DNA from: Lepisosteus oculatus
Taxonomy: Eukaryota > Chordata > Actinopteri > Semionotiformes > Lepisosteidae
NCBI RefSeq assembly: GCF_040954835.1
Contig: NC_090709.1
Span: 38,808,776-38,872,775, forward strand
Reading direction: 5' to 3'
Length of the DNA: 64,000 nucleotides
Every line of letters begins with the position of its first letter. Position 1 is the first letter of the stretch. The notes under the pieces were generated by a model, which did no database searches, had not been told where the DNA came from, and saw only the letters and a list, made by a program, of their open reading frames with translations. The translations under genes were made by a program, and so were the position numbers. Below are positions 1 through 64,000 of this stretch, one piece after another.

Positions 1-3000
1 AGAGCTCACACACACTGTACTGAGACAGGAGAGACACACTGTACTACCAACACCACACTGATCACACTGACACAGGTACAGAGCTCACACACACTGTACT
101 GAGACAGGAGAGACACACTGTACTACCAACACCACACTGATCACACTGACACAGGTACAGAGCTCACACACACTGTACTGAGACAGGAGAGACACACTGT
201 ACTACCAACACCACACTGATCACACTGACACAGGTACAGAGCCACACACACTGTACTGAGACAGGAGAGACACACTGTACTACCAACACCACACTGATCA
301 CACTGACACAGGTACAGAGCTCACACACACTGTACTGAGACAGGAGAGACACACTGTACTACCAACACCACACTGATCACACTGACACAGGTACAGAGCT
401 CACACACACTGTACTGAGACAGGAGAGACACACTGTACTACCAACACCACACTGATCACACTGACACAGGTACAGAGCTCACACACACTGTACTGAGACA
501 GGAGAGACACACTGTACTACCAACACCACACTGATCACACTGACACAGGTACAGAGCTCACACACACTGTACTGAGACAGGAGAGACACACTGTACTACC
601 AACACCACACTGATCACACTGACACAGGTACAGAGCTCACACACACTGTACTGAGACAGGAGAGACACACTGTACTACCAACACCACACTGATCACACTG
701 ACACAGGTACAGAGCTCACACACACTGTACTGAGACAGGAGAGACACACTGTACTACCAACACCACACTGATCACACTGACACAGGTACAGAGCTCACAC
801 ACACTGTACTGAGACAGGAGAGACACACTGTACTACCAACACCACACTGACACAGGTACAGAGCTCACACACACTGTACTGAGACAGGAGAGACACACTG
901 TACTACCAACACCACACTGATCATACTGACACAGGTACAGAGCTCACACACACTGTACTGAGACAGGAGAGACACACTGTATTACCAACACCACACTGAT
1001 CATACTGACACAGGTACAGAGCTCACACACACTGTACTGAGACAGGAGAGACACACTGTACTACCAACACCACACTGATCATACTGACACAGGTACAGAG
1101 CTCACACACACTGTACTGAGACAGGAGAGACACACTGTACTACCAACACCACACTGATCACACTGACACAGGTACAGAGCTCACACACACTGTACTGAGA
1201 CAGGAGAGACACACTGTACTACCAACACCACACTGATCACACTGACACAGGTACAGAGCTCACACACACTGTACTGAGACAGGAGAGACACACTGTACTA
1301 CCAACACCACACTGATCACACTGACACAGGTACAGAGCTCACACACACTGTACTGAGACAGGAGAGACACACTGTACTACCAACACCACACTGATCACAC
1401 TGACACAGGTACAGAGCTCACACACACTGTACTGAGACAGGAGAGACACACTGTACTACCAACACCACACTGATCACACTGACACAGGTACAGAGCTCAC
1501 ACACACTGTACTGAGACAGGAGAGACACACTGTACTACCAACACCACACTGATCACACTGACACAGGTACAGAGCTCACACACACTGTACTGAGACAGGA
1601 GAGACACACTGTACTACCAACACCACACTGGTCACACTGACACAGGTACAGAGCCACACACACTGTACTGAGACAGGAGAGACACACTGTACTACCAACA
1701 CCACACTGATCACACTGACACAGGTACAGAGCTCACACACACTGTACTGAGACAGGAGAGACACACTGTACTACCAACACCACACTGATCATACTGACGC
1801 AGGTACAGAGCTCACACACACTGTACTGAGACAGGAGAGACACACTGTACTACCAACACCACACTGATCACACTGACACAGGTACAGAGCTCACACACAC
1901 TGTACTGAGACAGGAGAGACACACTGTACTACCAACACCACACTGATCACACTGACACAGGTACAGAGCCACACACACTGTACTGAGACAGGAGAGACAC
2001 ACTGTACTACCAACACCACACTGATCACACTGACACAGGTACAGAGCTCACACACACTGTACTGAGACAGGAGAGACACACTGTACTACCAACACCACAC
2101 TGATCACACTGACACAGGTACAGAGCTCACACACACTGTACTGAGACAGGAGAGACACACTGTACTACCAACACCACACTGATCACACTGACACAGGTAC
2201 AGAGCTCACACACACTGTACTGAGACAGGAGAGACACACTGTACTACCAACACCACACTGATCACACTGACACAGGTACAGAGCTCACACACACTGTACT
2301 GAGACAGGAGAGACACACTGTACTACCAACACCACACTGATCACACTGACACAGGTACAGAGCTCACACACACTGTACTGAGACAGGAGAGACACACTGT
2401 ACTACCAACACCACACTGATCACACTGACACAGGTACAGAGCTCACACACACTGTACTGAGACAGGAGAGACACACTGTACTACCAACACCACACTGATC
2501 ACACTGACACAGGTACAGAGCCACACACACTGTACTGAGACAGGAGAGACACACTGTACTACCAACACCACACTGATCACACTGACACAGGTACAGAGCT
2601 CACACACACTGTACTGAGACAGGAGAGACACACTGTACTACCAACACCACACTGATCACACTGACACAGGTACAGAGCCACACACACTGTACTGAGACAG
2701 GAGAGACACACTGTACTACCAACACCACACTGATCACACTGACACAGGTACAGAGCTCACACACACTGTACTGAGACAGGAGAGACACACTGTACTACCA
2801 ACACCACACTGATCACACTGACACAGGTACAGAGCTCACACACACTGTACTGAGACAGGAGAGACACACTGTACTACCAACACCACACTGATCACACTGA
2901 CACAGGTACAGAGCTCACACACACTGTACTGAGACAGGAGAGACACACTGTACTACCAACACCACACTGATCACACTGACACAGGTACAGAGCCACACAC

Positions 3001-6000
3001 ACTGTACTGAGACAGGAGAGACACACTGTACTACCAACACCACACTGATCACACTGACACAGGTACAGAGCTCACACACACTGTACTGAGACAGGAGAGA
3101 CACACTGTACTACCAACACCACACTGATCACACTGACACAGGTACAGAGCTCACACACACTGTACTGAGACAGGAGAGACACACTGTACTACCAACACCA
3201 CACTGATCACACTGACACAGGTACAGAGCTCACACACACTGTACTGAGACAGGAGAGACACACTGTACTACCAACACCACACTGATCACACTGACACAGG
3301 TACAGAGCTCACACACACTGTACTGAGACAGGAGAGACACACTGTACTACCAACACCACACTGATCACACTGACACAGGTACAGAGCTCACACACACTGT
3401 ACTGAGACAGGAGAGACACACTGTACTACCAACACCACACTGATCACACTGACACAGGTACAGAGCTCACACACACTGTACTGAGACAGGAGAGACACAC
3501 TGTACTACCAACACCACACTGATCACACTGACACAGGTACAGAGCTCACACACACTGTACTGAGACAGGAGAGACACACTGTACTACCAACACCACACTG
3601 ACACAGGTACAGAGCTCACACACACTGTACTGAGACAGGAGAGACACACTGTACTACCAACACCACACTGATCATACTGACACAGGTACAGAGCTCACAC
3701 ACACTGTACTGAGACAGGAGAGACACACTGTACTACCAACACCACACTGATCACACTGACACAGGTACAGAGCCACACACACTGTACTGAGACAGGAGAG
3801 ACACACTGTACTACCAACACCACACTGATCACACTGACACAGGTACAGAGCTCACACACACTGTACTGAGACAGGAGAGACACACTGTACTACCAACACC
3901 ACACTGATCACACTGACACAGGTACAGAGCTCACACACACTGTACTGAGACAGGAGAGACACACTGTACTACCAACACCACACTGATCACACTGACACAG
4001 GTACAGAGCTCACACACACTGTACTGAGACAGGAGAGACACACTGTACTACCAACACCACACTGATCATACTGACACAGGTACAGAGCCACACACACTGT
4101 ACTGAGACAGGAGAGACACACTGTACTACCAACACCACACTGGTCACACTGACACAGGTACAGAGCCACACACACTGTACTGAGACAGGAGAGACACACT
4201 GTACTACCAACACCACACTGATCATACTGACACAGGTACAGAGCTCACACACACTGTACTGAGACAGGAGAGACGCACTGTACTACCAACACCACACTGA
4301 TCATACTGACACAGGTACAGAGCTCACACACACTGTACTGAGACAGGAGAGACACACTGTACTACCAACACCACACTGATCATACTGACACAGGTACAGA
4401 GCTCACACACACTGTACTGAGACAGGAGAGACACACTGTACTACCAACACCACACTGATCACACTGACACAGGTACAGAGCTCACACACACTGTACTGAG
4501 ACAGGAGAGACACACTGTACTACCAACACCACACTGATCACACTGACACAGGTACAGAGCTCACACACACTGTACTGAGACAGGAGAGACACACTGTACT
4601 ACCAACACCACACTGATCACAGTGACACAGGTACAGAGCTCACACACACTGTACTGAGACAGGAGAGACACACTGTACTACCAACACCACACTGATCACA
4701 CTGACACAGGTACAGAGCTCACACACACTGTACTGAGACAGGAGAGACACACTGTACTACCAACACCACACTGGTCACACTGACACAGGTACAGAGCTCA
4801 CACACACTGTACTGAGACAGGAGAGACACACTGTACTACCAACACCACACTGATCACACTGACACAGGTACAGAGCTCACACACACTGTACTGAGACAGG
4901 AGAGACACACTGTACTACCAACACCACACTGATCACACTGACACAGGTACAGAGCCACACACACTGTACTGAGACAGGAGAGACACACTGTACTACCAAC
5001 ACCACACTGATCATACTGACGCAGGTACAGAGCTCACACACACTGTACTGAGACAGGAGAGACACACTGTACTACCAACACCACACTGATCATACTGACA
5101 CAGGTACAGAGCTCACACACACTGTACTGAGACAGGAGAGACACACTGTACTACCAACACCACACTGATCACACTGACACAGGTACAGAGCTCACACACA
5201 CTGTACTGAGACAGGAGAGACACACTGTACTACCAACACCACACTGATCATATTGACACAGGTACAGAGCTCACACACACTGTACTGAGACAGGAGAGAC
5301 ACACTGTACTACCAACACCACACTGACACAGGTACAGAGCTCACACACTGTACTGAGACAGGAGAGACACACTGTACTACCAACACCACACTGACACAGG
5401 TACAGAGCCACACACACTGTACTGAGACAGGAGAGACACACTGTACTACCAACACCACACTGATCACACTGACACAGGTACAGAGCTCACACACACTGTA
5501 CTGAGACAGGAGAGACACACTGTACTACCAACACCACACTGACACAGGTACAGAGCTCACACACACTGTACTGAGACAGGAGAGACACACTGTACTACCA
5601 ACACCACACTGATCACACTGACACAGGTACAGAGCTCACACACACTGTACTGAGACAGGAGAGACACACTGTACTACCAACACCACACTGATCATATTGA
5701 CACAGGTACAGAGCTCACACACACTGTACTGAGACAGGAGAGACACACTGTACTACCAACACCACACTGACACAGGTACAGAGCTCACACACTGTACTGA
5801 GACAGGAGAGACACACTGTACTACCAACACCACACTGATCACACTGACACAGGTACAGAGCTCACACACACTGTACTGAGACAGGAGAGACACACTGTAC
5901 TACCAACACCACACTGATCACACTGACACAGGTACAGAGCTCACACACACTGTACTGAGACAGGAGAGACACACTGTACTACCAACACCACACTGATCAC

Positions 6001-7605
6001 ACTGACACAGGTACAGAGCTCACACACACTGTACTGAGACAGGAGAGACGCACTGTACTACCAACACCACACTGATCATACTGACACAGGTACAGAGCTC
6101 ACACACACTGTACTGAGACAGGAGAGACACACTGTACTACCAACACCACACTGATCACACTGACACAGGTACAGAGCTCACACACACTGTACTGAGACAG
6201 GAGAGACACACTGTACTACCAACACCACACTGATCACACTGACACAGGTACAGAGCTCACACACACTGTACTGAGACAGGAGAGACACACTGTACTACCA
6301 ACACCACACTGATCACACTGACACAGGTACAGAGCTCACACACACTGTACTGAGACAGGAGAGACACACTGTACTACCAACACCACACTGATCATACTGA
6401 CGCAGGTACAGAGCTCACACACACTGTACTGAGACAGGAGAGACACACTGTACTACCAACACCACACTGATCACACTGACACAGGTACAGAGCTCACACA
6501 CACTGTACTGAGACAGGAGAGACACACTGTACTACCAACACCACACTGATCATACTGACACAGGTACAGAGCTCACACACACTGTACTGAGACAGGAGAG
6601 ACACACTGTACTACCAACACCACACTGATCACACTGACACAGGTACAGAGCTCACACACACTGTACTGAGACAGGAGAGACACACTGTACTACCAACACC
6701 ACACTGATCATACTGACACAGGTACAGAGCTCACACACACTGTACTGAGACAGGAGAGACACACTGTACTACCAACACCACACTGATCACACTGACACAG
6801 GTACAGAGCCACACACACTGTACTGAGACAGGAGAGACACACTGTACTACCAACACCACACTGATCACACTGACACAGGTACAGAGCTCACACACACTGT
6901 ACTGAGACAGGAGAGACACACTGTACTACCAACACCACACTGATCACACTGACACAGGTACAGAGCTCACACACACTGTACTGAGACAGGAGAGACACAC
7001 TGTACTACCAACACCACACTGGTCACACTGACACAGGTACAGAGGTGACACACACTGTACTGAGACAGGAGAGACACACTGTACTACCAACACCACACTG
7101 ATCACACTGACACAGGTACAGAGCTCACACACACTGTACTGAGACAGGAGAGACACACTGTACTACCAACACCACACTGATCACACTGACACAGGTACAG
7201 AGCTCACACACACTGTACTGAGACAGGAGAGACACACTGTACTACCAACACCACACTGATCACACTGACACAGGTACAGAGCTCACACACACTGTACTGA
7301 GACAGGAGAGACACACTGTACTACCAACACCACACTGGTCACACTGACACAGGTACAGAGGTGACACACACTGTACTGAGACAGGAGAGACACACTGTAC
7401 TACCAACACCACACTGATCATACTGACACAGGTACAGAGCTCACACACACTGTACTGAGACAGGAGAGACACACTGTACTACCAACACCACACTGATCAC
7501 ACTGACACAGGTACAGAGCTCACACACACTGTACTGAGACAGGAGAGACACACTGTACTACCAACACCACACTGGTCACACTGACACAGGTACAGAGGTG
7601 ACACA
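1..7605. repeat. 79-bp minisatellite array, about 96 copies
   Basis: A 79-bp unit (starting AGAGCTCACACACACTGTAC) repeats head to tail from the first base to about 7605, so the array probably continues outside the window. Variants are a 78-bp form (AGAGCCACAC, one base lost), a 70-bp form lacking nine bases around GATCACACT, and scattered substitutions (GATCAC/GATCAT/GGTCAC; GACACA/GACGCA). Variant types recur in patches, as expected from unequal exchange or replication slippage. Short - strand frames of about 62 codons are by-products of the repeat. Confidence 0.97.
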
Positions 7606-9090
7606 CAGTCTGTTCAGTGTTTTCAGTTTGGTATGTTTTGAAATCGGTTAAGTAGCTAGGCACTAAAAATAGACTAAGTGACACAGTTGCTGTTAACCTT
7701 GAGGCTTGTCTTTCATTCATACTAATTTATTTCTTTTTCTTTAACAGAATCTTCTCTTCGTAAGGACTTTCAGTGTTGGATTTTCTCAATTTTACACTGT
7801 ATTTGAATATATTTCTTCTGATGTGTTGTAGATGCTGTACCATTTTTCCTAAGGTGAATTTCAATAACCAGGAAGATACTGCACAGTCCCCTACAGTGCA
7901 AGTCTGTACTTTTAATATGAGAGATGTAATTCTTGTAAATGTATTGCTATCTGTTGTACACATAAAGTTTTGGAAATTTGATTAATTGGTAATCTATAAT
8001 TCCTATTTTATAACTTAATAAGACTAACATTTCTTTTTAGTGTGTCTTTGGTTCTCAGTTGAAAATGTTTTTACTTGTACAATGCAACATTAAAAGAATT
8101 GTGAATGTTGTTGCGGTTTTTTCCTCCTTCAGACCAATAAACACAAATAAACCCCCAGATGTTAAACTATATTTCTGCAACCTGTACAGGCTGAAGACAT
8201 TCAGGGAGAAGTGAATGGAGAATTGGTTAATACACACAGAGTGCGCTAAGGGATGAATACTCAAACTAGGGTGATATAAGATGCAGGGATGGTTAACTAG
8301 TGAAGTCTGGAGATAATACCGAACTAGGATGGCTTCCAAACACTGTACAAGCAGCAAATAAACTTCAAGACTACACAAACCCTGGGAGATAGTTTAAAAT
8401 TTGATTGGTGTAGGGTTTTGCATGCAGATAGTAAAAACGGACCACAAGCATAAATCAAGAAATACTGAGCTAAGACAAGGCTGCAGATGAATATAGAAAA
8501 ACAGTGTGCAAAATTAGGTTAAAAAGTCATCCCAGCAGGTTTCTTCAGAATCAACTCTGAAATACTACAGCCTTGTTCTGGGTTCTTCAGTATATTTATA
8601 GTTTGATTTAGTACTCAATTCTTAATAAAAAAGCGAATTCAATTTAATAAATAAATCAGTTTAAATGAATAATATGAAGTTAATACATTGCAATGAATAT
8701 AAACCAAAATGTACAATTACTGTTTTATATATATGAATATACAGCTATGAATTATGATGTTTCTCAGAAATCCCTGCTGCATACGGCATCTGACTGCTGT
8801 TTGTAACTTATATTTCACTGATGACGCCTTTCCGTGGTGAGAGAACAAGAGACCATAGGTTGACTGCATTGTAGTCAGAACGTAATGTTGGTACAGTGTT
8901 ACAGTGCATCTCTGGGAAAGGGACACTATATATCACTGCATGTTTACAATAATATATAAATACTATTTTGTTAATAAGCTGTAATTACATTCTGGAACTT
9001 CCCCATGTGACTCTCTGTTCGGCTTAGTATAGAAGCAAATTTCTGAAAATGTAGGGCTCAGTCCTGTATTCTAGTATCCAGACAATTCAG
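7606..9090. other. AT-rich unique sequence, no gene recognised
   Basis: After the last 79-bp unit the sequence becomes AT-rich and non-repetitive. Frames are short (at most about 107 codons) and none resembles a known protein or has convincing splice-linked exons. I see no RNA gene. Confidence 0.6.
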
Positions 9091-9215
9091 GGGTTCCCAG
9101 CCCTGACCTTGGGGGACCACTCTCTCCCAGCTGATCACCTGTGAGAACCACTGGTCCAGAGTGGGAGCCTCCAGCCCTGCTCCATTAAATCAGAACCTTA
9201 TGAAGACCTGAAACT
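9091..9215. repeat. possible degenerate interspersed repeat
   Basis: The stretch with GGTTCCCAGCCCTGACCTTG, GAGAACCACTGGTCC and CCTCCAGCCCTGCTCC has the look of a decayed interspersed element common in vertebrate genomes. No second copy was found in the window, so the call rests on general resemblance only. Confidence 0.3.
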
Positions 9216-9394
9216 CTATCCCTGCCGTTGGTAAAACGGGTGATTTTTAAAATGAACAGACGTGAAGATAATTTTGAACAAAAATGATGAACCATCAGCT
9301 ATCAAGGGAATTGAGTTCCCATAAAAGGACAAATTGCTTGCTGAATTGATCAATAAATTACCAGTGTTCCAGTGCTGAAAAAAGAGATGTAATT

Positions 9395-9535
9395 TAGGCT
9401 GAACTGGATAGGGCTCAGGGCAGCACAGGGGTGCTGTCTGTGTGGAGTCTGCATGTTCTTCACCTGTTTCCTCCAGGTGCTCCGTTTTCCTCCCACAGTC
9501 CACAGACTTACTTATAAGTAGATAAATGAGCATCT
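9395..9535 (-). repeat. interspersed fish repeat, copy 1
   Basis: Read on the - strand it contains ACTGTGGGAGGAAAACGGAG, then CCTGGAGGAAAC, then GAACATGCAGACTCCACACA. The same ordered blocks occur on the + strand at about 43060-43165, and the last block at about 38100-38170. It is a dispersed element fragment. Its class is not assigned from sequence alone. Confidence 0.65.
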
Positions 9536-9565
9536 GGGAAAACTGCCCCTGGTGTGAGTACATGA

Positions 9566-12487
9566 GTGTCTGGTGTCTGTGTGTCCAGTGTTAGACTGGT
9601 GTCCAGTGAGGGACTGGTGTCCTGTGTTGGACTGGTGTCCAGTGAGAAGCTGGCGTCTTGTGTTGGACTGGTGTCCAGTGAGGGGGTGGTGTCCTGTGTT
9701 GGACTGGTGTCCAGTGAGGGGGTGGTGTCCTGTGTTGGACTGGTGTCCAGTTGTGGACTGGTGTCCAGTGAGGGGCTGGGGCCCAGTGGGGGGCTGGTGT
9801 CCAGTGAGGGGCTGGTGTGTCCTGTGAGAGACTGGTGTCCTGTGTTGGAGTGGTGTCCTGTGTTGGACTGGTGTCCAGTGAGGGGCTGGTGTCCTGTGTT
9901 GGACTGGTGTCCAGTGTTTGACTGGTGTTGTTGAACACGCTGTGAGAGACTGGTGTCCAGTGTTGGACTGGTGTCCAGTGAGGGGCTGGTGTCCAGTGTT
10001 TGACTGGTGTTGTTGAACACGCTGTGAGAGACTGGTGTCCAGTGTTGGACTGGTGTTGTTGAACACGCTGTGAGGGACTGGTGTCCAGTGCTGGACTGGT
10101 GTTGTTGAACACGCTGTGAGAGACTGGTGTCCAGTGTTGGACTGGTGTTGTTGAACACGCTGTGAGGGACTGGTGTCCAGTGTTTGACTGGTGTTGTTGA
10201 ACACGCTGTGAGGGACTGGTGTCCAGTGTTGGACTGGTGTTGTTGAACACGCTGTGAGAGACTGGTGTCCAGTGTTGGACTGGTGTCCAGTGAGGGGCTG
10301 GTGTCCAGTGAGGGGCTGGTGTTGTTGAACACGGTGTGAGAGACTGGTGTCCAGTGTTGGACTGGTGTCCAGTGAGGGGCTGGTGTCCAGTGTTTGACTG
10401 GTGTTGTTGAACACGCTGTGAGGGACCGGTCTCCAGTGATGGACTGGTGTTGTTGAACACGCTGTGAGGGGCTGGTGTCCAGTGTTGGACTGGTGTTGTT
10501 GAACACGCTGTGAGAGACTGGTGTCCAGTGTTGGACTGGTGTTGTTGAACACGCTGTGAGGGGCTGGTGTCCAGTGTTGGACTGGTGTTGTTGAACACGC
10601 TGTGAGAGACTGGTGTCCAGTGTTGGACTGGTGTTGTTGAACACGCTGTGAGAGACTGGTGTCCGGTGTTGGACTGGTGTTGTTGAACACGCTGTGAGAG
10701 ACTGGTGTCCGGTGTTGGACTGGTGTTGTTGATCACGCTGTGAGAGGCTGGTGTCCAGTGCTGGACGGGTGTTGTTGAACACGCTGTGAGAGACTGGTGT
10801 CCAGTGCTGGACGGGTGTTGTTGAACACGCTGTGAGAGACTGGTGTCCGGTGTTGGACTGGTGTTGTTGAACACGCTGTGAGGGACTGGTGTCCGGTGTT
10901 GGACTGGTGTTGTTGAACACGCTGTGAGGGACTGGTGTCCAGTGATGGACTGGTGTTGTTGAACATGCTGTGAGGGACTGGTGTCCAGTGTTGGACTGGT
11001 GTCCAGTGTTGGACTGGTGTTGTTGAACACGCTGTGAGAGACTGGTGTCCAGTGCTGGACTGGTGTTGTTGAACACGCTGTGAGAGACTGGTGTCCAGTG
11101 TTGGACTGGTGTTGTTGAACACGCTGTGAGAGACTGGTGTCCAGTGCTGGACGGGTGTTGTTGAACACGCTGTGAGGGACTGGTGTCCAGTGTTGGACTG
11201 GTGTTGTTGATCACGCTGTGAGAGACTGGTGTCCAGTGCTGGACGGGTGTTGTTGAACACGCTGTGAGAGACTGGTGTCCAGTGTTGGACTGGTGTCCAG
11301 TGTTGGACTGGTGTTGTTGAACACGCTGTGAGGGGCTGGTGTCCAGTGTTGGACTGGTGTTGTTGAACACGCTGTGAGGGACTGGTGTCCAGTGTTGGAC
11401 GGGTGTTGTTGAACACGCTGTGAGGGACTGGTGTCCAGTGTTGGACTGGTGTTGTTGATCACGCTGTGAGAGACTGGTGTCCAGTGCTGGACGGGTGTTG
11501 TTGAACACGCTGTGAGAGACTGGTGTCCAGTGTTGGACTGGTGTTGTTGAACACGCTGTGAGGGACTGGTGTCCAGTGTTGGACTGGTGTTGTTGATCAC
11601 GCTGTGAGAGACTGGTGTCCAGTGCTGGACGGGTGTTGTTGAACACGCTGTGAGAGACTGGTGTCCAGTGTTGGACTGGTGTTGTTGAACACGCTGTGAG
11701 GGGCTGGTGTCCAGTGTTGGACTGGTGTTGTTGAACACGCTGTGAGGGGCTGGTGTCCAGTGCTGGACGGGTGTTGTTGAACACGCTGTGAGAGACTGGT
11801 GTCCAGTGTTGGACTGGTGTTGTTGAACACGCTGTGAGAGACTGGTGTCCAGTGCTGGACGGGTGTTGTTGAACACGCTGTGAGAGACTGGTGTCCAGTG
11901 CTGGACGGGTGTTGTTGAACACGCTGTGAGAGACTGGTGTCCAGTGTTGGACTGGTGTTGTTGAACACGCTGTGAGAGACTGGTGTCCAGTGAGGGGCTG
12001 GTGTTGTTGAACACGCTGTGAGAGGCTGGTGTCCAGTGCTGGACTGGTGTTGTTGAACATGCTGTGAGAGACTGGTGTCCAGTGTTGGACTGGTGTTGTT
12101 GAACACGCTGTGAGAGACTGGTGTCCAGTGAGGGGCTGGTGTTGTTGAACACGCTGTGAGAGACTGGTGTCCAGTGCTGGACGGGTGTTGTTGAACACGC
12201 TGTGAGAGACTGGTGTCCAGTGCTGGACGGGTGTTGTTGAACACGCTGTGAGGGGCTGGTGTCCAGTGTTGGACTGGTGTTGTTGAACACGCTGTGAGGG
12301 ACTGGTGTCCAGTGTTGGACTGGTGTTGTTGAACACGCTGTGAGAGACTGGTGTCCAGTGCTGGACGGGTGTTGTTGAACACGCTGTGAGAGACTGGTGT
12401 CCAGTGTTGGACTGGTGTTGTTGAACACGCTGTGAGAGACTGGTGTCCAGTGCTGGACTGGTGTCCAGTGTTGGACTGGTGTTGTTG
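9566..12487. repeat. 46-bp minisatellite upstream of the beta1 gene
   Basis: The core unit is 46 bp (TGTTGTTGAACACGCTGTGA then GACTGGTGTCCAGTGTTGGACTGG). The first 370 bp (9566-9940) and scattered inserts use only an 18-19 bp sub-unit (GACTGGTGTCCAGTG...). Because 46 is not a multiple of three and the - strand unit has no stop, very long - strand open frames cross the array. They are artefacts. The array ends only about 40 bp before the X box of the adjoining class II promoter. Confidence 0.95.
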
Positions 12488-12527
12488 ATTGAACACGCTG
12501 CTCTCCGCGAGCCGGGCAGGCGCGTCT

Positions 12528-12569
12528 CCTGGCAGCTGATGACGTGCCCTGAGCGCCGCAGCGGATTGG
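12528..12569 (+). promoter_or_regulatory. MHC class II X1-X2-Y promoter of beta1
   Basis: CCTGGCAGCTGATG (12528-12541) resembles the X1 (RFX) box, overlapping TGATGACGT, an X2/CRE-like element. The inverted CCAAT Y box ATTGG lies at 12565-12569 with 23 nt between X1 and Y. It sits 116 bp before the beta1 ATG, the usual arrangement for class II promoters bound by RFX, CREB and NF-Y and co-activated by CIITA. No convincing S/W box was seen. Confidence 0.8.
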
Positions 12570-12680
12570 CGCGCCGCAGCCCGAGCCCGGCTCGCGCGGT
12601 GTAGTGTACGCCTCGCGCTCGGCTCGCTCCCCTCACACCGACGGAGCGTCTGGAGCGCGCTGGTTGAGCACGAGAGCGCC

Positions 12681-12741
12681 ATGGTTTCCTCGAGCCCCTG
12701 CTGTGCGAGCCTGCTGGTGCTGCTGCTGGCGTGCGGAGCAG
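12681..12741 (+). CDS. beta1 exon 1: signal peptide
   Basis: Encodes MVSSSPCCASLLVLLLACGA, a hydrophobic leader of 20 residues, and one base of the next codon. The ATG is the first after the X-Y promoter and sits in CGAGAGCGCCATGG, a good Kozak context. Donor G|GTAGGT. Confidence 0.9.
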
Positions 12742-15700
12742 GTAGGTAAACACGTCACTGCGGCGTGCTTTCACTGTTTCTGCTCATGATAGTGTAACGC
12801 TTACGGCCGACAGGCACTGTGTAAGAGCCGGCGTACCAGAGCGGGTGATGTCACCGCCCTTCCCTGTGATAGCAGGACCACAGCTAGTGGGCTGTGGAGA
12901 GATCTCTCTTTAGCTCACGGGGCTGGGTCGATGCAGAGAGACGCGGGAGTCCCGGGTTCGAGCCTCTAGTCGGGATGGGGCCGACCAGATGCGGCAAGGG
13001 CGCCCGCCTGAGCCCCCGTTGCGTTACAATAGTATAGAACTGTAAGAGTATAGGACTTGCCGCCATCAAGGAAACAGTACATTACCGTGTGCTTTACGGT
13101 ATATCGTGTGTCATACGCTGTTCTTTCCGATACTAGACTCGGGTAATAGCAGATTTGTCACCCTGTACAATCCCTCCATTATCAGTAGTTGACTACACGT
13201 TTTCAGATGTGGAATGGGTTGCACGGCACGCTCGGTCTTGTTTAAGGAGAAGGTTGAGTGTCCTCACGGTTATAAAGACCGTGTTCCCCCGAGGTTCAGA
13301 CTGTCACAGACACTAAATCCACCGTCCGGCTGAGCTCCCCAGCGCTTCCAGATGCACCAGTACAGGTTTTTTTAAACCAGCTTCTCGCACCACGGACTTT
13401 CTTCTCTTTTCAGGTTGGAATCGACCTGTTACTTGTTCCGTATTTCATCAAACATCTGTTTTAAATTAGTGTGGATGTTTCTGTGGAAGGGACTCAAGGA
13501 AGAGAGTTTAGCAAGCTACATTAATTAAATCTCAACTGACACTGGAAGAATTGAAATAAAACAGCTTTAGCTTTTCACTTGGGTGGAGTTGAAAATAGGT
13601 CTAGGTTTGGAAAGCAATATGTAACAAAGTAGTTTGAACCACTTGCGTAATTTGTGTAATATTTGTTGTGTATATTGGTTGTGAATGGTTTCTGTTCTTC
13701 TTCAGATGGGTATTTCTATCATGTACAGCGTGAGTGTCGCTACAGCGTCAGCTCGAAGGGTGTGCAGGATGCGGAGTTCATTGACAGATACTATTTCAAC
13801 AAGCTGGAGTTCCTCCGCTACAACAGCACTCTGAACAAGTACATAGGGTACACTGAGCATGGAGTGAGGAACGCAGAGCGATTGAACAAGGACCCAGCTG
13901 AACTGGCAGGACAGCTTTCTAACCGGGACGGAACCTGCAAGCCCAACGCTGAGCTCTACTACAGTCACATCCTGGACAAGACAGGTGAGGCCCTCCGGTC
14001 CTGCCGGAGTGGAGGGGAGTGGACACAGCCCAGGGGAGACAAGGTCCACAGTTGTGTAGCGGTAACAGGGCCGACAAACGTGTGCTCCGGCCATGAAGAC
14101 CTGTAGTGTTGGGATTTAAGTACGGGCTCCTCCGGGCGAAGGTTCCCCAGCCCGGAGCCAGTCTCAGTGGGGCCGGCCCCTGCTGCTCACTCACAGCCCC
14201 TCTCCCTTCAGGTGACTGACGAGCCTCAGTCGCAAAACAAGTCGAAATGAATTCCACGCGCCAGGTGTCGGGGCGTCTCAGCTGTGGAGTCAGAGACTCC
14301 CGCTGTCCTCTGTTCTCACGTGTAAGAACTCCACAGCTGAAGCGATGCCTCTCTTCACTCTGAGCTGCGTTAACACCGCCCTCCTTCTCCCTCTCCCCCT
14401 CAGCGGAGCCCGACGTCCGGCTGAGTTCCACCAAGCCCTCCTCTCAGAAGCACCCCGCCATGCTGATGTGCAGCGCCCTCGGGTTCTACCCCAGACAGAT
14501 CAAGGTGTCCTGGCTGAGGGACGGGCAGACGGTGACCTCGGACGTGACCTCCACCGAGGAGCTGGCGGACGGAGACTGGTACTACCAGATCCACTCCCAC
14601 CTGGAGTACACGCCCCGGGCAGGAGAGAGCATCGTGTGCAGGGTGGAGCACAGCAGCTTCGCCACGCCCAAGGAGCTGACCTGGGGTGAGGCCGCGCAGC
14701 GCCCCCTGCTGGCCGGGCACGTCCTTCAAGTTCGGAGATCAGCTGATCCAAGTCATCCTTAACAGGACGAGGTCGCCCTGCGTGTTAGGCGCAGAGCTGG
14801 GCTCCCGGGAGACAGAGAATCCGGGAATCGGAGCTGGAAAAAGCTCTTGCACCACATCTTGTAGGGATTAGGACACTTTTCTGGAGTCGCATGCGGAGTT
14901 CACAATGAACACAAGTAACATTGTGCACCTTCTTCTGTCTCAAAGACATCCCAGTCCAACCACAAAGCACAGGAGGCACATTGTCAGCTCTGATTTTAAT
15001 GCAATTAACCAGGCAGTAGTTGTTTACTATCTCCACGATACGATAGTGCGTTTCGAGAAGCCGCAGGGGTCAGTGGGTTATCGTGTGAGACTGATCCCAT
15101 CGGTGTGTGACTGTTGTCACCCTGGTCTTTCAGACCCCTCGATGCCCGAGGCTGACCGGAACAAGATCATCATCGGGGCGTCCGGTCTGGTCCTGGGCCT
15201 GGTCATCGCCGCCGCAGGAGGGATCTACTACAAGAAGAAGTCTGGAGGTGAGACCCCCCCGGGACTGAGGGAGAGACAGCAGGTCACACCAGACCTGTCT
15301 CTGACTGTAACCCTCACCCTCACTGAGGGAGAGACAGCAGGTCAGACCAGACCAGACCTGTCTCTGACTGTAACCCTCACCCTCACTGAGGGAGAGACAG
15401 CAGGTCAGACCAGACCAGACCTGTCTCTGACTGTAACCCTCACCCTCACTGAGGGAGAGACAGCAGGTCAGCTCAGATCAGACCTGTCTCTGACTGTAAC
15501 CCTCACCCTCACTGAGGGAGAGACAGCAGGTCAGACCAGACCAGACCTGTCTCTGACTGTAACCCTCACCCTCACTGAGGGAGAGACAGCAGGTCAGCTC
15601 AGATCAGACCTGTCTCTGACTGTAACCCTCACCCTCACTGAGGGAGAGACAGCAGGTCAGACCAGATCAGACCTGTCTCTGACTGTAACCCTCACCCTCA

Positions 15701-16024
15701 CTGAGGGAGAGACAGCAGGTCAGCTCAGATCAGACCTGTCTCTGACTGTAACCCTCACCCTCACTGAGGGAGAGACAGCAGGTCAGCTCAGATCAGACCT
15801 GTCTCTGACTGTAACCCTCACCCTCACTGAGGGAGAGACAGCAGGTCAGCTCAGATCACAGCTTTAAATCAGTGGTTCTTTTATTTGAACCACTATCCTG
15901 TATCAGGCATGTAGTCTGCGCTTAAACAAACAATGAGTGAGGGAATGCCGAACTGTCTGAGATGTTGACCTGGTCTCTGTGTTTTCTTTGTGCAGTGAGG
16001 CGAATGTTGGTGCCCACGAGCTAA
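12681..16024 (+). CDS. MHC class II beta chain (beta1), five coding exons
   Basis: Coding exons: 12681-12741, 13706-13984, 14404-14685, 15134-15247 and 15996-16024. All introns start GT and end AG, all junctions are phase 1, and the total is 765 nt (254 residues plus stop). The product is a type I membrane protein: leader, beta1 peptide-binding domain, Ig-like beta2 domain, connecting peptide/TM and short tail. It would pair with a class II alpha chain to present peptides to CD4 T cells. The beta1 domain has the Cys pair (RECRY, GTCKPN) and an N-glycosylation sequon NST in YNSTLNKY. The Ig domain has the Cys pair in LMCSALGFYP and VCRVEH. The TM contains GASGLVLGL, typical of beta chains. I see no frame break, so the gene looks functional. 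Classical versus non-classical status cannot be settled here. Confidence 0.95.
12900..13025 (+). repeat. tRNA-derived SINE-like fragment in beta1 intron 1
   Basis: Contains an A-box-like TAGCTCACGGGGCTGG and, about 40 bp on, a B-box-like GGGTTCGAGCCT, followed by non-tRNA sequence. This is the structure of a tRNA-headed SINE. It cannot fold as a complete tRNA because the 3' acceptor half is not present. Confidence 0.5.
13706..13984 (+). CDS. beta1 exon 2: beta1 peptide-binding domain
   Basis: 279 nt, 93 codons. Acceptor TCTTCTTCAG, donor AG|GTGAGG. Contains the domain Cys pair, the NST glycosylation sequon and the fish class II beta motif YIGYTEHGVRNAERLNKDP. The helix portion ends in ELYYSHILDKT. 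Confidence 0.95.
14404..14685 (+). CDS. beta1 exon 3: beta2 Ig (C1-set) domain
   Basis: 282 nt, the same size as the matching exon of beta2 and of both alpha genes. Shows the Ig Cys/Trp pattern: LMCSALGFYPRQIKVSWLRD ... ADGDWYYQIHSHLEY ... VCRVEH ... LTW. Acceptor CCCCCTCAG, donor GG|GTGAGG. Confidence 0.96.
15134..15247 (+). CDS. beta1 exon 4: connecting peptide, TM, start of tail
   Basis: 114 nt. The connecting peptide DPSMPEADRNK is followed by a TM of about 23 residues (IIIGASGLVLGLVIAAAGG) with small-residue spacing expected for alpha/beta TM pairing, then the tail start IYYKKKSG. Donor AG|GTGAGA. Confidence 0.93.
15290..15866. repeat. 63-bp minisatellite in beta1 intron 4
   Basis: Nine copies of a 63-bp unit (GACCTGTCTCTGACTGTAAC ... 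GAGACAGCAGGTCAG), starting at 15292, 15355, 15418 and so on to 15796. Because 63 is divisible by three and the unit has no stop in this frame, the reading frame of exon 4 stays open through the whole array to a TAA at 15865-15867. Confidence 0.95.
15996..16024 (+). CDS. beta1 exon 5: end of cytoplasmic tail
   Basis: Encodes VRRMLVPTS and stop TAA, then one more G before a GTAAGA donor. So the stop lies one base before an intron, the same as in beta2 (GHVLVPTS, TAA, G|GTAAG). The LVPTS end is shared by both beta genes. Confidence 0.88.
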
Positions 16025-16348
16025 GGTAAGACTTCCTGACCGGATCTGCTTTGAGTTCGGAAGAGACCCACCCAGTGACACCCTGGATTCAGGACAGGGG
16101 CTTGAGCAGAGGATGAGAGGGCAGGAGAGTTTTCCAATGGATGATATGTGTTTCCACAAGCCGGGAACTGTGAATCGAATCATTACACTTTCTTAAGCGC
16201 GCGGATCACTGTTTAATTTCCTCACGGTGCTTTCTGCGCGGTCAGGAACACTCCCCAGGGGTCAATATGTTACCGCGTGTCTCGATGTCGCCCAGCAGTG
16301 TCCGGAGAGCAGGCTCCCTTACTGAGTGTGATGTCTCCGTCTCTACAG

Positions 16349-17475
16349 GTGTGTCCCGGAGAGAGAGAGCCCTCCGGAGCCGGACTGGAGAGGAGCGCTT
16401 TCCCCATTCTTCTGCTGAAATTAAAAAAACAAAAATCTTTACACGAGAAATCCTTCAGTTTCAGCTGGGTGACCAGCGAGATCATGAGATCAGGGTCGTC
16501 TGGCCTGGGCGCATCTGAACCAATCTGAACAGTCAGTTAAACAGTTGACCTAATGTCTTAATGACACCCACCATATACAGGAGTCTGTCTCCAACTCTTT
16601 TACTGAGTTTACTCTCGAGTCCTAACAACGTGTGTTTCAGTGTTCCTTACAGAAGGGGGCAGGTAATTGGATAACGAGATCAGCTGGGGATCTGTGGACA
16701 GCAGCCCCTCCATCATGGGCGCCTGGCACCCCTGGTGCAGAGGCTTCTGGGAAACTCCAGGGAGTCACAGCCACACTTAGCTAGGTGTCGCCTCATGATC
16801 CAACCTCTGACCCCGCGATCGAATTCATCAGGTGTGTGTGGATCTGGGGGGTCCTGAAGACCTGGAACAGTGATCAGCCAGGTGGCGTGATCAATTAAAT
16901 CATTTACCATTTGCAACAAAAATTGGAAAACCCCCCAGATTACTGATCAAAAACAGAGGTGCCCCCCGTTCTTTAAAGAACGGGCGATCGAGGGTGACCA
17001 GTAAGACTGACTGGGTTAGAAGTCTCTGTTACTGGACTAACAAGTCCCGCCCAGCCTCCTCTGACAGGCTGCAGCCCCAGGAGCTGATGGCGTCTCCCTA
17101 TTGGCCAGAGGCTCCTCGCTTCTGTCCAATAGAGAGCTGCTATCAGCTGCTGGGGCGCAGGCAGAGGTTGACTTCCGGGTCAGAGTTCAGCTCCTTGCGT
17201 GAGCTGCTCCAGGGACTCAGCTGGGACTTGATGGAAGATTTCTCTTCTGCTGTTTAAAAAGTTTAAGAATCTGATTTTTTTGTTGTTGTTTTTTTGCTTG
17301 GGGGATGTTCAGAATATCTTAATGATGATAAATATATTTTTACTCTTGTAAATACTGTTGATTTGACTGTGTCTCAGAACAAAAGATTCAAATGTTTTGT
17401 CATTCAGTTTGTCAATGGGACGCTCGGCTTTGTTATACTGTACTTGTTTTAATAAAGAACCTGTTTACTAACTCT
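16349..17475 (+). other. probable 3' UTR exon of beta1 with poly(A) signal
   Basis: A CTCTACAG acceptor ends at 16348. From there the sequence has no recognisable coding exon and reaches a single good AATAAA at 17451-17456, after an AT/T-rich stretch. This fits a long 3' UTR, as the stop is followed at once by an intron. The transcript itself cannot be seen from DNA. Confidence 0.5.
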
Positions 17476-17589
17476 TAACCTCAAGTCTCAGGGTCTTGAC
17501 ATTTTGTTGCCCACCATTTTATTTTTTTAATGGTTTGAAAAAAAAATTGCTAAGACTGCAAGAGGGTTACAAATGATAGGATTCAGATC

Positions 17590-17790
17590 ACCAGCCAGGG
17601 TATCGGCTTCAACCACAGGGCTGGGCAGCTTGTTCCCCACCCCCACCCCCCTCTGTGTACAGAAGAGCCTCCTGTCCTGACTGGAGGAGCTCACCCAGCT
17701 GTGTCTGAAGAGAAGCCAGGGTATCGGCTTCAACCACAGGGCTGGGCAGCTTGTTCCCCACCCCCACCCCCCTCTGTGTACAGAAGTGTC
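17590..17790 (-). repeat. dispersed ~122-bp repeat, copies near 17.6-17.8 kb
   Basis: Two partial units of the family containing AGGGTATCGGCTTCAACCAC, GGGCTGGGCAGCTTGTTCCC and CCTCCTGTCCTGACTGGAGG. On the - strand a frame reads VGNKLPSPVVEADTLASLQ, which resembles the C-terminal tail of some LINE reverse transcriptases. That origin is inferred, not shown. Confidence 0.8.
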
Positions 17791-17879
17791 TCATGTTCTC
17801 AGTTTTAATGATCCTTTCAGTAGCTTCCACCTGTCTCCTCTGGTTCCTGTTGTTGATTTTATAGTATCCCATGTATTTT

Positions 17880-18660
17880 TATAGCTCAGGCCAAACCAAA
17901 TTTGAAGCCCCTTCATCAGAGTATTGCTCAACAAGCACTGACTGTGAGTCAAGACCCCTGAGTACCATGGACTGTAGCATACGGTGAGGCCACACCTGGA
18001 TACCAGGTGTCCAGGTACCAGGGGAGACTCCAGGAAGTGAGTTTTCGCTCATGAAAGGATCTCACGACCTCAACGTCTCTTACTAGTGAACTATGATTTG
18101 AATCCTGGCAAAGCACAGTCCAATTCCGAGCTCTCTTCGGCTGAGCTGATGGACCGAGCGGAGGTGGAGTCACGTTGAGGCCAGATACTACAACATCTGT
18201 GTCACGACAAGTCCGGCCCTCTCTGACTGACCGAGCGCTGTGCGCTGACCGCAGATCAAGAACGGAAACGGGCTTCCCGGTAATTTGTGTTCGTCTTCAA
18301 CGCAGCACCACTGCGGAAGGCCTGGTGTCATGTTTCCAGCCGATCGATGGATCTCGAAACGAAAAGTCAGGAGGGAGGAAGGCAGCCGAACTCGTCAAGC
18401 CCAGCAGTGGCATCTCTCTCTTCCTCACATACACCGCGCGGCCCCCTCTCCTCTTCCTCGCGCCTTTTCCGTCGACACCTGCAGCAGCGGTCAGGAAGGG
18501 TTAGTCTGCCCAGGGCGTGACCGGCCCGGTCCACTCACAACCGGCGGTGTCGGAGCAGGGGGGCCGGTCCCACTGGAGGCTGCTGGGGCTGCTGGTTCCT
18601 CCCAGGGGCTTCCCACACGGACAGGCGGCTGCCCCAGCACATGGCGGGGCTCGGGAGGCG
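17880..18660. other. no gene recognised
   Basis: Mixed-composition sequence. It includes a short GATTTGAATCC stretch near 18100 that mimics a tRNA B box but lacks any tRNA context. No exons with coding similarity were found. Confidence 0.5.
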
Positions 18661-18680
18661 GGGTCCCCCAGTAAGGGGGA

Positions 18681-18970
18681 GGGGCTGCGAGGGGAGACCC
18701 CAGAGTTCACAGCCCGTACCGCAGGGGTCCGAGTGGGTGAACAGGGCTGCTTTCCACAGAGACACCCCGCTTCTCTGACACAGGGCGGGGCTCGGGGGGC
18801 AGGGTCCCCCAGTACCTGTGAGGGGCTGCGAGGGGAGACCCCAGAGTTCACAGCCCGTACCGCAGGGGTCCGAGTGGGTGAACAGGGCTGCTTTCCACAG
18901 AGACACCCCGCTTCTCTGACACAGGGCGGGGCTCGGGGGGCAGGGTCCCCCAGTACCTGCGAGGGGCTGC
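18681..18970. repeat. 141-bp direct repeat, about two copies
   Basis: The segment beginning GGGGCTGCGAGGGGAGACCC at 18681 recurs at 18822 almost unchanged. It contains CAGAGTTCACAGCCCGTACC and CTGCTTTCCACAGAGACACC, and a partial third start appears at about 18961. Confidence 0.92.
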
Positions 18971-19319
18971 GTCAGGGGACTGTTGGGGGAAACCCCCCTC
19001 TCCTCCTCTCTCCTAGCGCCTCTGATAGAGAAAAGGCACTGTGCCTTCGGTCACGCACACATTTCTCACTGCTTGTCACAGAAGCGGGGTCAAATGTGTT
19101 TACACCCTCGTACAAGAACCAAAGGCCCAGAAACAAACAACCGGACGATATTTCTGTCCTGTCCTGTGGGCCTTTAAACCCCTGTTCTGCACGTTCGCTG
19201 AAGCTCCGATCCGAAGATCCGAAGATCTCATAGCCAGCGTTTCGACCAGGGGTGGTTTTCTGTGTCAGGATGGAGTCCGACGAACCTGCTCGTCAGGGAG
19301 GATCAGAGGAGGGCCCTGA

Positions 19320-19560
19320 CTGCAGGAGTATGGTGAGAGTATTGAGGGAGTATTGTATGAGTATCATGGCAGTACTGTGAGGGTACTGAGGTAGTACTGA
19401 GAGTACTGTTAGTTCAGCTGAGAGTATGGTGAAAGCATTGATAGAGTACTGTGAAAGTATAGAGGGATTATTGTATGAGTAATGTGAGAGTATGGTGAAA
19501 GCATTGATAGAGTACTGAGGGAGTACTGTGTTTTGTGTACCTTTCAGTTTCTCCCTGAGA
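19320..19560. repeat. degenerate AGTATGGTGAGAGTATTG tandem repeat
   Basis: Runs of GAGAGTATTG/GAGAGTACTG words in irregular order. The flank GAGGAGGGCCCTGACTGCAG and the array match 34745-35390, so both derive from one ancestral repeat. Confidence 0.8.
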
Positions 19561-20670
19561 GCACCTGGCCAGGGTCGGACCAGGACCTAAACCCCGATCA
19601 GTATCGTCTCTGGTGAGACACGGTAACACACTCACCCAGTAAAACACCGACACAGGGCTCCTCGCCCACCTGACACTAGTACTGCGTGTCTGCTGAACTC
19701 TCCCATCATGAGAAAACAAAGGGTCCGAGGCCACACGTCAAACAGCTACTGTGAGGTGAGGGTCACACCGCAGGCAGTATCGACGCTGTCCGCCTCTGTC
19801 TTCTGAAGAGACAGGTCTCGGCTGTCGGAGACAGCTTCATCGCCACGTCCCAGCACTGTGAGTCTTCCTCTGCCCGGACCTGTGCAACAGGACGAAGCCG
19901 TAACGGCAGAGGATCGGATGATGAAACGCTAGACTGTGAACAATACCGCTACAGGGGGCTGTTTCCGTCTGGAAATGAACTCTCATTACCCACTCTGCCC
20001 AACTACTCGCACCCGGGTCTCTGCTCTGCCCTGCAGGGCCTGACAACACACAGTCTTGTCTCACAGGCAGAAGTACTGGCAGGGCAGGACTCCGTACTGG
20101 GCTCAGCAGTGCCCCCCCCCCAGTGTGTCCAGTCTGTGAGGCAGGGGCTCTGAGCTCCAGGCGCTGGGAGAAGGGACATCCCAATTCTCCTGCGTCCTGG
20201 GAAAAGACAGGGCTGTCCCGCCTGCCTCAGCCCCCTCCAGAAAGTCCCCAGAACACCAGCAGCTCCTGGGCCAAGTCCTGGGACAGGAGACTCTGATCCC
20301 CGAGATCGGGATCAGGAGGGGGTGGGGGAGTCCCAGAGGCTCGTCCCTGGAGACAGCGTTCGGGAAAATCCCAGGCTGGGGATCACGGGAGGAGAAACAT
20401 GGACGCTGTGGAGTGTAAACACCATTCAGCTGGATAAATTCAGACCAGAATCTGTTTCAAGGGCACGGTGTGGAGACGTCGTTCTGCGACGGTGCGAATG
20501 CAATAAAGAGACACTCACACACTCACAATGGACACTGAACGACACACAGAATACCGCAGAGCCCCACCCCCCCCCCACAGGTTAATGTCTGCACACAGCC
20601 CAGAGCAGTAAGAAAACAACAAGAGCAAAGCTGTTTCCACGAAGTCACGTTGTCACAGGCGCTGCTCAGA
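19561..20670. other. no gene recognised
   Basis: Unique GC-moderate sequence. The piece GAAAGTCCCCAGAACACCAG at about 20240 recurs in diverged form at 23364 (GAAAGTCCCCAGGATACCAG) and resembles an NF-kappaB site. No exon is recognisable. Confidence 0.4.
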
Positions 20671-20679
20671 GCCGGGCGT

Positions 20680-20727
20680 CCAATCAAAAAGCCGAGCTCC
20701 TCTGACATCACCGGCTGCCGGGCAGAG
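20680..20727 (-). promoter_or_regulatory. X-Y-like module A (- strand)
   Basis: On the + strand: CCAAT at 20680-20684, 18 nt, TGACATCA at 20703-20710, then CCGGCTGCCGGGCAGAG. Read on the - strand this is X1-like, X2/CRE-like, 18 nt, ATTGG, as in MHC class II promoters. No coding exon is visible downstream on the - strand. Confidence 0.45.
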
Positions 20728-21189
20728 CCCTGTTTCCACCAGGGCCCTCCAGTGCAGTCGGGCTGGGAGCTCCTGGCCGCCTCCTACAGGCCGGACAGGG
20801 GCGCGACAGCACGGCGCCGCGCGGGCCTTCTGGGAAAGGAGACCCCTCACCATGACCCGGCCTGCTCATGAACATGACACCCGGCTCATGTCACATTCGC
20901 TGAGCCCTGTGGGTATCCCAGCACTCCCTACCGACGGTACAGCGCAGGGAGAGGAGGCGCTGGGGTGGGGGGAGGGCGTTGTTTCTCTGATGCTCCGGTC
21001 AGCCCTCCGGGGTCGAGAGCAGAGATAGTCTGGGAGACCGGACACCGTAAGCCCCGCTTCAGACCAGGGCTCTCCAGCCCTCAGTCGCAGGTTTACTCTG
21101 TGTGCGAGTATATCCTGACGCACAAACCAGAGGGCACAGCGGGAAACCACAGGGAAGTGTTTCTCGAATTGTCTTTACGTCGAGGGTGG

Positions 21190-22025
21190 TGGGAGTAGGG
21201 AGCAAGCTGCCCAGCCCTGTTGTTGAGGCCGATACCCTGGCTTCTCTCCAGACACAGCTGGGTGAGCTCCTCCAGTCAGGACAGGAGGCTCTACTGTACA
21301 CAGAGAGGGGTGGGGGTGGGGAACAAGCTGGCTGAGCTGCTCCAGTCAGGACAGGAGGCTCTACTGTACACAGAGGGGGGCGGGGGTGGGGAACAGGCTG
21401 CCCAGCCCTGTGGTTGAAGCCGATACCCCGGCTTCTCTCCAGACACAGCTGGGTGAGCTCCTCCAGTCAGGACAGGAGGCTCTACTGTACACAGAGGGGG
21501 GTGGGGGTGGGGAACAAGCTGGCTGAGCTCCTCCAGTCAGGACAGGAGGCTCTTCTGTACACAGAGAGGGGTGGGAGTGTGGAACAGGCTGCCCAGCCCT
21601 GTGGTTGAAGCCGATACCCTGGCTTCTCTCCAGACACAGCTGGGTGAGCTCCTCCAGTCAGGACAGGAGGCTCTGCTGTACACAGAGGGGGGTGGGGGTG
21701 GGGAACAAGCTGGCTGAGCTCCTCCAGTCAGGACAGGAGGCTCTTCTGTACACAGAGAGGGGTGGGAGTGTGGAACAGGCTGCCCAGCCCTGTGGTTGAA
21801 GCCGATACCCTGGCTTCTCTCCAGACACAGCTGGGTGAGCTCCTCCAGTCAGGACAGGAGGCTCTACTGTACACAGAGGGGGGTGGGGGTGGGGAACAAG
21901 CTGCCCAGCCCTGTGGTTGAAGCCGATACCCTGGCTTCTCTCCAGACACACCTGGGTGAGCTCCTCCAGTCAGGACAGGAGGCTCTGCTGTACACAGAGG
22001 GGGGTGGGGGTGGGGAACAGGCTGT
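21190..22025 (+). repeat. tandem cluster of the ~122-bp dispersed repeat
   Basis: About seven partial or full units with GAACAAGCTGCCCAGCCCTG, TTGAAGCCGATACCCTGGCT, TCTCTCCAGACACAGCTGGG and GTCAGGACAGGAGGCTCT. Units vary by loss of an internal ~55-bp piece. The orientation is opposite to the 22.66-23.1 kb cluster. Confidence 0.92.
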
Positions 22026-22287
22026 TATTAAACAGCTGTCTGCTGACCAGGCAGGCTTGATGGCTGCCCGTCTGCTCTGACAGTGCGACCGCGGGGTCTT
22101 CAGACCTGGGGTGTAAGAGATCCATCTGTCGCAGGAGACCCCCCCCAGCCCCTGAGTCTTTACTGTCTCCTCCTGCGGCGGCTTAACACTCACGTCAGCC
22201 CCGAACCCCCACCGCCTGCACACCCGCCCGCGGCCTGTTCACAACAGACCAGCTCCGACAGCACACCGCGCAGTAGACCGCCGGGGC

Positions 22288-22297
22288 GGGAAGTCCC
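22288..22297. promoter_or_regulatory. NF-kappaB-like site
   Basis: GGGAAGTCCC is a perfect palindrome-type kappaB match, 13 bp from module B. Chance occurrence is possible in GC-rich DNA. Confidence 0.4.
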
Positions 22298-22309
22298 CGC
22301 AGCCTCCAG

Positions 22310-22353
22310 CCAATCAGGGGCCCCGGCGTCTTCGGGCGTCATCGGTTTCCAGG
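22310..22353 (-). promoter_or_regulatory. X-Y-like module B (- strand)
   Basis: On the - strand: CCTGGAAACCGATGACGCCC (22353-22334), very close to the class II X1-X2 consensus CCTAGCAACAGATG plus CRE, then ATTGG at 22314-22310. The gap between X1 and Y is 25 nt. It is the best X1 match among the - strand modules. No gene is seen to its left. Confidence 0.5.
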
Positions 22354-22659
22354 CGGACGAGCGCCCCTGCCCGCTCGGCGAGCCTCCTGGGTTAGGGGTG
22401 TCTTACACGGCGCCAGGCCGAGAAAGCCAGGACACCCCGCAGGGTGTGGACCCCCCGATCCCATCGCCCTGCCGCGCCCGAAGGAGAGGGCTTCTCTCGC
22501 CAGCCGGCAGGCTGGGGGTCCCCCAGGGCTCCACAGGGGATCTGCAAATCCCCACGGCGCCTGAGACAGGACACTGCCGTCGCCCGCACAGCCTCAACCA
22601 CAGCGGCGCCGCTGAACCTTGAACACTGTTGTTTTCACCCGCTCGCAGTGCACCAACAG

Positions 22660-23105
22660 CGGCTTCGACAACAGGGCCGGGCAGCTTGTTCCCCACCCCC
22701 ACCCCCCTCTGTGTACAGTAGAGCCTCCTGTCCTGACTGGAGGAGCTCACCCAGCTGTGTCTGGAGAGAAGTCAGGGTATCGGCTTCAACCACAGGGCCG
22801 GCCAGCTTGTTCCCCACCCCCACCCCCCTCTGTGTACAGTAGAGCCTCCTGTCCTGACTGGAGGAGCTCACCCAGCTGTGTCTGGAGAGAAGCCAGGGTA
22901 TCGGCTTCAACCACAGGGCTGGGCAGCCTGTTCCCCACCCCCACCCCCCTCTGTGTACAGTAGAGCCTCCTGTCCTGACTGGAGGAGCTCACCCAGCTGT
23001 GTCTGGAGAGAAGCCAGGGTATCGGCTTCAACCACAGGGCTGGGCAGCTTGTTCCCCACCCCCACCCCCCTCTGTGTACAGCAGAGCCTCCTGTCCTGAC
23101 TGGCT
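22660..23105 (-). repeat. tandem cluster of the ~122-bp dispersed repeat, inverted
   Basis: About four units in the orientation opposite to 21190-22025, so the two clusters form an inverted pair about 650 bp apart with module B between them. Confidence 0.92.
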
Positions 23106-23415
23106 CCGAGGTCCGAAACTCAGCTCCAGCTCCGGAGAGCCCTGTCATGAGAACCAGCTCAGCCGGCGCTGTGTTTCCTGCTCCTCCCAGGAGACAGGGA
23201 ATTTCAGCACTCGGAGAGCTCGGAGATCAGGGAGTGTGGGGGAGGGCGGACAGGCGAGCACAACAAGAGACACTCCTGAGCTCGGGGGAGGGGGAGACGC
23301 CCTCCCCTGGCACAGCTCCCAGCATGCCTCAGTCTTCCCCGGCGGGCGACCGGCCCGGCACCGGAAAGTCCCCAGGATACCAGCAGACCGGCTGGGCGGC
23401 CCCGGCTCCCCCTGC

Positions 23416-23463
23416 CCAACGAGAGAGCCCCAGGCCCTGCGCGTCACCGGTCTCCGGGCAGAG
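23416..23463 (-). promoter_or_regulatory. X-Y-like module F, degenerate (- strand)
   Basis: CCAAC (23416-23420), 18 nt, GCGCGTCA (23439-23446), then CCGGTCTCCGGGCAGAG, which matches the X1 flank of module A. The Y box is mutated (CCAAC). A kappaB-like GGAAAGTCCCC is nearby at 23363-23373. Confidence 0.35.
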
Positions 23464-23744
23464 AGCAGCCCGGAGCCCTGCTGCAGGGCGAGGGAGGGCT
23501 CCGGCGCCCCCTACAGGCGCTGCCGCCGCTGGAGGAGGAGGAGGAGGTCTGGGGAATCTGTCCGGGCAGCCTGTTCCAGACCCCCACCACTCCTGGTGTA
23601 AAGGTGCTCCACCTGATTTCCTACCTGCGTCCTTCCCCGGTGCTGCGGGCTGGCTGGGTCAGTGCCTGGTCACTCGTGTGACCGGCAGGGCAGGCTGTGT
23701 TATTGTGCAACAGTGTTATTGTGCAACTTGCGTACAGAGCTGTT

Positions 23745-24765
23745 ACCCTTCTCATACACAGATCGGTGACGCCTGTGTGCCTCACCTGTGTACAAGTGTC
23801 ACCCCTGTCACTGATCGGTCCCGTGTGTCTCACCTGTGTACAGGTGTCTCCCCCGTCGCACACAGAGCGCAGTGACACAGATCGGTCCTGTGTGCCTCAC
23901 CTGTGTACAGGTGTCACCCCTGTCACACACAGAGCGCAGTGACACTGATCGGTCCTGTGTGTCTCACCTGTGTACAGGTGTCACCCCCGTCGCACACACA
24001 GCGCAGTGACACAGATGGGTCCTGTGTGTCTCACCTGTGTACAGGTGTCACCCCTGTCGCACACAGAGCGCAGTGACACAGATCGGTCCTGTGTGTCTCA
24101 CCTGTGTACAGGTGTCACCCCTGTCACACACAGAGCGCAGTGACACAGATCGGTCCTGTGTGTCTCACCTGTGTACAGGTGTCACCCCTGTCACACACAG
24201 AGCGCAGTGACACTGATCGGTCCTGTGTGTCTCACCTGTGTACAGGTGTCACCCCCGTCGCACACACAGCGCAGTGACACAGATCGGTCCTGTGTGTCTC
24301 ACCTGTGTACAGGTGTCACCCCCGTCACACACAGAGCGCAGTGACACTGATCGGTCCTGTGTGTCTCACCTGTGTACGGGTGTCACCCCTGTCACTGATC
24401 GGTCCTGTGTGTCTCACCTGTGTACAGGTGTCACCCCTGTCGCACACAGAGCGCAGTGACACAGATCGGTCCTGTGTGTCTCACCTGTGTACAGGTGTCA
24501 CCCCTGTCACACACAGAGCGCAGTGACACAGATCGGTCCTGTGTGTCTCACCTGTGTACAGGTGTCACCCCTGTCACTGATCGGTCCTGTGTGTCTCACC
24601 TGTGTACAGGTGTCACCCCTGTCGCACACAGAGCGCAGTGACACAGATCGGTCCTGTGTGTCTCACCTGTGTACAGGTGTCACCCCTGTCACACACAGAG
24701 CGCAGTGACACAGATCGGTCCTGTGTGTCTCACCTGTGTACAGGTGTCACCCCTGTACTGTGGGC
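23745..24765. repeat. 67-bp minisatellite with a built-in palindrome
   Basis: About 14 units of 67 bp (AGTGACACAGATCGGTCCTG ... CACACAGAGCGC), some truncated. Each holds CACCTGTGTACAGGTG, with 7-bp perfect inverted arms around GT, so each unit can form a short hairpin and carries paired E-box/ZEB-type CACCTG motifs. Confidence 0.93.
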
Positions 24766-24903
24766 CCGTGAGTCCTGCAGTCCTGAGTGTGGGTCGGTAC
24801 GCGTGTTCAGTCAGGGTGACTCCAGGTCATGTGATCTGCTGTGCTGCTGAGGCTCACTTCTCCCTGGGAGAAAGCCCCTGTTCTCCCAGCATGCCCCTGT
24901 CCC

Positions 24904-24982
24904 AGTTTCACTTCCTCGTGGCGGTGCCGGGCCGGGCCGCAGGCCGGTTCTCCCGGTTCTCCAAGGGAGGCTGGGAAGTCCC
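24904..24982. promoter_or_regulatory. ISRE-like and kappaB-like motifs
   Basis: AGTTTCACTTCC (24904-24915; reverse GGAAGTGAAACT) is a near-perfect ISRE/ETS-IRF element. GGGAAGTCCC (24973-24982) is a kappaB site. They lie in a GC-rich stretch (24.8-25.3 kb) with no recognisable exon. The motif pair is typical of immune promoters, but no transcript is implied by the sequence. Confidence 0.4.
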
Positions 24983-25329
24983 TGGCGCGGGTCCAGAGAG
25001 AGAGAGAGAGAGAGGCTGCGAGCGAGTCTGCAGCGTGTGTGCGGCGTCACGGGACACCCGACCCGGCCCGGCCCGGACAGGCCCGACGCGGAACGCCACG
25101 CTGCCCAGCGCGTGGAGCTGCTCCTCCAGACCGGACCCCCCAGCCCCGGGGGGCCGGGGCCTGTGCAGGCAGGCAGGCAGGCAGGCGTGGGTGGGAGAGC
25201 TTCGCTTCAGCAGGAAGCCAACCGAGACCGCCTGCTGACCCAGCAGGACTCCGCTGGGCTGGACTCTCTGTCCTCACACAGCGCTGACACCGCCGGGCCC
25301 CGGACCTGCCTGGGCCTGAACACCTCAGA

Positions 25330-26125
25330 CACTCACTGACTGACCCTCCGGGACCAGGACTGGACCCACACACTGACCCCTCCAGGACCAGGACTGGACA
25401 GCCCTGCTGCAGACACACACACTGACCCCTCCAGGACCAGGACTGGACACACACACTGACCCCTCCAGGACCAGGACTGGACACACACACACACTGACTG
25501 ACCCCTCCAGGACCAGGACTGGACACACACTGACTGACCCCTCCAGGACCAGGACTGGACACACTCACTGACTGACCCCTCCAGGACCAGGACTGGACAC
25601 ACACACTGACCCCTCCAGGACCAGGACTGAACACACACACGGACTGACTGACCATTCCAGGACCAGGACTGAACACACACACTGACTGACCCCTCCAGGA
25701 CCAGGACTGGACACACACACTGACCCCTCCAGGACCAGGACTGAACACACACACTGACTGACACCTACAGGGCCAGGACTGGACAGCCCTGCTGCAGACA
25801 CACACACTGACCCCTCCAGGAGCAGGACTGGACACTGACTGACCCCTCCAGGACCAGGACTGGACACACACACTGACTGACCCCTCCAGGACCAGGACTG
25901 GACACACACACTGACCCCTCCAGGACCAGGACTGGACACACACACACACTGACTGACCCCTCCAGGACCAGGACTGGACACACACACTGACCCCTCCAGG
26001 ACCAGGACTGAACACACACACTGACTGACACCTACAGGGCCAGGACTGGACAGCCCTGCTGCAGACACACACACTGACCCCTCCAGGACCAGGACTGGAC
26101 ACACACACTGACTGACCCCTCCCGG
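25330..26125. repeat. ~36-bp minisatellite (left arm of inverted pair)
   Basis: Units of CTGACCCCTCCAGGACCAGG plus ACTGGACACACACACTGA, with occasional GACAGCCCTGCTGCAGACAC inserts. The reverse complement of the same unit, including the CTGCAG insert, forms the array at 26915-27415. Confidence 0.93.
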
Positions 26126-26159
26126 ACCTGAACTTATCCCATCCGGCTTGTTAGATCGG

Positions 26160-26235
26160 TAGTAGACAGTGGATCTGTGTCTGGAGAGAAGCCGGGGTAT
26201 TGTTCCCCACCCCCACCCCCCTCTGTGTAAATCGG
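26160..26235 (-). repeat. fragment of the ~122-bp dispersed repeat
   Basis: Contains GTCTGGAGAGAAGCCGGGGT and TGTTCCCCACCCCCACCCCC as in the other copies, with the middle deleted. Confidence 0.75.
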
Positions 26236-26470
26236 CGCCCCCCCCCGCTGCTCTTTAATTGACTCAATTTGACTCATCTGCGTGTGAGTGGCAGGAAAGA
26301 CCAGATTCCGGCCTGTCGGGAACTTCGTCTCAGAAGGTGAAAGTGTGGGACTGAAACCCGTGACCCCCCACCAGCTCGTGACACAGCCCTGAGCCTCTTC
26401 CCTCACTGCTGCTGCGGTTGAGCCCCCGAAACAGGAACCGGGGCTGAAATGAGCTCCGAGCTCCCAGCGG

Positions 26471-26518
26471 CCAATCGGGCTCCGACCTGCGGCTGACATC
26501 ACCGGTATCCGGGCGGAG
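26471..26518 (-). promoter_or_regulatory. X-Y-like module C (- strand)
   Basis: CCAAT (26471-26475), exactly 18 nt, TGACATCA (26494-26501), then CCGGTATCCGGGCGGAG. It has the same architecture and related flank as modules A and F. It lies in the spacer between the two inverted minisatellite arms. Confidence 0.45.
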
Positions 26519-26914
26519 AGCGGGCCTGAGAGCGGGCCTCAGGCAGCGGACCCGGCCTGCCGCCCCTGTCCCCTGTCCCCTGTCCCCCTGCTGGACACTG
26601 TGGGGGGGGGGGGGGGATGGGCCCCAGCGCCCCCTTCCGGCCGGGTCCGGAGATCCCGTTCCCGGGCCTCTCCCGGAGGGTTTTCCCGAGGAATTCCGAG
26701 GGGACGATCCCGGGTTTCTGGAAGGCAGAGTGAGCTGTGGGAGTGGGATTGTTAACCCTTACAGCTCAGCTGGCCATCTGATTATTATTAGTGTTGTTCT
26801 CATCCGGGCCAGAGCTGCTGTACCCTGGGACAAGGCTGTATCTCCAGTTTAAGGAATGATGTCATAGAGCTCCGTGGACCGAATGTTAGCCAATATACAG
26901 TGAGACACGTTACA

Positions 26915-27415
26915 CACGAGGGCTGTCCAGTCCTGGTCCTGGAGGGGTCGGTCAGTGTGTCCAGTCCTGGTCCTGGAGGGGTCAGTCAGTGTGTCTGCAG
27001 CAGAGCTGTCCAGTCCTGGAGGGGTCAGTCAGTGTGTGTCCAGTCCTGGTCCTGGAGGGGTGAGTCAGTGTGTCTGCAGCAGGGCTGTCCAGTCCTGGTC
27101 CTGGAGTTGTCAGTGTGTGTGTCCAGTCCTGGTCCTGGAGGGGTCAGTCAGTGTGTCTGTAGCAGGGCTGTCCAGTCCTGGTCCTAGAGGGGTCAGTCAG
27201 TGTGTGTGTCCAGTCCTGGTCCTGGAGGGGTCAGTCAGTGTGTCTGCAGCAGAGCTGTCCAGTCCTGGTCCTGGAGTTGTCAGTGTGTGTCCAGTCCTGG
27301 TCCTGGAGGGGTCAGTCAGTGTGTGTCCAGTCCTGGTCCTGGAGGGGTCAGTCAGTGTGTGTGTCCAGTCCTGGTCCTGGAGGGGTCAGTCAGTGTGTCC
27401 AGTCCCGGTCCTGGA
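26915..27415. repeat. ~36-bp minisatellite (right arm of inverted pair)
   Basis: Units of GTCCAGTCCTGGTCCTGGAG plus GGGTCAGTCAGTGTGT, the reverse complement of the 25330-26125 array. Some units carry the TCTGCAGCAGGGCTGTCC insert also seen there. Confidence 0.93.
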
Positions 27416-27489
27416 GGGGCTGCTGGTGCAGAATGGCCACTGTGTGTCTCCCAGGTGGGGCAGTATTTCAGTGGGGTACAGAGTGAGAT

Positions 27490-28410
27490 CCCTTCTGGGT
27501 GTGAAACACCTGGGTGTGAAAGGCGCTATATAACTGCCAGGAATTATCATCATGTTATTAGCATTAATAATACTGCTATTATTGTGACATATGCAGGTAT
27601 GAAAGTCGCTATGTAAGTGCTAGGAATGATTATATACTAATATTGTTATTATGGTGAAATACTGGGGTGTGAAAGTCGCTATATAAGTGCTAGGAATTAT
27701 TATATACTAATATTGTTATTATGGTGAAATACTGAGGTGTGAAAGTCGCTATTTAAGTGTTAGGAATTATTATATACTAATATTGTTATTATGGTGAAAT
27801 ACTGGGGTGTGAAAGGTGCTATATAAGTGCCAGGAATTATTATATACTAATATTGTTATTATGGTGAAATACTGGGGCATGAAAGGCGCTATATAAGTGC
27901 TAGGAATTATTATATACTAATATTGTTATTATGGTGAAATACTGGGGCATGAAAGGCGCTATATAACTGCCAGGAATTATCATCATAATATTAGAGTTAA
28001 TAATACTGCTATAATTGTGACATACGCAGGTATGAAAGTCGCTATATAAGTGCTAGGAATTATCATATACTAATATTGTTATTATGGTGAAATACTGGGG
28101 TGTGAAAGGCGCTATATAAGTGCTAGGACTTATTATATACTAATATCGTTATGGTGAAATACTGGGGCATGTAAGGTGCTATATAAGTGCTAGGAATTAT
28201 TATATACTAATATTGTTATTATGGTGAAATACTGGGGCATGTAAGGCGCTATATAAGTGCTAGGAATTATTATATACTAATATTGTTATTATGGTGAAAT
28301 ACTGGGGCATGTAAGGTGCTATATAAGTGCTAGGAATTATTATATACTAATATTGTTATTATGGTGAAATACTGGGGCATGAAAGGCGCTATATAAGTGC
28401 CAGGAACTCC
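27490..28410. repeat. 70-bp minisatellite, about 12 copies
   Basis: Unit GTGAAATACTGGGGCATGAA, AGGCGCTATATAAGTGCTAG, GAATTATTATATACTAATAT, TGTTATTATG. The GGCGCTATATAAGTGC core resembles the 3' tails of common fish retroelements, so the array may have grown from such a tail. About four copies recur at 44670-44945 with the same downstream sequence. Confidence 0.93.
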
Positions 28411-29110
28411 TATGGGGTTATCTGTGGAGTTATGATGACTAGAGCCGTGTGATGGGAGATGACAGGACGCAGAAACTGATCCCCCGAGCCCGCGTCGCTG
28501 GAAACGACGCCGTAAAGTATCTCTCTTGGGGCCGATGACAAGCGCCGAGCCCACAGACCCCCCACGCCCGGAGGCCCACAGCCGCCGGCATCACAGAAAC
28601 AGGAAGTGAAAGCGCTTCGGCGGGCGGGGGCGGAACTCGCGCCGGACCGCGAGCCCGCCCGCCCGCAGGGGAGTTTCCGCCCAGCGGGCTCGCTCGCGCA
28701 GGCACAACAGACGCACCTGCCGCCCCCCCCTCCCTCCCGTCCAATCAGAAATCGGGCCGCCCGTGACGTCACCCGTCGTCAGGCAGACGGCGGCGCTGAG
28801 GGGACGGAGAAGGTGTCGGACCGGCCGAATGACAACCCCGTGGAAAAGAGGACGTCATCTTCCAGTTTCCCTTCCCCTACCAGGCAAGAACAATCCCCCT
28901 CCCCCCCAACACACACACACTGTGTAAATCGTTATTCGTGCGTGTCAGGGAGAAAGAAAGGTGGTTTTTGTCTCCCCGGTGCGGGATATACATCCACAAC
29001 GGGCGAGTTCCCGCCTTCTCCGCCGCCATCTTGTCCGACTCGGGTACGACGACGGCCGAGTTCAGGAGCGAGCAGGAAACAGCCCGGCCACCCACACAGC
29101 GGCGCCCAAC
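28411..29110 (-). promoter_or_regulatory. CpG-rich promoter-like island, copy 1 (module D)
   Basis: GC- and CpG-dense. Elements: CCAAT (28741-28745), 18 nt, a perfect CRE TGACGTCA (28764-28771) and the flank CCCGTCGTCAGG, which read on the - strand as X1-X2-Y. Also GGAAGTGAAA (28602-28611), an ETS-IRF composite, GGGAGTTTCC (28679-28688), kappaB-like, and GCCGCCATCTTGTCC near 29024, a YY1/AAGATGGCGGC-type start motif on the - strand. On the - strand an ATG there opens MAAEKAGTRPLWMYIP. The copy at 44.95-45.65 kb has MAAAASSKEEEEE at the same place, so a conserved protein is not demonstrated. Most motifs are conserved between the copies. Confidence 0.5.
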
Positions 29111-29309
29111 CCGAGGAAAATACGAGCAAGGGGCACCAGAAACACCCTTTCACCCCAACACAGGGGCCCAGTTCGCCCGCTAGCCAGCAACCAGGGGTTT
29201 CGTACAGACGCGTCTCGACCAGAAAATCAAACAAAAACACGCAAAAATAGAGTATTCTTCTCTCCGGGTTCCGGATGTCAAGAACAGGGGAATCAAGTTC
29301 CCTCATGTC

Positions 29310-31117
29310 TTATTCTGTTGGCTGTTGTTTAGCTTGGTTAGGCTTTCGGCTAGTGTGTATGGTCTGTTTAGGGTCCTGTAGCATCCCAGTTGGTGTTGTG
29401 TTTGTTTGTGTGTGTGTCCCAGTGTGTGAGGCAGTGTTGTTCAGTGTGTGTTTGTGTGTGTGTGTCCCAGTGTGTGAGATATTGCTGTGTGATCTGTGCT
29501 GTGATGGGCTTGAGTCTGGGTTGTGGTGCTCTAGCAGTGCTGTCCTGAGGCTGGTTGTGAGTTGTGTGTATTGTGCTGTGATGGGCTTGAGTCTGGGTTG
29601 TGGTGCTCTAGCAGTGCTGTTCTGAGGCTGGTTGTGTGTTGTGTTTATTGTGCTGTGATGGGCTTGAGTCTGGGTTGTGGTGCTCTAGCAGTGCTGTCCT
29701 GAGGCTGGTTGTGTGTTGTGTGTATTGTGCTGTGATGGGCTTGAGTCTGGGTTGTGGTGCTCTAGCAGTGCTGTCCTGAGGCTGGTTAGTGTCGGTGTGG
29801 CTCAGGTCAGTGAGCCTCAGGACCAGCTGGCTCAGGGGGCTCTGTTTTGGGCTCAGCTCTGGGCTCAGCAGGGCTTTGTGGTGGTAGGAGTTTTGGTCAC
29901 TGTTTTTTAGGTGTAGCCAATACTTTAATACTCTTTTCTGTATGTTTATCAATAGTGGGTACTGGCCTAATTCGGCCCTGCACCTGTTGTTAGGTGTTTT
30001 TCTCTGCACACAGAGGATGTTTCTACAGATCTCCATGTGCAGGGTTTCTGAGGGGTGTTTGTCCCATTGAGTGTAATCCTGGGCAATGGGTTGGATTACA
30101 CTTTCAAATATTCGGAGACAGATTCCTTGTTGGTGGGGTGATGTTGAAAAGCCTCCTTCTCTCTCAGTGCCTTCAATGCTCTGCTGTTCTGGGTCCAGAT
30201 GGGCTGGCAGTGCCCAGGTCTGACAGTCCTGCCCCAGCAGTGCCCAGGTGTGACAGTCCTGCCCCAGCAGTGCCAGGCTCTGCTGTTCTGGGTCCAGATG
30301 GGCTGGCAGTGCCCAGGTGTGACAGTCCTGCCCCAGCAGTGCCCAGGTGTGACAGTCCTGCCCCAGCAGTGCCAGGCTCTGCTGTTCTGGGTCCAGATGG
30401 GCTGGCAGTGTCCAGGTGTGACAGTCCTGCCTCAGCAGTGCCCAGGTCTGACAGTCCTGCCCCAGCAGTGCCCAGGTGTGACAGTCCTGCCCCAGCAGTG
30501 CCCAGGTCTGACAATCCTGCCCCAGCAGTGCCCAGGTCTGACAATCCTGCCCCAGCAGTGCCCAGGTCTGACAATCCTGCCCCAGCAGTGCCCAGGTGTG
30601 ACAGTCCTGCCCCAGCAGTGCCCAGGTCTGACAATCCTGCCCCAGCAGTGCCCAGGTCTGACAATCCTGCCCCAGCAGTGCCCAGGTCTGACAATCCTGC
30701 CCCAGCAGTGCCCAGGTCTGACAGTCCTGCCGCAGCAGTGCCCAGGTCTGACAGTCCTGCTCCAGCAGTGCCCAGGTCTGACAGTCCTGCTCCAGCAGTG
30801 CCAGGCTCTGCTGTTCTGGGTCCAGATGGGCTGGCAGTGCCCAGGTCTGACAGTCCTGCCCCAGCAGTGCCCAGGTGTGACAGTCCTGCCCCAGCAGTGC
30901 CAGGCTCTGCTGCAGCCCCTGTTCTGTGGGCGACAGCAGGACCAGGTCATCAGAGCAGTAGAGCAGGAAGTTGATCTCTGACCAGGGGCTGCAGACTGTT
31001 CCCACACTCCTGCGGACTCGCTGACAGAGATATTGATCAGTGTTGGGCTCAGGCTGCAGCCCTGTCTCCCCCCCACGACCCCCGGGTGAAGAATTCTCTC
31101 CCTTTGGGTTTCCAATT
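29310..31117 (-). pseudogene. decayed LINE reverse-transcriptase fragment with internal repeat expansion
   Basis: The - strand matches the LINE at 53720-55735 in pieces: the right end (31020-31117) corresponds to the RQGCSLSPT region, and the left part encodes CRAELGQYPLLINIQKR and PKQSPLSQLVLRLTDLSHT. A ~30-bp piece of the RT (reading WALLGQDCQT) is expanded about 25-fold between 30175 and 30935. A more C-terminal piece is repeated about four times (29500-29800). The catalytic YADD region is reduced to fragments. It is not functional as a polymerase. Confidence 0.85.
30175..30935. repeat. 30-bp minisatellite born inside a LINE
   Basis: Tandem CCCAGGTCTGACAGTCCTGC/CCCAGCAGTG units, with a longer higher-order unit adding GTTCTGGGTCCAGATGGGCT. 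The parental single-copy sequence is visible in the LINE around 54340-54410. Confidence 0.93.
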
Positions 31118-31119
31118 CC

Positions 31120-31800
31120 TTCTAATTGTCTGACGCCAGGTATGGACTGATGAAACGGGTGTAAGCGCAGGTCGCGGGCTGGCCGGTCTGCTCTGGGCTC
31201 CTGCTGCCCCCTGGTGGCGGGAGGAGGGACAGCCGCCTCCGCTGCTGGAGCACAAGCAGAAAAAAACAGTTTTAATCCACGAGAAATCGCGGGAGATACC
31301 GACTTCATATTTGTTGTGTTTAGTCATTGAAACATACTATTTCAATGGTATAATTCATTTTATTACAGACCTTACACGATACACGAGCAGCGTGCAACTG
31401 AAATATAGACGGGATGTGATTGTTTTCGTTTTTAAGGGCTCGTAAAATCGCAGAGCTTGATCTCTCTCAGGCGGACACCTAGTACTACAGCGTGAGTCCT
31501 GAACAGCCGAATGTGAGAGATCTGATGTGCTTCGACGGGGAGATAGAGGGGGCCACGCTGTTTCATGACTTTCAGCAAGCCATACACTGGCCAACATCAG
31601 GCCCACGGTTGCACGTTTTAGCAGTTAAAGACACCTGACAGCAAAAAAACAATCCCTGAAGTGTCATGCGTCTAGCGTCAGAAGTTCAAAAGAAATGACT
31701 TGTGGAACTTTGCACTTTTTTCTGTAGAACTTGTTTTAACCGTAAAATTGGGGCCTAATCCCCCCTTTTAAAGCCTCTATATCTCAGAAACTGCTACTAC
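31120..31800. other. no gene recognised
   Basis: 31140-31260 belongs to the duplicated block (CTCCTGCTGCCCCCTGGTGG). From 31265 onward it is AT-richer, with no recognisable exon or repeat. Confidence 0.4.
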
Positions 31801-31804
31801 TACT

Positions 31805-32240
31805 ACTAATAATAATGTCTTACACTAATATAGCGCTTTTCTGGACACTCCACTCAACGCGCTTTACAGGTCATGGGGATCCCCTCCTCCTCCACCAGTG
31901 TGTACCCCACCTGGATGATGCGCCAGTCCTCTCCCCACACACCAGCTCTCAGTGGGAGGAGAGCAGAGCGATGGAGCCAGTTCAGAGAGGGGGGTTATTA
32001 GGAGGCCATGACTGGTAAGGACCAATGGGAAATGTGGCCAGGACACTGGGGTAACACCCCTACTCTTCTCCAGAGACACCCCGGGATTGTCAATGACCAC
32101 AGAGAGTCGGGACCTCGGTTTGACGTCTCATCCGAAGGACGGCGCCTGTTTACAGTCCAGTGGCCCTCGTCACTATACTGGGGCATCAGGACCCCCACAG
32201 ACCGCAGGGTGAGAGCGCCCCCTGCTGGCCCCACTCACAC
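31805..32240 (+). repeat. interspersed repeat, longest copy
   Basis: Begins with AATATAGCGCTTTTCTGGAC and runs through GATCCCCTCCTCCTCCACCA, AGGAGGCCATGACTGGTAAG and GGTAACACCCCTACTCTTC, ending near GAGAGCGCCCCCTGCTGG. Shorter reverse-complement copies are at 38858-39085 and 50290-50490. A fish retroelement of unassigned class. Confidence 0.75.
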
Positions 32241-32455
32241 CTCTTCCAGCAGCAGCCTTAGTTTTTCCCAGGAGTCTCCCCTGCAGGTACTGGCCAGGCT
32301 CCCCCTGCTGGGCTCCAGTGGGGCTGTGAGCTGGGAGCTGCAGGGTGACATGGCTGCTGGCCGTAACGATGACACAAGCCTGAAAGTTTGCACACGACTG
32401 TCTAATCGGGCACCGTGACACTGCTGCCCGAAAGAACGAGGCGGATCTGAGAAGG

Positions 32456-33350
32456 TCAGACGGGAGCGTTTTCTGAAGCCCGGTGATCGGAGGCGGAGTG
32501 ACCCCAGGGGAGGGTGGAACCGAATGGGAGTAGGAGAGAGTAGAGACGCTGGGGGGCAGTCGGAGCTGCGGTCAGGACAGGGCCGCCGGGTCCCCCAGTG
32601 TGAGAGTCTGGGGTGTGTCTGGGGGGAGTCTGCACGGCCTCCCCGAGTTCTGTGTGTGTTCTCAAGTCGATCCGCTGGTCCGGTCTGACGGGGGCTGCTT
32701 CGGAAGGATCTCCTGTTCCCCCCCGGTCGCCGCAGCCGGTCGGGAACTCAGCGTTATTTCTCTCACGCCTGTGACCCGAACCCGAGGCGTGACGTTAAGT
32801 GCTGTTGATGCGATACGTGGGGTGACCTTGGATCTCCGCGGGGGCGAGTCGTGCGCACAGGAAAAAAACAAACAAACAAACAAACAAACAAGCCCCAACA
32901 CTTTTAAAAAAGGCCGCGCCTCGGCCAGGACGAGGCTGCCGTGAATCCAAGTGGTCCCGTTGGGATTTTCAGGGACTTCAGCGTTCGTCCCGTTGGGAAA
33001 ACTCAGCCCGGGATCACAGGACGGGAGGCTTGCGTGCGTCCGGGTCTCGCCCTTCGCTCTGCGGGGTATTTCCAGGGACAGTCCACCTGCTTGCGTTCTG
33101 TCAGCTAGACTGTAAAAACAACAGCGGACTGAAAAATGGGCCCCAGCTCTGAGATTGAGGCTCACAGGCGGGATCCACGGCCCTTCCTCGTTTCCACTGC
33201 CCCTCCCTCCTCTCCCCACCAGGGGGAGCCGTGGAGCAGGAGAGGGAGAGGGCTGTGGGGGTGTCGGGGTGTCAGCGGGGGTCCGATCAGTAGGACAGAG
33301 TCCCTCGTGATGTCAGGCGTGTCTCTCCAGGGCCGGAGCTCAAGGGGGTA
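32456..33350. other. duplicated non-coding segment
   Basis: Contains GGGGGGAGTCTGCACGGCCT, GAGTCTGGGGTGTGTCTGG and CTGTCAGCTAGACTGTAA, matched at 47150-47610. The CACAGGCGGGATCCACGGCC stretch is matched at about 50658. An AAACAAACAA microsatellite is at 32865-32890. No exon was recognised. Confidence 0.6.
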
Positions 33351-33459
33351 GATCAGAGACAAAAGGTTGTGCACCTTCATAAATCAGGCAATGGGTATTA
33401 AAAAGACGGCTTCACACCTGAAAATACCGGTAATTAAGTTTGTTTTAACAGCTGGAGCT

Positions 33460-34110
33460 GTGGTGAACCTGCCTGTGGTGAACGCCAGTGTGTTTTGCCC
33501 CCACTCACACAGTGAGGAAGATGGTTCGAGAGGCCAAACGTTCCTCAGGGGTCACAGCTGGACGGTTGCAGGAGCTGGCTGGGGTCCCGGGGTCACCAGG
33601 TCCCCAAAAACTACAATTGGACGCCGCCTGCATGCCAGCAGGTGGCGACACTCGGCAGGCATGCCAGAGGATAGCCTCCGCCCTCGCCAAACCACAAACA
33701 CAAGCGCCTGGAGTTCGCTACACATCGCTGGAGCTGACTGGAGCCGGGTTCTGTGGCCGGGTGAGACAGAAACAGAGCTTTCTGCCAGCAGACCCCAGAG
33801 GTGGATTTGTGGCGTGAAAAGAGTCGAGGTCGTGCGGGGAAGCACCCCATCCCCCCCGTGAAGCGCGGCAGTGGATCGGCGAAGGCGTGGGCCTGGTCGT
33901 CTTCCCGGGAATCTCGTCGGGATGCACGGCATCGCGGTGGGCTCCATCGCCTGCCGGGAGATTTCGGAGTGGAAACCTGGCCGCCCCTGCCAGGGGGGCC
34001 GGGACCGGGCCGCGTTGGGTTGGATCTTCCGGCAGGACGGCGGTCCAGATCATACCGTACCTCCAGGTCCACACAGAGAGGGTTCGCCGGCCTCAGAATC
34101 AAGCTCTTGC
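33460..34110 (+). pseudogene. decayed Tc1/mariner-type transposase
   Basis: Recognisable blocks in shifting frames: KMVREAKRSSGVTAGRLQEL (N-terminal helix-turn-helix region), VLWPGETETELS and WREKSRGR...PPVKRGSGSA (around the first catalytic Asp, here the usual WSDE reads WPGE, so the Asp is lost), and WIFRQDGGPDHT (the second Asp region, family form WxFQQDNDPKHT). Several frameshifts and missing pieces make it inactive. The family is a cut-and-paste DDE transposase. Assignment is by motif memory. Confidence 0.75.
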
Positions 34111-34515
34111 CTTGGGCCGTCCCAGAAACCCCACCGGACACCTGCGGGCTGAGCTGAAGAGGAGAGTCCACGGGCGAGGACTGCAGAGGATCTGTACGGA
34201 TCTGTACGGAGGAGCGGTCTCGGGGCCCTGTATGTGTGTGTTCTCCCACCTCACCCAGCATGATAACTGCTGTTATCTTGGCAAAGGGAGGGTTCACAAC
34301 GGGCTCAGAATCAAGCTCTTGCCTTGGGCCGTCCCAGAAACCCCACTGGACACCTGCGGGCTGAGCTGAAGAGGAGAGTCCACGGGCGAGGACTGGAGAG
34401 GATCTGTACGGAGGAGCGGTCTCAGGTCCCTGTATGTGTGTGTTCTCCCACCTCACCCAGCATGATAACTGCTGTTATCTTGGCAAAGGGAGGGTTCACA
34501 ACGGGCTCAGTACAG
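34095..34515 (+). repeat. ~207-bp direct duplication
   Basis: CTCAGAATCAAGCTCTTGCC ... AAAGGGAGGGTTCACAACGG occurs twice, starting at about 34097 and 34304, with only small differences (a duplicated GGATCTGTAC in the first copy). Confidence 0.92.
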
Positions 34516-34654
34516 GGGTGCCGATAATTATGACGCATCTTTTTGAGAAATCTGTTTGTTTTTCTAAGGATTTTTTTTTTTCTTTGAATGACTCCGCCTC
34601 ACTGACAGGTTAGGGTTCTCTCCCATTTCCAGCGTAAGATCGAGCCGGGCAGGC

Positions 34655-34735
34655 GTGGCGCTGGCTCTGGGGGCTCGGGATCTGCGCCTGTGGCTGGGAG
34701 GTTGCCGGTTCGAATGAAGTCCGACTCACCTGCTC
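34655..34735 (+). repeat. tRNA-headed SINE fragment
   Basis: CTCTGGGGGCTCGGGATCTG ... GGTTGCCGGTTCGAAT matches the 5' part of the SINE at 46485-46765, then diverges after the B box. Confidence 0.6.
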
Positions 34736-34744
34736 GTTGGAGAG

Positions 34745-35390
34745 GATCGGAGGAGGACCCTGACCGCAGGAGTATGGTGAGAGTATTGTGAGAGTGATCA
34801 GAATACCGTGAGAGCGTTGAGGTAGTGCTGAAGAGTACTGTTAGTTCAGTTGAGGGTTTGGTGAGAGTATCGTAGGAGTATTGTATAAGTATTGTGAGAG
34901 CATTGTGAGAGTGATAAGAATACGTGAGTATTGAGGTATTACTGAGAGTACTGTTGGTCCAGTTGAGAGTATTGTGAGAGTGATGAGAATACTGTGAGAG
35001 CATTGAGGTAGTACTGAAGAGTACTGTTAGTCCAGTTGAGAGTATGGTGAGAGTATTGTATAAATATTGTGAGTATTCTGAGAGTGATAAGAATACCATG
35101 AGAGTATTGAGGTATTACTGAGAGTACTGTTAGTCCAGTTGAGAGTATTGTGAGAGTGATAGGAATACAGTGAGAGCACTGAGGCAGTACTGAGAGTACT
35201 GTTAGTCCAGTTGAGAGTATGGTGAGAGTATTGTATGAGTATGGTGAGATTATTGTGAGAGAACTGAGGTAGTACTGAGAGTACTGTTAGTCCAGTTGAG
35301 AGTATGGTGAGAGTATTGTATGAGTATGGTGAGATTATTGTGAGAGTACTGAGGTAGTACTGAGAGTACTGTTAGTTCAGTTCAGCTGTA
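34745..35390. repeat. ~100-bp degenerate AGTATTGTGAGAGTG tandem repeat
   Basis: Repeating GAGAGTACTGTTAGTCCAGT, TGAGAGTATGGTGAGAGTAT and TGAGGTAGTACTGAGAGTAC blocks. The same repeat and flank occur at 19320-19560. Confidence 0.88.
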
Positions 35391-35598
35391 TTGTAGTCAA
35401 GTGTATTCAGCAGTTCAAGCAGTCCATGACAATTTAGTACCAACGTGTGGTTAATAAACTTCTCTCCTCGGTCTCAGTATGTTTCAATCTTCTTTAGATC
35501 CACAATATTTTTAGGTTACATTTCTGTGATTAAGGTTTAATTCAAATGCAGATTTAAAGACGAATAGTTTATAAATACGAGCCTGCAATCAGGAGTAT

Positions 35599-35641
35599 CT
35601 TAGCAACAGCAGTGTGGGACAGTTTCGGTTTTTTTCATTGG
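35599..35641 (+). promoter_or_regulatory. MHC class II X1-Y promoter of alpha1
   Basis: CTTAGCAACAGCAG (35599-35612) is a close match to the class II X1 consensus CCTAGCAACAGATG. ATTGG (35637-35641) is the Y box, 24 nt after X1. A TATA-like TTTTTATAC lies at 35702-35710. The start codon is 116 bp beyond the Y box. X2 is weak. Confidence 0.85.
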
Positions 35642-35756
35642 CCGATGGAGAGAGAGGGAGGGAGGGGTTCCACCTCTCTGCTGCTGAGAGTCAGGTTGAA
35701 CTTTTTATACGTTTTCATCAGCGAGCAGTTCGAGGATCCAGGACTTTAGCAACAAA

Positions 35757-35820
35757 ATGACATTCTTCCAGGTCCTAGGTGTGTTTCTGGCAGCTGCCTG
35801 GTGTGGGGTTCGTGCTAATG
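35757..35820 (+). CDS. alpha1 exon 1: signal peptide
   Basis: 64 nt encoding MTFFQVLGVFLAAAWCGVRA plus the start of the mature chain. The same length as exon 1 of alpha2. Context AACAAAATGA. Donor TG|GTAAGT. Confidence 0.93.
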
Positions 35821-37954
35821 GTAAGTAAACACTGTTTTCTTACTCTACCAAAAACAAACAAGCAAACAAACAAAACAACATTGTAATATCGGATCATTTA
35901 TCATAATCTGTCGTGTGGACTTGAGCGGGATATTTTTATTTGCACGTTTGTCACCTTTCTGCAAAAGCTTGGATCTTCCTGGTAAGTGTGGCGGTGTCAC
36001 AGAGCCCTCACTCTGCGAGCAGAGTGGACAAGGGAAGACCCGTCCGTCCACCTCGCAGAACGCTCCTGCTGTGAACCGGCAGCACAACCTGAAGAAGCTG
36101 CGTCGTATCTGATCAAACTATTTTGGTTTCTCTTGCAGTTCTACATCGTGGCTTCCTTTTAACTGCCTGCCAGTCCAACGTCACTAGAACTTTAAGTGAG
36201 TTGCAGCTGGATGGGGAAGGGGTCGCCTACATGGATTTTGACCGGGAAGAGATGGTCATGACGCTCCCACAGTTCGCAGACCCCATCAGCCCTGGTGGGG
36301 AGGGGGTGACGCTGGCCCTGGGTTGCAGGGAGCTCTGCAGAAACAGCCTGATGGAAGTGGCAAAGGCCGAAGGATACCCTCCGGAGAGGAAGGGTGAGGT
36401 GGCAACAGTCTTGTTTTATTTATCGTCTCCCCCATTCCTTACTCCACCAGCGCGTCGTGCTTTCAGACCTGTACCGCTCTACACCAGACACGTATACCTC
36501 AGCCTGTGCCTCGTCCACACCAGCTGTCCTTCTGCTGGGAAGCATCCTTACAGCGGGGTGTCACAGGATGGGGAACAGGCTGCCCAGCCCTGTGGTTGAA
36601 GCCGATACCCTGGCTTCTCTCCAGACACAGCTGGGTGAGCTCCTCCAGTCAGGACAGGAGGCTCTACTGTACACAGAGGGGGGTGGGGGTGGGGAACAGG
36701 CTGCCCAGCCCTGTGGTTGAAGCCGATACCCTGGCTTCTCTCCAGACACAGCTGGGTGAGCTCCTCCAGTCAGGACAGGAGGCTCTTCTGTACACAGAGA
36801 GGGGTGGGGGTGGGGAACAGGCTGCCCAGCCCTGTGGTTGAAGCCGATACCCTGGCTTCTCTCCAGACACAGCTGGGTGAGATCTAACAATCATCAGACC
36901 AGAGCAGACAGGAGGTCACCACTCTGACCCAGGACCATAACTTTCATCTGTTTCTCCTACATTGTGATTTTAAAGACAAGGATTGACTATGAACTCCCCA
37001 GGTCTGAAGGGTAATTTGACAACTGAGAATGAGGAGCCCAGAGCTGTGTCAGTAAGGAAACTGTGGATGATGTAATCAGTGCCTTCGTCCATCCAGCATG
37101 GTGAGACCATTTCTGCATGCCCTCAGATGCGCCTACTGCGATGGTGTACCCCAGAGACAGCGTCGAGCTGGGGAAGCCCAACACGCTCATCTGCTCCGTC
37201 ACGGACTTCCACCCGATGGGTATCGGGGTGACCTGGACCCACAACGACAGGCCAGTCACCGAGGGCGTCACCCAGACCACACTGCTCTCTGGGAGAGACT
37301 TCAGCTTCAAGGTCTTCTCCTTCCTGCCCTTCACACCCCGGCTGGGCGACGTCTACTCCTGCCAGGTGCAGCACAGCGCCCTGCCCGAGCCCCTCGCCAG
37401 ACTCTGGGGTGAGTGCAGGGCTCCCTCTGACGCCGCCGTCCAGAGACGCTTCACTCGGCGAGACAGACGCGCTCAGACAGTCCCCCCAGTGGGACTGTGT
37501 TTTCCCTAAGTGTTGCCTGTGTCGCTACAGTGACAAGAACGAGATAAGAGGTTTGTACTGATTCCGTGTCCTGGGAAGAGCTGTGGGCGTGGAGCAGTGA
37601 TTTCAGTAAATGAAAGATGTTCTCTAACAGTGACAAGTCCGTCTCACTGACCAGTGTTAGAAATCAGCTCTGCACGTCAAACACAAGCTCCTGTCTTGAA
37701 GTAACGTGCTGGAGAGAAGCCCTGTGTGTCCCTCTGCAGAGAGCCAGAGCAGGGGGTGACAGGGCCACCCTGCTCAACAAGGGGGACAGCGACTGTGTCA
37801 TCATGTCATTTGTCCAACTACAGAGGTGGAGACGGAGACGGGGACAGAGTCTGACATCGGGCCGACAGCGTTCTGCGTGGCGGGCCTGACCCTGGGGCTG
37901 CTGGGAGTGGCAGCCGGGACCTTCTTCCTCATCAAGGGCAGCAGCTGCAACTGA
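35757..37954 (+). CDS. MHC class II alpha chain (alpha1), four coding exons
   Basis: Coding exons: 35757-35820, 36139-36393, 37127-37408 and 37824-37954. Junctions are phase 1 GT/AG and the total is 732 nt (243 residues plus stop). The product is a type I membrane protein with leader, alpha1 peptide-binding domain, Ig-like alpha2 domain and TM. It partners a class II beta chain. The alpha1 domain carries the N-glycosylation sequon NVT and Cys in TACQ and ELCRN. An extra Cys sits three residues before the second of these (GCRELC). The Ig domain has LICSVTDFHP and YSCQVQHSALPEPL. The TM has the GLTLGLLGVAAG small-residue pattern. No breaks are seen. Its nearest beta partner is beta2, 1.3 kb downstream. 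Confidence 0.95.
36139..36393 (+). CDS. alpha1 exon 2: alpha1 peptide-binding domain
   Basis: 255 nt, 85 codons. Begins VLHRGFLLTACQSNVT and ends AEGYPPERK. Acceptor CTCTTGCAG, donor GG|GTGAGG. The motif LPQFADPISPGG is the class II alpha strand/helix boundary. Confidence 0.95.
36565..36880 (+). repeat. ~122-bp dispersed repeat in alpha1 intron 2
   Basis: About 2.5 units, same orientation as 56635-57066, which occupies the same intron of alpha2. This suggests the repeat was there before the alpha genes duplicated. Confidence 0.92.
37127..37408 (+). CDS. alpha1 exon 3: alpha2 Ig (C1-set) domain
   Basis: 282 nt. Begins APTAMVYPRDSVELGKPNTL and contains Cys at LICSVTD and YSCQVQHS, with the invariant Trp in VTWTHNDRPVTEGV. 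Acceptor CCCTCAG, donor GG|GTGAGT. Confidence 0.96.
37824..37954 (+). CDS. alpha1 exon 4: connecting peptide, TM, tail
   Basis: 131 nt with stop TGA. Acidic connecting peptide EVETETGTESD, TM AFCVAGLTLGLLGVAAGTFF, very short tail LIKGSSCN. The exon goes on six bases past the stop to CAG|GTACTG, so the 3' UTR is split. Confidence 0.93.
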
Positions 37955-38094
37955 GAGCAGGTACTGGTGTGAAGTGTGTAGCCCCCCACTGGACACCAGT
38001 CCAACACTGGACATCAGCCCCCCACTGGACATCAGCCCCTCCCTGGACACCAGCTCAACACTGGACACCAGCCCCTCCCTGGACACCAGTCCAA

Positions 38095-38175
38095 CACGGG
38101 AGAACATGCAGACTCCACACAGACGGCACCCAGGAACTGAACCCAGGGCCCAGCAATGCTAAACACTGCACCACT
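38095..38175 (+). repeat. interspersed fish repeat, copy 2 (partial)
   Basis: GAGAACATGCAGACTCCACA and CCCAGCAATGCTAAACACTG match the end of the copy at 43060-43165. Confidence 0.65.
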
Positions 38176-38857
38176 GTGCCAAGTACTTCCATGTAGAAAT
38201 AGAAAAACAGAGGTACAGTAAATGAGCCCCAGTTTTCCTTTTCTTCGCCTGTGCATCAGAAACTCGTTAGAAGATGTGACGATAGAGACGTTTTTATAAC
38301 GGATTGGAACATTTTACAAGGAGTTATCGCCCATTAAATGTGTTGCATTTTGTGAGGAAAGTAATGTGATATTTGTTCTTTAAAGTTTATTGATGTAAAT
38401 TCTTTAAAACAATGATTAAGAAAATAAATTTGATTTTGTAAAAGTTTACTCAACAGAAACATGGAGAATTGTTTTTAAGTACTTAGATATGCAAAAGTAA
38501 ACACATGTGATAAGTACTTCTATTTCACAGAGAATTCAGCTTAATGATTTTTAATTGCCTTTCCTGTTCAACAACAGTAATCTCATATTTGACACATATA
38601 TGAGGATATTGAGTAGCTCTTGTTGTATCGCAATGCTTCTGTCCTCTTCATTGGTAAAGGTTTATTCTGTCCTGAGTGAACAACAGACTGTATAGTACAC
38701 ACGCAGTAAAACATGGGCTAAATGTAACAAATACAAAATAAAATGACTTGAGACGTGTCTGGAATTTAAATTGTCAGAAATTCAAATAATAGGGGCAAAA
38801 TAAAAAAATAATTGCATAAAAAAAGGTAAAATAAATATCTAGAAATTCTTGAAAAGA
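38176..38857 (+). other. AT-rich stretch, possible alpha1 3' UTR
   Basis: Strongly AT-rich, with AATAAA hexamers at 38423-38428 and about 38736. No protein similarity. It probably includes the alpha1 polyadenylation site, but which hexamer is used cannot be told. Confidence 0.35.
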
Positions 38858-39085
38858 ATAGGGGTGTCACCCCAGTGTCCTGGCCTTGACCCATCATGGC
38901 CTCCTGATCACCCCCCTCTCTGAACTGGCCTCATCCCTCTGCTCTCCTCCCCCTGAGAGCTGCTGTGTGTGAGAGGACTGGAGCCTCATGCAGGTGGGGT
39001 ACACACTGGTGGAGCAGGAGGGGATCCCCGTTACTGTCCAGAGCTCCGAGGGGAGAGCCCAGAGGAGAGCTCCAGAAGTCTGAGG
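38858..39085 (-). repeat. interspersed repeat (family of 31805-32240)
   Basis: CTTGACCCATCATGGCCTCC ... CCCGTTACTGTCCAGAGCTC. Nearly identical to 50290-50490 and reverse-complementary to part of 31805-32240. It ends about 65 bp before the beta2 X box. Confidence 0.85.
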
Positions 39086-39150
39086 AACTATAGTGTCTTG
39101 TACTGTATGTGCAGGGACTGTAAGCAAGCCTAGTTTTCAGCAGCTGCTTC

Positions 39151-39193
39151 CCTCAGACACAGATGTTGCAACAGCTCAGCGCCTGTTGATTGG
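39151..39193 (+). promoter_or_regulatory. MHC class II X1-Y promoter of beta2
   Basis: CCTCAGACACAGATG (39151-39165) is X1-like, and ATTGG (39189-39193) is the Y box, with 23 nt between them, the same gap as in beta1. X2 is not clear. It precedes a candidate leader exon by 86 bp, which supports the exon 1 choice. Confidence 0.65.
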
Positions 39194-39278
39194 TGCTCTG
39201 TATTTACCTCACAGAGAGGAAGAATAGGCAGCCTGTCCTCTTCCTGCACACTTCCTCAGCACTGCTCCTGCTCTCGAG

Positions 39279-39366
39279 ATGTGGGCTCAACAGGCCCTGT
39301 GCCGTCTCCAGCTGCTGGCTGTGTTTTCAGGGTTCCACTGGGGCCACGGAGATCACCGTGGAGTGG
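39279..39366 (+). CDS. beta2 exon 1 (candidate): signal peptide
   Basis: ATG at 39279 opens a frame beginning MWAQQALCRLQLLAVFSGF, continuing for 29 codons to a strong donor G|GTAAGT in the phase (1) needed by exon 2. The hydrophobic core is shorter and less uniform than in beta1. It lies 86 bp after the Y box. I found no better leader between 38.2 and 40.8 kb. Confidence 0.6.
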
Positions 39367-42300
39367 GTAAGTCACATGTTTTCCTGTGAAACATGAGAAC
39401 GATGACATTTGGAAGAAACGTCAAATTTGTCATGAAACAAATATCTATCTGTCTATCTCGCGGGTAAATGCACGTGCTTTTCAGAACATAAAACACATTT
39501 TTAGCAGGGACGTTTGACGTTCCAGTGAGAGGGTGTTCAGGCAGTCCGCTGTACACCTGCAGCAGGAAGTAACTGTACAGCCCCTCGCTGCGGTCGAGTG
39601 TGCCAGGACCCATCTCGGTTTGACACCGTTGGGTACAGGTGCAGGCTGGTGCCGCTGTGTCGTCAGAACCGCCACTTTAGGGTGGGGGGGGTCTTCTCCG
39701 GGTGCTGGATGAGAAGGCCCCTGTCCCGGAGGCTCTGGGGACTGCTGTCCAGATCAGACCCCTGACCCCTGAGCTGGATCTCCTCCTTCGCCGCGTTGTA
39801 CAGTCCCCTCGGGACGCTGGACAGGGGACGGCTTTCAGTGCAACAGTGACCTGGTGTGGCGCGCGGGAGACTGGACCTGCAGTAAGGGACAAGACGACTC
39901 CAGGGAACTGCAGCAGCAGGGCAGCCAGGTCGTCAGCTGAAGGAAAGACAATGGAGGGAACGTCTCAAGAATAAACTGTTTTTTCAAACTGACAGCAGTT
40001 CTGGAACGAAAATGATTTGTGACTTTTTTACTAATAAGGACAAACTAATGCTGCAGTTTGTACCTGCAATAGCAGTACGTACAGGTGTGTCCATAGGTGC
40101 CAGCATGTTCTGAGTTTCTGCAGAAATTTAACCTAAAATGTGCTCAGATCCTCATCTTAACTGAACTGATCATCCTAGAGGTTCACATACTTTTTCCGAC
40201 AAAGACATTTAATGCCGGATCATTTTGATCAATCAGTAAATGAAAAGGTATATCCTTTTGTGTGTTATGTGTTTTATAGGGTTCTCTTGATCTGTTTTCA
40301 TGACTTAGATGAAGATCTGATCACGTTAGGTCAAATTTATGCAGAAATGTGGGAAAGGGTTCCCAAACTTTCTAGCACCACTGAACACGTAACAGTGTTA
40401 CTGCATCCAAAAGACAGGAGACTGCACCTGTGCTGCTGCTGTGCGGAACTCTGGGCCGCATCAGGAGAGCAGAGAGGGGTCTGGCCATCGTCAAGAAATC
40501 CCCATTGTATTTTCAGATCAGATTGTCTCGATTGGCCCGGGCAAACAGCAATTGAACAACCTGTGTGGCTCTTCTGCAGCTGATGAACAGCCCAGGGAAG
40601 GTCCTGGGGCTTCACTGAACACAGACTCTCTCTCTCTAATGCCAGGGGCTCAAACCCAGTCTGACAGTCTGAGAATAACAAGGTTGTGTCGGATCTACAG
40701 TACGTCGATTTCTAATGTGTCGCAAACGTGCTCTTGCTGGGAAACCAGTGGCCAAATAAAAACGAAATCCGCGATGGAGCTTGACTGTAACACACCTGCT
40801 GGACATCATGACACTGAAGACGATGTCTGTTCTGTGTTTCAGAGGGACATGTCTACCAGTTTTCAGGTTCGTGTCAGTTCAGTTCGAGGAGCCCGGATGA
40901 CGTCGTCTACGTTGAGAGTTATGTCTTTGAGAGAAAGGAGTTGATTCACTATGACAGCCGGGCGGGTCAGTTTGTGGGGTACACTGAGTACGGGGCGAAG
41001 GTCGCAGAGAGGTGGAACAGCGATCCGCAGTCGAAGGCGAGAGTGGTGACTATCAGGAACACCTTCTGCAAACCCAATCTTGAGCTCGCCTACGACCATA
41101 TCCTGGAGAAGACAGGTGAGCCTCAGCTCTCGTGGGCCGGCCTGTGTGTGTCCGCCGCCCGCTGCTCTCGCGACCGTGACCGAGCTCTTTCTCACTGCGC
41201 CATGCCTGCCAGTCGCAGTGTTTATTTCGCTGGCACACTGCCGGGTTATTTCACAAAACTTTCCCCCAAAATAAAGGCGTTGAATTCAGGATCCTGTGCT
41301 CAGAATCGTTGCTCCTGCCCCACTCGGGCAGACTGAGGGAGCTGGAAACGGGGCTCTCGGCCAGCCCAGCTCAGAGGGCCGTCCTCCGTGCTGCTGCGGG
41401 TCTTGAAGTGATCTGATGAGGACCACAGCGCCCTGCCCTGTCTGTGGGCCCCCTGACGGCCTCGTCACAGATCAGACAGCTGCTGCTCGCCCCGCCTGTG
41501 ACTCACCCACAGCGGCTTTGTGATCGTCATGAGGAAACTCAGGATCGTGTAATCCCCGTTCAACAAGCTGGGTTCTGCTTGCGTTGGTCTGCCTGGTCCT
41601 TTCAGGGGACTGTTTTGCAATACAAGCTCCACTGAATGTGTGCAGGTAGCCTCTCCCCCTGTCTGGGTGGGGTCTGGGCTCTGTGAAAAGAGAGAGTGTC
41701 CAGGGTTGCTGAAGAGATCTGATCGGCTCTGATCTCACCGCTGTGCTGTGGCCTGGTCTTCCCTGCCAGTGGCGCCCTCGGTGAGGATCTCCCAGGGCAG
41801 GGCGGGGGGCCCCGGCCAGCCCACCACGCTGGCCTGCCACGTGCTGGGGTTCTACCCACAGCTCGTCAACGTCACCTGGCTGAGGGGGCGGGCGCCGGTG
41901 ACGCGGGACGTGACCTCCACTGGCCTGCTGGCGGACGGGGACTGGCACTACCAGACCCACACCTACCTGGAGCTCGTGCCCAGGCCCGGAGAGACCCTCG
42001 CCTGCAGGGTGGAGCACAGCGGCCTCAGGGCGCCCCTGGAGATCACGTGGGGTGAGGCGCCCTCCTCTTCCTCCCTGCTTCAGCCCTGAGCACGCCGGCA
42101 CGCTGGCCTGAATCCCCTCCTCTTCCTCCCTGCTTCAGCCCTGAGCACGCCGGCACGCTGGCCTGAATCCCCTCCTCTTCCTCCCTGCTTCAGCCCTGAG
42201 CACGCCGGCACGCTGGCCTGAATCCCCTCCTCTTCCTCCCTGCTTCAGCCCTGAGCACGCCGGCACGCTGGCCTGAGTCCCCTCCTCTTCCTCGTTCTTC

Positions 42301-42927
42301 CTCTCGTGTTGCCTCGGCACCCCGGTTCCCTCTGGGGGGGGTCAGTGAACCCCACTTCGCCACCTCGACCCCCTCTGGGGGGCTCCAGGGTGAGCCAGAG
42401 GGGACCCCCTGACTCCCAGGGGTGAGGCAGCGCCTGTCTCGCGACTCTCCGCGGGTCGGGGGGGGGTGTGTATTCGCGCGCGGTCCGGGAGCTGCTCTCC
42501 CACCCCGAGCCAGACTGAGGAGCAGGGGTCTCTGTCCTCTCCTTGCAGAGCCCCCGGCCCCCGGATCCCAGCGGAACCAGATCGTGATCGGAGCCTCGGG
42601 GCTCGTTCTGGGTCTCAGCCTCGCCCTGGCCGGAGGACTCTACTACAGGAAGAAATCCACAGGTACGGCGAGGCGGGCAGAGGCGGCGTTTTCCAGAGGG
42701 AGACCGCAGGAGAACCAGGGAGAGAACAGCAGTGTGGTCCAGCCCCCTCTCACTCACCGGCAGACGAAGACGACCGATGGGGAGAACCGCGTAAATCAGT
42801 GGCATTCAAACTGCACAGTCAACCCCTGAGTGCGCGGGCTGGACGAAGAGTTTCTCTCCTGTGTGTTCTTCCTCAACCTTTTTCTCTTTCTCTTTCTGCA
42901 GGACATGTACTGGTGCCAACAAGTTAA
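39279..42927 (+). CDS. MHC class II beta chain (beta2), five coding exons
   Basis: Coding exons: 39279-39366 (candidate), 40843-41115, 41770-42051, 42549-42662 and 42902-42927. All phase 1 with GT/AG borders, 783 nt (260 residues plus stop). Domain order as in beta1. The beta1 domain has Cys in GSCQFSS and TFCKPN and the motif FVGYTEYGAKVAERWNSDP. Unlike beta1 it has YDSRAG where beta1 has the NST sequon, so that glycosylation site is missing. The Ig domain does carry NVT (LVNVTWLRG). The TM has GASGLVLGLSLALAGG and the tail ends GHVLVPTS. Exons 2-5 are secure. Exon 1 is inferred from its position, phase and promoter. The gene has no breaks. Confidence 0.9.
40090..40386. mobile_element. Tc1-like MITE in beta2 intron 1
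   Basis: The right end AAAGGGTTCCCAAACTTTCT + AGCACCACTG resembles the terminal repeat of Tc1-like fish elements. The internal ACCTAAAATGTGCTCAGATC near 40130 is the inverted counterpart of GATCTGATCACGTTAGGT near 40315, and CTGCAGAAATTTAA pairs with AAATTTATGCAGAA. So long imperfect inverted ends surround about 130 bp with no transposase. Confidence 0.7.
40843..41115 (+). CDS. beta2 exon 2: beta1 peptide-binding domain
   Basis: 273 nt, 91 codons, two codons shorter than in beta1. Acceptor GTGTTTCAG, donor AG|GTGAGC. Both domain Cys are present. The helix ends ELAYDHILEKT. Confidence 0.95.
41770..42051 (+). CDS. beta2 exon 3: beta2 Ig (C1-set) domain
   Basis: 282 nt. LACHVLGFYPQLVNVTWLRG ... 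ADGDWHYQTHTYLELVP ... ACRVEHSGL ... EITW. GC-rich third positions. Acceptor CCTGCCAG, donor GG|GTGAGG. Confidence 0.96.
42055..42290. repeat. 55-bp minisatellite at the start of beta2 intron 3
   Basis: Four copies with CAGCCCTGAG at 42081, 42136, 42191 and 42246. The first copy begins three bases after the exon 3 donor. Each contains CCTCCTCTTCCTCCCTGCTT + CAG, a good polypyrimidine-AG acceptor look-alike. Confidence 0.95.
42549..42662 (+). CDS. beta2 exon 4: connecting peptide, TM, start of tail
   Basis: 114 nt, same as in beta1. EPPAPGSQRNQ, then TM IVIGASGLVLGLSLALAGG, then LYYRKKST. Acceptor CCTTGCAG, donor AG|GTACGG. Confidence 0.93.
42902..42927 (+). CDS. beta2 exon 5: end of cytoplasmic tail
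   Basis: Encodes GHVLVPTS and TAA. Acceptor TCTTTCTGCAG. One base after the stop comes G|GTAAGA, the same design as in beta1. Confidence 0.9.
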
Positions 42928-42954
42928 GGTAAGACACCATTGACTGACACACAC

Positions 42955-43165
42955 TCACTCACACACCCTGGACAGGACACCAGCCCCTCACAGGACACAC
43001 ACACACCCTGGACAGGACACCAGCCCCTCACAGACCAGTTAACTCCCCAGCCAGTCTGTGGACTGTGGGAGGAAACCGGAACTCCTGGAGGAAACCCACA
43101 GGAACCCAGAGAGAACATGCAGACTCCACACAGACAGCACCCCAGCAATGCTGACCCCTGCACCC
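42955..43165 (+). repeat. short tandem repeat plus interspersed fish repeat, copy 3
   Basis: CACCCTGGACAGGACACCAG is doubled at 42966-43025. It is followed by the element ACTGTGGGAGGAAACCGGAA ... GAGAACATGCAGACTCCACA, shared with 9395-9535 and 38095-38175. Confidence 0.7.
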
Positions 43166-43357
43166 CTATGCTGCCATGCAGTTAACATGCCCCTTACACT
43201 GGCTGGACGATTCTAAACTGGAACCGGTTTGATGTTAAACCAGCGGATGTGTTTGCAGACTCTAAAACTCCAACCCGAGCCGCTGAGTGAACAATGTTGG
43301 GTTCTGCTCGGACGGCTCTATGAATGTGTTTCATTAATCTCTGCTTCCGTTTAACAG

Positions 43358-43665
43358 ACGCATCGGATCCTGAATGGAATTTCTGCACCTGAAACAACTC
43401 AGCAGACATCCGAACTGGACCGTCCTTCAATTAAGTAACCAAAAAACAGACTACATTATGAGGCAGCTTTTTACCCTTTTAATAACTGATACGAGTCATG
43501 GGATAGAGTGCTTTTGCAAGCTAGCGTTCCTGTGTGATCAGCTTTTACTCCATTTTTGACTCTGGGGTTCAGCTGTGAGCAGGGTGCCCGTGGTCTGACT
43601 CAGCTGGGGTCTCAGTCTTGGGGTCACCCTTCGGGCATTAATAAATCTCTTTTTACTGTGTACCA
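43358..43665 (+). other. probable 3' UTR exon of beta2
   Basis: Acceptor CCGTTTAACAG ends at 43357. AATAAA at 43640-43645 is a plausible poly(A) signal. No coding content. Confidence 0.4.
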
Positions 43666-44005
43666 CCTGAACCACTACAGTGCTGCCAAGAGGTTCCAGC
43701 ATATCGGTGATCTCACGCAGCTTGTGTGAAATATTATACTGTTGAGATGCAAAGCATGTGTAGATAATTTCAGGATTTCTGTTACTGTTTGAAGTTAGGG
43801 ACACAAGACAGAGGTATGATATAGTGTACAGTTACTAAAGAAGCAGCTCTAACTAACGCTCACTAACAGTGCATAGTACAGTGAAAAGTGTTTCTCATGA
43901 GTCTCTCAGGTGCAGTATATATAAATAGAACAGCAGACAAGACAGTCGACATCATCTCATATCATCATATACACAACACTCTGACTGAAGAAGCACTGCA
44001 CCTGT
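43666..44005. other. no gene recognised
   Basis: AT-rich unique sequence between the beta2 3' end and small tandem repeats. Confidence 0.4.
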
Positions 44006-44130
44006 ATACCAGGCTCTTACTGGGAAACACCTGCATACTGACACATCAACCAGGCTCTTACTGGGAAACACCTGCATACTGACACATCAACCAGGCTCTT
44101 ACTGGGAAACACTGCAGTACTGACACATCA
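44006..44130. repeat. ~45-bp tandem repeat, three copies
   Basis: CAGGCTCTTACTGGGAAACA + CCTGCATACTGACACATCAA is repeated three times. Confidence 0.9.
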
Positions 44131-44469
44131 ACCAGACAATAACGGGGCAGTACCGACATAAGAACCACAGAAGTTCGTCCGTTAAATCTGAAATCCGTTA
44201 AATCGAGGAGTAACTGTACTAAAGGTTAAACCCAAACTGGCCCCGTAGTTCATAGGGGAGACAAACTACTTTTTTTTTAAGAACTCAAAGAATTTATCTA
44301 TCAGCTCAGTGTGGAACTAATCTTTTGTCTTCTTGTTTAAACAGTAATAAAATGCCATTTAAATGAATCTGGAGTTTTCAATGTGAAAATTATTTCATGA
44401 AAGGAATTTCCCAATAGTCCTGTTTAGTCTAAGGAACACACAGTGTGCTTGAACTACCTGAGAAAGAAA

Positions 44470-44640
44470 ATTCTGTGTGAGACCAGTACAGGAGGCTGGT
44501 TTCTGTGTGAGACCAGTACAGGATGTTGGTTTCAGTGTGAGACCAGTACAGGATGTTGGTTTCTGTGTGAGACCAGTACAGGATGCTGGTATCTGTGTGA
44601 GACCAGTACAGGATGTTGGTTTCTGTGTGAGAATCATATA
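44470..44640. repeat. 30-bp tandem repeat, about six copies
   Basis: GTGTGAGACCAGTACAGGAT + GTTGGTTTCT units with small changes. Confidence 0.9.
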
Positions 44641-44945
44641 CATAAAATACATTTTTTTAACTAAGGTCTAGGAAATACTATATACTAATATCATTATGGT
44701 GAAATACTGGGGTATGAAAGGCGCTATATAAGTGCTAGGAATTATTATATACTAATATTGTTATTATGGTGAAATACTGGGGCATGTAAGGCGCTATATA
44801 AGTGCTAGGAATTATTATATACCAATATTGTAATGGTGAAATACTGGGATGTGAAAGGCGCTATATAAGTGCTAGGAATTATTATATACTAATATTGTTA
44901 TTATGGTGAAATACTGGGATGTGAAAGGCGCTATATAAGTGCCAG

Positions 44946-45655
44946 GAACTCCTATGGGGTTATCTGTGGAGTTATGATGACTAGAGCCGTGTGATGGGAG
45001 ATGACAGGACGCAGAAACTGATCCCCCGAGCCCGCGTCGCTGGAAACGACGCTGTAAAGTATCTCTCTTGGAGCCGATGACAAGCGCCGAGCCCACAGAC
45101 CCCACAGACCCCACACACACCACGCCCGCAGCCGCTGTCAACACAGAAACAGGAAGTGAAAGCGCTTGGGTCAGGGAATGCGGCGGAACTCGCGCCGGAC
45201 TGCGAACCCGCCAAACCCACAGGGGGGGGGGGGGGATCCGCCCGGCGGCCGCGCTCTTCACACGCCACAGGCAGAAGCGCTCACACCTGAACCCCCCCGT
45301 CCGCCGCCGCCCTATCAGCAATGGCCTCGCCCGTGACGTCACCCGTCGTCAGGCGGACGAGGGCGCCGAGGGGCGGAGAGGCGGCGGACGGGTCGTCCGT
45401 CTTCACCGCCCTGTGGGGAAAAGACGACAGGTGGCGGTTTCTCTTCCTCCACCAGGCGGGAACAGGTTTTCCCCCGCCGTGTAAGTCAGTATCCGTGCGT
45501 GTCGGGGAGAAAGAAAGGTGGTTTTTGTGACATATCCACAACGAGCGAGTTTCCTCCTCCTCCTCCTCTTCCTTCGACGACGCCGCCGCCGCCATTTTGT
45601 CGGACTCGGTAACGACGACGCCCGAGTGTTTTTAATCGTTTTTTAAACCGCAAAC
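44946..45655 (-). promoter_or_regulatory. CpG-rich promoter-like island, copy 2 (module E)
   Basis: Keeps the GGAAGTGAAA composite (45152-45161), the perfect CRE TGACGTCA (45334-45341) with the flank CCCGTCGTCAGGCGGAC, and GCCGCCGCCGCCATTTTGTC near 45581. The Y box is damaged (CCTAT at 45311-45315 in place of CCAAT). Confidence 0.5.
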
Positions 45656-46440
45656 GGGGGTAAATACACACAAAGACACGCGTGTCACCAGGTGATAGAC
45701 CAGGGGGCGCCTCAGGTGTCCTGAAACCGACAGTGAAGCCCCACTTGGTCCACAGTCCTGAGGCGGAGGGTTTCGGCGGAGAAGCGGTTTGAACGCCTCC
45801 AGTGAGCGAGGGGGCCGCCCGGCTGAGTCAGGCCCTTCTCTGAGGCGGACGGGGGGCTTGTGTGTGAGCTGGGACCCCGGCCGTGTGGCTCCGAGCCCCG
45901 CTGTCCGCCCGCGGTGTCCTGCAGCCCTGGGCCCGGGAGTGCTGGTCAGGGGCCCGGGGAGAAGCGGGCTGGGCTCGGTGCCGTCAGAGGTCGTGTCTGC
46001 GGCGGGGGGGGGTGGTACGTGTTGCTCGGTCTTTTCTCACGAATGTCTTCGGGTTTTAGATGAGATGGGATTTTATTGTCGCCCTGAGGGGAATCTTTTG
46101 TGGACACCCAGCATTTCTGGCGGCGTGGGGAGAGGAAAGTGTTCAGTTTGGAGCAGAGACGAGCAGGTCCTCGGGTCTCCCTAATTAACTAATTACCGTC
46201 TCCTGGATGGGGGTAAGACTCTCTTCCCATGTTTATTATCTAAAGTCTTGTGGGTACCGATTCTGGTCTCCAGTAGTAGGGGGATCGTATTACTCTGGAT
46301 TGTGGACTTTTTCTTTTTACCTGAGTTTTTATAATGAGTGGGCAGCGTGAAACTTGATAAGAATGTGAGAAAAAGAGCACTAGACCCACACTCGCACCCA
46401 GGACAGGAGCCCTGTGGCCCCGAGTTACTCAGGGGTCCGA
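45656..46440. other. no gene recognised
   Basis: GC-rich, then AT-richer sequence next to the CpG island. Possible first-intron or flanking DNA of an unseen gene, but no exon is recognisable. Confidence 0.35.
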
Positions 46441-46484
46441 GGGGGTCGGGTTACAGGTCAGTTCACTGTCATGTCCACAGCTGC

Positions 46485-46765
46485 AGGAGCTGTGGCTCTG
46501 GGGCTCAGGATCTGAGCCTGTGGCTGAAGGGTTGCCGGTTCGAATCCCACGGCCAGCAGAGGAATCCTACTGCGTTGGGCCCCTGAGGGAGGCCCTTCAC
46601 CCCAGCTGCTCCAGGGGCGCTGTACAATGGCTGACCCTGCGCTCTGACCCCCAGCTTCTCTCTCCCTGTCTGTGTCTCCCGGCGAGCAGGCTGGGGCCTG
46701 TGAGAAGACCCACTCCTCATGCAAGGAACTGTACAGGGCCGCTAAAGAGATCCGATCTTAAATGA
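46485..46765 (+). mobile_element. tRNA-derived SINE
   Basis: A-box-like GTGGCTCTGGGGCTCAGG and B box GGTTCGAATCCC about 35 bp on, followed by a body with CCCAGCTGCTCCAGGGGCGC, TGTACAATGGCTGACCCTGC and GCTCTGACCCCCAGCTTC, a layout familiar from fish tRNA-SINEs. A truncated relative lies at 34655-34735. Confidence 0.75.
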
Positions 46766-46959
46766 AAGGCATGAGCAAACACAGAACAGCAACAGCAGCA
46801 GTTTAAATCTAATACATCACAGGGGGGAGAAACACCCATCGGTGTGAGCCAGCGGTAGACACGTCTTGACTAGAAAATAAAATAAACAACCACGTGGGAA
46901 GAGTTCTTGTCTTTCCCCAGGGTCCTGCACTGACAGAGCAGCAGAGTCCAGTCCCTCGT

Positions 46960-47610
46960 GTCTTCGTTCTGGGCCCGCTGGCCCCTCTGCTCTGGGCTCC
47001 TGCTGCCCCCCGGTGGTGGGAGGGGGGACAGCCGCCACTGTAGAGACCCCCAATCGGAGCACGAGCCCCAGCAGACCCCAGAAACGGGTCGAGTGGAGGG
47101 GCTGGTCTCCGGGGGAGGAGGTCTCGTCTCGGGGCGCCGAGGCGGTGAGGAGCAGTTGGCGCTGCGGTCAGCACAGGGCCGCAGGGTCCCCCCGTGAGAG
47201 AGTCTGGGGGCCGCAGGGGTCTGTCTGGGGGGAGTCTGCACGGTCTCCCCGAGCTGGTGTGGGCGTTCTCAGGTAGGCCTCCCGGTCCGCTGTGTTTGAG
47301 AAGTGTCTCCTCTCGTTGCGGTCAGTCGGGATCGGAGTGTTTACTGAGGCGAAAGGTCAGATCGTTCATATGAACCGGGGGGTGACCTCGGTTCTCAATT
47401 GTCGGGGTCCACTTGAGTTCACCTCCGCCTGAACTGAACCGCCGTGAATCAGAGGGGTTCAGGAGTTTCACCAGTCATTCTGTGGGGGGATTCACCCAGA
47501 GATCACAGAAGGGGAGTGTGTGTGTGTCCAGGTCTCGCCTCCGCTGTTCAGTGTTGGACAAGGGACAGTCAACCTGCTGTCTGTCAGTCGGACTGTAAGA
47601 ACAGGGCAAG
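46960..47610. other. duplicated non-coding segment
   Basis: Matches 31140-31260 and 32570-33115 in block 1 (for example GGGGGGAGTCTGCACGGTCT and GTCAGTCGGACTGTAAGAAC). No coding exon seen. Confidence 0.6.
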
Positions 47611-47829
47611 GAGATGCCTCAGTTATCGCCAGGAGAGAAAGACTAAGATCTAGTGGGCTTGTGGCTCTTGGACCAGCAGGAGGGGATCGGTAGGGCGCTT
47701 GTTCAGGGCAGGAGGGTGGATTCCCAGAATCTCACTGGACCACAGACGGAGTCTGTTTTCCCAGACTGAAGAGACTCGCTGCTCCTGTCGGACCCTGAGT
47801 GTCCAGGTCCTGCTCTTCGCTGTGCAGTG

Positions 47830-49890
47830 GGGTCTGGGACTCGACTGGAGTCTGACCAGCACCAGTAAGAAGAGGGACTGGTCTGGGACTGGACTGGAGT
47901 CTGACCAGCACCTGTAAGAAGAGGGACTGGACTCTGACCAGCACCAGTAAGAAGAGGGACTGGTCTGGGACGGGAGTCTGACCAGCACCAGTAAGGAGGG
48001 GGACTGGAGTCTGACCAGCACCAGTAAGAAGAAGGACTGGTCTGTGACTGGAGTCTGACCAGCACTGGTAAGAAGAAGGACTGGTCTGTGACTGGACTCT
48101 GACCAGCACCAGTAAGAAGAGGGACTGGACTCTGACCAGCACCAGTAAGAAGAGGGACTGGTCTGGGACTGGACTAGACTCTGACCAGCACCGGTAAGAA
48201 GAGGGACTGGACTCTGACCAGCACCGGTAAGAAGAGGGACTGGTCTGGGACTGGACTGGAGTCTGACCAGAGCCGGTAAGAAGAGGGACTGGTCTGGGAC
48301 TGGAGTCTGACCAGAGCCAGTAAGAAGAGGGACTGGTCTGGGACTGGACCCTGACCAGCACCGGTAAGAAGAGGGACTGGAGTCTGACCAGCACTGGTAA
48401 GAAGAGGGACTGGTCTGGGACCGGAGTCTGACCAGCACTGGTAAGAAGAGGGACTGGTCTGGGACTGGACTCTGACCAGCACTGTTAAGAAGAGGGACTG
48501 GTCTGGGACTGGAGTGGACTCTGACCAGCACCGGTAAGAAGAGGGACTGGTCTGGGACTGGAGTCTGACCAGCATCGGTAAGAAGAGGGACTGGTCTGGA
48601 GTCTGACCAGTACCAGTAAGAAGAGGGACTGGTCTGGGACTGGAGTCTGACCAGCACCGGTAAGAAGAGGGACTGGTCTGGGACTGGAGTCTGACCAGCA
48701 CTGGTAAGAAGAGGGACTGGTCTGGGACTGGAGTCTGACCAGCACCGGTAAGAAGAGGGACTGGTCTGGGACTGGACTCTGACCAGCACCGGTAAGAAGA
48801 GGGACTGGACTGGGACTGGAGTCTGACAATCACCAGTAAGAAGAGGGACTGGACTCTGAACAGCACCAGTAAGAAGAGGGACTGGACTCTGAACAGCACC
48901 AGTAAGAAGAGGGACTGGTCTGGGACTGGACTGGAGTCTGACCAGCATCAGTAAGAAGAGGGACTGGTCTGGGACTGGAGTCTGACCAGCACCGGTAAGA
49001 AGAGGGACTGGTCTGGGACTGGAGTCTGACCAGCACCGGTAAGAAGAGGGACTGGTCTGGGACTGGAGTCTGACCAGCACCGGTAAGAAGAGGGACTGGT
49101 CTGGGACTGGAGTCTGACCAGCACCGGTAAGAAGAGGGACTGGTCTGGGACTGGAGTCTGACCAGCACCGGTAAGAAGAGGGACTGGTCTGGGACTGGAG
49201 TCTGACCAGCACCGGTAAGAAGAGGGACTGGTCTGGGACTGGAGTCTGACCAGCACCAGTAAGAAGAGGGACTGGAGTCTGATCAGCACCGGTAAGAAGA
49301 GGGACTGGTCTGGGACTGGAGTGGACTCTGACCAGCACCGGTAAGAAGAGGGACTGGTCTGGGACTGGAGTCTGACCAGCATCGGTAAGAAGAGGGACTG
49401 GTCTGGAGTCTGACCAGTACCAGTAAGAAGAGGGACTGGTCTGGGACTGGAGTCTGACCAGCACCGGTAAGAAGAGGGACTGGTCTGGGACTGGAGTCTG
49501 ACCAGCATCGGTAAGAAGAGGGACTGGTCTGGAGTCTGACCAGTACCAGTAAGAAGAGGGACTGGTCTGGGACTGGAGTCTGACCAGTACCAGTAAGAAG
49601 AGGGACTGGTCTGGGACTGGAGTCTGACCAGCACCGGTAAGAAGAGGGACTGGTCTGGGACTGGAGTCTGACCAGCACCGGTAAGAAGAGGGACTGGACT
49701 CTGACCAGCACCGGTAAGAAGAGGGACTGGACTGGGACTGGAGTCTGACAATCACCAGTAAGAAGAGGGACTGGAGTCTGAACAGCACCGGTAAGAAGAG
49801 GGACTGGTCTGGGACTGGAGTCTGACCAGCACCAGTAAGAAGAGGGACTGGGCTCTGACCAGCACCAGTAAGAAGGGGGACTGGTCGCGC
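47830..49890. repeat. 44-bp minisatellite, about 47 copies
   Basis: Unit GTAAGAAGAGGGACTGGTCT + GGGACTGGAGTCTGACCAGC + ACCG. 33-bp and longer forms arise from loss or doubling of GGACTGG-based pieces. Each unit contains C-G/GTAAGAA, a good 5' splice-site look-alike on the + strand. Long - strand frames are artefacts. Confidence 0.95.
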
Positions 49891-50289
49891 TGCTACAGGG
49901 TTCTGTCCACAGGACCAGTGTGGACACACCGAGCAGACCCACTGGTGATTCCTGGCTGGGCCACAGGGGGGCGCTCGCTGCAGGTACTGAGGCAGAGGGA
50001 GAGGGGTCCCCTGGACACAGGAGCTGGGTGTGGGGTTCAGACTGGGTGTTGGCAGGCAGGGGGAGTGTCGTGTGGACGGACAGGATGTTGCAGGTCAGTC
50101 CTGGACCGAGTGTCACCCCAGGGTCCATTGGCAGGGGTTCTGTCTGGGCCTGCAGCAGCAGGACTGGAGTCACCCAGGTGTCCATGTCAGAGGCGCAGTC
50201 AGACACAGCAGAGACAGTGTCCAGGGGGGTCAGGTGTCTCTGTCTTGCTGTGCTGTTTGTTTATAAAGCTTTATAATTTATTATTCAAT
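49891..50289. other. no gene recognised
   Basis: Unique sequence with no recognisable exon or repeat. Confidence 0.4.
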
Positions 50290-50490
50290 CCCCAGGTCTT
50301 GACCCATCATGGCCTCCTGATCACCCCCCTCTCTGAACTGGCCTCATCCCTCTGCTCTCCTCCCCCTGAGAGCTGCTGTGTGTGAGAGGACTGGAGCCTC
50401 ATGCAGATGGGGTACACACTGGTGGAGCAGGAGGGGATCCCCGTTACTGTCCAGAGCTCCGAGGGGAGAGTCCAGAGAAGAGCTGCAGAC
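50290..50490 (-). repeat. interspersed repeat (family of 31805-32240)
   Basis: Nearly identical to 38880-39075 over its length. It is followed by an ATT microsatellite at 50501-50541. Confidence 0.85.
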
Positions 50491-50499
50491 GTGTAAGAG

Positions 50500-50540
<41 letters not shown>

Positions 50541-50879
50541 GAATGAGCAGCAGATGAGTGGTTGAGAGGGGTGTGCTGCGCCCACAGCTGATGCTCTGAC
50601 AGCTGGAGAGATGAAGCTCATGAACAGAGCACCAGCAGCAGCTCTGAGATGGAGGCTCACAGGCGGGATCCACGGCCCTTCCTCGTTTCCCCTGCCCCTC
50701 CCTCCTCTCCCCACCAGGGGGAGCCGTGGAGCAGGAGAGGGAGAGGGCTGTGGGGGTGTCGGGGTGTCAGCGGGGGTCCGATCAGTAGGACAGAGTCCCT
50801 CGTGATGTCAGGTGTCTCTCTCCAGGGCCGGAGCTCAACACTGTGGTAACGGGGTCAGGGTTAGTCAGACTCTGCTCAA

Positions 50880-51425
50880 GCTTGGGCTGGTCCCTGGCTC
50901 ACTGGGCTGTACTGCACTGTACTGTGGTTTTACCCTGCTCTCACTGGGCTGTACTGCGCTGTACTGTGTTTTTACCCTGCTCTCACTGGGCTGTACTGCG
51001 CCGTACTGTGTTTTTACCCTGCTCTCACTGGGCTGTACTGCGCTGTACTGTGTTTTTACCCTGATCTCACTGGGCTGTACTGCACTGTACTGTGTTTTCA
51101 CCCTGGTCTTACTGGGCTGTACTGCGCTGTTCTGTGTTTTTACCCTGCTCTCACTGGGCTGTACTGTGCTGTACTGTGGTTTTACCCTGCTCTCACTGAG
51201 CTGTACTGCGCTGTACTGTGGTTTTACCCTGCTCTCACTGAGCTGTACTGCGCTGTACTGTGGTTTTACCCTGCTCTCACTGAGCTGTACTGCGCTGTAC
51301 TGTGTTTTTACCCTGCTCTCACTGGGCTGTACTGCGCTGTACTGTGTTTTTACCCTGCTCTCACTGGACTGTACTGTACTGTGTTTTTACCCTGCTCTCA
51401 CTGGGCTGTACTGCGCTGTACAGGA
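50880..51425. repeat. 42-bp minisatellite, about 13 copies
   Basis: CTCACTGGGCTGTACTGCGC + TGTACTGTGTTTTTACCCTG + CT. The length is divisible by three, so a + strand frame stays open across it. No start context or homology supports a protein. Confidence 0.95.
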
Positions 51426-51679
51426 GATCACACACTCAGGTATTCGAAGCTCCTTTGCCAGGCGGAAGGTTTTGACGAGTGTCGATGGTGTCGCTGGTGT
51501 TTCTACCGGTCCGATCCCTCTCTCACACTGCAGCAGGCTCTGGAAAGTCCCTGCAGGGAGACTTCGAGCAGCGAATCAGCACACAGTGCTGGTGCCGAGT
51601 CATCAGGTGTGAGGGAGAGGGCACAGAGTCTGACACTGCAGTGCTGTTCAGCAGCTCTCTGTCCATAGTCTTCAGACTA

Positions 51680-52245
51680 GGCTTCAACAGCAGGGCTGGG
51701 CAGCTTGTTCCCCACCCCCACCCCTCTCTGTGTACAGCAGAGCCTCCTGTCCTGACTGGAACAGCTCAGCCAGCTTGTTCCCCACCCCCACCCCCCTCTG
51801 TGTACAGCAGAGCCTCCTGTCCTGACTGGAGGAGCTCACCCAGCTGTGTCTGGAGAGAAGCCAGGGTATTGGCTTCAACAGCAGGGCTGGGCAGCCTGTT
51901 CCCCACCCCCACCCCTCTCTGTGTACAGTAGAGCCTCCTGTCCTGACTGGAACAGCTCAGCCAGCTTGTTCCCCACCCCCACCCCCCTCTGTGTACAGCA
52001 GAGCCTCCTGTCCTGACTGGAGGAGCTCACCCAGCTGTGTCTGGAGAGAAGCCAGGGTATAGGCTTCAACCACAGGGCTGGGCAGCTTGTTCCCCACCCC
52101 CACCCCCCTCTGTGTACAGCAGAGCCTCCTGTCCTGACTGGAGGAGCTCACCCAGCTGTGTCTGGAGAGAAGCCAGGGTATCGGCTTCAACCACAGGGCT
52201 CGGCAGCTTGTTCCCCACCCCCACCCCTCTCTGTGTGAAGTGTTA
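51680..52245 (-). repeat. ~122-bp dispersed repeat cluster upstream of alpha2
   Basis: About five units, as in 22660-23105. It ends 68 bp before the first Y-box repeat of alpha2. Confidence 0.92.
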
Positions 52246-52307
52246 GCTTTTAACTGAATTAAATAAAATCTGTACAAACGAGTTGTGATTTAAGAACCAG
52301 AGGGGTG

Positions 52308-52465
52308 TCGTGATTGGCTGGTGAGGCAGAGAGGCGGTGACTCGGAGGGGGAGTGCTGTGATTGGCTGGTGAGGCAGAGAGGCGGTGACTCGGAGGGGGA
52401 GAGCTGTGATTGGCTGGTGAGGCAGAGAGGCGGTGACTCGGAGGGGGAGAGCTGTGATTGGCTGG
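52308..52465 (+). promoter_or_regulatory. alpha2 promoter: tandem 48-bp repeats each with a Y box
   Basis: GTGATTGGCTGGTGAGGCAG + AGAGGCGGTGACTCGGAGG repeats with ATTGG at 52313, 52361, 52409 and 52457, exactly 48 bp apart. Each repeat also has GGTGACTCGG, an X2/AP-1-like motif whose TGAC starts 23 bp before the next ATTGG. A clear X1 box as in alpha1 was not found. The last ATTGG is 132 bp before the ATG. Confidence 0.7.
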
Positions 52466-52588
52466 TGAGTCCAGGGATGGACAGGAGTTTCCCTTGACTG
52501 TGTCTGAGTGCAGCTCGGTGTCGAAGCCCTGCAGCTCCAGAGGAGACCCGTCTTGACCCGCTGTCCCCTGGAGACCACTGTCCTGACC

Positions 52589-52652
52589 ATGAAGACCTGC
52601 GCCTGGCCAGCTCTGGTCCTGGCAGCGCTGTCCCTGTCTGTTCAGGCTCAGG
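52589..52652 (+). CDS. alpha2 exon 1: signal peptide
   Basis: 64 nt, MKTCAWPALVLAALSLSVQA then Q. Donor GG|GTAAGA. Same length and phase as alpha1 exon 1. Confidence 0.93.
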
Positions 52653-55600
52653 GTAAGACGAGCGCGGCTGGCTTCAAATGCACACACTCCTCCGGTGTTT
52701 TTGTTATTGTGGGTAACTGCAGTTTCCTTACTTACTTCCTTACTTTGTGAAATGTCATAACGTGTGACATGAATTGAAGACGAGGCAGAGATCTTCATCG
52801 CAACTTCTTTGTTGACAGAAGAGGCTCAGCTGTGTGAAGTATCTGATCGTAACAGTCTGGTGTGAGAGAGAGAGGTCACTGGGTTTACAGTGAGGGAGAG
52901 AGAGAGACGGGTCACTGGGTTTACAGTGAGGGAGAGAGAGAGACGGATCACTGGGTTTACAGTGAGGGAGAGAGAGAGACGGATCACTGGGTTTACAGTG
53001 AGGGAGAGAGAGAGAGACGGATCACTGGGTTTACAGTGAGGGAGAGAGAGAGAGACGGATCACTGGGCTTACAGTGAGGGAGAGAGAGAGAGACGGATCA
53101 CTGGGCTTACAGTGAGGCAGAGAGAGAGACGGATCACTGGGTTTACAGTGAGGGAGAGAGAGAGACGGATCACTGGGTTTACAGTGAGGGAGAGAGAGAG
53201 AGACGGATCACTGGGTTTACAGTGAGGGAGAGAGAGAGAGACGGATCACTGGGCTTACAGTGAGGGAGAGAGAGAGAGACGGATCACTGGGCTTACAGTG
53301 AGGGAGAGAGAGAGAGACGGATCACTGGGCTTACAGTGAGGGAGAGAGAGAGAGACGGATCACTGGGCTTACAGTGAGGGAGAGAGAGAGAGACGGATCA
53401 CTGGGCTTACAGTGAGGGAGAGAGAGAGACGGATCACTGGGCTTACAGTGAGGGAGAGAGAGAGACGGATCACTGGGCTTACAGTGAGGGAGAGAGAGAG
53501 ACGGATCACTGGGCTTACAGTGAGGGAGAGAGAGAGACGGATCACTGGGCTTACAGTGAGGGAGAGAGAGAGACGGATCACTGGGCTTACAGTGAGGGAG
53601 AGAGAGAGACGGATCACTGGGTTTACAGTGAGGGAGAGAGAGAGACGGATCACTGGGCTTACAGTGAGGGAGAGAGAGAGACGGATCACTGGGCTTACAG
53701 TGAGGGAGAGAGAGAGAGAACCAAGGACTGATCACGCCCATCTATAAGAGTGGAGATAAACTCGATCCCAACAACTACCGGGGCATCTGTGTGAACAGTA
53801 ACCTGGGGAAGGTATTCTGCAGTATCCTAAATACACGAATACTGGCCTTCCTTACCGAACACAATGTCCTGAGTAAAAGTCAGATTGGCTTCTTGCTAGA
53901 TCACCGCACATCTGATCACATTTACACCCTACACACACTGATAGACAAACACGTCCACCAAAAACACAAAGGAAAAATTTTTGCCTGCTTTGTCGATTTC
54001 AAAAAAGCATTTGACTCGATTTGGCATGAGAGATTGTTTTATAAACTACTCCAAAGTGGCATAGGGGGCAAAGTGTACGACATCATTAAATCAATGTATT
54101 CAGAGAGCAAATGTGCAGTGAAAATTGGAAACAAAAGGACTAAATTCTTCACCCAAGGCCGCGGGGTGAGACAGGGCTGCAGCCTGAGCCCAACACTGTT
54201 CAATATCTATATCAATGAATTAGCAGGAATGTTGGAGCAGTCTGCAGCTCCTGGTCTTACACTACACGACACAGAAATCAAGTTCCTGCTCTACGCAGAT
54301 GACCTGGTCCTGCTGTCGCCCACAGAACAGGGGCTGCAGCAGAACCTGGCACTGCTGGAGCAGTACTGTCAGACCTGGGCACTGACAGTCAATCTGGACA
54401 AGACCAGAGTTATGGTTTTCCAGAAGAAAGCCAGACCTCAGGGAAACAGGTACAAATTCACACTGAACAAGAACACATTGGAGCACACATCCAGCTACAC
54501 ATATCTCGGTCTCACCATCAGCTCTTCCGGGAGTTTTGACCTGGCAGTGAAGGCACTGAGGGAGAAGGCACTCAGGGCTTTCTACGCAATAAGAAGGAGG
54601 CTCTTCAACATCAACCCACCAACAAGAATCTGGCTCCAAATATTTGAAAGTGTAATCCAACCCATTGCCCTATACGGCAGTGAAGTTTGGGGTCCCCTCA
54701 CAGACCAGGATTACACCCAATGGGACAAACACCCCACAGAAACTCTGCACATGGAGATCTGTAGAATCATCCTCCGTGTGCAGAGAAAAACTCCTAACAA
54801 CGGGTGCAGGGCCGAATTAGGCCAGTACCCACTATTGATAAACATACAGAAAAGAATATTAAAGTATTGGCTACACCTAAAAAACAGCGACCAAAATTCC
54901 TACCACCACAAAGCCCTGCTGAGCCAAGAGCTGAGCCCAAAACAGAGCCCCCTGAGCCAGCTGGTCCTGAGGCTCACCGACCTGAGCCACACCAACACTA
55001 ACCAGCCTCAGGACAGCACTGCTAGAGCACCACAACCCAGACTCAACCACATCACAGCACAGATCAAACAGCAATATCTCACACACTGGGACACACACAC
55101 ACAAACACAACATAAACTGGAATGCTACAGAACCTTAAACAGACAATACACACTAGCTGAATATTTGACCAAAATAAAAAATAACAAACAGAAACAGACC
55201 CTGACGAAGTACAGGCTCAGTGACCACAACCTGGCCATAGAAACTGGGCGACACAGGCAGACCTGGCTGCCCAGAGAGGACAGGCTGTGCTCCCACTGCC
55301 AGCAGGGAGAAATAGAGACAGAGGTGCACTTCCTACTGCACTGTGACAGATACTCTGGGATTAGAGAAACATTCTTCCCGAAATTCAGAAATCTAATCCC
55401 AGAGTTCCCACACCTGCCAAAACCACAACAGGTCCCAATCCTACTGGGAGAGGGAGGAGGGAACTCAGTTGATCTGGCAGCCCAGTATGTGATCTCCTGT
55501 CACAGCCTGAGGAACAGTGAGTCCGTCTCCCAATAATGCTCCAGCTGCCTACAGTATGTCAATATTATATAATATGTCTTTGTTGTAAATGTCTGTAACA

Positions 55601-58600
55601 TGTCTGTAGATTTTATTTTACTTCTATTTTTTGTTTTGTTCTATGTTAATTTTATTATTTTTATTTGCTTTGGCAACACTGATTGTACCCATCGGTCATG
55701 CTAATAAAGCACCTTGAATTGAATTGAATTGAGAGACGGATCACTGGGCTTACAGTGAGGGAGAGAGAGAGACGGATCACTGGGCTTACAGTGAGGGAGA
55801 GAGAGAGACGGATCACTGGGCTTACAGTGAGGGAGAGAGAGAGAGACGGATCACTGGGTTTACAGTGAGGGAGAGAGAGGGCGAGACTCCTGTAGATCTG
55901 TCCTCTGTCAATGACCTGGGTGTGTCCAGTTCAGTGATGAAGAGCAGTGTACAGGGAGAGAGACAGACTCACCTGTGTCCCGTCAGTGACCCGTGTGTGT
56001 GACCTGTCTCTGTCCAGTCCAGTGCCCGGTGTGTGACCTGTGTCCGGTCAGTGACCCTGTGTGTGACCTGTGTCCGGTCAGTGACCCTGTGTGTGACCGG
56101 TGTCCAGTCAGTGCCCCGTGTGTGACTCGTGTGTGACCGGTGTCCAGTCAGTGCCCTGTGTGTGACCCGTGTGTGACCGGTGTCCAGTCAGTGCCTGGTG
56201 TGTGACCGGTGTCCAGTCAGTGCCTGGTGTGTGACCGGTGTCCAGTCAGTGCCTGGTGTGTGACCGGTGTCCAGTCAGTGCCCCGTGTGTGTCCCGTCCC
56301 TGTCCAGTGCTGCACCGGGCGGTGGACCTGACCGCCTGCCTGTCCAACGACACGGAGTCGCAGGCGCTGGGCCAGCTGGACGGGGACCAGATGTTCTTCG
56401 TGGACCTGGAGCTGCGGCAGGCCGTCCTCACGCTGCCCCCCTTCGCTGACCCCTTCGCCCTGGGGCCGGACTCTGTGGCCCAGGCGCTGGCCAGCAGGCA
56501 GCTCTGCAGGAACAACCTGGCCACCGCCGCCCGCGCCGAGGGCTTCCCGCCAGAGACCGCCGGTGAGGGGCCGCGGGGCCGGGTCCGCTGCACACACAGG
56601 GTGGGGGTGACCCTGACCTTTCACCTTTCACCCTGGGACAGGAGACTCTACTGTACAAAGAGAGGGGTGGGGGTGGGGAACAAGCTGCCCAGCCCTGTGG
56701 TTGAAGCCGATACCCTGGCTTCTCTCCAGACACAGCTGGGTGAGCTCCTCCAGTCAGGACAGGAGGCTCTTCTGTACACAGAGGGGGATGGGGGTGGGGA
56801 ACAGGCTGCCCAGCCCTGTGGTTGAAGCCGATACCCTGGCTTCTCTCCAGACACAGCTGGGTGAGCTCCTCCAGTCAGGACAGGAGGCTCTTCTGTACAC
56901 AGAGGGGGGCGGGGGTGGGGAACAGGCTGCCCAGCCCTGTGGTTGAAGCCGATACCCTGGCTTCTCTCCAGACACAGCTGGGTGAGCTCCTCCAGTCAGG
57001 ACAGGAGGCTCTACTGTACACAGAGGGGGGTGGGGGTGGGGAACAAGCTGCCCAGCCCTGCTGTTGGGGTCACTGTTATAGAGGGACATCTGGGGTTCAC
57101 CGCCTGCAGGGGGTGGGGGGCCCCCATCTGTCCTGCTGGGAAGCTCCGAGCTGTTCCCAGAGAGCAGCAGCTCTCTCCCCTGCGTGGGTCCGCCGGGGGT
57201 CACGATGGCGACTGACCCCCGATTCCTTCCTCTCCTCCCCGCAGAGCCCCCCGTGGCCATGGTGTACCCCAAGAGCGTGGTGCGGCCGGGGGAGCCCAAC
57301 ACGCTGATCTGCTCCGCCCAGCGCTACTACCCCTTCCCGCTGGGCCTGGCCTGGGCCCGGAACGGCGAGCCGGTCGCCGGGACGACCCCCCAGACGCTGT
57401 CGCTGGTCCGCCGCGACGCCACCTACAGCTGCTACTCGCTGCTGCCCTTCAGCCCCCGGCCCGGCGACGTGTACACCTGCCACCTGCAGCACCGCGCCCT
57501 GCGCCGGCCCCTGGTGGTGGCCTGGGGTGAGTCCTGCCCTCCTGCCCTCCTGCCCCTGGGGGTGGCCTGGGGTGAGTCCTGCCCTCCTGCCCCTGGGGGC
57601 GGCCTGGGGTGAGTACTGCCCTCCTGCCCTCCTGCCCCTGGGGGTGGCCTGGCCTGAGTACTGCCCTCCTGCCCTCCTGCCCCTGGGGGTGGCCTGGGGT
57701 GAGTCCTGCCCTCCTGCCCTCCTGCCCCTGGGGGTGGCCTGGGGTGAGTCCTGCCCTCCTGCCCCTGGGGGTGGCCTGGCCTGAGTACTGCCCTCCTGCC
57801 CCTGGGGGTGGCCTGGCCTGAGTACTGCCCTCCTGCCCTCCTGCCCTCCTGCCCCTGGGGGTGGCCTGGGGTGAGTCCTGCCCTCCTGCCCTCCTGCCCC
57901 TGGGGGTGGCCTGGGGTGAGTCCTGCCCTCCTGCCCCTGGGGGTGGCCTGGCCTGAGTACTGCCCTCCTGCCCTCCTGCCCTCCTGCCCCTGGGGGTGGC
58001 CTGGGGTGAGTCCTGCCCTCCTGCCCTCCTGCCCCTGGGGGTGGCCTGGGGTGAGTACTGCCCTCCTGCCCTCCTGCCCCTGGGGGTGGCCTGGGGTGAG
58101 TACTGCCCTCCTGCCCTCCTGCCCCTGGGGGTGGCCTGGGGTGAGTACTGCCCTCCTGCCCTCCTGCCCCTGGGGATGGCCTGGGGTGAGTACTGCCCTC
58201 CTGCCCTCCTGCCCCTGGGGGTGGCCTGGGGTGAGTCCTGCCCTCCTGCCCTCCTGCCCTCCTGCCCTCCTGCCCTCCTGCCCCTGGGGATGGCCTGGGG
58301 TGAGTACTGCCCTCCTGCCCTCCTGCCCCTGGGGGTGGCCTGGGGTGAGTACTGCCCTCCTGCCCTCCTGCCCCTGGTGGTGGCCTGGGGTGAGTCCTGC
58401 CCTCCTGCCCTCCTGCCCCTGGTGGTGGCCTGGGGTGAGTCCTGCCCTCCTGCCCTCCTGCCCCTGGTGGTGGCCTGGGGTGAGTCCTGCCCTCCTGCCC
58501 TCCTGCCCCTGGGGGTGGCCTGGGGTGAGTCCTGCCCTCCTGCCCCTGGGGGTGGCCTGGGGTGAGTCCTGCCCTCCTGCCCTCCTGCCCTCCTGCCCCT

Positions 58601-60512
58601 GGGGGTGGCCTGGCCTGAGTACTGCCCTCCTGCCCTCCTGCCCCTGGGGGTGGCCTGGGGTGAGTCCTGCCCTCCTGCCCTCCTGCCCCTGGGGGTGGCC
58701 TGGCCTGAGTACTGCCCTCCTGCCCCTGGTGGTGGCCTGGGGTGAGTCCTGCCCTCCTGCCCCTGGGGGTGGCCTGGGGTGAGTCCTGCCCTCCTGCCCT
58801 CCTGCCCCTGGGGGTGGCCTGGGGTGAGTCCTGCCCTCCTGCCCTCCTGCCCCTGGGGGTGGCCTGGGGTGAGTCCTGCCCTCCTGCCCTCCTGCCCCTG
58901 GGGGTGGCCTGGCCTGAGTACTGCCCTCCTGCCCCTGGTGGTGGCCTGGGGTGAGTCCTGCCCTCCTGCCCTCCTGCCCCTGGGGGTGGCCTGGGGTGAG
59001 TACTGCCCTCTTGCCCTCCTGCCCCTGGGGGTGGCCTGGGGTGAGTCCTGCCCTCCTGCCCTCCTGCCCCTGGGGGTGGCCTGGGGTGAGTCCTGCCCTC
59101 CTGCCCTCCTGCCCCTGGGGGTGGCCTGGCCTGAGTACTGCCCTCCTGCCCTCCTGCCCCTGGTGGTGGCCTGGGGTGAGTCCTGCCCTCCTGCCCTCCT
59201 GCCCTCCTGCCCCTGGGGGTGGCCTGGGGTGAGTCCTGCCCTCTTGCCCTCCTGCCCCTGGGGGTGGCCTGGGGTGAGTCCTGCCCTCCTGCCCTCCTGC
59301 CCCTGGGGGTGGCCTGGGGTGAGTCCTGCCCTCCTGCCCTCCTGCCCCTGGGGGTGGCCTGGGGTGAGTCCTGCCCTCCTGCCCTCCTGCCCCTGGGGGT
59401 GGCCTGGGGTGAGTACTGCCCTCCTGCCCCTGGGGGCGGCCTGGGGTGAGTACTGCCCTCCTGCCCTCCTGCCCCTGGGGGTGGCCTGGGGTGAGTACTG
59501 CCCTCCTGCCCCTGGGGGCGGCCTGGGGTGAGTACTGCCCTCCTGCCCCTGGGGGCGGCCTGGGGTGAGTACTGCCCTCCTGCCCCTGGGGGTGGCCTGG
59601 CCTGAGTACTGCCCTCCTGCCCCTGGGGGCGGCCTGGCCTGAGTACTGCCCTCCTGCCCTCCTGCCCCTGGGGGCGGCCTGGCCTGAGTACTGCCCTCCT
59701 GCCCTCCTGCCCCTGGGGGCGGCCTGGCCTGAGTACTGCCCTCCTGCCCCAGGAGCACAGATAGATAGATACCCCCTCTGTCTCTGTGGTGAGGGTGACC
59801 CTGCGCCCCGTGTGTCTCCTGTCCCCTCTGTCTCTGTGGTGAGGGTGACCCTGCGCCCCGTGTGTCTCCTGTCCCCTCTGTCTCTCTGGTGAGGGTGACC
59901 CTGCGCCCCGTGTGTCTCCTGTCCCCTCTGTGTCTCTGTGGTGAGGGTGACCCTGCGCCCCGTGTGTCTCCTGTCCCCTCTGTCTCTGTGGTGAGGGTGA
60001 CCCTGCGCCCCGTGTGTCTCCTGTCTCTCTGGTGAGGGTGACCCTGCGCCCCGTGTGTCTCCTGTTCCCTCTGTCTCTGTGGTGAGGGTGACCCTGCGCC
60101 CCGTGTGTCTCCTGTCTCTCTGGTGAGGGTGACCCTGCGCCCCGTGTGTCTCCTGTCCCCTCTGTCTCTGTGGTGAGGGTGACCCTGCGCCCCGTGTGTC
60201 TCCTGTCTCTCTGGTGAGGGTGACCCTGCGCCCCGTGTGTCTCCTGTCCCCTCTGTCTCTGTGGTGAGGGTGACCCTGCGCCCCGTGTGTCTCCTGTCTC
60301 TCTGGTGAGGGTGACCCTGCGCCCCGTGTGTCTCCTGTCCCCTCTGTCTCTCTGGTGAGGGTGACCCTGCGCCCCGTGTGTCTCCTGTCTCTACAGAGGT
60401 GCCCCCTGAGGCCCGGCCCGGCGCTGTCCTGACGGTGGTCTGCGGGGTGGCGATGGCGCTGGGGATGCTGGGAGTCGTGACCGGCTGCCTCCTCTTCTGC
60501 GTGAGCAGCTGA
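52589..60512 (+). CDS. MHC class II alpha chain (alpha2), four coding exons
   Basis: Coding exons: 52589-52652, 56308-56562, 57245-57526 and 60397-60512. All phase 1, GT/AG, 717 nt (238 residues plus stop). Same exon sizes as alpha1 in exons 1-3. The alpha1 domain has Cys in TACL and QLCRN and the sequon NDT at the position of NVT in alpha1. The Ig domain has LICSAQRYYP and YTCHLQH, plus an additional Cys in YSCYSLLPF. The TM CGVAMALGMLGVVTGCLLF keeps the G-rich pattern. Third positions are very GC-rich compared with alpha1. Introns are swollen by minisatellites and a LINE (gene span 7.9 kb against 2.2 kb). No coding breaks. Confidence 0.94.
52860..53719. repeat. ~36-bp minisatellite in alpha2 intron 1 (left part)
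   Basis: GGATCACTGGGCTTACAGTG + AGGGAGAGAGAGAGAC units, about 24 copies. The array resumes at 55734 after the LINE. Confidence 0.95.
53720..55536 (+). CDS. LINE reverse transcriptase (partial, intact C-terminal part)
   Basis: Open for about 600 codons from ITPIYKSGDKLDPNNYRGI, upstream of the first ATG (53791), to TAA at 55534-55536. RT blocks in order: FACFVDFKKAFDSIWHERL (catalytic Asp), GRGVRQGCSLSPTLFNIYIN, and LLYADDLVLLSP with the YADD active site at 54292-54303. The C-terminal CSHCQQGEIETEVHFLLHC is a Cys/His segment common at LINE ORF2 ends. Absence of stops suggests a recent insertion. It is not a host gene. Confidence 0.9.
53720..55733 (+). mobile_element. 5'-truncated non-LTR retrotransposon (LINE)
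   Basis: Inserted in the 36-bp array of alpha2 intron 1. It starts inside the reverse-transcriptase region and ends with a T-rich 3' UTR and an ATTGAATTGAATTG tail. The repeat array continues unchanged on the far side, so the target was the array itself. Target-site duplication cannot be delimited because the target is GAGA-rich. The endonuclease half is missing, so it is not self-mobile. The clade is not assigned. Confidence 0.92.
55734..55885. repeat. 36-bp minisatellite, right part
   Basis: About four further GGATCACTGGGCTTACAGTG units after the LINE, identical in type to 52860-53719. Confidence 0.93.
55985..56300. repeat. GTGTGTGACCGGTGTCCAGT tandem repeat ahead of alpha2 exon 2
   Basis: Units of about 30-45 bp built on GTGACCGGTGTCCAGTCAGT and GCCCCGTGTGTGA. 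The last unit merges into the exon 2 acceptor CCCTGTCCAG|TG, whose TGTCCAG|T is repeated in each unit. Confidence 0.88.
56308..56562 (+). CDS. alpha2 exon 2: alpha1 peptide-binding domain
   Basis: 255 nt. VLHRAVDLTACLSNDTESQA ... LPPFADPFALGPDS ... QLCRNNLATAARAEGFPPE. Aligns without gaps in length to alpha1 exon 2. Donor CG|GTGAGG. Confidence 0.95.
56635..57066 (+). repeat. ~122-bp dispersed repeat in alpha2 intron 2
   Basis: About 3.5 units, same orientation and intron as 36565-36880 in alpha1. Confidence 0.92.
57245..57526 (+). CDS. alpha2 exon 3: alpha2 Ig (C1-set) domain
   Basis: 282 nt. EPPVAMVYPKSVVRPGEPNT ... LICSAQRYYPFPLGLAWARN ... GDVYTCHLQHRALRRPL. Acceptor TCCCCGCAG. The exon ends CTGGTGGTGGCCTGGG|GTGAGT, which is the seed of the following array. 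Confidence 0.96.
57527..59755. repeat. 45-bp minisatellite carrying copies of the exon 3 end and its splice donor
   Basis: Units of 45 bp (37- and 53-bp forms differ by CCCTCCTG steps): GTGAGTCCTGCCCTCCTGCC ... CCCCTGGGGGTGGCCTGGG. The last 20 or so bases of each unit copy the true exon 3 end (CCCCTGGTGGTGGCCTGGG), some with the exact GGTGGTGG. By eye, 35-40 copies keep GG|GTGAGT and about a dozen have CCTGAGT, which destroys the donor. Confidence 0.95.
59770..60390. repeat. 50/41-bp minisatellite abutting the alpha2 exon 4 acceptor
   Basis: GGTGAGGGTGACCCTGCGCC + CCGTGTGTCTCCTGT, with or without CCCCTCTGT, in about 13 copies. The final copy runs into TCTCCTGTCTCTACAG, the acceptor of exon 4. 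Confidence 0.95.
60397..60512 (+). CDS. alpha2 exon 4: connecting peptide, TM, tail
   Basis: 116 nt with stop TGA. EVPPEARPGAVL, then TM TVVCGVAMALGMLGVVTGCL, then LFCVSS. Shorter connecting peptide than alpha1, almost no tail. Confidence 0.92.
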
Positions 60513-60519
60513 GCACACA

Positions 60520-60915
60520 CTGATACACAACCTACACACGCCTACACGTAGACACTGATACACAACCTACACACGCCTACACGTAGATACTGATACACAC
60601 CACACACACACTGATACACACCACAGACACACGCGTACGCACCTACACACTGATACACACAACCTACACACGCCTACGCATAGACACACTGATACACACC
60701 ACACACAGATCACAGACGCACAGACACACACTCTCCTTCCTACACACACTGATACACACCCCAGACGCCTACACTCAGACACGCACAGATACACACTGGT
60801 ACACACGTACACACGCTGATATACACCAGACACGCACTGACGCACGCCACACACTGATAAACACAGACACAGATCACAGACGCACACTCACGCACACAGA
60901 TACACACACACACAC
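60520..60915. repeat. degenerate ACACACTGATACACAACCTA repeat
   Basis: CA-rich words (CTGATACACA, CCTACACACGCCTACAC) repeat irregularly just after the alpha2 stop. Probably part of the 3' UTR. Confidence 0.8.
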
Positions 60916-61060
60916 TCGCACCTTGTCAAGCTGGAGTTTGTGCAGCATGTTGTGGGGGTGTCTAGGTGTGTGTGTCTGCAGCACCAGAGCACTGCCCTTC
61001 CCGTCTCCTGTGTGTCACTGCGCCGCCTGAACACATTAAACTGCGTGTTGAGAGCTGGTG
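60916..61060 (+). other. possible alpha2 3' UTR end
   Basis: ATTAAA at 61035-61040 is a candidate poly(A) signal in otherwise unique sequence. No other evidence. Confidence 0.3.
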
Positions 61061-61790
61061 GTCTGTGTGTGGTGGTGTGGGGGGGTCACTCGGGGTCACC
61101 TGGGGTCACTCTCTCTCTCTCGCACTCCGGGCAGGGGCTCGGCTCGGGTGGGCTGGGCGTTTACTACAGGCTTGTCGTCCGCAGGGAGAAGAGCAGGCGG
61201 AGGGCGGAGAGAGGACAGGAAGTGAGGCCGTAGGAGACAGGAAGTGAGGCCGTAGGAGACAGGAAGTGAGGCCGTAGGAGACAGGAAGTGAGGCCGTAGG
61301 AGACAGGAAGTCCCTTAGCGAAAGTGCGGCCCCCGACCCCAGTCCCTGGGGGCCCTGTAGGGGGTATCGGCTGTAGGAGCAGAGTCCCCAGACAGAGAAG
61401 TCAGTCGCCCACCTGGCTGTAGGAGGGAGGAAGGCAGGACCCCCCCCCAGCAGAGTGAGTGACCAATGGGCAGCCGCACAGCTGGAGGTGGGCGGGACTT
61501 CCTGTGGCCCTGCCGGGCTGTGGTCAGGAAGTGATGTCGAGGAAGATCCCAGGTTAGAGGCAGCGGCCCTCGTCCGCTGTCTGTCCATCCGCCCAGCCCT
61601 TCGTTAAGGACCCGATCGGTCGTGTGGGGCGCGGTTCGGAGACCCGGGGGGGCAGGACCCTTTCGAGGCGGTGAAGGGACCGACTCCCCAAGCGTCGGGG
61701 TCTCCTCTGCGCGGCCCGGCGCGCACCCCTGCAGTGGAAGGTGAGAGCAGCACACGCCGTCCGCTCTGAGACTCGCCGCGCAGCAGCAGA
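61061..61790. other. no gene recognised; 22-bp repeat at 61219-61310
   Basis: GACAGGAAGTGAGGCCGTAG + GA is repeated about four times (61219-61310), each with an ETS core GGAAGT. The rest is GC-rich unique sequence. Confidence 0.6.
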
Positions 61791-61794
61791 GTCT

Positions 61795-62950
61795 CGAACC
61801 TGTGACCCCTGTGGGCTCTCACACTGCCCTGCCCCCTCACAGCACAGAGAGAGTGAACAGCACAGAGTCTCGAACCTGTGACCCCTGTGGGCTCTCACTG
61901 CCCCCTCACAGCACAGAGAGAGTGAACAGCACAGAGTCTCGAACCTGTGACCCCTGTGGGCTCTCACTGCCCCCTCACAGCACAGAGAGAGTGAACAGCA
62001 CAGAGTCTCGAACCTGTGACCCCTGTGGGCTCTCACTGCCCCCTCACAGCACAGAGAGAGTGAACAGCACAGAGTCTCGAACCTGTGACCCCTGTGGGCT
62101 CTCACTGCCCCCTCACAGCACAGAGAGAGTGAACAGCACAGAGTCTCGAACCTGTGACCCCTGTGGGCTCTCACTGCCCCCTCACAGCACAGAGAGAGTG
62201 AACAGCACAGAGTCTCGAACCTGTGACCCCTGTGGGCTCTCACTGCCCCCTCACAGCACAGAGAGAGTGAACAGCACAGAGTCTCGAACCTGTGACCCCT
62301 GTGGGCTCTCACTGCCCCCTCGCAGCACAGAGAGAGTGAAGAGCACAGAGTCTCGAACCTGTGACCCCTGTGGGCTCTCACAGCACAGAGAGTGAACAGC
62401 ACAGAGTCTCGAACCTGTGACCCCTGTGGGCTCTCACTGCCCCCTCACAGCACAGAGAGAGTGAACAGCACAGAGTCTCGAACCCGCCACCCCTGTGGGC
62501 TCTCACTGCCCCTCACAGCACAGAGAGAGTGAACAGCACAGAGTCTCGAACCTGTGACCCCTGTGGGCTCTCACTGCCCCCTCACAGCACAGAGAGAGTG
62601 AACAGCACAGAGTCTCAAACCCGCCACCCCTGTGGGCTCTCACTGCCCCTCACAGCACAGAGAGAGTGAACAGCACAGAGTCTCGAACCTGTGACCCCTG
62701 TGGGCTCTCACTGCCCCCTCACAGCACAGAGAGAGTGAACAGCACAGAGTCTCGAACCTGTGACCCCTGTGGGCTCTCACACTGCCCCCTCACAGCACAG
62801 AGAGAGTGAACAGCACAGAGTCTCGAACCTGTGACCCCTGGGGGCTCTCACTGCCCCCTCACAGCACAGAGAGAGTGAAGAGCACAGAGTCTCGAACCTG
62901 TGACCCCTGTGGGCTCTCACTGCCCCTCACAGCACAGAGAGAGTGAGGAG
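61795..62950. repeat. 68-bp minisatellite with tRNA B-box-like motif
   Basis: About 17 copies of GAACAGCACAGAGTCTCGAA + CCTGTGACCCCTGTGGGCTC + TCACTGCCCCCTCACAGCAC + AGAGAGAGT. On the - strand each carries GGTTCGAGACT, 10 of 11 matches to the B box GGTTCGANNCC. Confidence 0.95.
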
Positions 62951-63555
62951 CACAGAGTCTCGAAGCATGTGAGGCATGCTGGGAGCACACAGAGCAGGAG
63001 AGCGCGAGAGAGTCTCGAACCCGGGACCCCTGTGAGGCATGCTGGGAGCTCACAGAACAGGAGAGAGAGAGTCTCAAACCCGCCACCCCTGTGAGGCATG
63101 CTGGGAGCTCACAGAGCAGGAGAGAGAGAGTGTCGAACCCGTGATCCCTGTGAGGCATGCTGGGAGCTCACAGAGCAGGAGAGAGAGAGTCTTGAACCCG
63201 CCACCCCTGTGAGGCATGCTGGGAGCTCACAGAGCAGGAGAGAGAGCGTCTCGAACCCGCAACCCCTGTGAGGCATGCTGGGAGGTCACAGAGCAGGAGA
63301 GAGAGAGTCTTGAACCCGCCACCCCTGTGAGGCATGCTGGGAGCTCACAGAGCAGGAGAGAGAGAGTCTCGAACCCGCGACCCCTGTGAGGCATGCTGGG
63401 AGCTCACAGAGCAGGAGAGAGAGAGTCTCGAACCCGCCACGCCTGTGAGGCATGCTGGGAGCTCACAGAGCAGGAGAGAGAGAGTCTCGAACCCGCCACC
63501 CCTGTGAGGCATGCTGGGAGCTCACAGAGCAGGAGAGATAGTGTCTCGAACCCGC
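62951..63555. repeat. ~60-bp minisatellite related to the 68-bp array
   Basis: About 10 copies of GAGTCTCGAACCCGCCACCC + CTGTGAGGCATGCTGGGAGC + TCACAGAGCAGGAGAGAGA. Shares GAGTCTCGAACC with the previous array. The - strand CTCCCAGCATGCCTC resembles a ZNF143-type core. Confidence 0.95.
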
Positions 63556-63624
63556 ACAGCGGAGTGAAAGAACAGCAGCGGCTCTTCCTGGTCTGTACTG
63601 TGAGAGCAGGGCTCAGCTCTGTCT

Positions 63625-64000
63625 CCCTGCAACACACACACACACAGAGTCACCATCTCTCTCCCCACACACGCACACAGTCACTGTCTCTCTCTCCACA
63701 CACACAAATTACTTTCACTCTCATAGCGACAGCCTCTTTCCCCAAATACACACACACAATCGCCATCTCTTCACACACACACACACAATCGCCATCTCTC
63801 TCCACACACAGTTTTTCCACACACAAAATTTACTTTCACTCTCATAGCGACAGCCTCTTTCTCCACACACACACACAATCACCGTCTCTCTCTCCACACA
63901 CACACACTCGCAGTTTTTCCACACACAAAAATTACTTTTATAGCGACAGCCTCTTTCCCCAAACACACACACACAGAATCACCGTCTCTCTCCCCACACA
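63625..64000. repeat. CA and CTCTCT simple repeats with a ~100-bp tandem pattern
   Basis: ACACACAC tracts alternate with CACCATCTCTCTCC and ACTTTCACTCTCATAGCGAC (63712-63731, 63833-63852, degenerate 63935-63950). Runs to the window end. Confidence 0.85.

Follow-up and report, generated by a model that had tools for sequence, protein, structure and literature searches.

Lepisosteus oculatus carries, in an MHC class II alpha gene (A2), a tandem array of 51 units that begins inside exon 3, such that the last 20 nt of the exon (57507-57526) and its splice donor are the start of unit 1 and the units continue head-to-tail into intron 3. Tandem units that straddle an exon-intron boundary and duplicate its splice site are termed mirages, and the A2 array is a real and large mirage of this known kind, located in a class II alpha gene. 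In all likelihood, it is a minisatellite that grew passively and presumably neutrally, with the first donor dominating and those of units 2 and 3 possibly serving as minor sites. Nothing as yet speaks for its regulation or selection.

The window, i.e. the whole 64-kb stretch of DNA that was analysed, encodes three class II genes, one beta and two alpha, all on the plus strand (Table 1). A2 is an intact MHC class II alpha gene: exons of 64, 255, 282 and 116 nt, separated by phase 1 introns of 3655, 682 and 2870 bp, encode in one open frame a 238-aa product with an alpha-1 domain (MHC_II_alpha, 53.1 bits, Pfam cut-off 23), a C1-set domain (54.6 bits, cut-off 21), and a connecting/transmembrane exon. 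Residues 24-233 of the product align to a solved HLA-DR alpha chain, including the PL..W|E at the end of exon 3, which is therefore conserved MHC coding sequence. Tandem arrays occupy 46% of the window (37 merged arrays under the filter used), and its first 7607 bases (1-7607) are filled by a 79-bp satellite of 97 copies with 97% matches. Four of 20 splice junctions lie within 25 bp of an array edge (1.14 expected, P 0.024), but without the A2 exon-3 donor the count is 3/19 (P 0.09), and the stronger value for A2 alone (3/6, P 0.004) belongs to a gene chosen after seeing the data; a general rule that arrays sit at splice junctions is thus suggestive only. The end of beta exon 1 (12745) is about 278 bases from the nearest array edge.

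Table 1. Class II genes, exons, splice sites and tandem arrays in the window
Feature	Position	Strand	Basis or content
Beta gene B	12681 to about 16024	+	
Alpha gene A1	35757-37954	+	
Alpha gene A2	52589-60512	+	
A2 exon 1, signal peptide	52589..52652	+	joined-exon translation, open 238-aa protein
A2 exon 2, alpha-1 domain	56308..56562	+	Pfam MHC_II_alpha E 2.7e-14
A2 exon 3, alpha-2 Ig domain	57245..57526	+	Pfam C1-set E 1.4e-14; solved class II alpha chains
A2 exon 4, connecting peptide, transmembrane segment and stop	60397..60512	+	translation; alignment to solved chains
5' array of intron 3, the exon-3 end copied in all 51 units; 39 intact donors, 12 units without GT	57507..59750	+	Tandem Repeats Finder; anchor count
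True donor GTGAGT (GT at 57527-57528)	57527..57532	+	phase-1 junction gives intact protein
First decoy donor, frame kept, predicted extension of 15 aa (GESCPPALLPLGVAW)	57572..57577	+	translation
Second decoy donor, frameshift, predicted stop in exon 4 and loss of transmembrane segment	57609..57614	+	translation
3' array of intron 3, made up of 13 modules (TGAC and a pyrimidine-rich tract), the last being the true 3' intron end	59773..60392	+	donor-rich, 6 donor-like 9-mers
Intron 1 array, units similar to the intronic (TGTCCAG) but not the exonic flank of the exon-2 acceptor	55971..56291	+	shuffle test
Donor-rich array	23809-24760	minus	15 donor-like 9-mers CAGGTGAGA/G
Donor-rich array	47831-49884		25 donor-like 9-mers (21 CCGGTAAGA, 4 CTGGTAAGA)
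121-bp (or 191-bp) unit	21188-22024, 22660-23103, 36569-36881, 51678-52236, 56636-57060	both orientations	

With the array limits taken from Tandem Repeats Finder and the units counted by their TGAGT anchors, every one of the 51 units contains a copy of the 20 exonic nt and of no fewer than 17 nt of the intron. The junction GG|GTGAGT is kept in 39, the true donor included, which leaves 38 decoys, and the other 12 carry CCTGAGTA, in which CC replaces GG at the cut. The initial annotation had claimed a copy of the last ~20 exon bases and the donor in every unit, about 35-40 decoys of the same sequence and about a dozen broken ones, and these counts bear it out. Compared with the 20-nt exon part, seven units (the exon included) show no mismatch, 26 show one, 15 show two and three show three, while its best match outside the array, in the whole window and on either strand, has 5 mismatches. 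The 50 steps between units measure 45 bp (32 times), 37 bp (13), 53 bp (4) or 69 bp (1), all of which follow 29 + 8k, where k counts an 8-mer that is itself repeated. The base after TGAGT is C in 26 and A in 13 of the 39 GGTGAGT units, whereas it is A in 12/12 of the CCTGAGTA units. Because of this linked base, the simplest reading is that the broken units look like one change multiplied by duplication; their order along the array exhibits no significant pattern (mean index P 0.25, runs P 0.11).

Several observations bear upon whether the exon end or the array came first. The exon end is native MHC sequence, and the paralog A1, located 20 kb away, has the same donor as A2 (GGG|GTGAGT) but no array in its 415-bp intron 3. 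Furthermore, when the array (from 57560, first 1200 bases) was aligned to the exon side only of the 20 junctions, its own junction scored 41, which 0/300 dinucleotide shuffles reached; among the best four of the 20, the next by shuffle rank scored 21, reached by 14/300. Lastly, unit 1 is of a minority type (7/51), yet six units of the interior match it exactly over 40 nt. Taken together, these findings indicate that the end of A2 exon 3 seeded the array, as had been proposed initially from the letters. The six identical units are also what would be expected of a recent exchange, and the exon end has probably swapped sequence with the array not long ago. We envision that a tandem duplication captured the exon-3 donor, together with the 20 exonic nt before it and at least 17 nt of intron, from an intact class II alpha gene, and that slippage and unequal exchange subsequently expanded this segment to 51 units. 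Since it sits within intron 3, the array would ordinarily be spliced out along with the intron.

The closest parallels are the mirages described from amphioxus in the Adh3 and globin genes BflGb6 and BflGb9, with similar repeats in TnC and PGBD5, according to the parts of the reports available (PMC3087553, PMC3902484). As in A2, their tandem units straddle the exon-intron boundary, many with a splice signal, and as far as the excerpts go, the unit sizes overlap those of A2 (Adh3, 10-72 bp). The repeated boundary is on the donor side in BflGb9, like that of A2, and on the acceptor side in BflGb6. Unlike these systems, A2 is a vertebrate-type MHC gene, it has 51 units versus the 6 and 3 given for two BflGb6 haplotypes, and its whole intron is array. 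Mirages are described in the available text as duplicating splice sites and differing in unit number, while reportedly leaving regular splicing undisturbed (PMC3087553), and those of Adh and troponin C are stated there to produce no aberrant mRNAs (PMC3902484). The boundary unit of the BflGb6 mirage is likewise reported, in the portion at hand, to be less homogenised than the interior ones; such a boundary exclusion is not clear in A2, which counts against our preferred reading. Minisatellites are also familiar from fish MHC class II genes, including those of flounder, perch-like fish, cichlid, stickleback and brook charr, as well as a salmon 3'UTR, and in the excerpts available the flounder decamer and the perch hexamer contain GT and AG (PMC4394517, PMC5310070, PMC2386828, PMC3891768). 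Like the A2 array, these are tandem repeats in class II genes and several reportedly vary between loci or alleles, but the same excerpts describe none as an exon-end copy with its donor. No MHC mirage was found in the open-licence literature searched, which is not proof of its absence in print.

If splicing is indeed regular, the spliceosome must distinguish the first donor from its copies. The splice-site scoring of each unit that had been suggested at the outset was performed with 9-mer frequencies and the U1 5' end, and neither 9-mer strength nor the U1 pairing pattern differs among the 39 donors; they all share the one 9-mer GGGGTGAGT, which includes the GG|GTGAGT, so a 9-mer model cannot rank them. 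Among true donors, the U1 duplex energies are -10.4 for A2 exon 3 and -11.5 for A1 exon 3, and 84 of the 4411 GT sites on the plus strand of the window, the 39 included, score at least as high as the A2 exon-3 donor. Four G runs occur in the 100 nt 3' of the donor, compared to a range of 0-6 over ten introns. RNA structure was rejected as the reason for the choice, as the predicted unpaired probability of the first donor is mid-range among the decoys, with 18, 18 and 13 of the 38 at least as open at three settings. While this absence of a predicted advantage also weighs against our reading, the true exon-3 donors of A1 (3/3 settings) and B (2/3) are predicted to be buried even deeper than that of A2, so the accessibility model says little in such G+C-rich DNA. 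A role for the decoys as U1 guards against premature polyadenylation was similarly discarded, because intron 3 contains neither AATAAA nor ATTAAA and there is nothing obvious to guard. As neither the 9-mer nor predicted accessibility singles out the first donor, context is left as the explanation: presumably, the majority of transcripts use the first donor since it is transcribed ahead of the others and closes the 282-nt exon.

The consequences of choosing another donor can be read by translation, keeping the exon-4 acceptor and treating exon 4 as the last exon. Use of the first decoy (unit 2) would yield a 253-aa product with frame and membrane anchor preserved, whereas the second (unit 3) would place a stop 10 nt into exon 4. 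The other 36 of the 38 decoys all lead to one common premature stop, at a distance of 89 to 1955 nt before the last junction; it is the TGA that the donor copy of unit 3 presents in a shifted frame. Stops beyond 50-55 nt upstream of the last junction generally direct an mRNA to decay, and these 36 messages would thus be predicted to be degraded. The expectation that decoy use would mostly harm the product accordingly holds for 37 of 38 decoys, but a PLGVAWGESCPPA-type extension of exon 3, also anticipated in the initial annotation, retains a usable frame at the first decoy only and loses it from the second on. Under passive growth, any leakage would therefore be expected to generate a +15-aa chain from unit 2, a chain without a membrane anchor from unit 3, and degraded message from deeper units.

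It is also conceivable, though rather unlikely, that a constant minor fraction of transcripts is spliced from the donors of units 2 and 3, and that the longer and the anchor-less chains are useful or tolerated. In the human IFI6 (6-16) minisatellite, which has multiple splice donors, a 12 bp unit is reportedly present in about 26 copies, whereas the A2 spacing is 37-69 bp. In IFI6, as in A2, the donor at an exon end is repeated, and two downstream units are stated to serve as donors to give three mRNAs, as summarised from Turri et al. 1995 in the passage available (PMC4526556). Such a precedent, together with an identical 9-mer in unit 2 that would preserve both frame and anchor, favors some isoform production. 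Conversely, the unit 3 product would have no anchor, and the amphioxus mirages are reported in the excerpts cited above without aberrant mRNA. This scenario overlaps with passive growth, which likewise permits minor use of these units, and the odds of the two do not sum to one.

An assembly artefact, in which the array was collapsed or inflated and its real unit number differs, seems improbable. The published BflGb6 mirage does appear to be misassembled in a genome draft, as the available text has it (PMC3087553). However, the A2 units vary at seven columns (identified by eye) and in four spacings to form a mosaic, and no series longer than three unit types recurs, which differs from what a single block assembled twice would give.

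We regard as very improbable that the decoys constitute a regulatory ladder, whereby the number of intact donors would set the loss of pre-mRNA and the supply of anchor-less chain, and allele length would tune class II expression. A tuning of A2 splicing or expression, and variation between haplotypes, had been raised as possibilities in the initial annotation. The uniformity of the 38 decoys, the single stop through which 36 are predicted to decay and the one predicted to give an anchor-less chain are all compatible with such a ladder, and, in the excerpt available, a cis minisatellite of the brook charr MHC class II beta gene reportedly modulates expression (PMC3891768). Against it are the apparent origin of the broken units from one linked change, their unpatterned order, and the undisturbed splicing reported for mirages elsewhere. 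Moreover, a repeat rich in donor motifs is not unique in the window, since three of the other arrays contain at least 5 donor-like 9-mers, defined as within 0.25 bit of the A2 exon-3 donor or above (Table 1). One of these is the 3' array of intron 3 itself. The other two were searched for a hidden exon nearby, which was rejected in both cases as no Pfam domain matched at E 0.01 in the few flanking frames (5 beside 23809-24760 and 9 beside 47831-49884, of 481 masked). The distinguishing mark of the 5' array in A2 intron 3 is instead its exon-derived part.

Intron 3 is 99.1% array. The modules of its 3' array are branch-point/pyrimidine-like, and a branch-point role may be supposed for them. The last reaches the true acceptor, its candidate branch point and AG being 32 nt apart, while the other 12 are followed by an AG only after 36-47 nt, inside GTGAG. 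This array resembles the intron side of the exon-4 acceptor (0/1000 shuffles reach the score), but seeding by exon 4 was not supported, since 262/1000 shuffles reach the exon-side score. The intron 1 array behaves similarly toward the exon-2 acceptor, with 0/1000 for the intron side and, for the exon side, 408/1000, which does not support seeding by exon 2. Among 10 arrays compared with 20 junctions, three further low-score hits also stood out from shuffles: the intron 1 array matched the ends of A2 exon 2 (score 18, 0/300 shuffles) and A1 exon 1 (score 23, 1/300), and the 121-bp array matched that of A2 exon 2 (score 20, 1/300). They were judged to be chance. Also very improbable is the proposal that both ends of intron 3 were made into satellites (donor x51, branch-point/pyrimidine x13), leaving an intron composed of little except repeated splice signals, and that their unit number would act as a heritable rheostat setting how much alpha message is membrane-bound, anchor-less or decayed.

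Additional repeats are found within and around A2. The 121-bp (or 191-bp) unit is a dispersed tandem repeat that recurs in either orientation at five sites, among them the second intron of each alpha gene. In A2 intron 1, a LINE-like element with a reverse transcriptase (53717-55731, Pfam RVT_1 E 1.4e-40) has an open frame of 610 residues (53704-55536); one 36-bp minisatellite flanks it on both sides and it looks inserted into that array. On the minus strand (57097-60566), 3/3 frames are open for more than 1000 codons through the intron-3 arrays, which is most simply attributed to repeated units without stops.

For the gene itself, the array has two implications. Firstly, a tandem array includes the donor of an MHC exon and the seven codons before it, and it is for this reason that exchange with a CCTGAGTA unit could delete the true donor in one step, in which event unit 2 may act as an in-frame spare. 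Secondly, A2 provides a natural test of a spliceosome choosing among 39 donors that share one 9-mer across 2 kb, when almost any other choice would be predicted to ruin the gene product.
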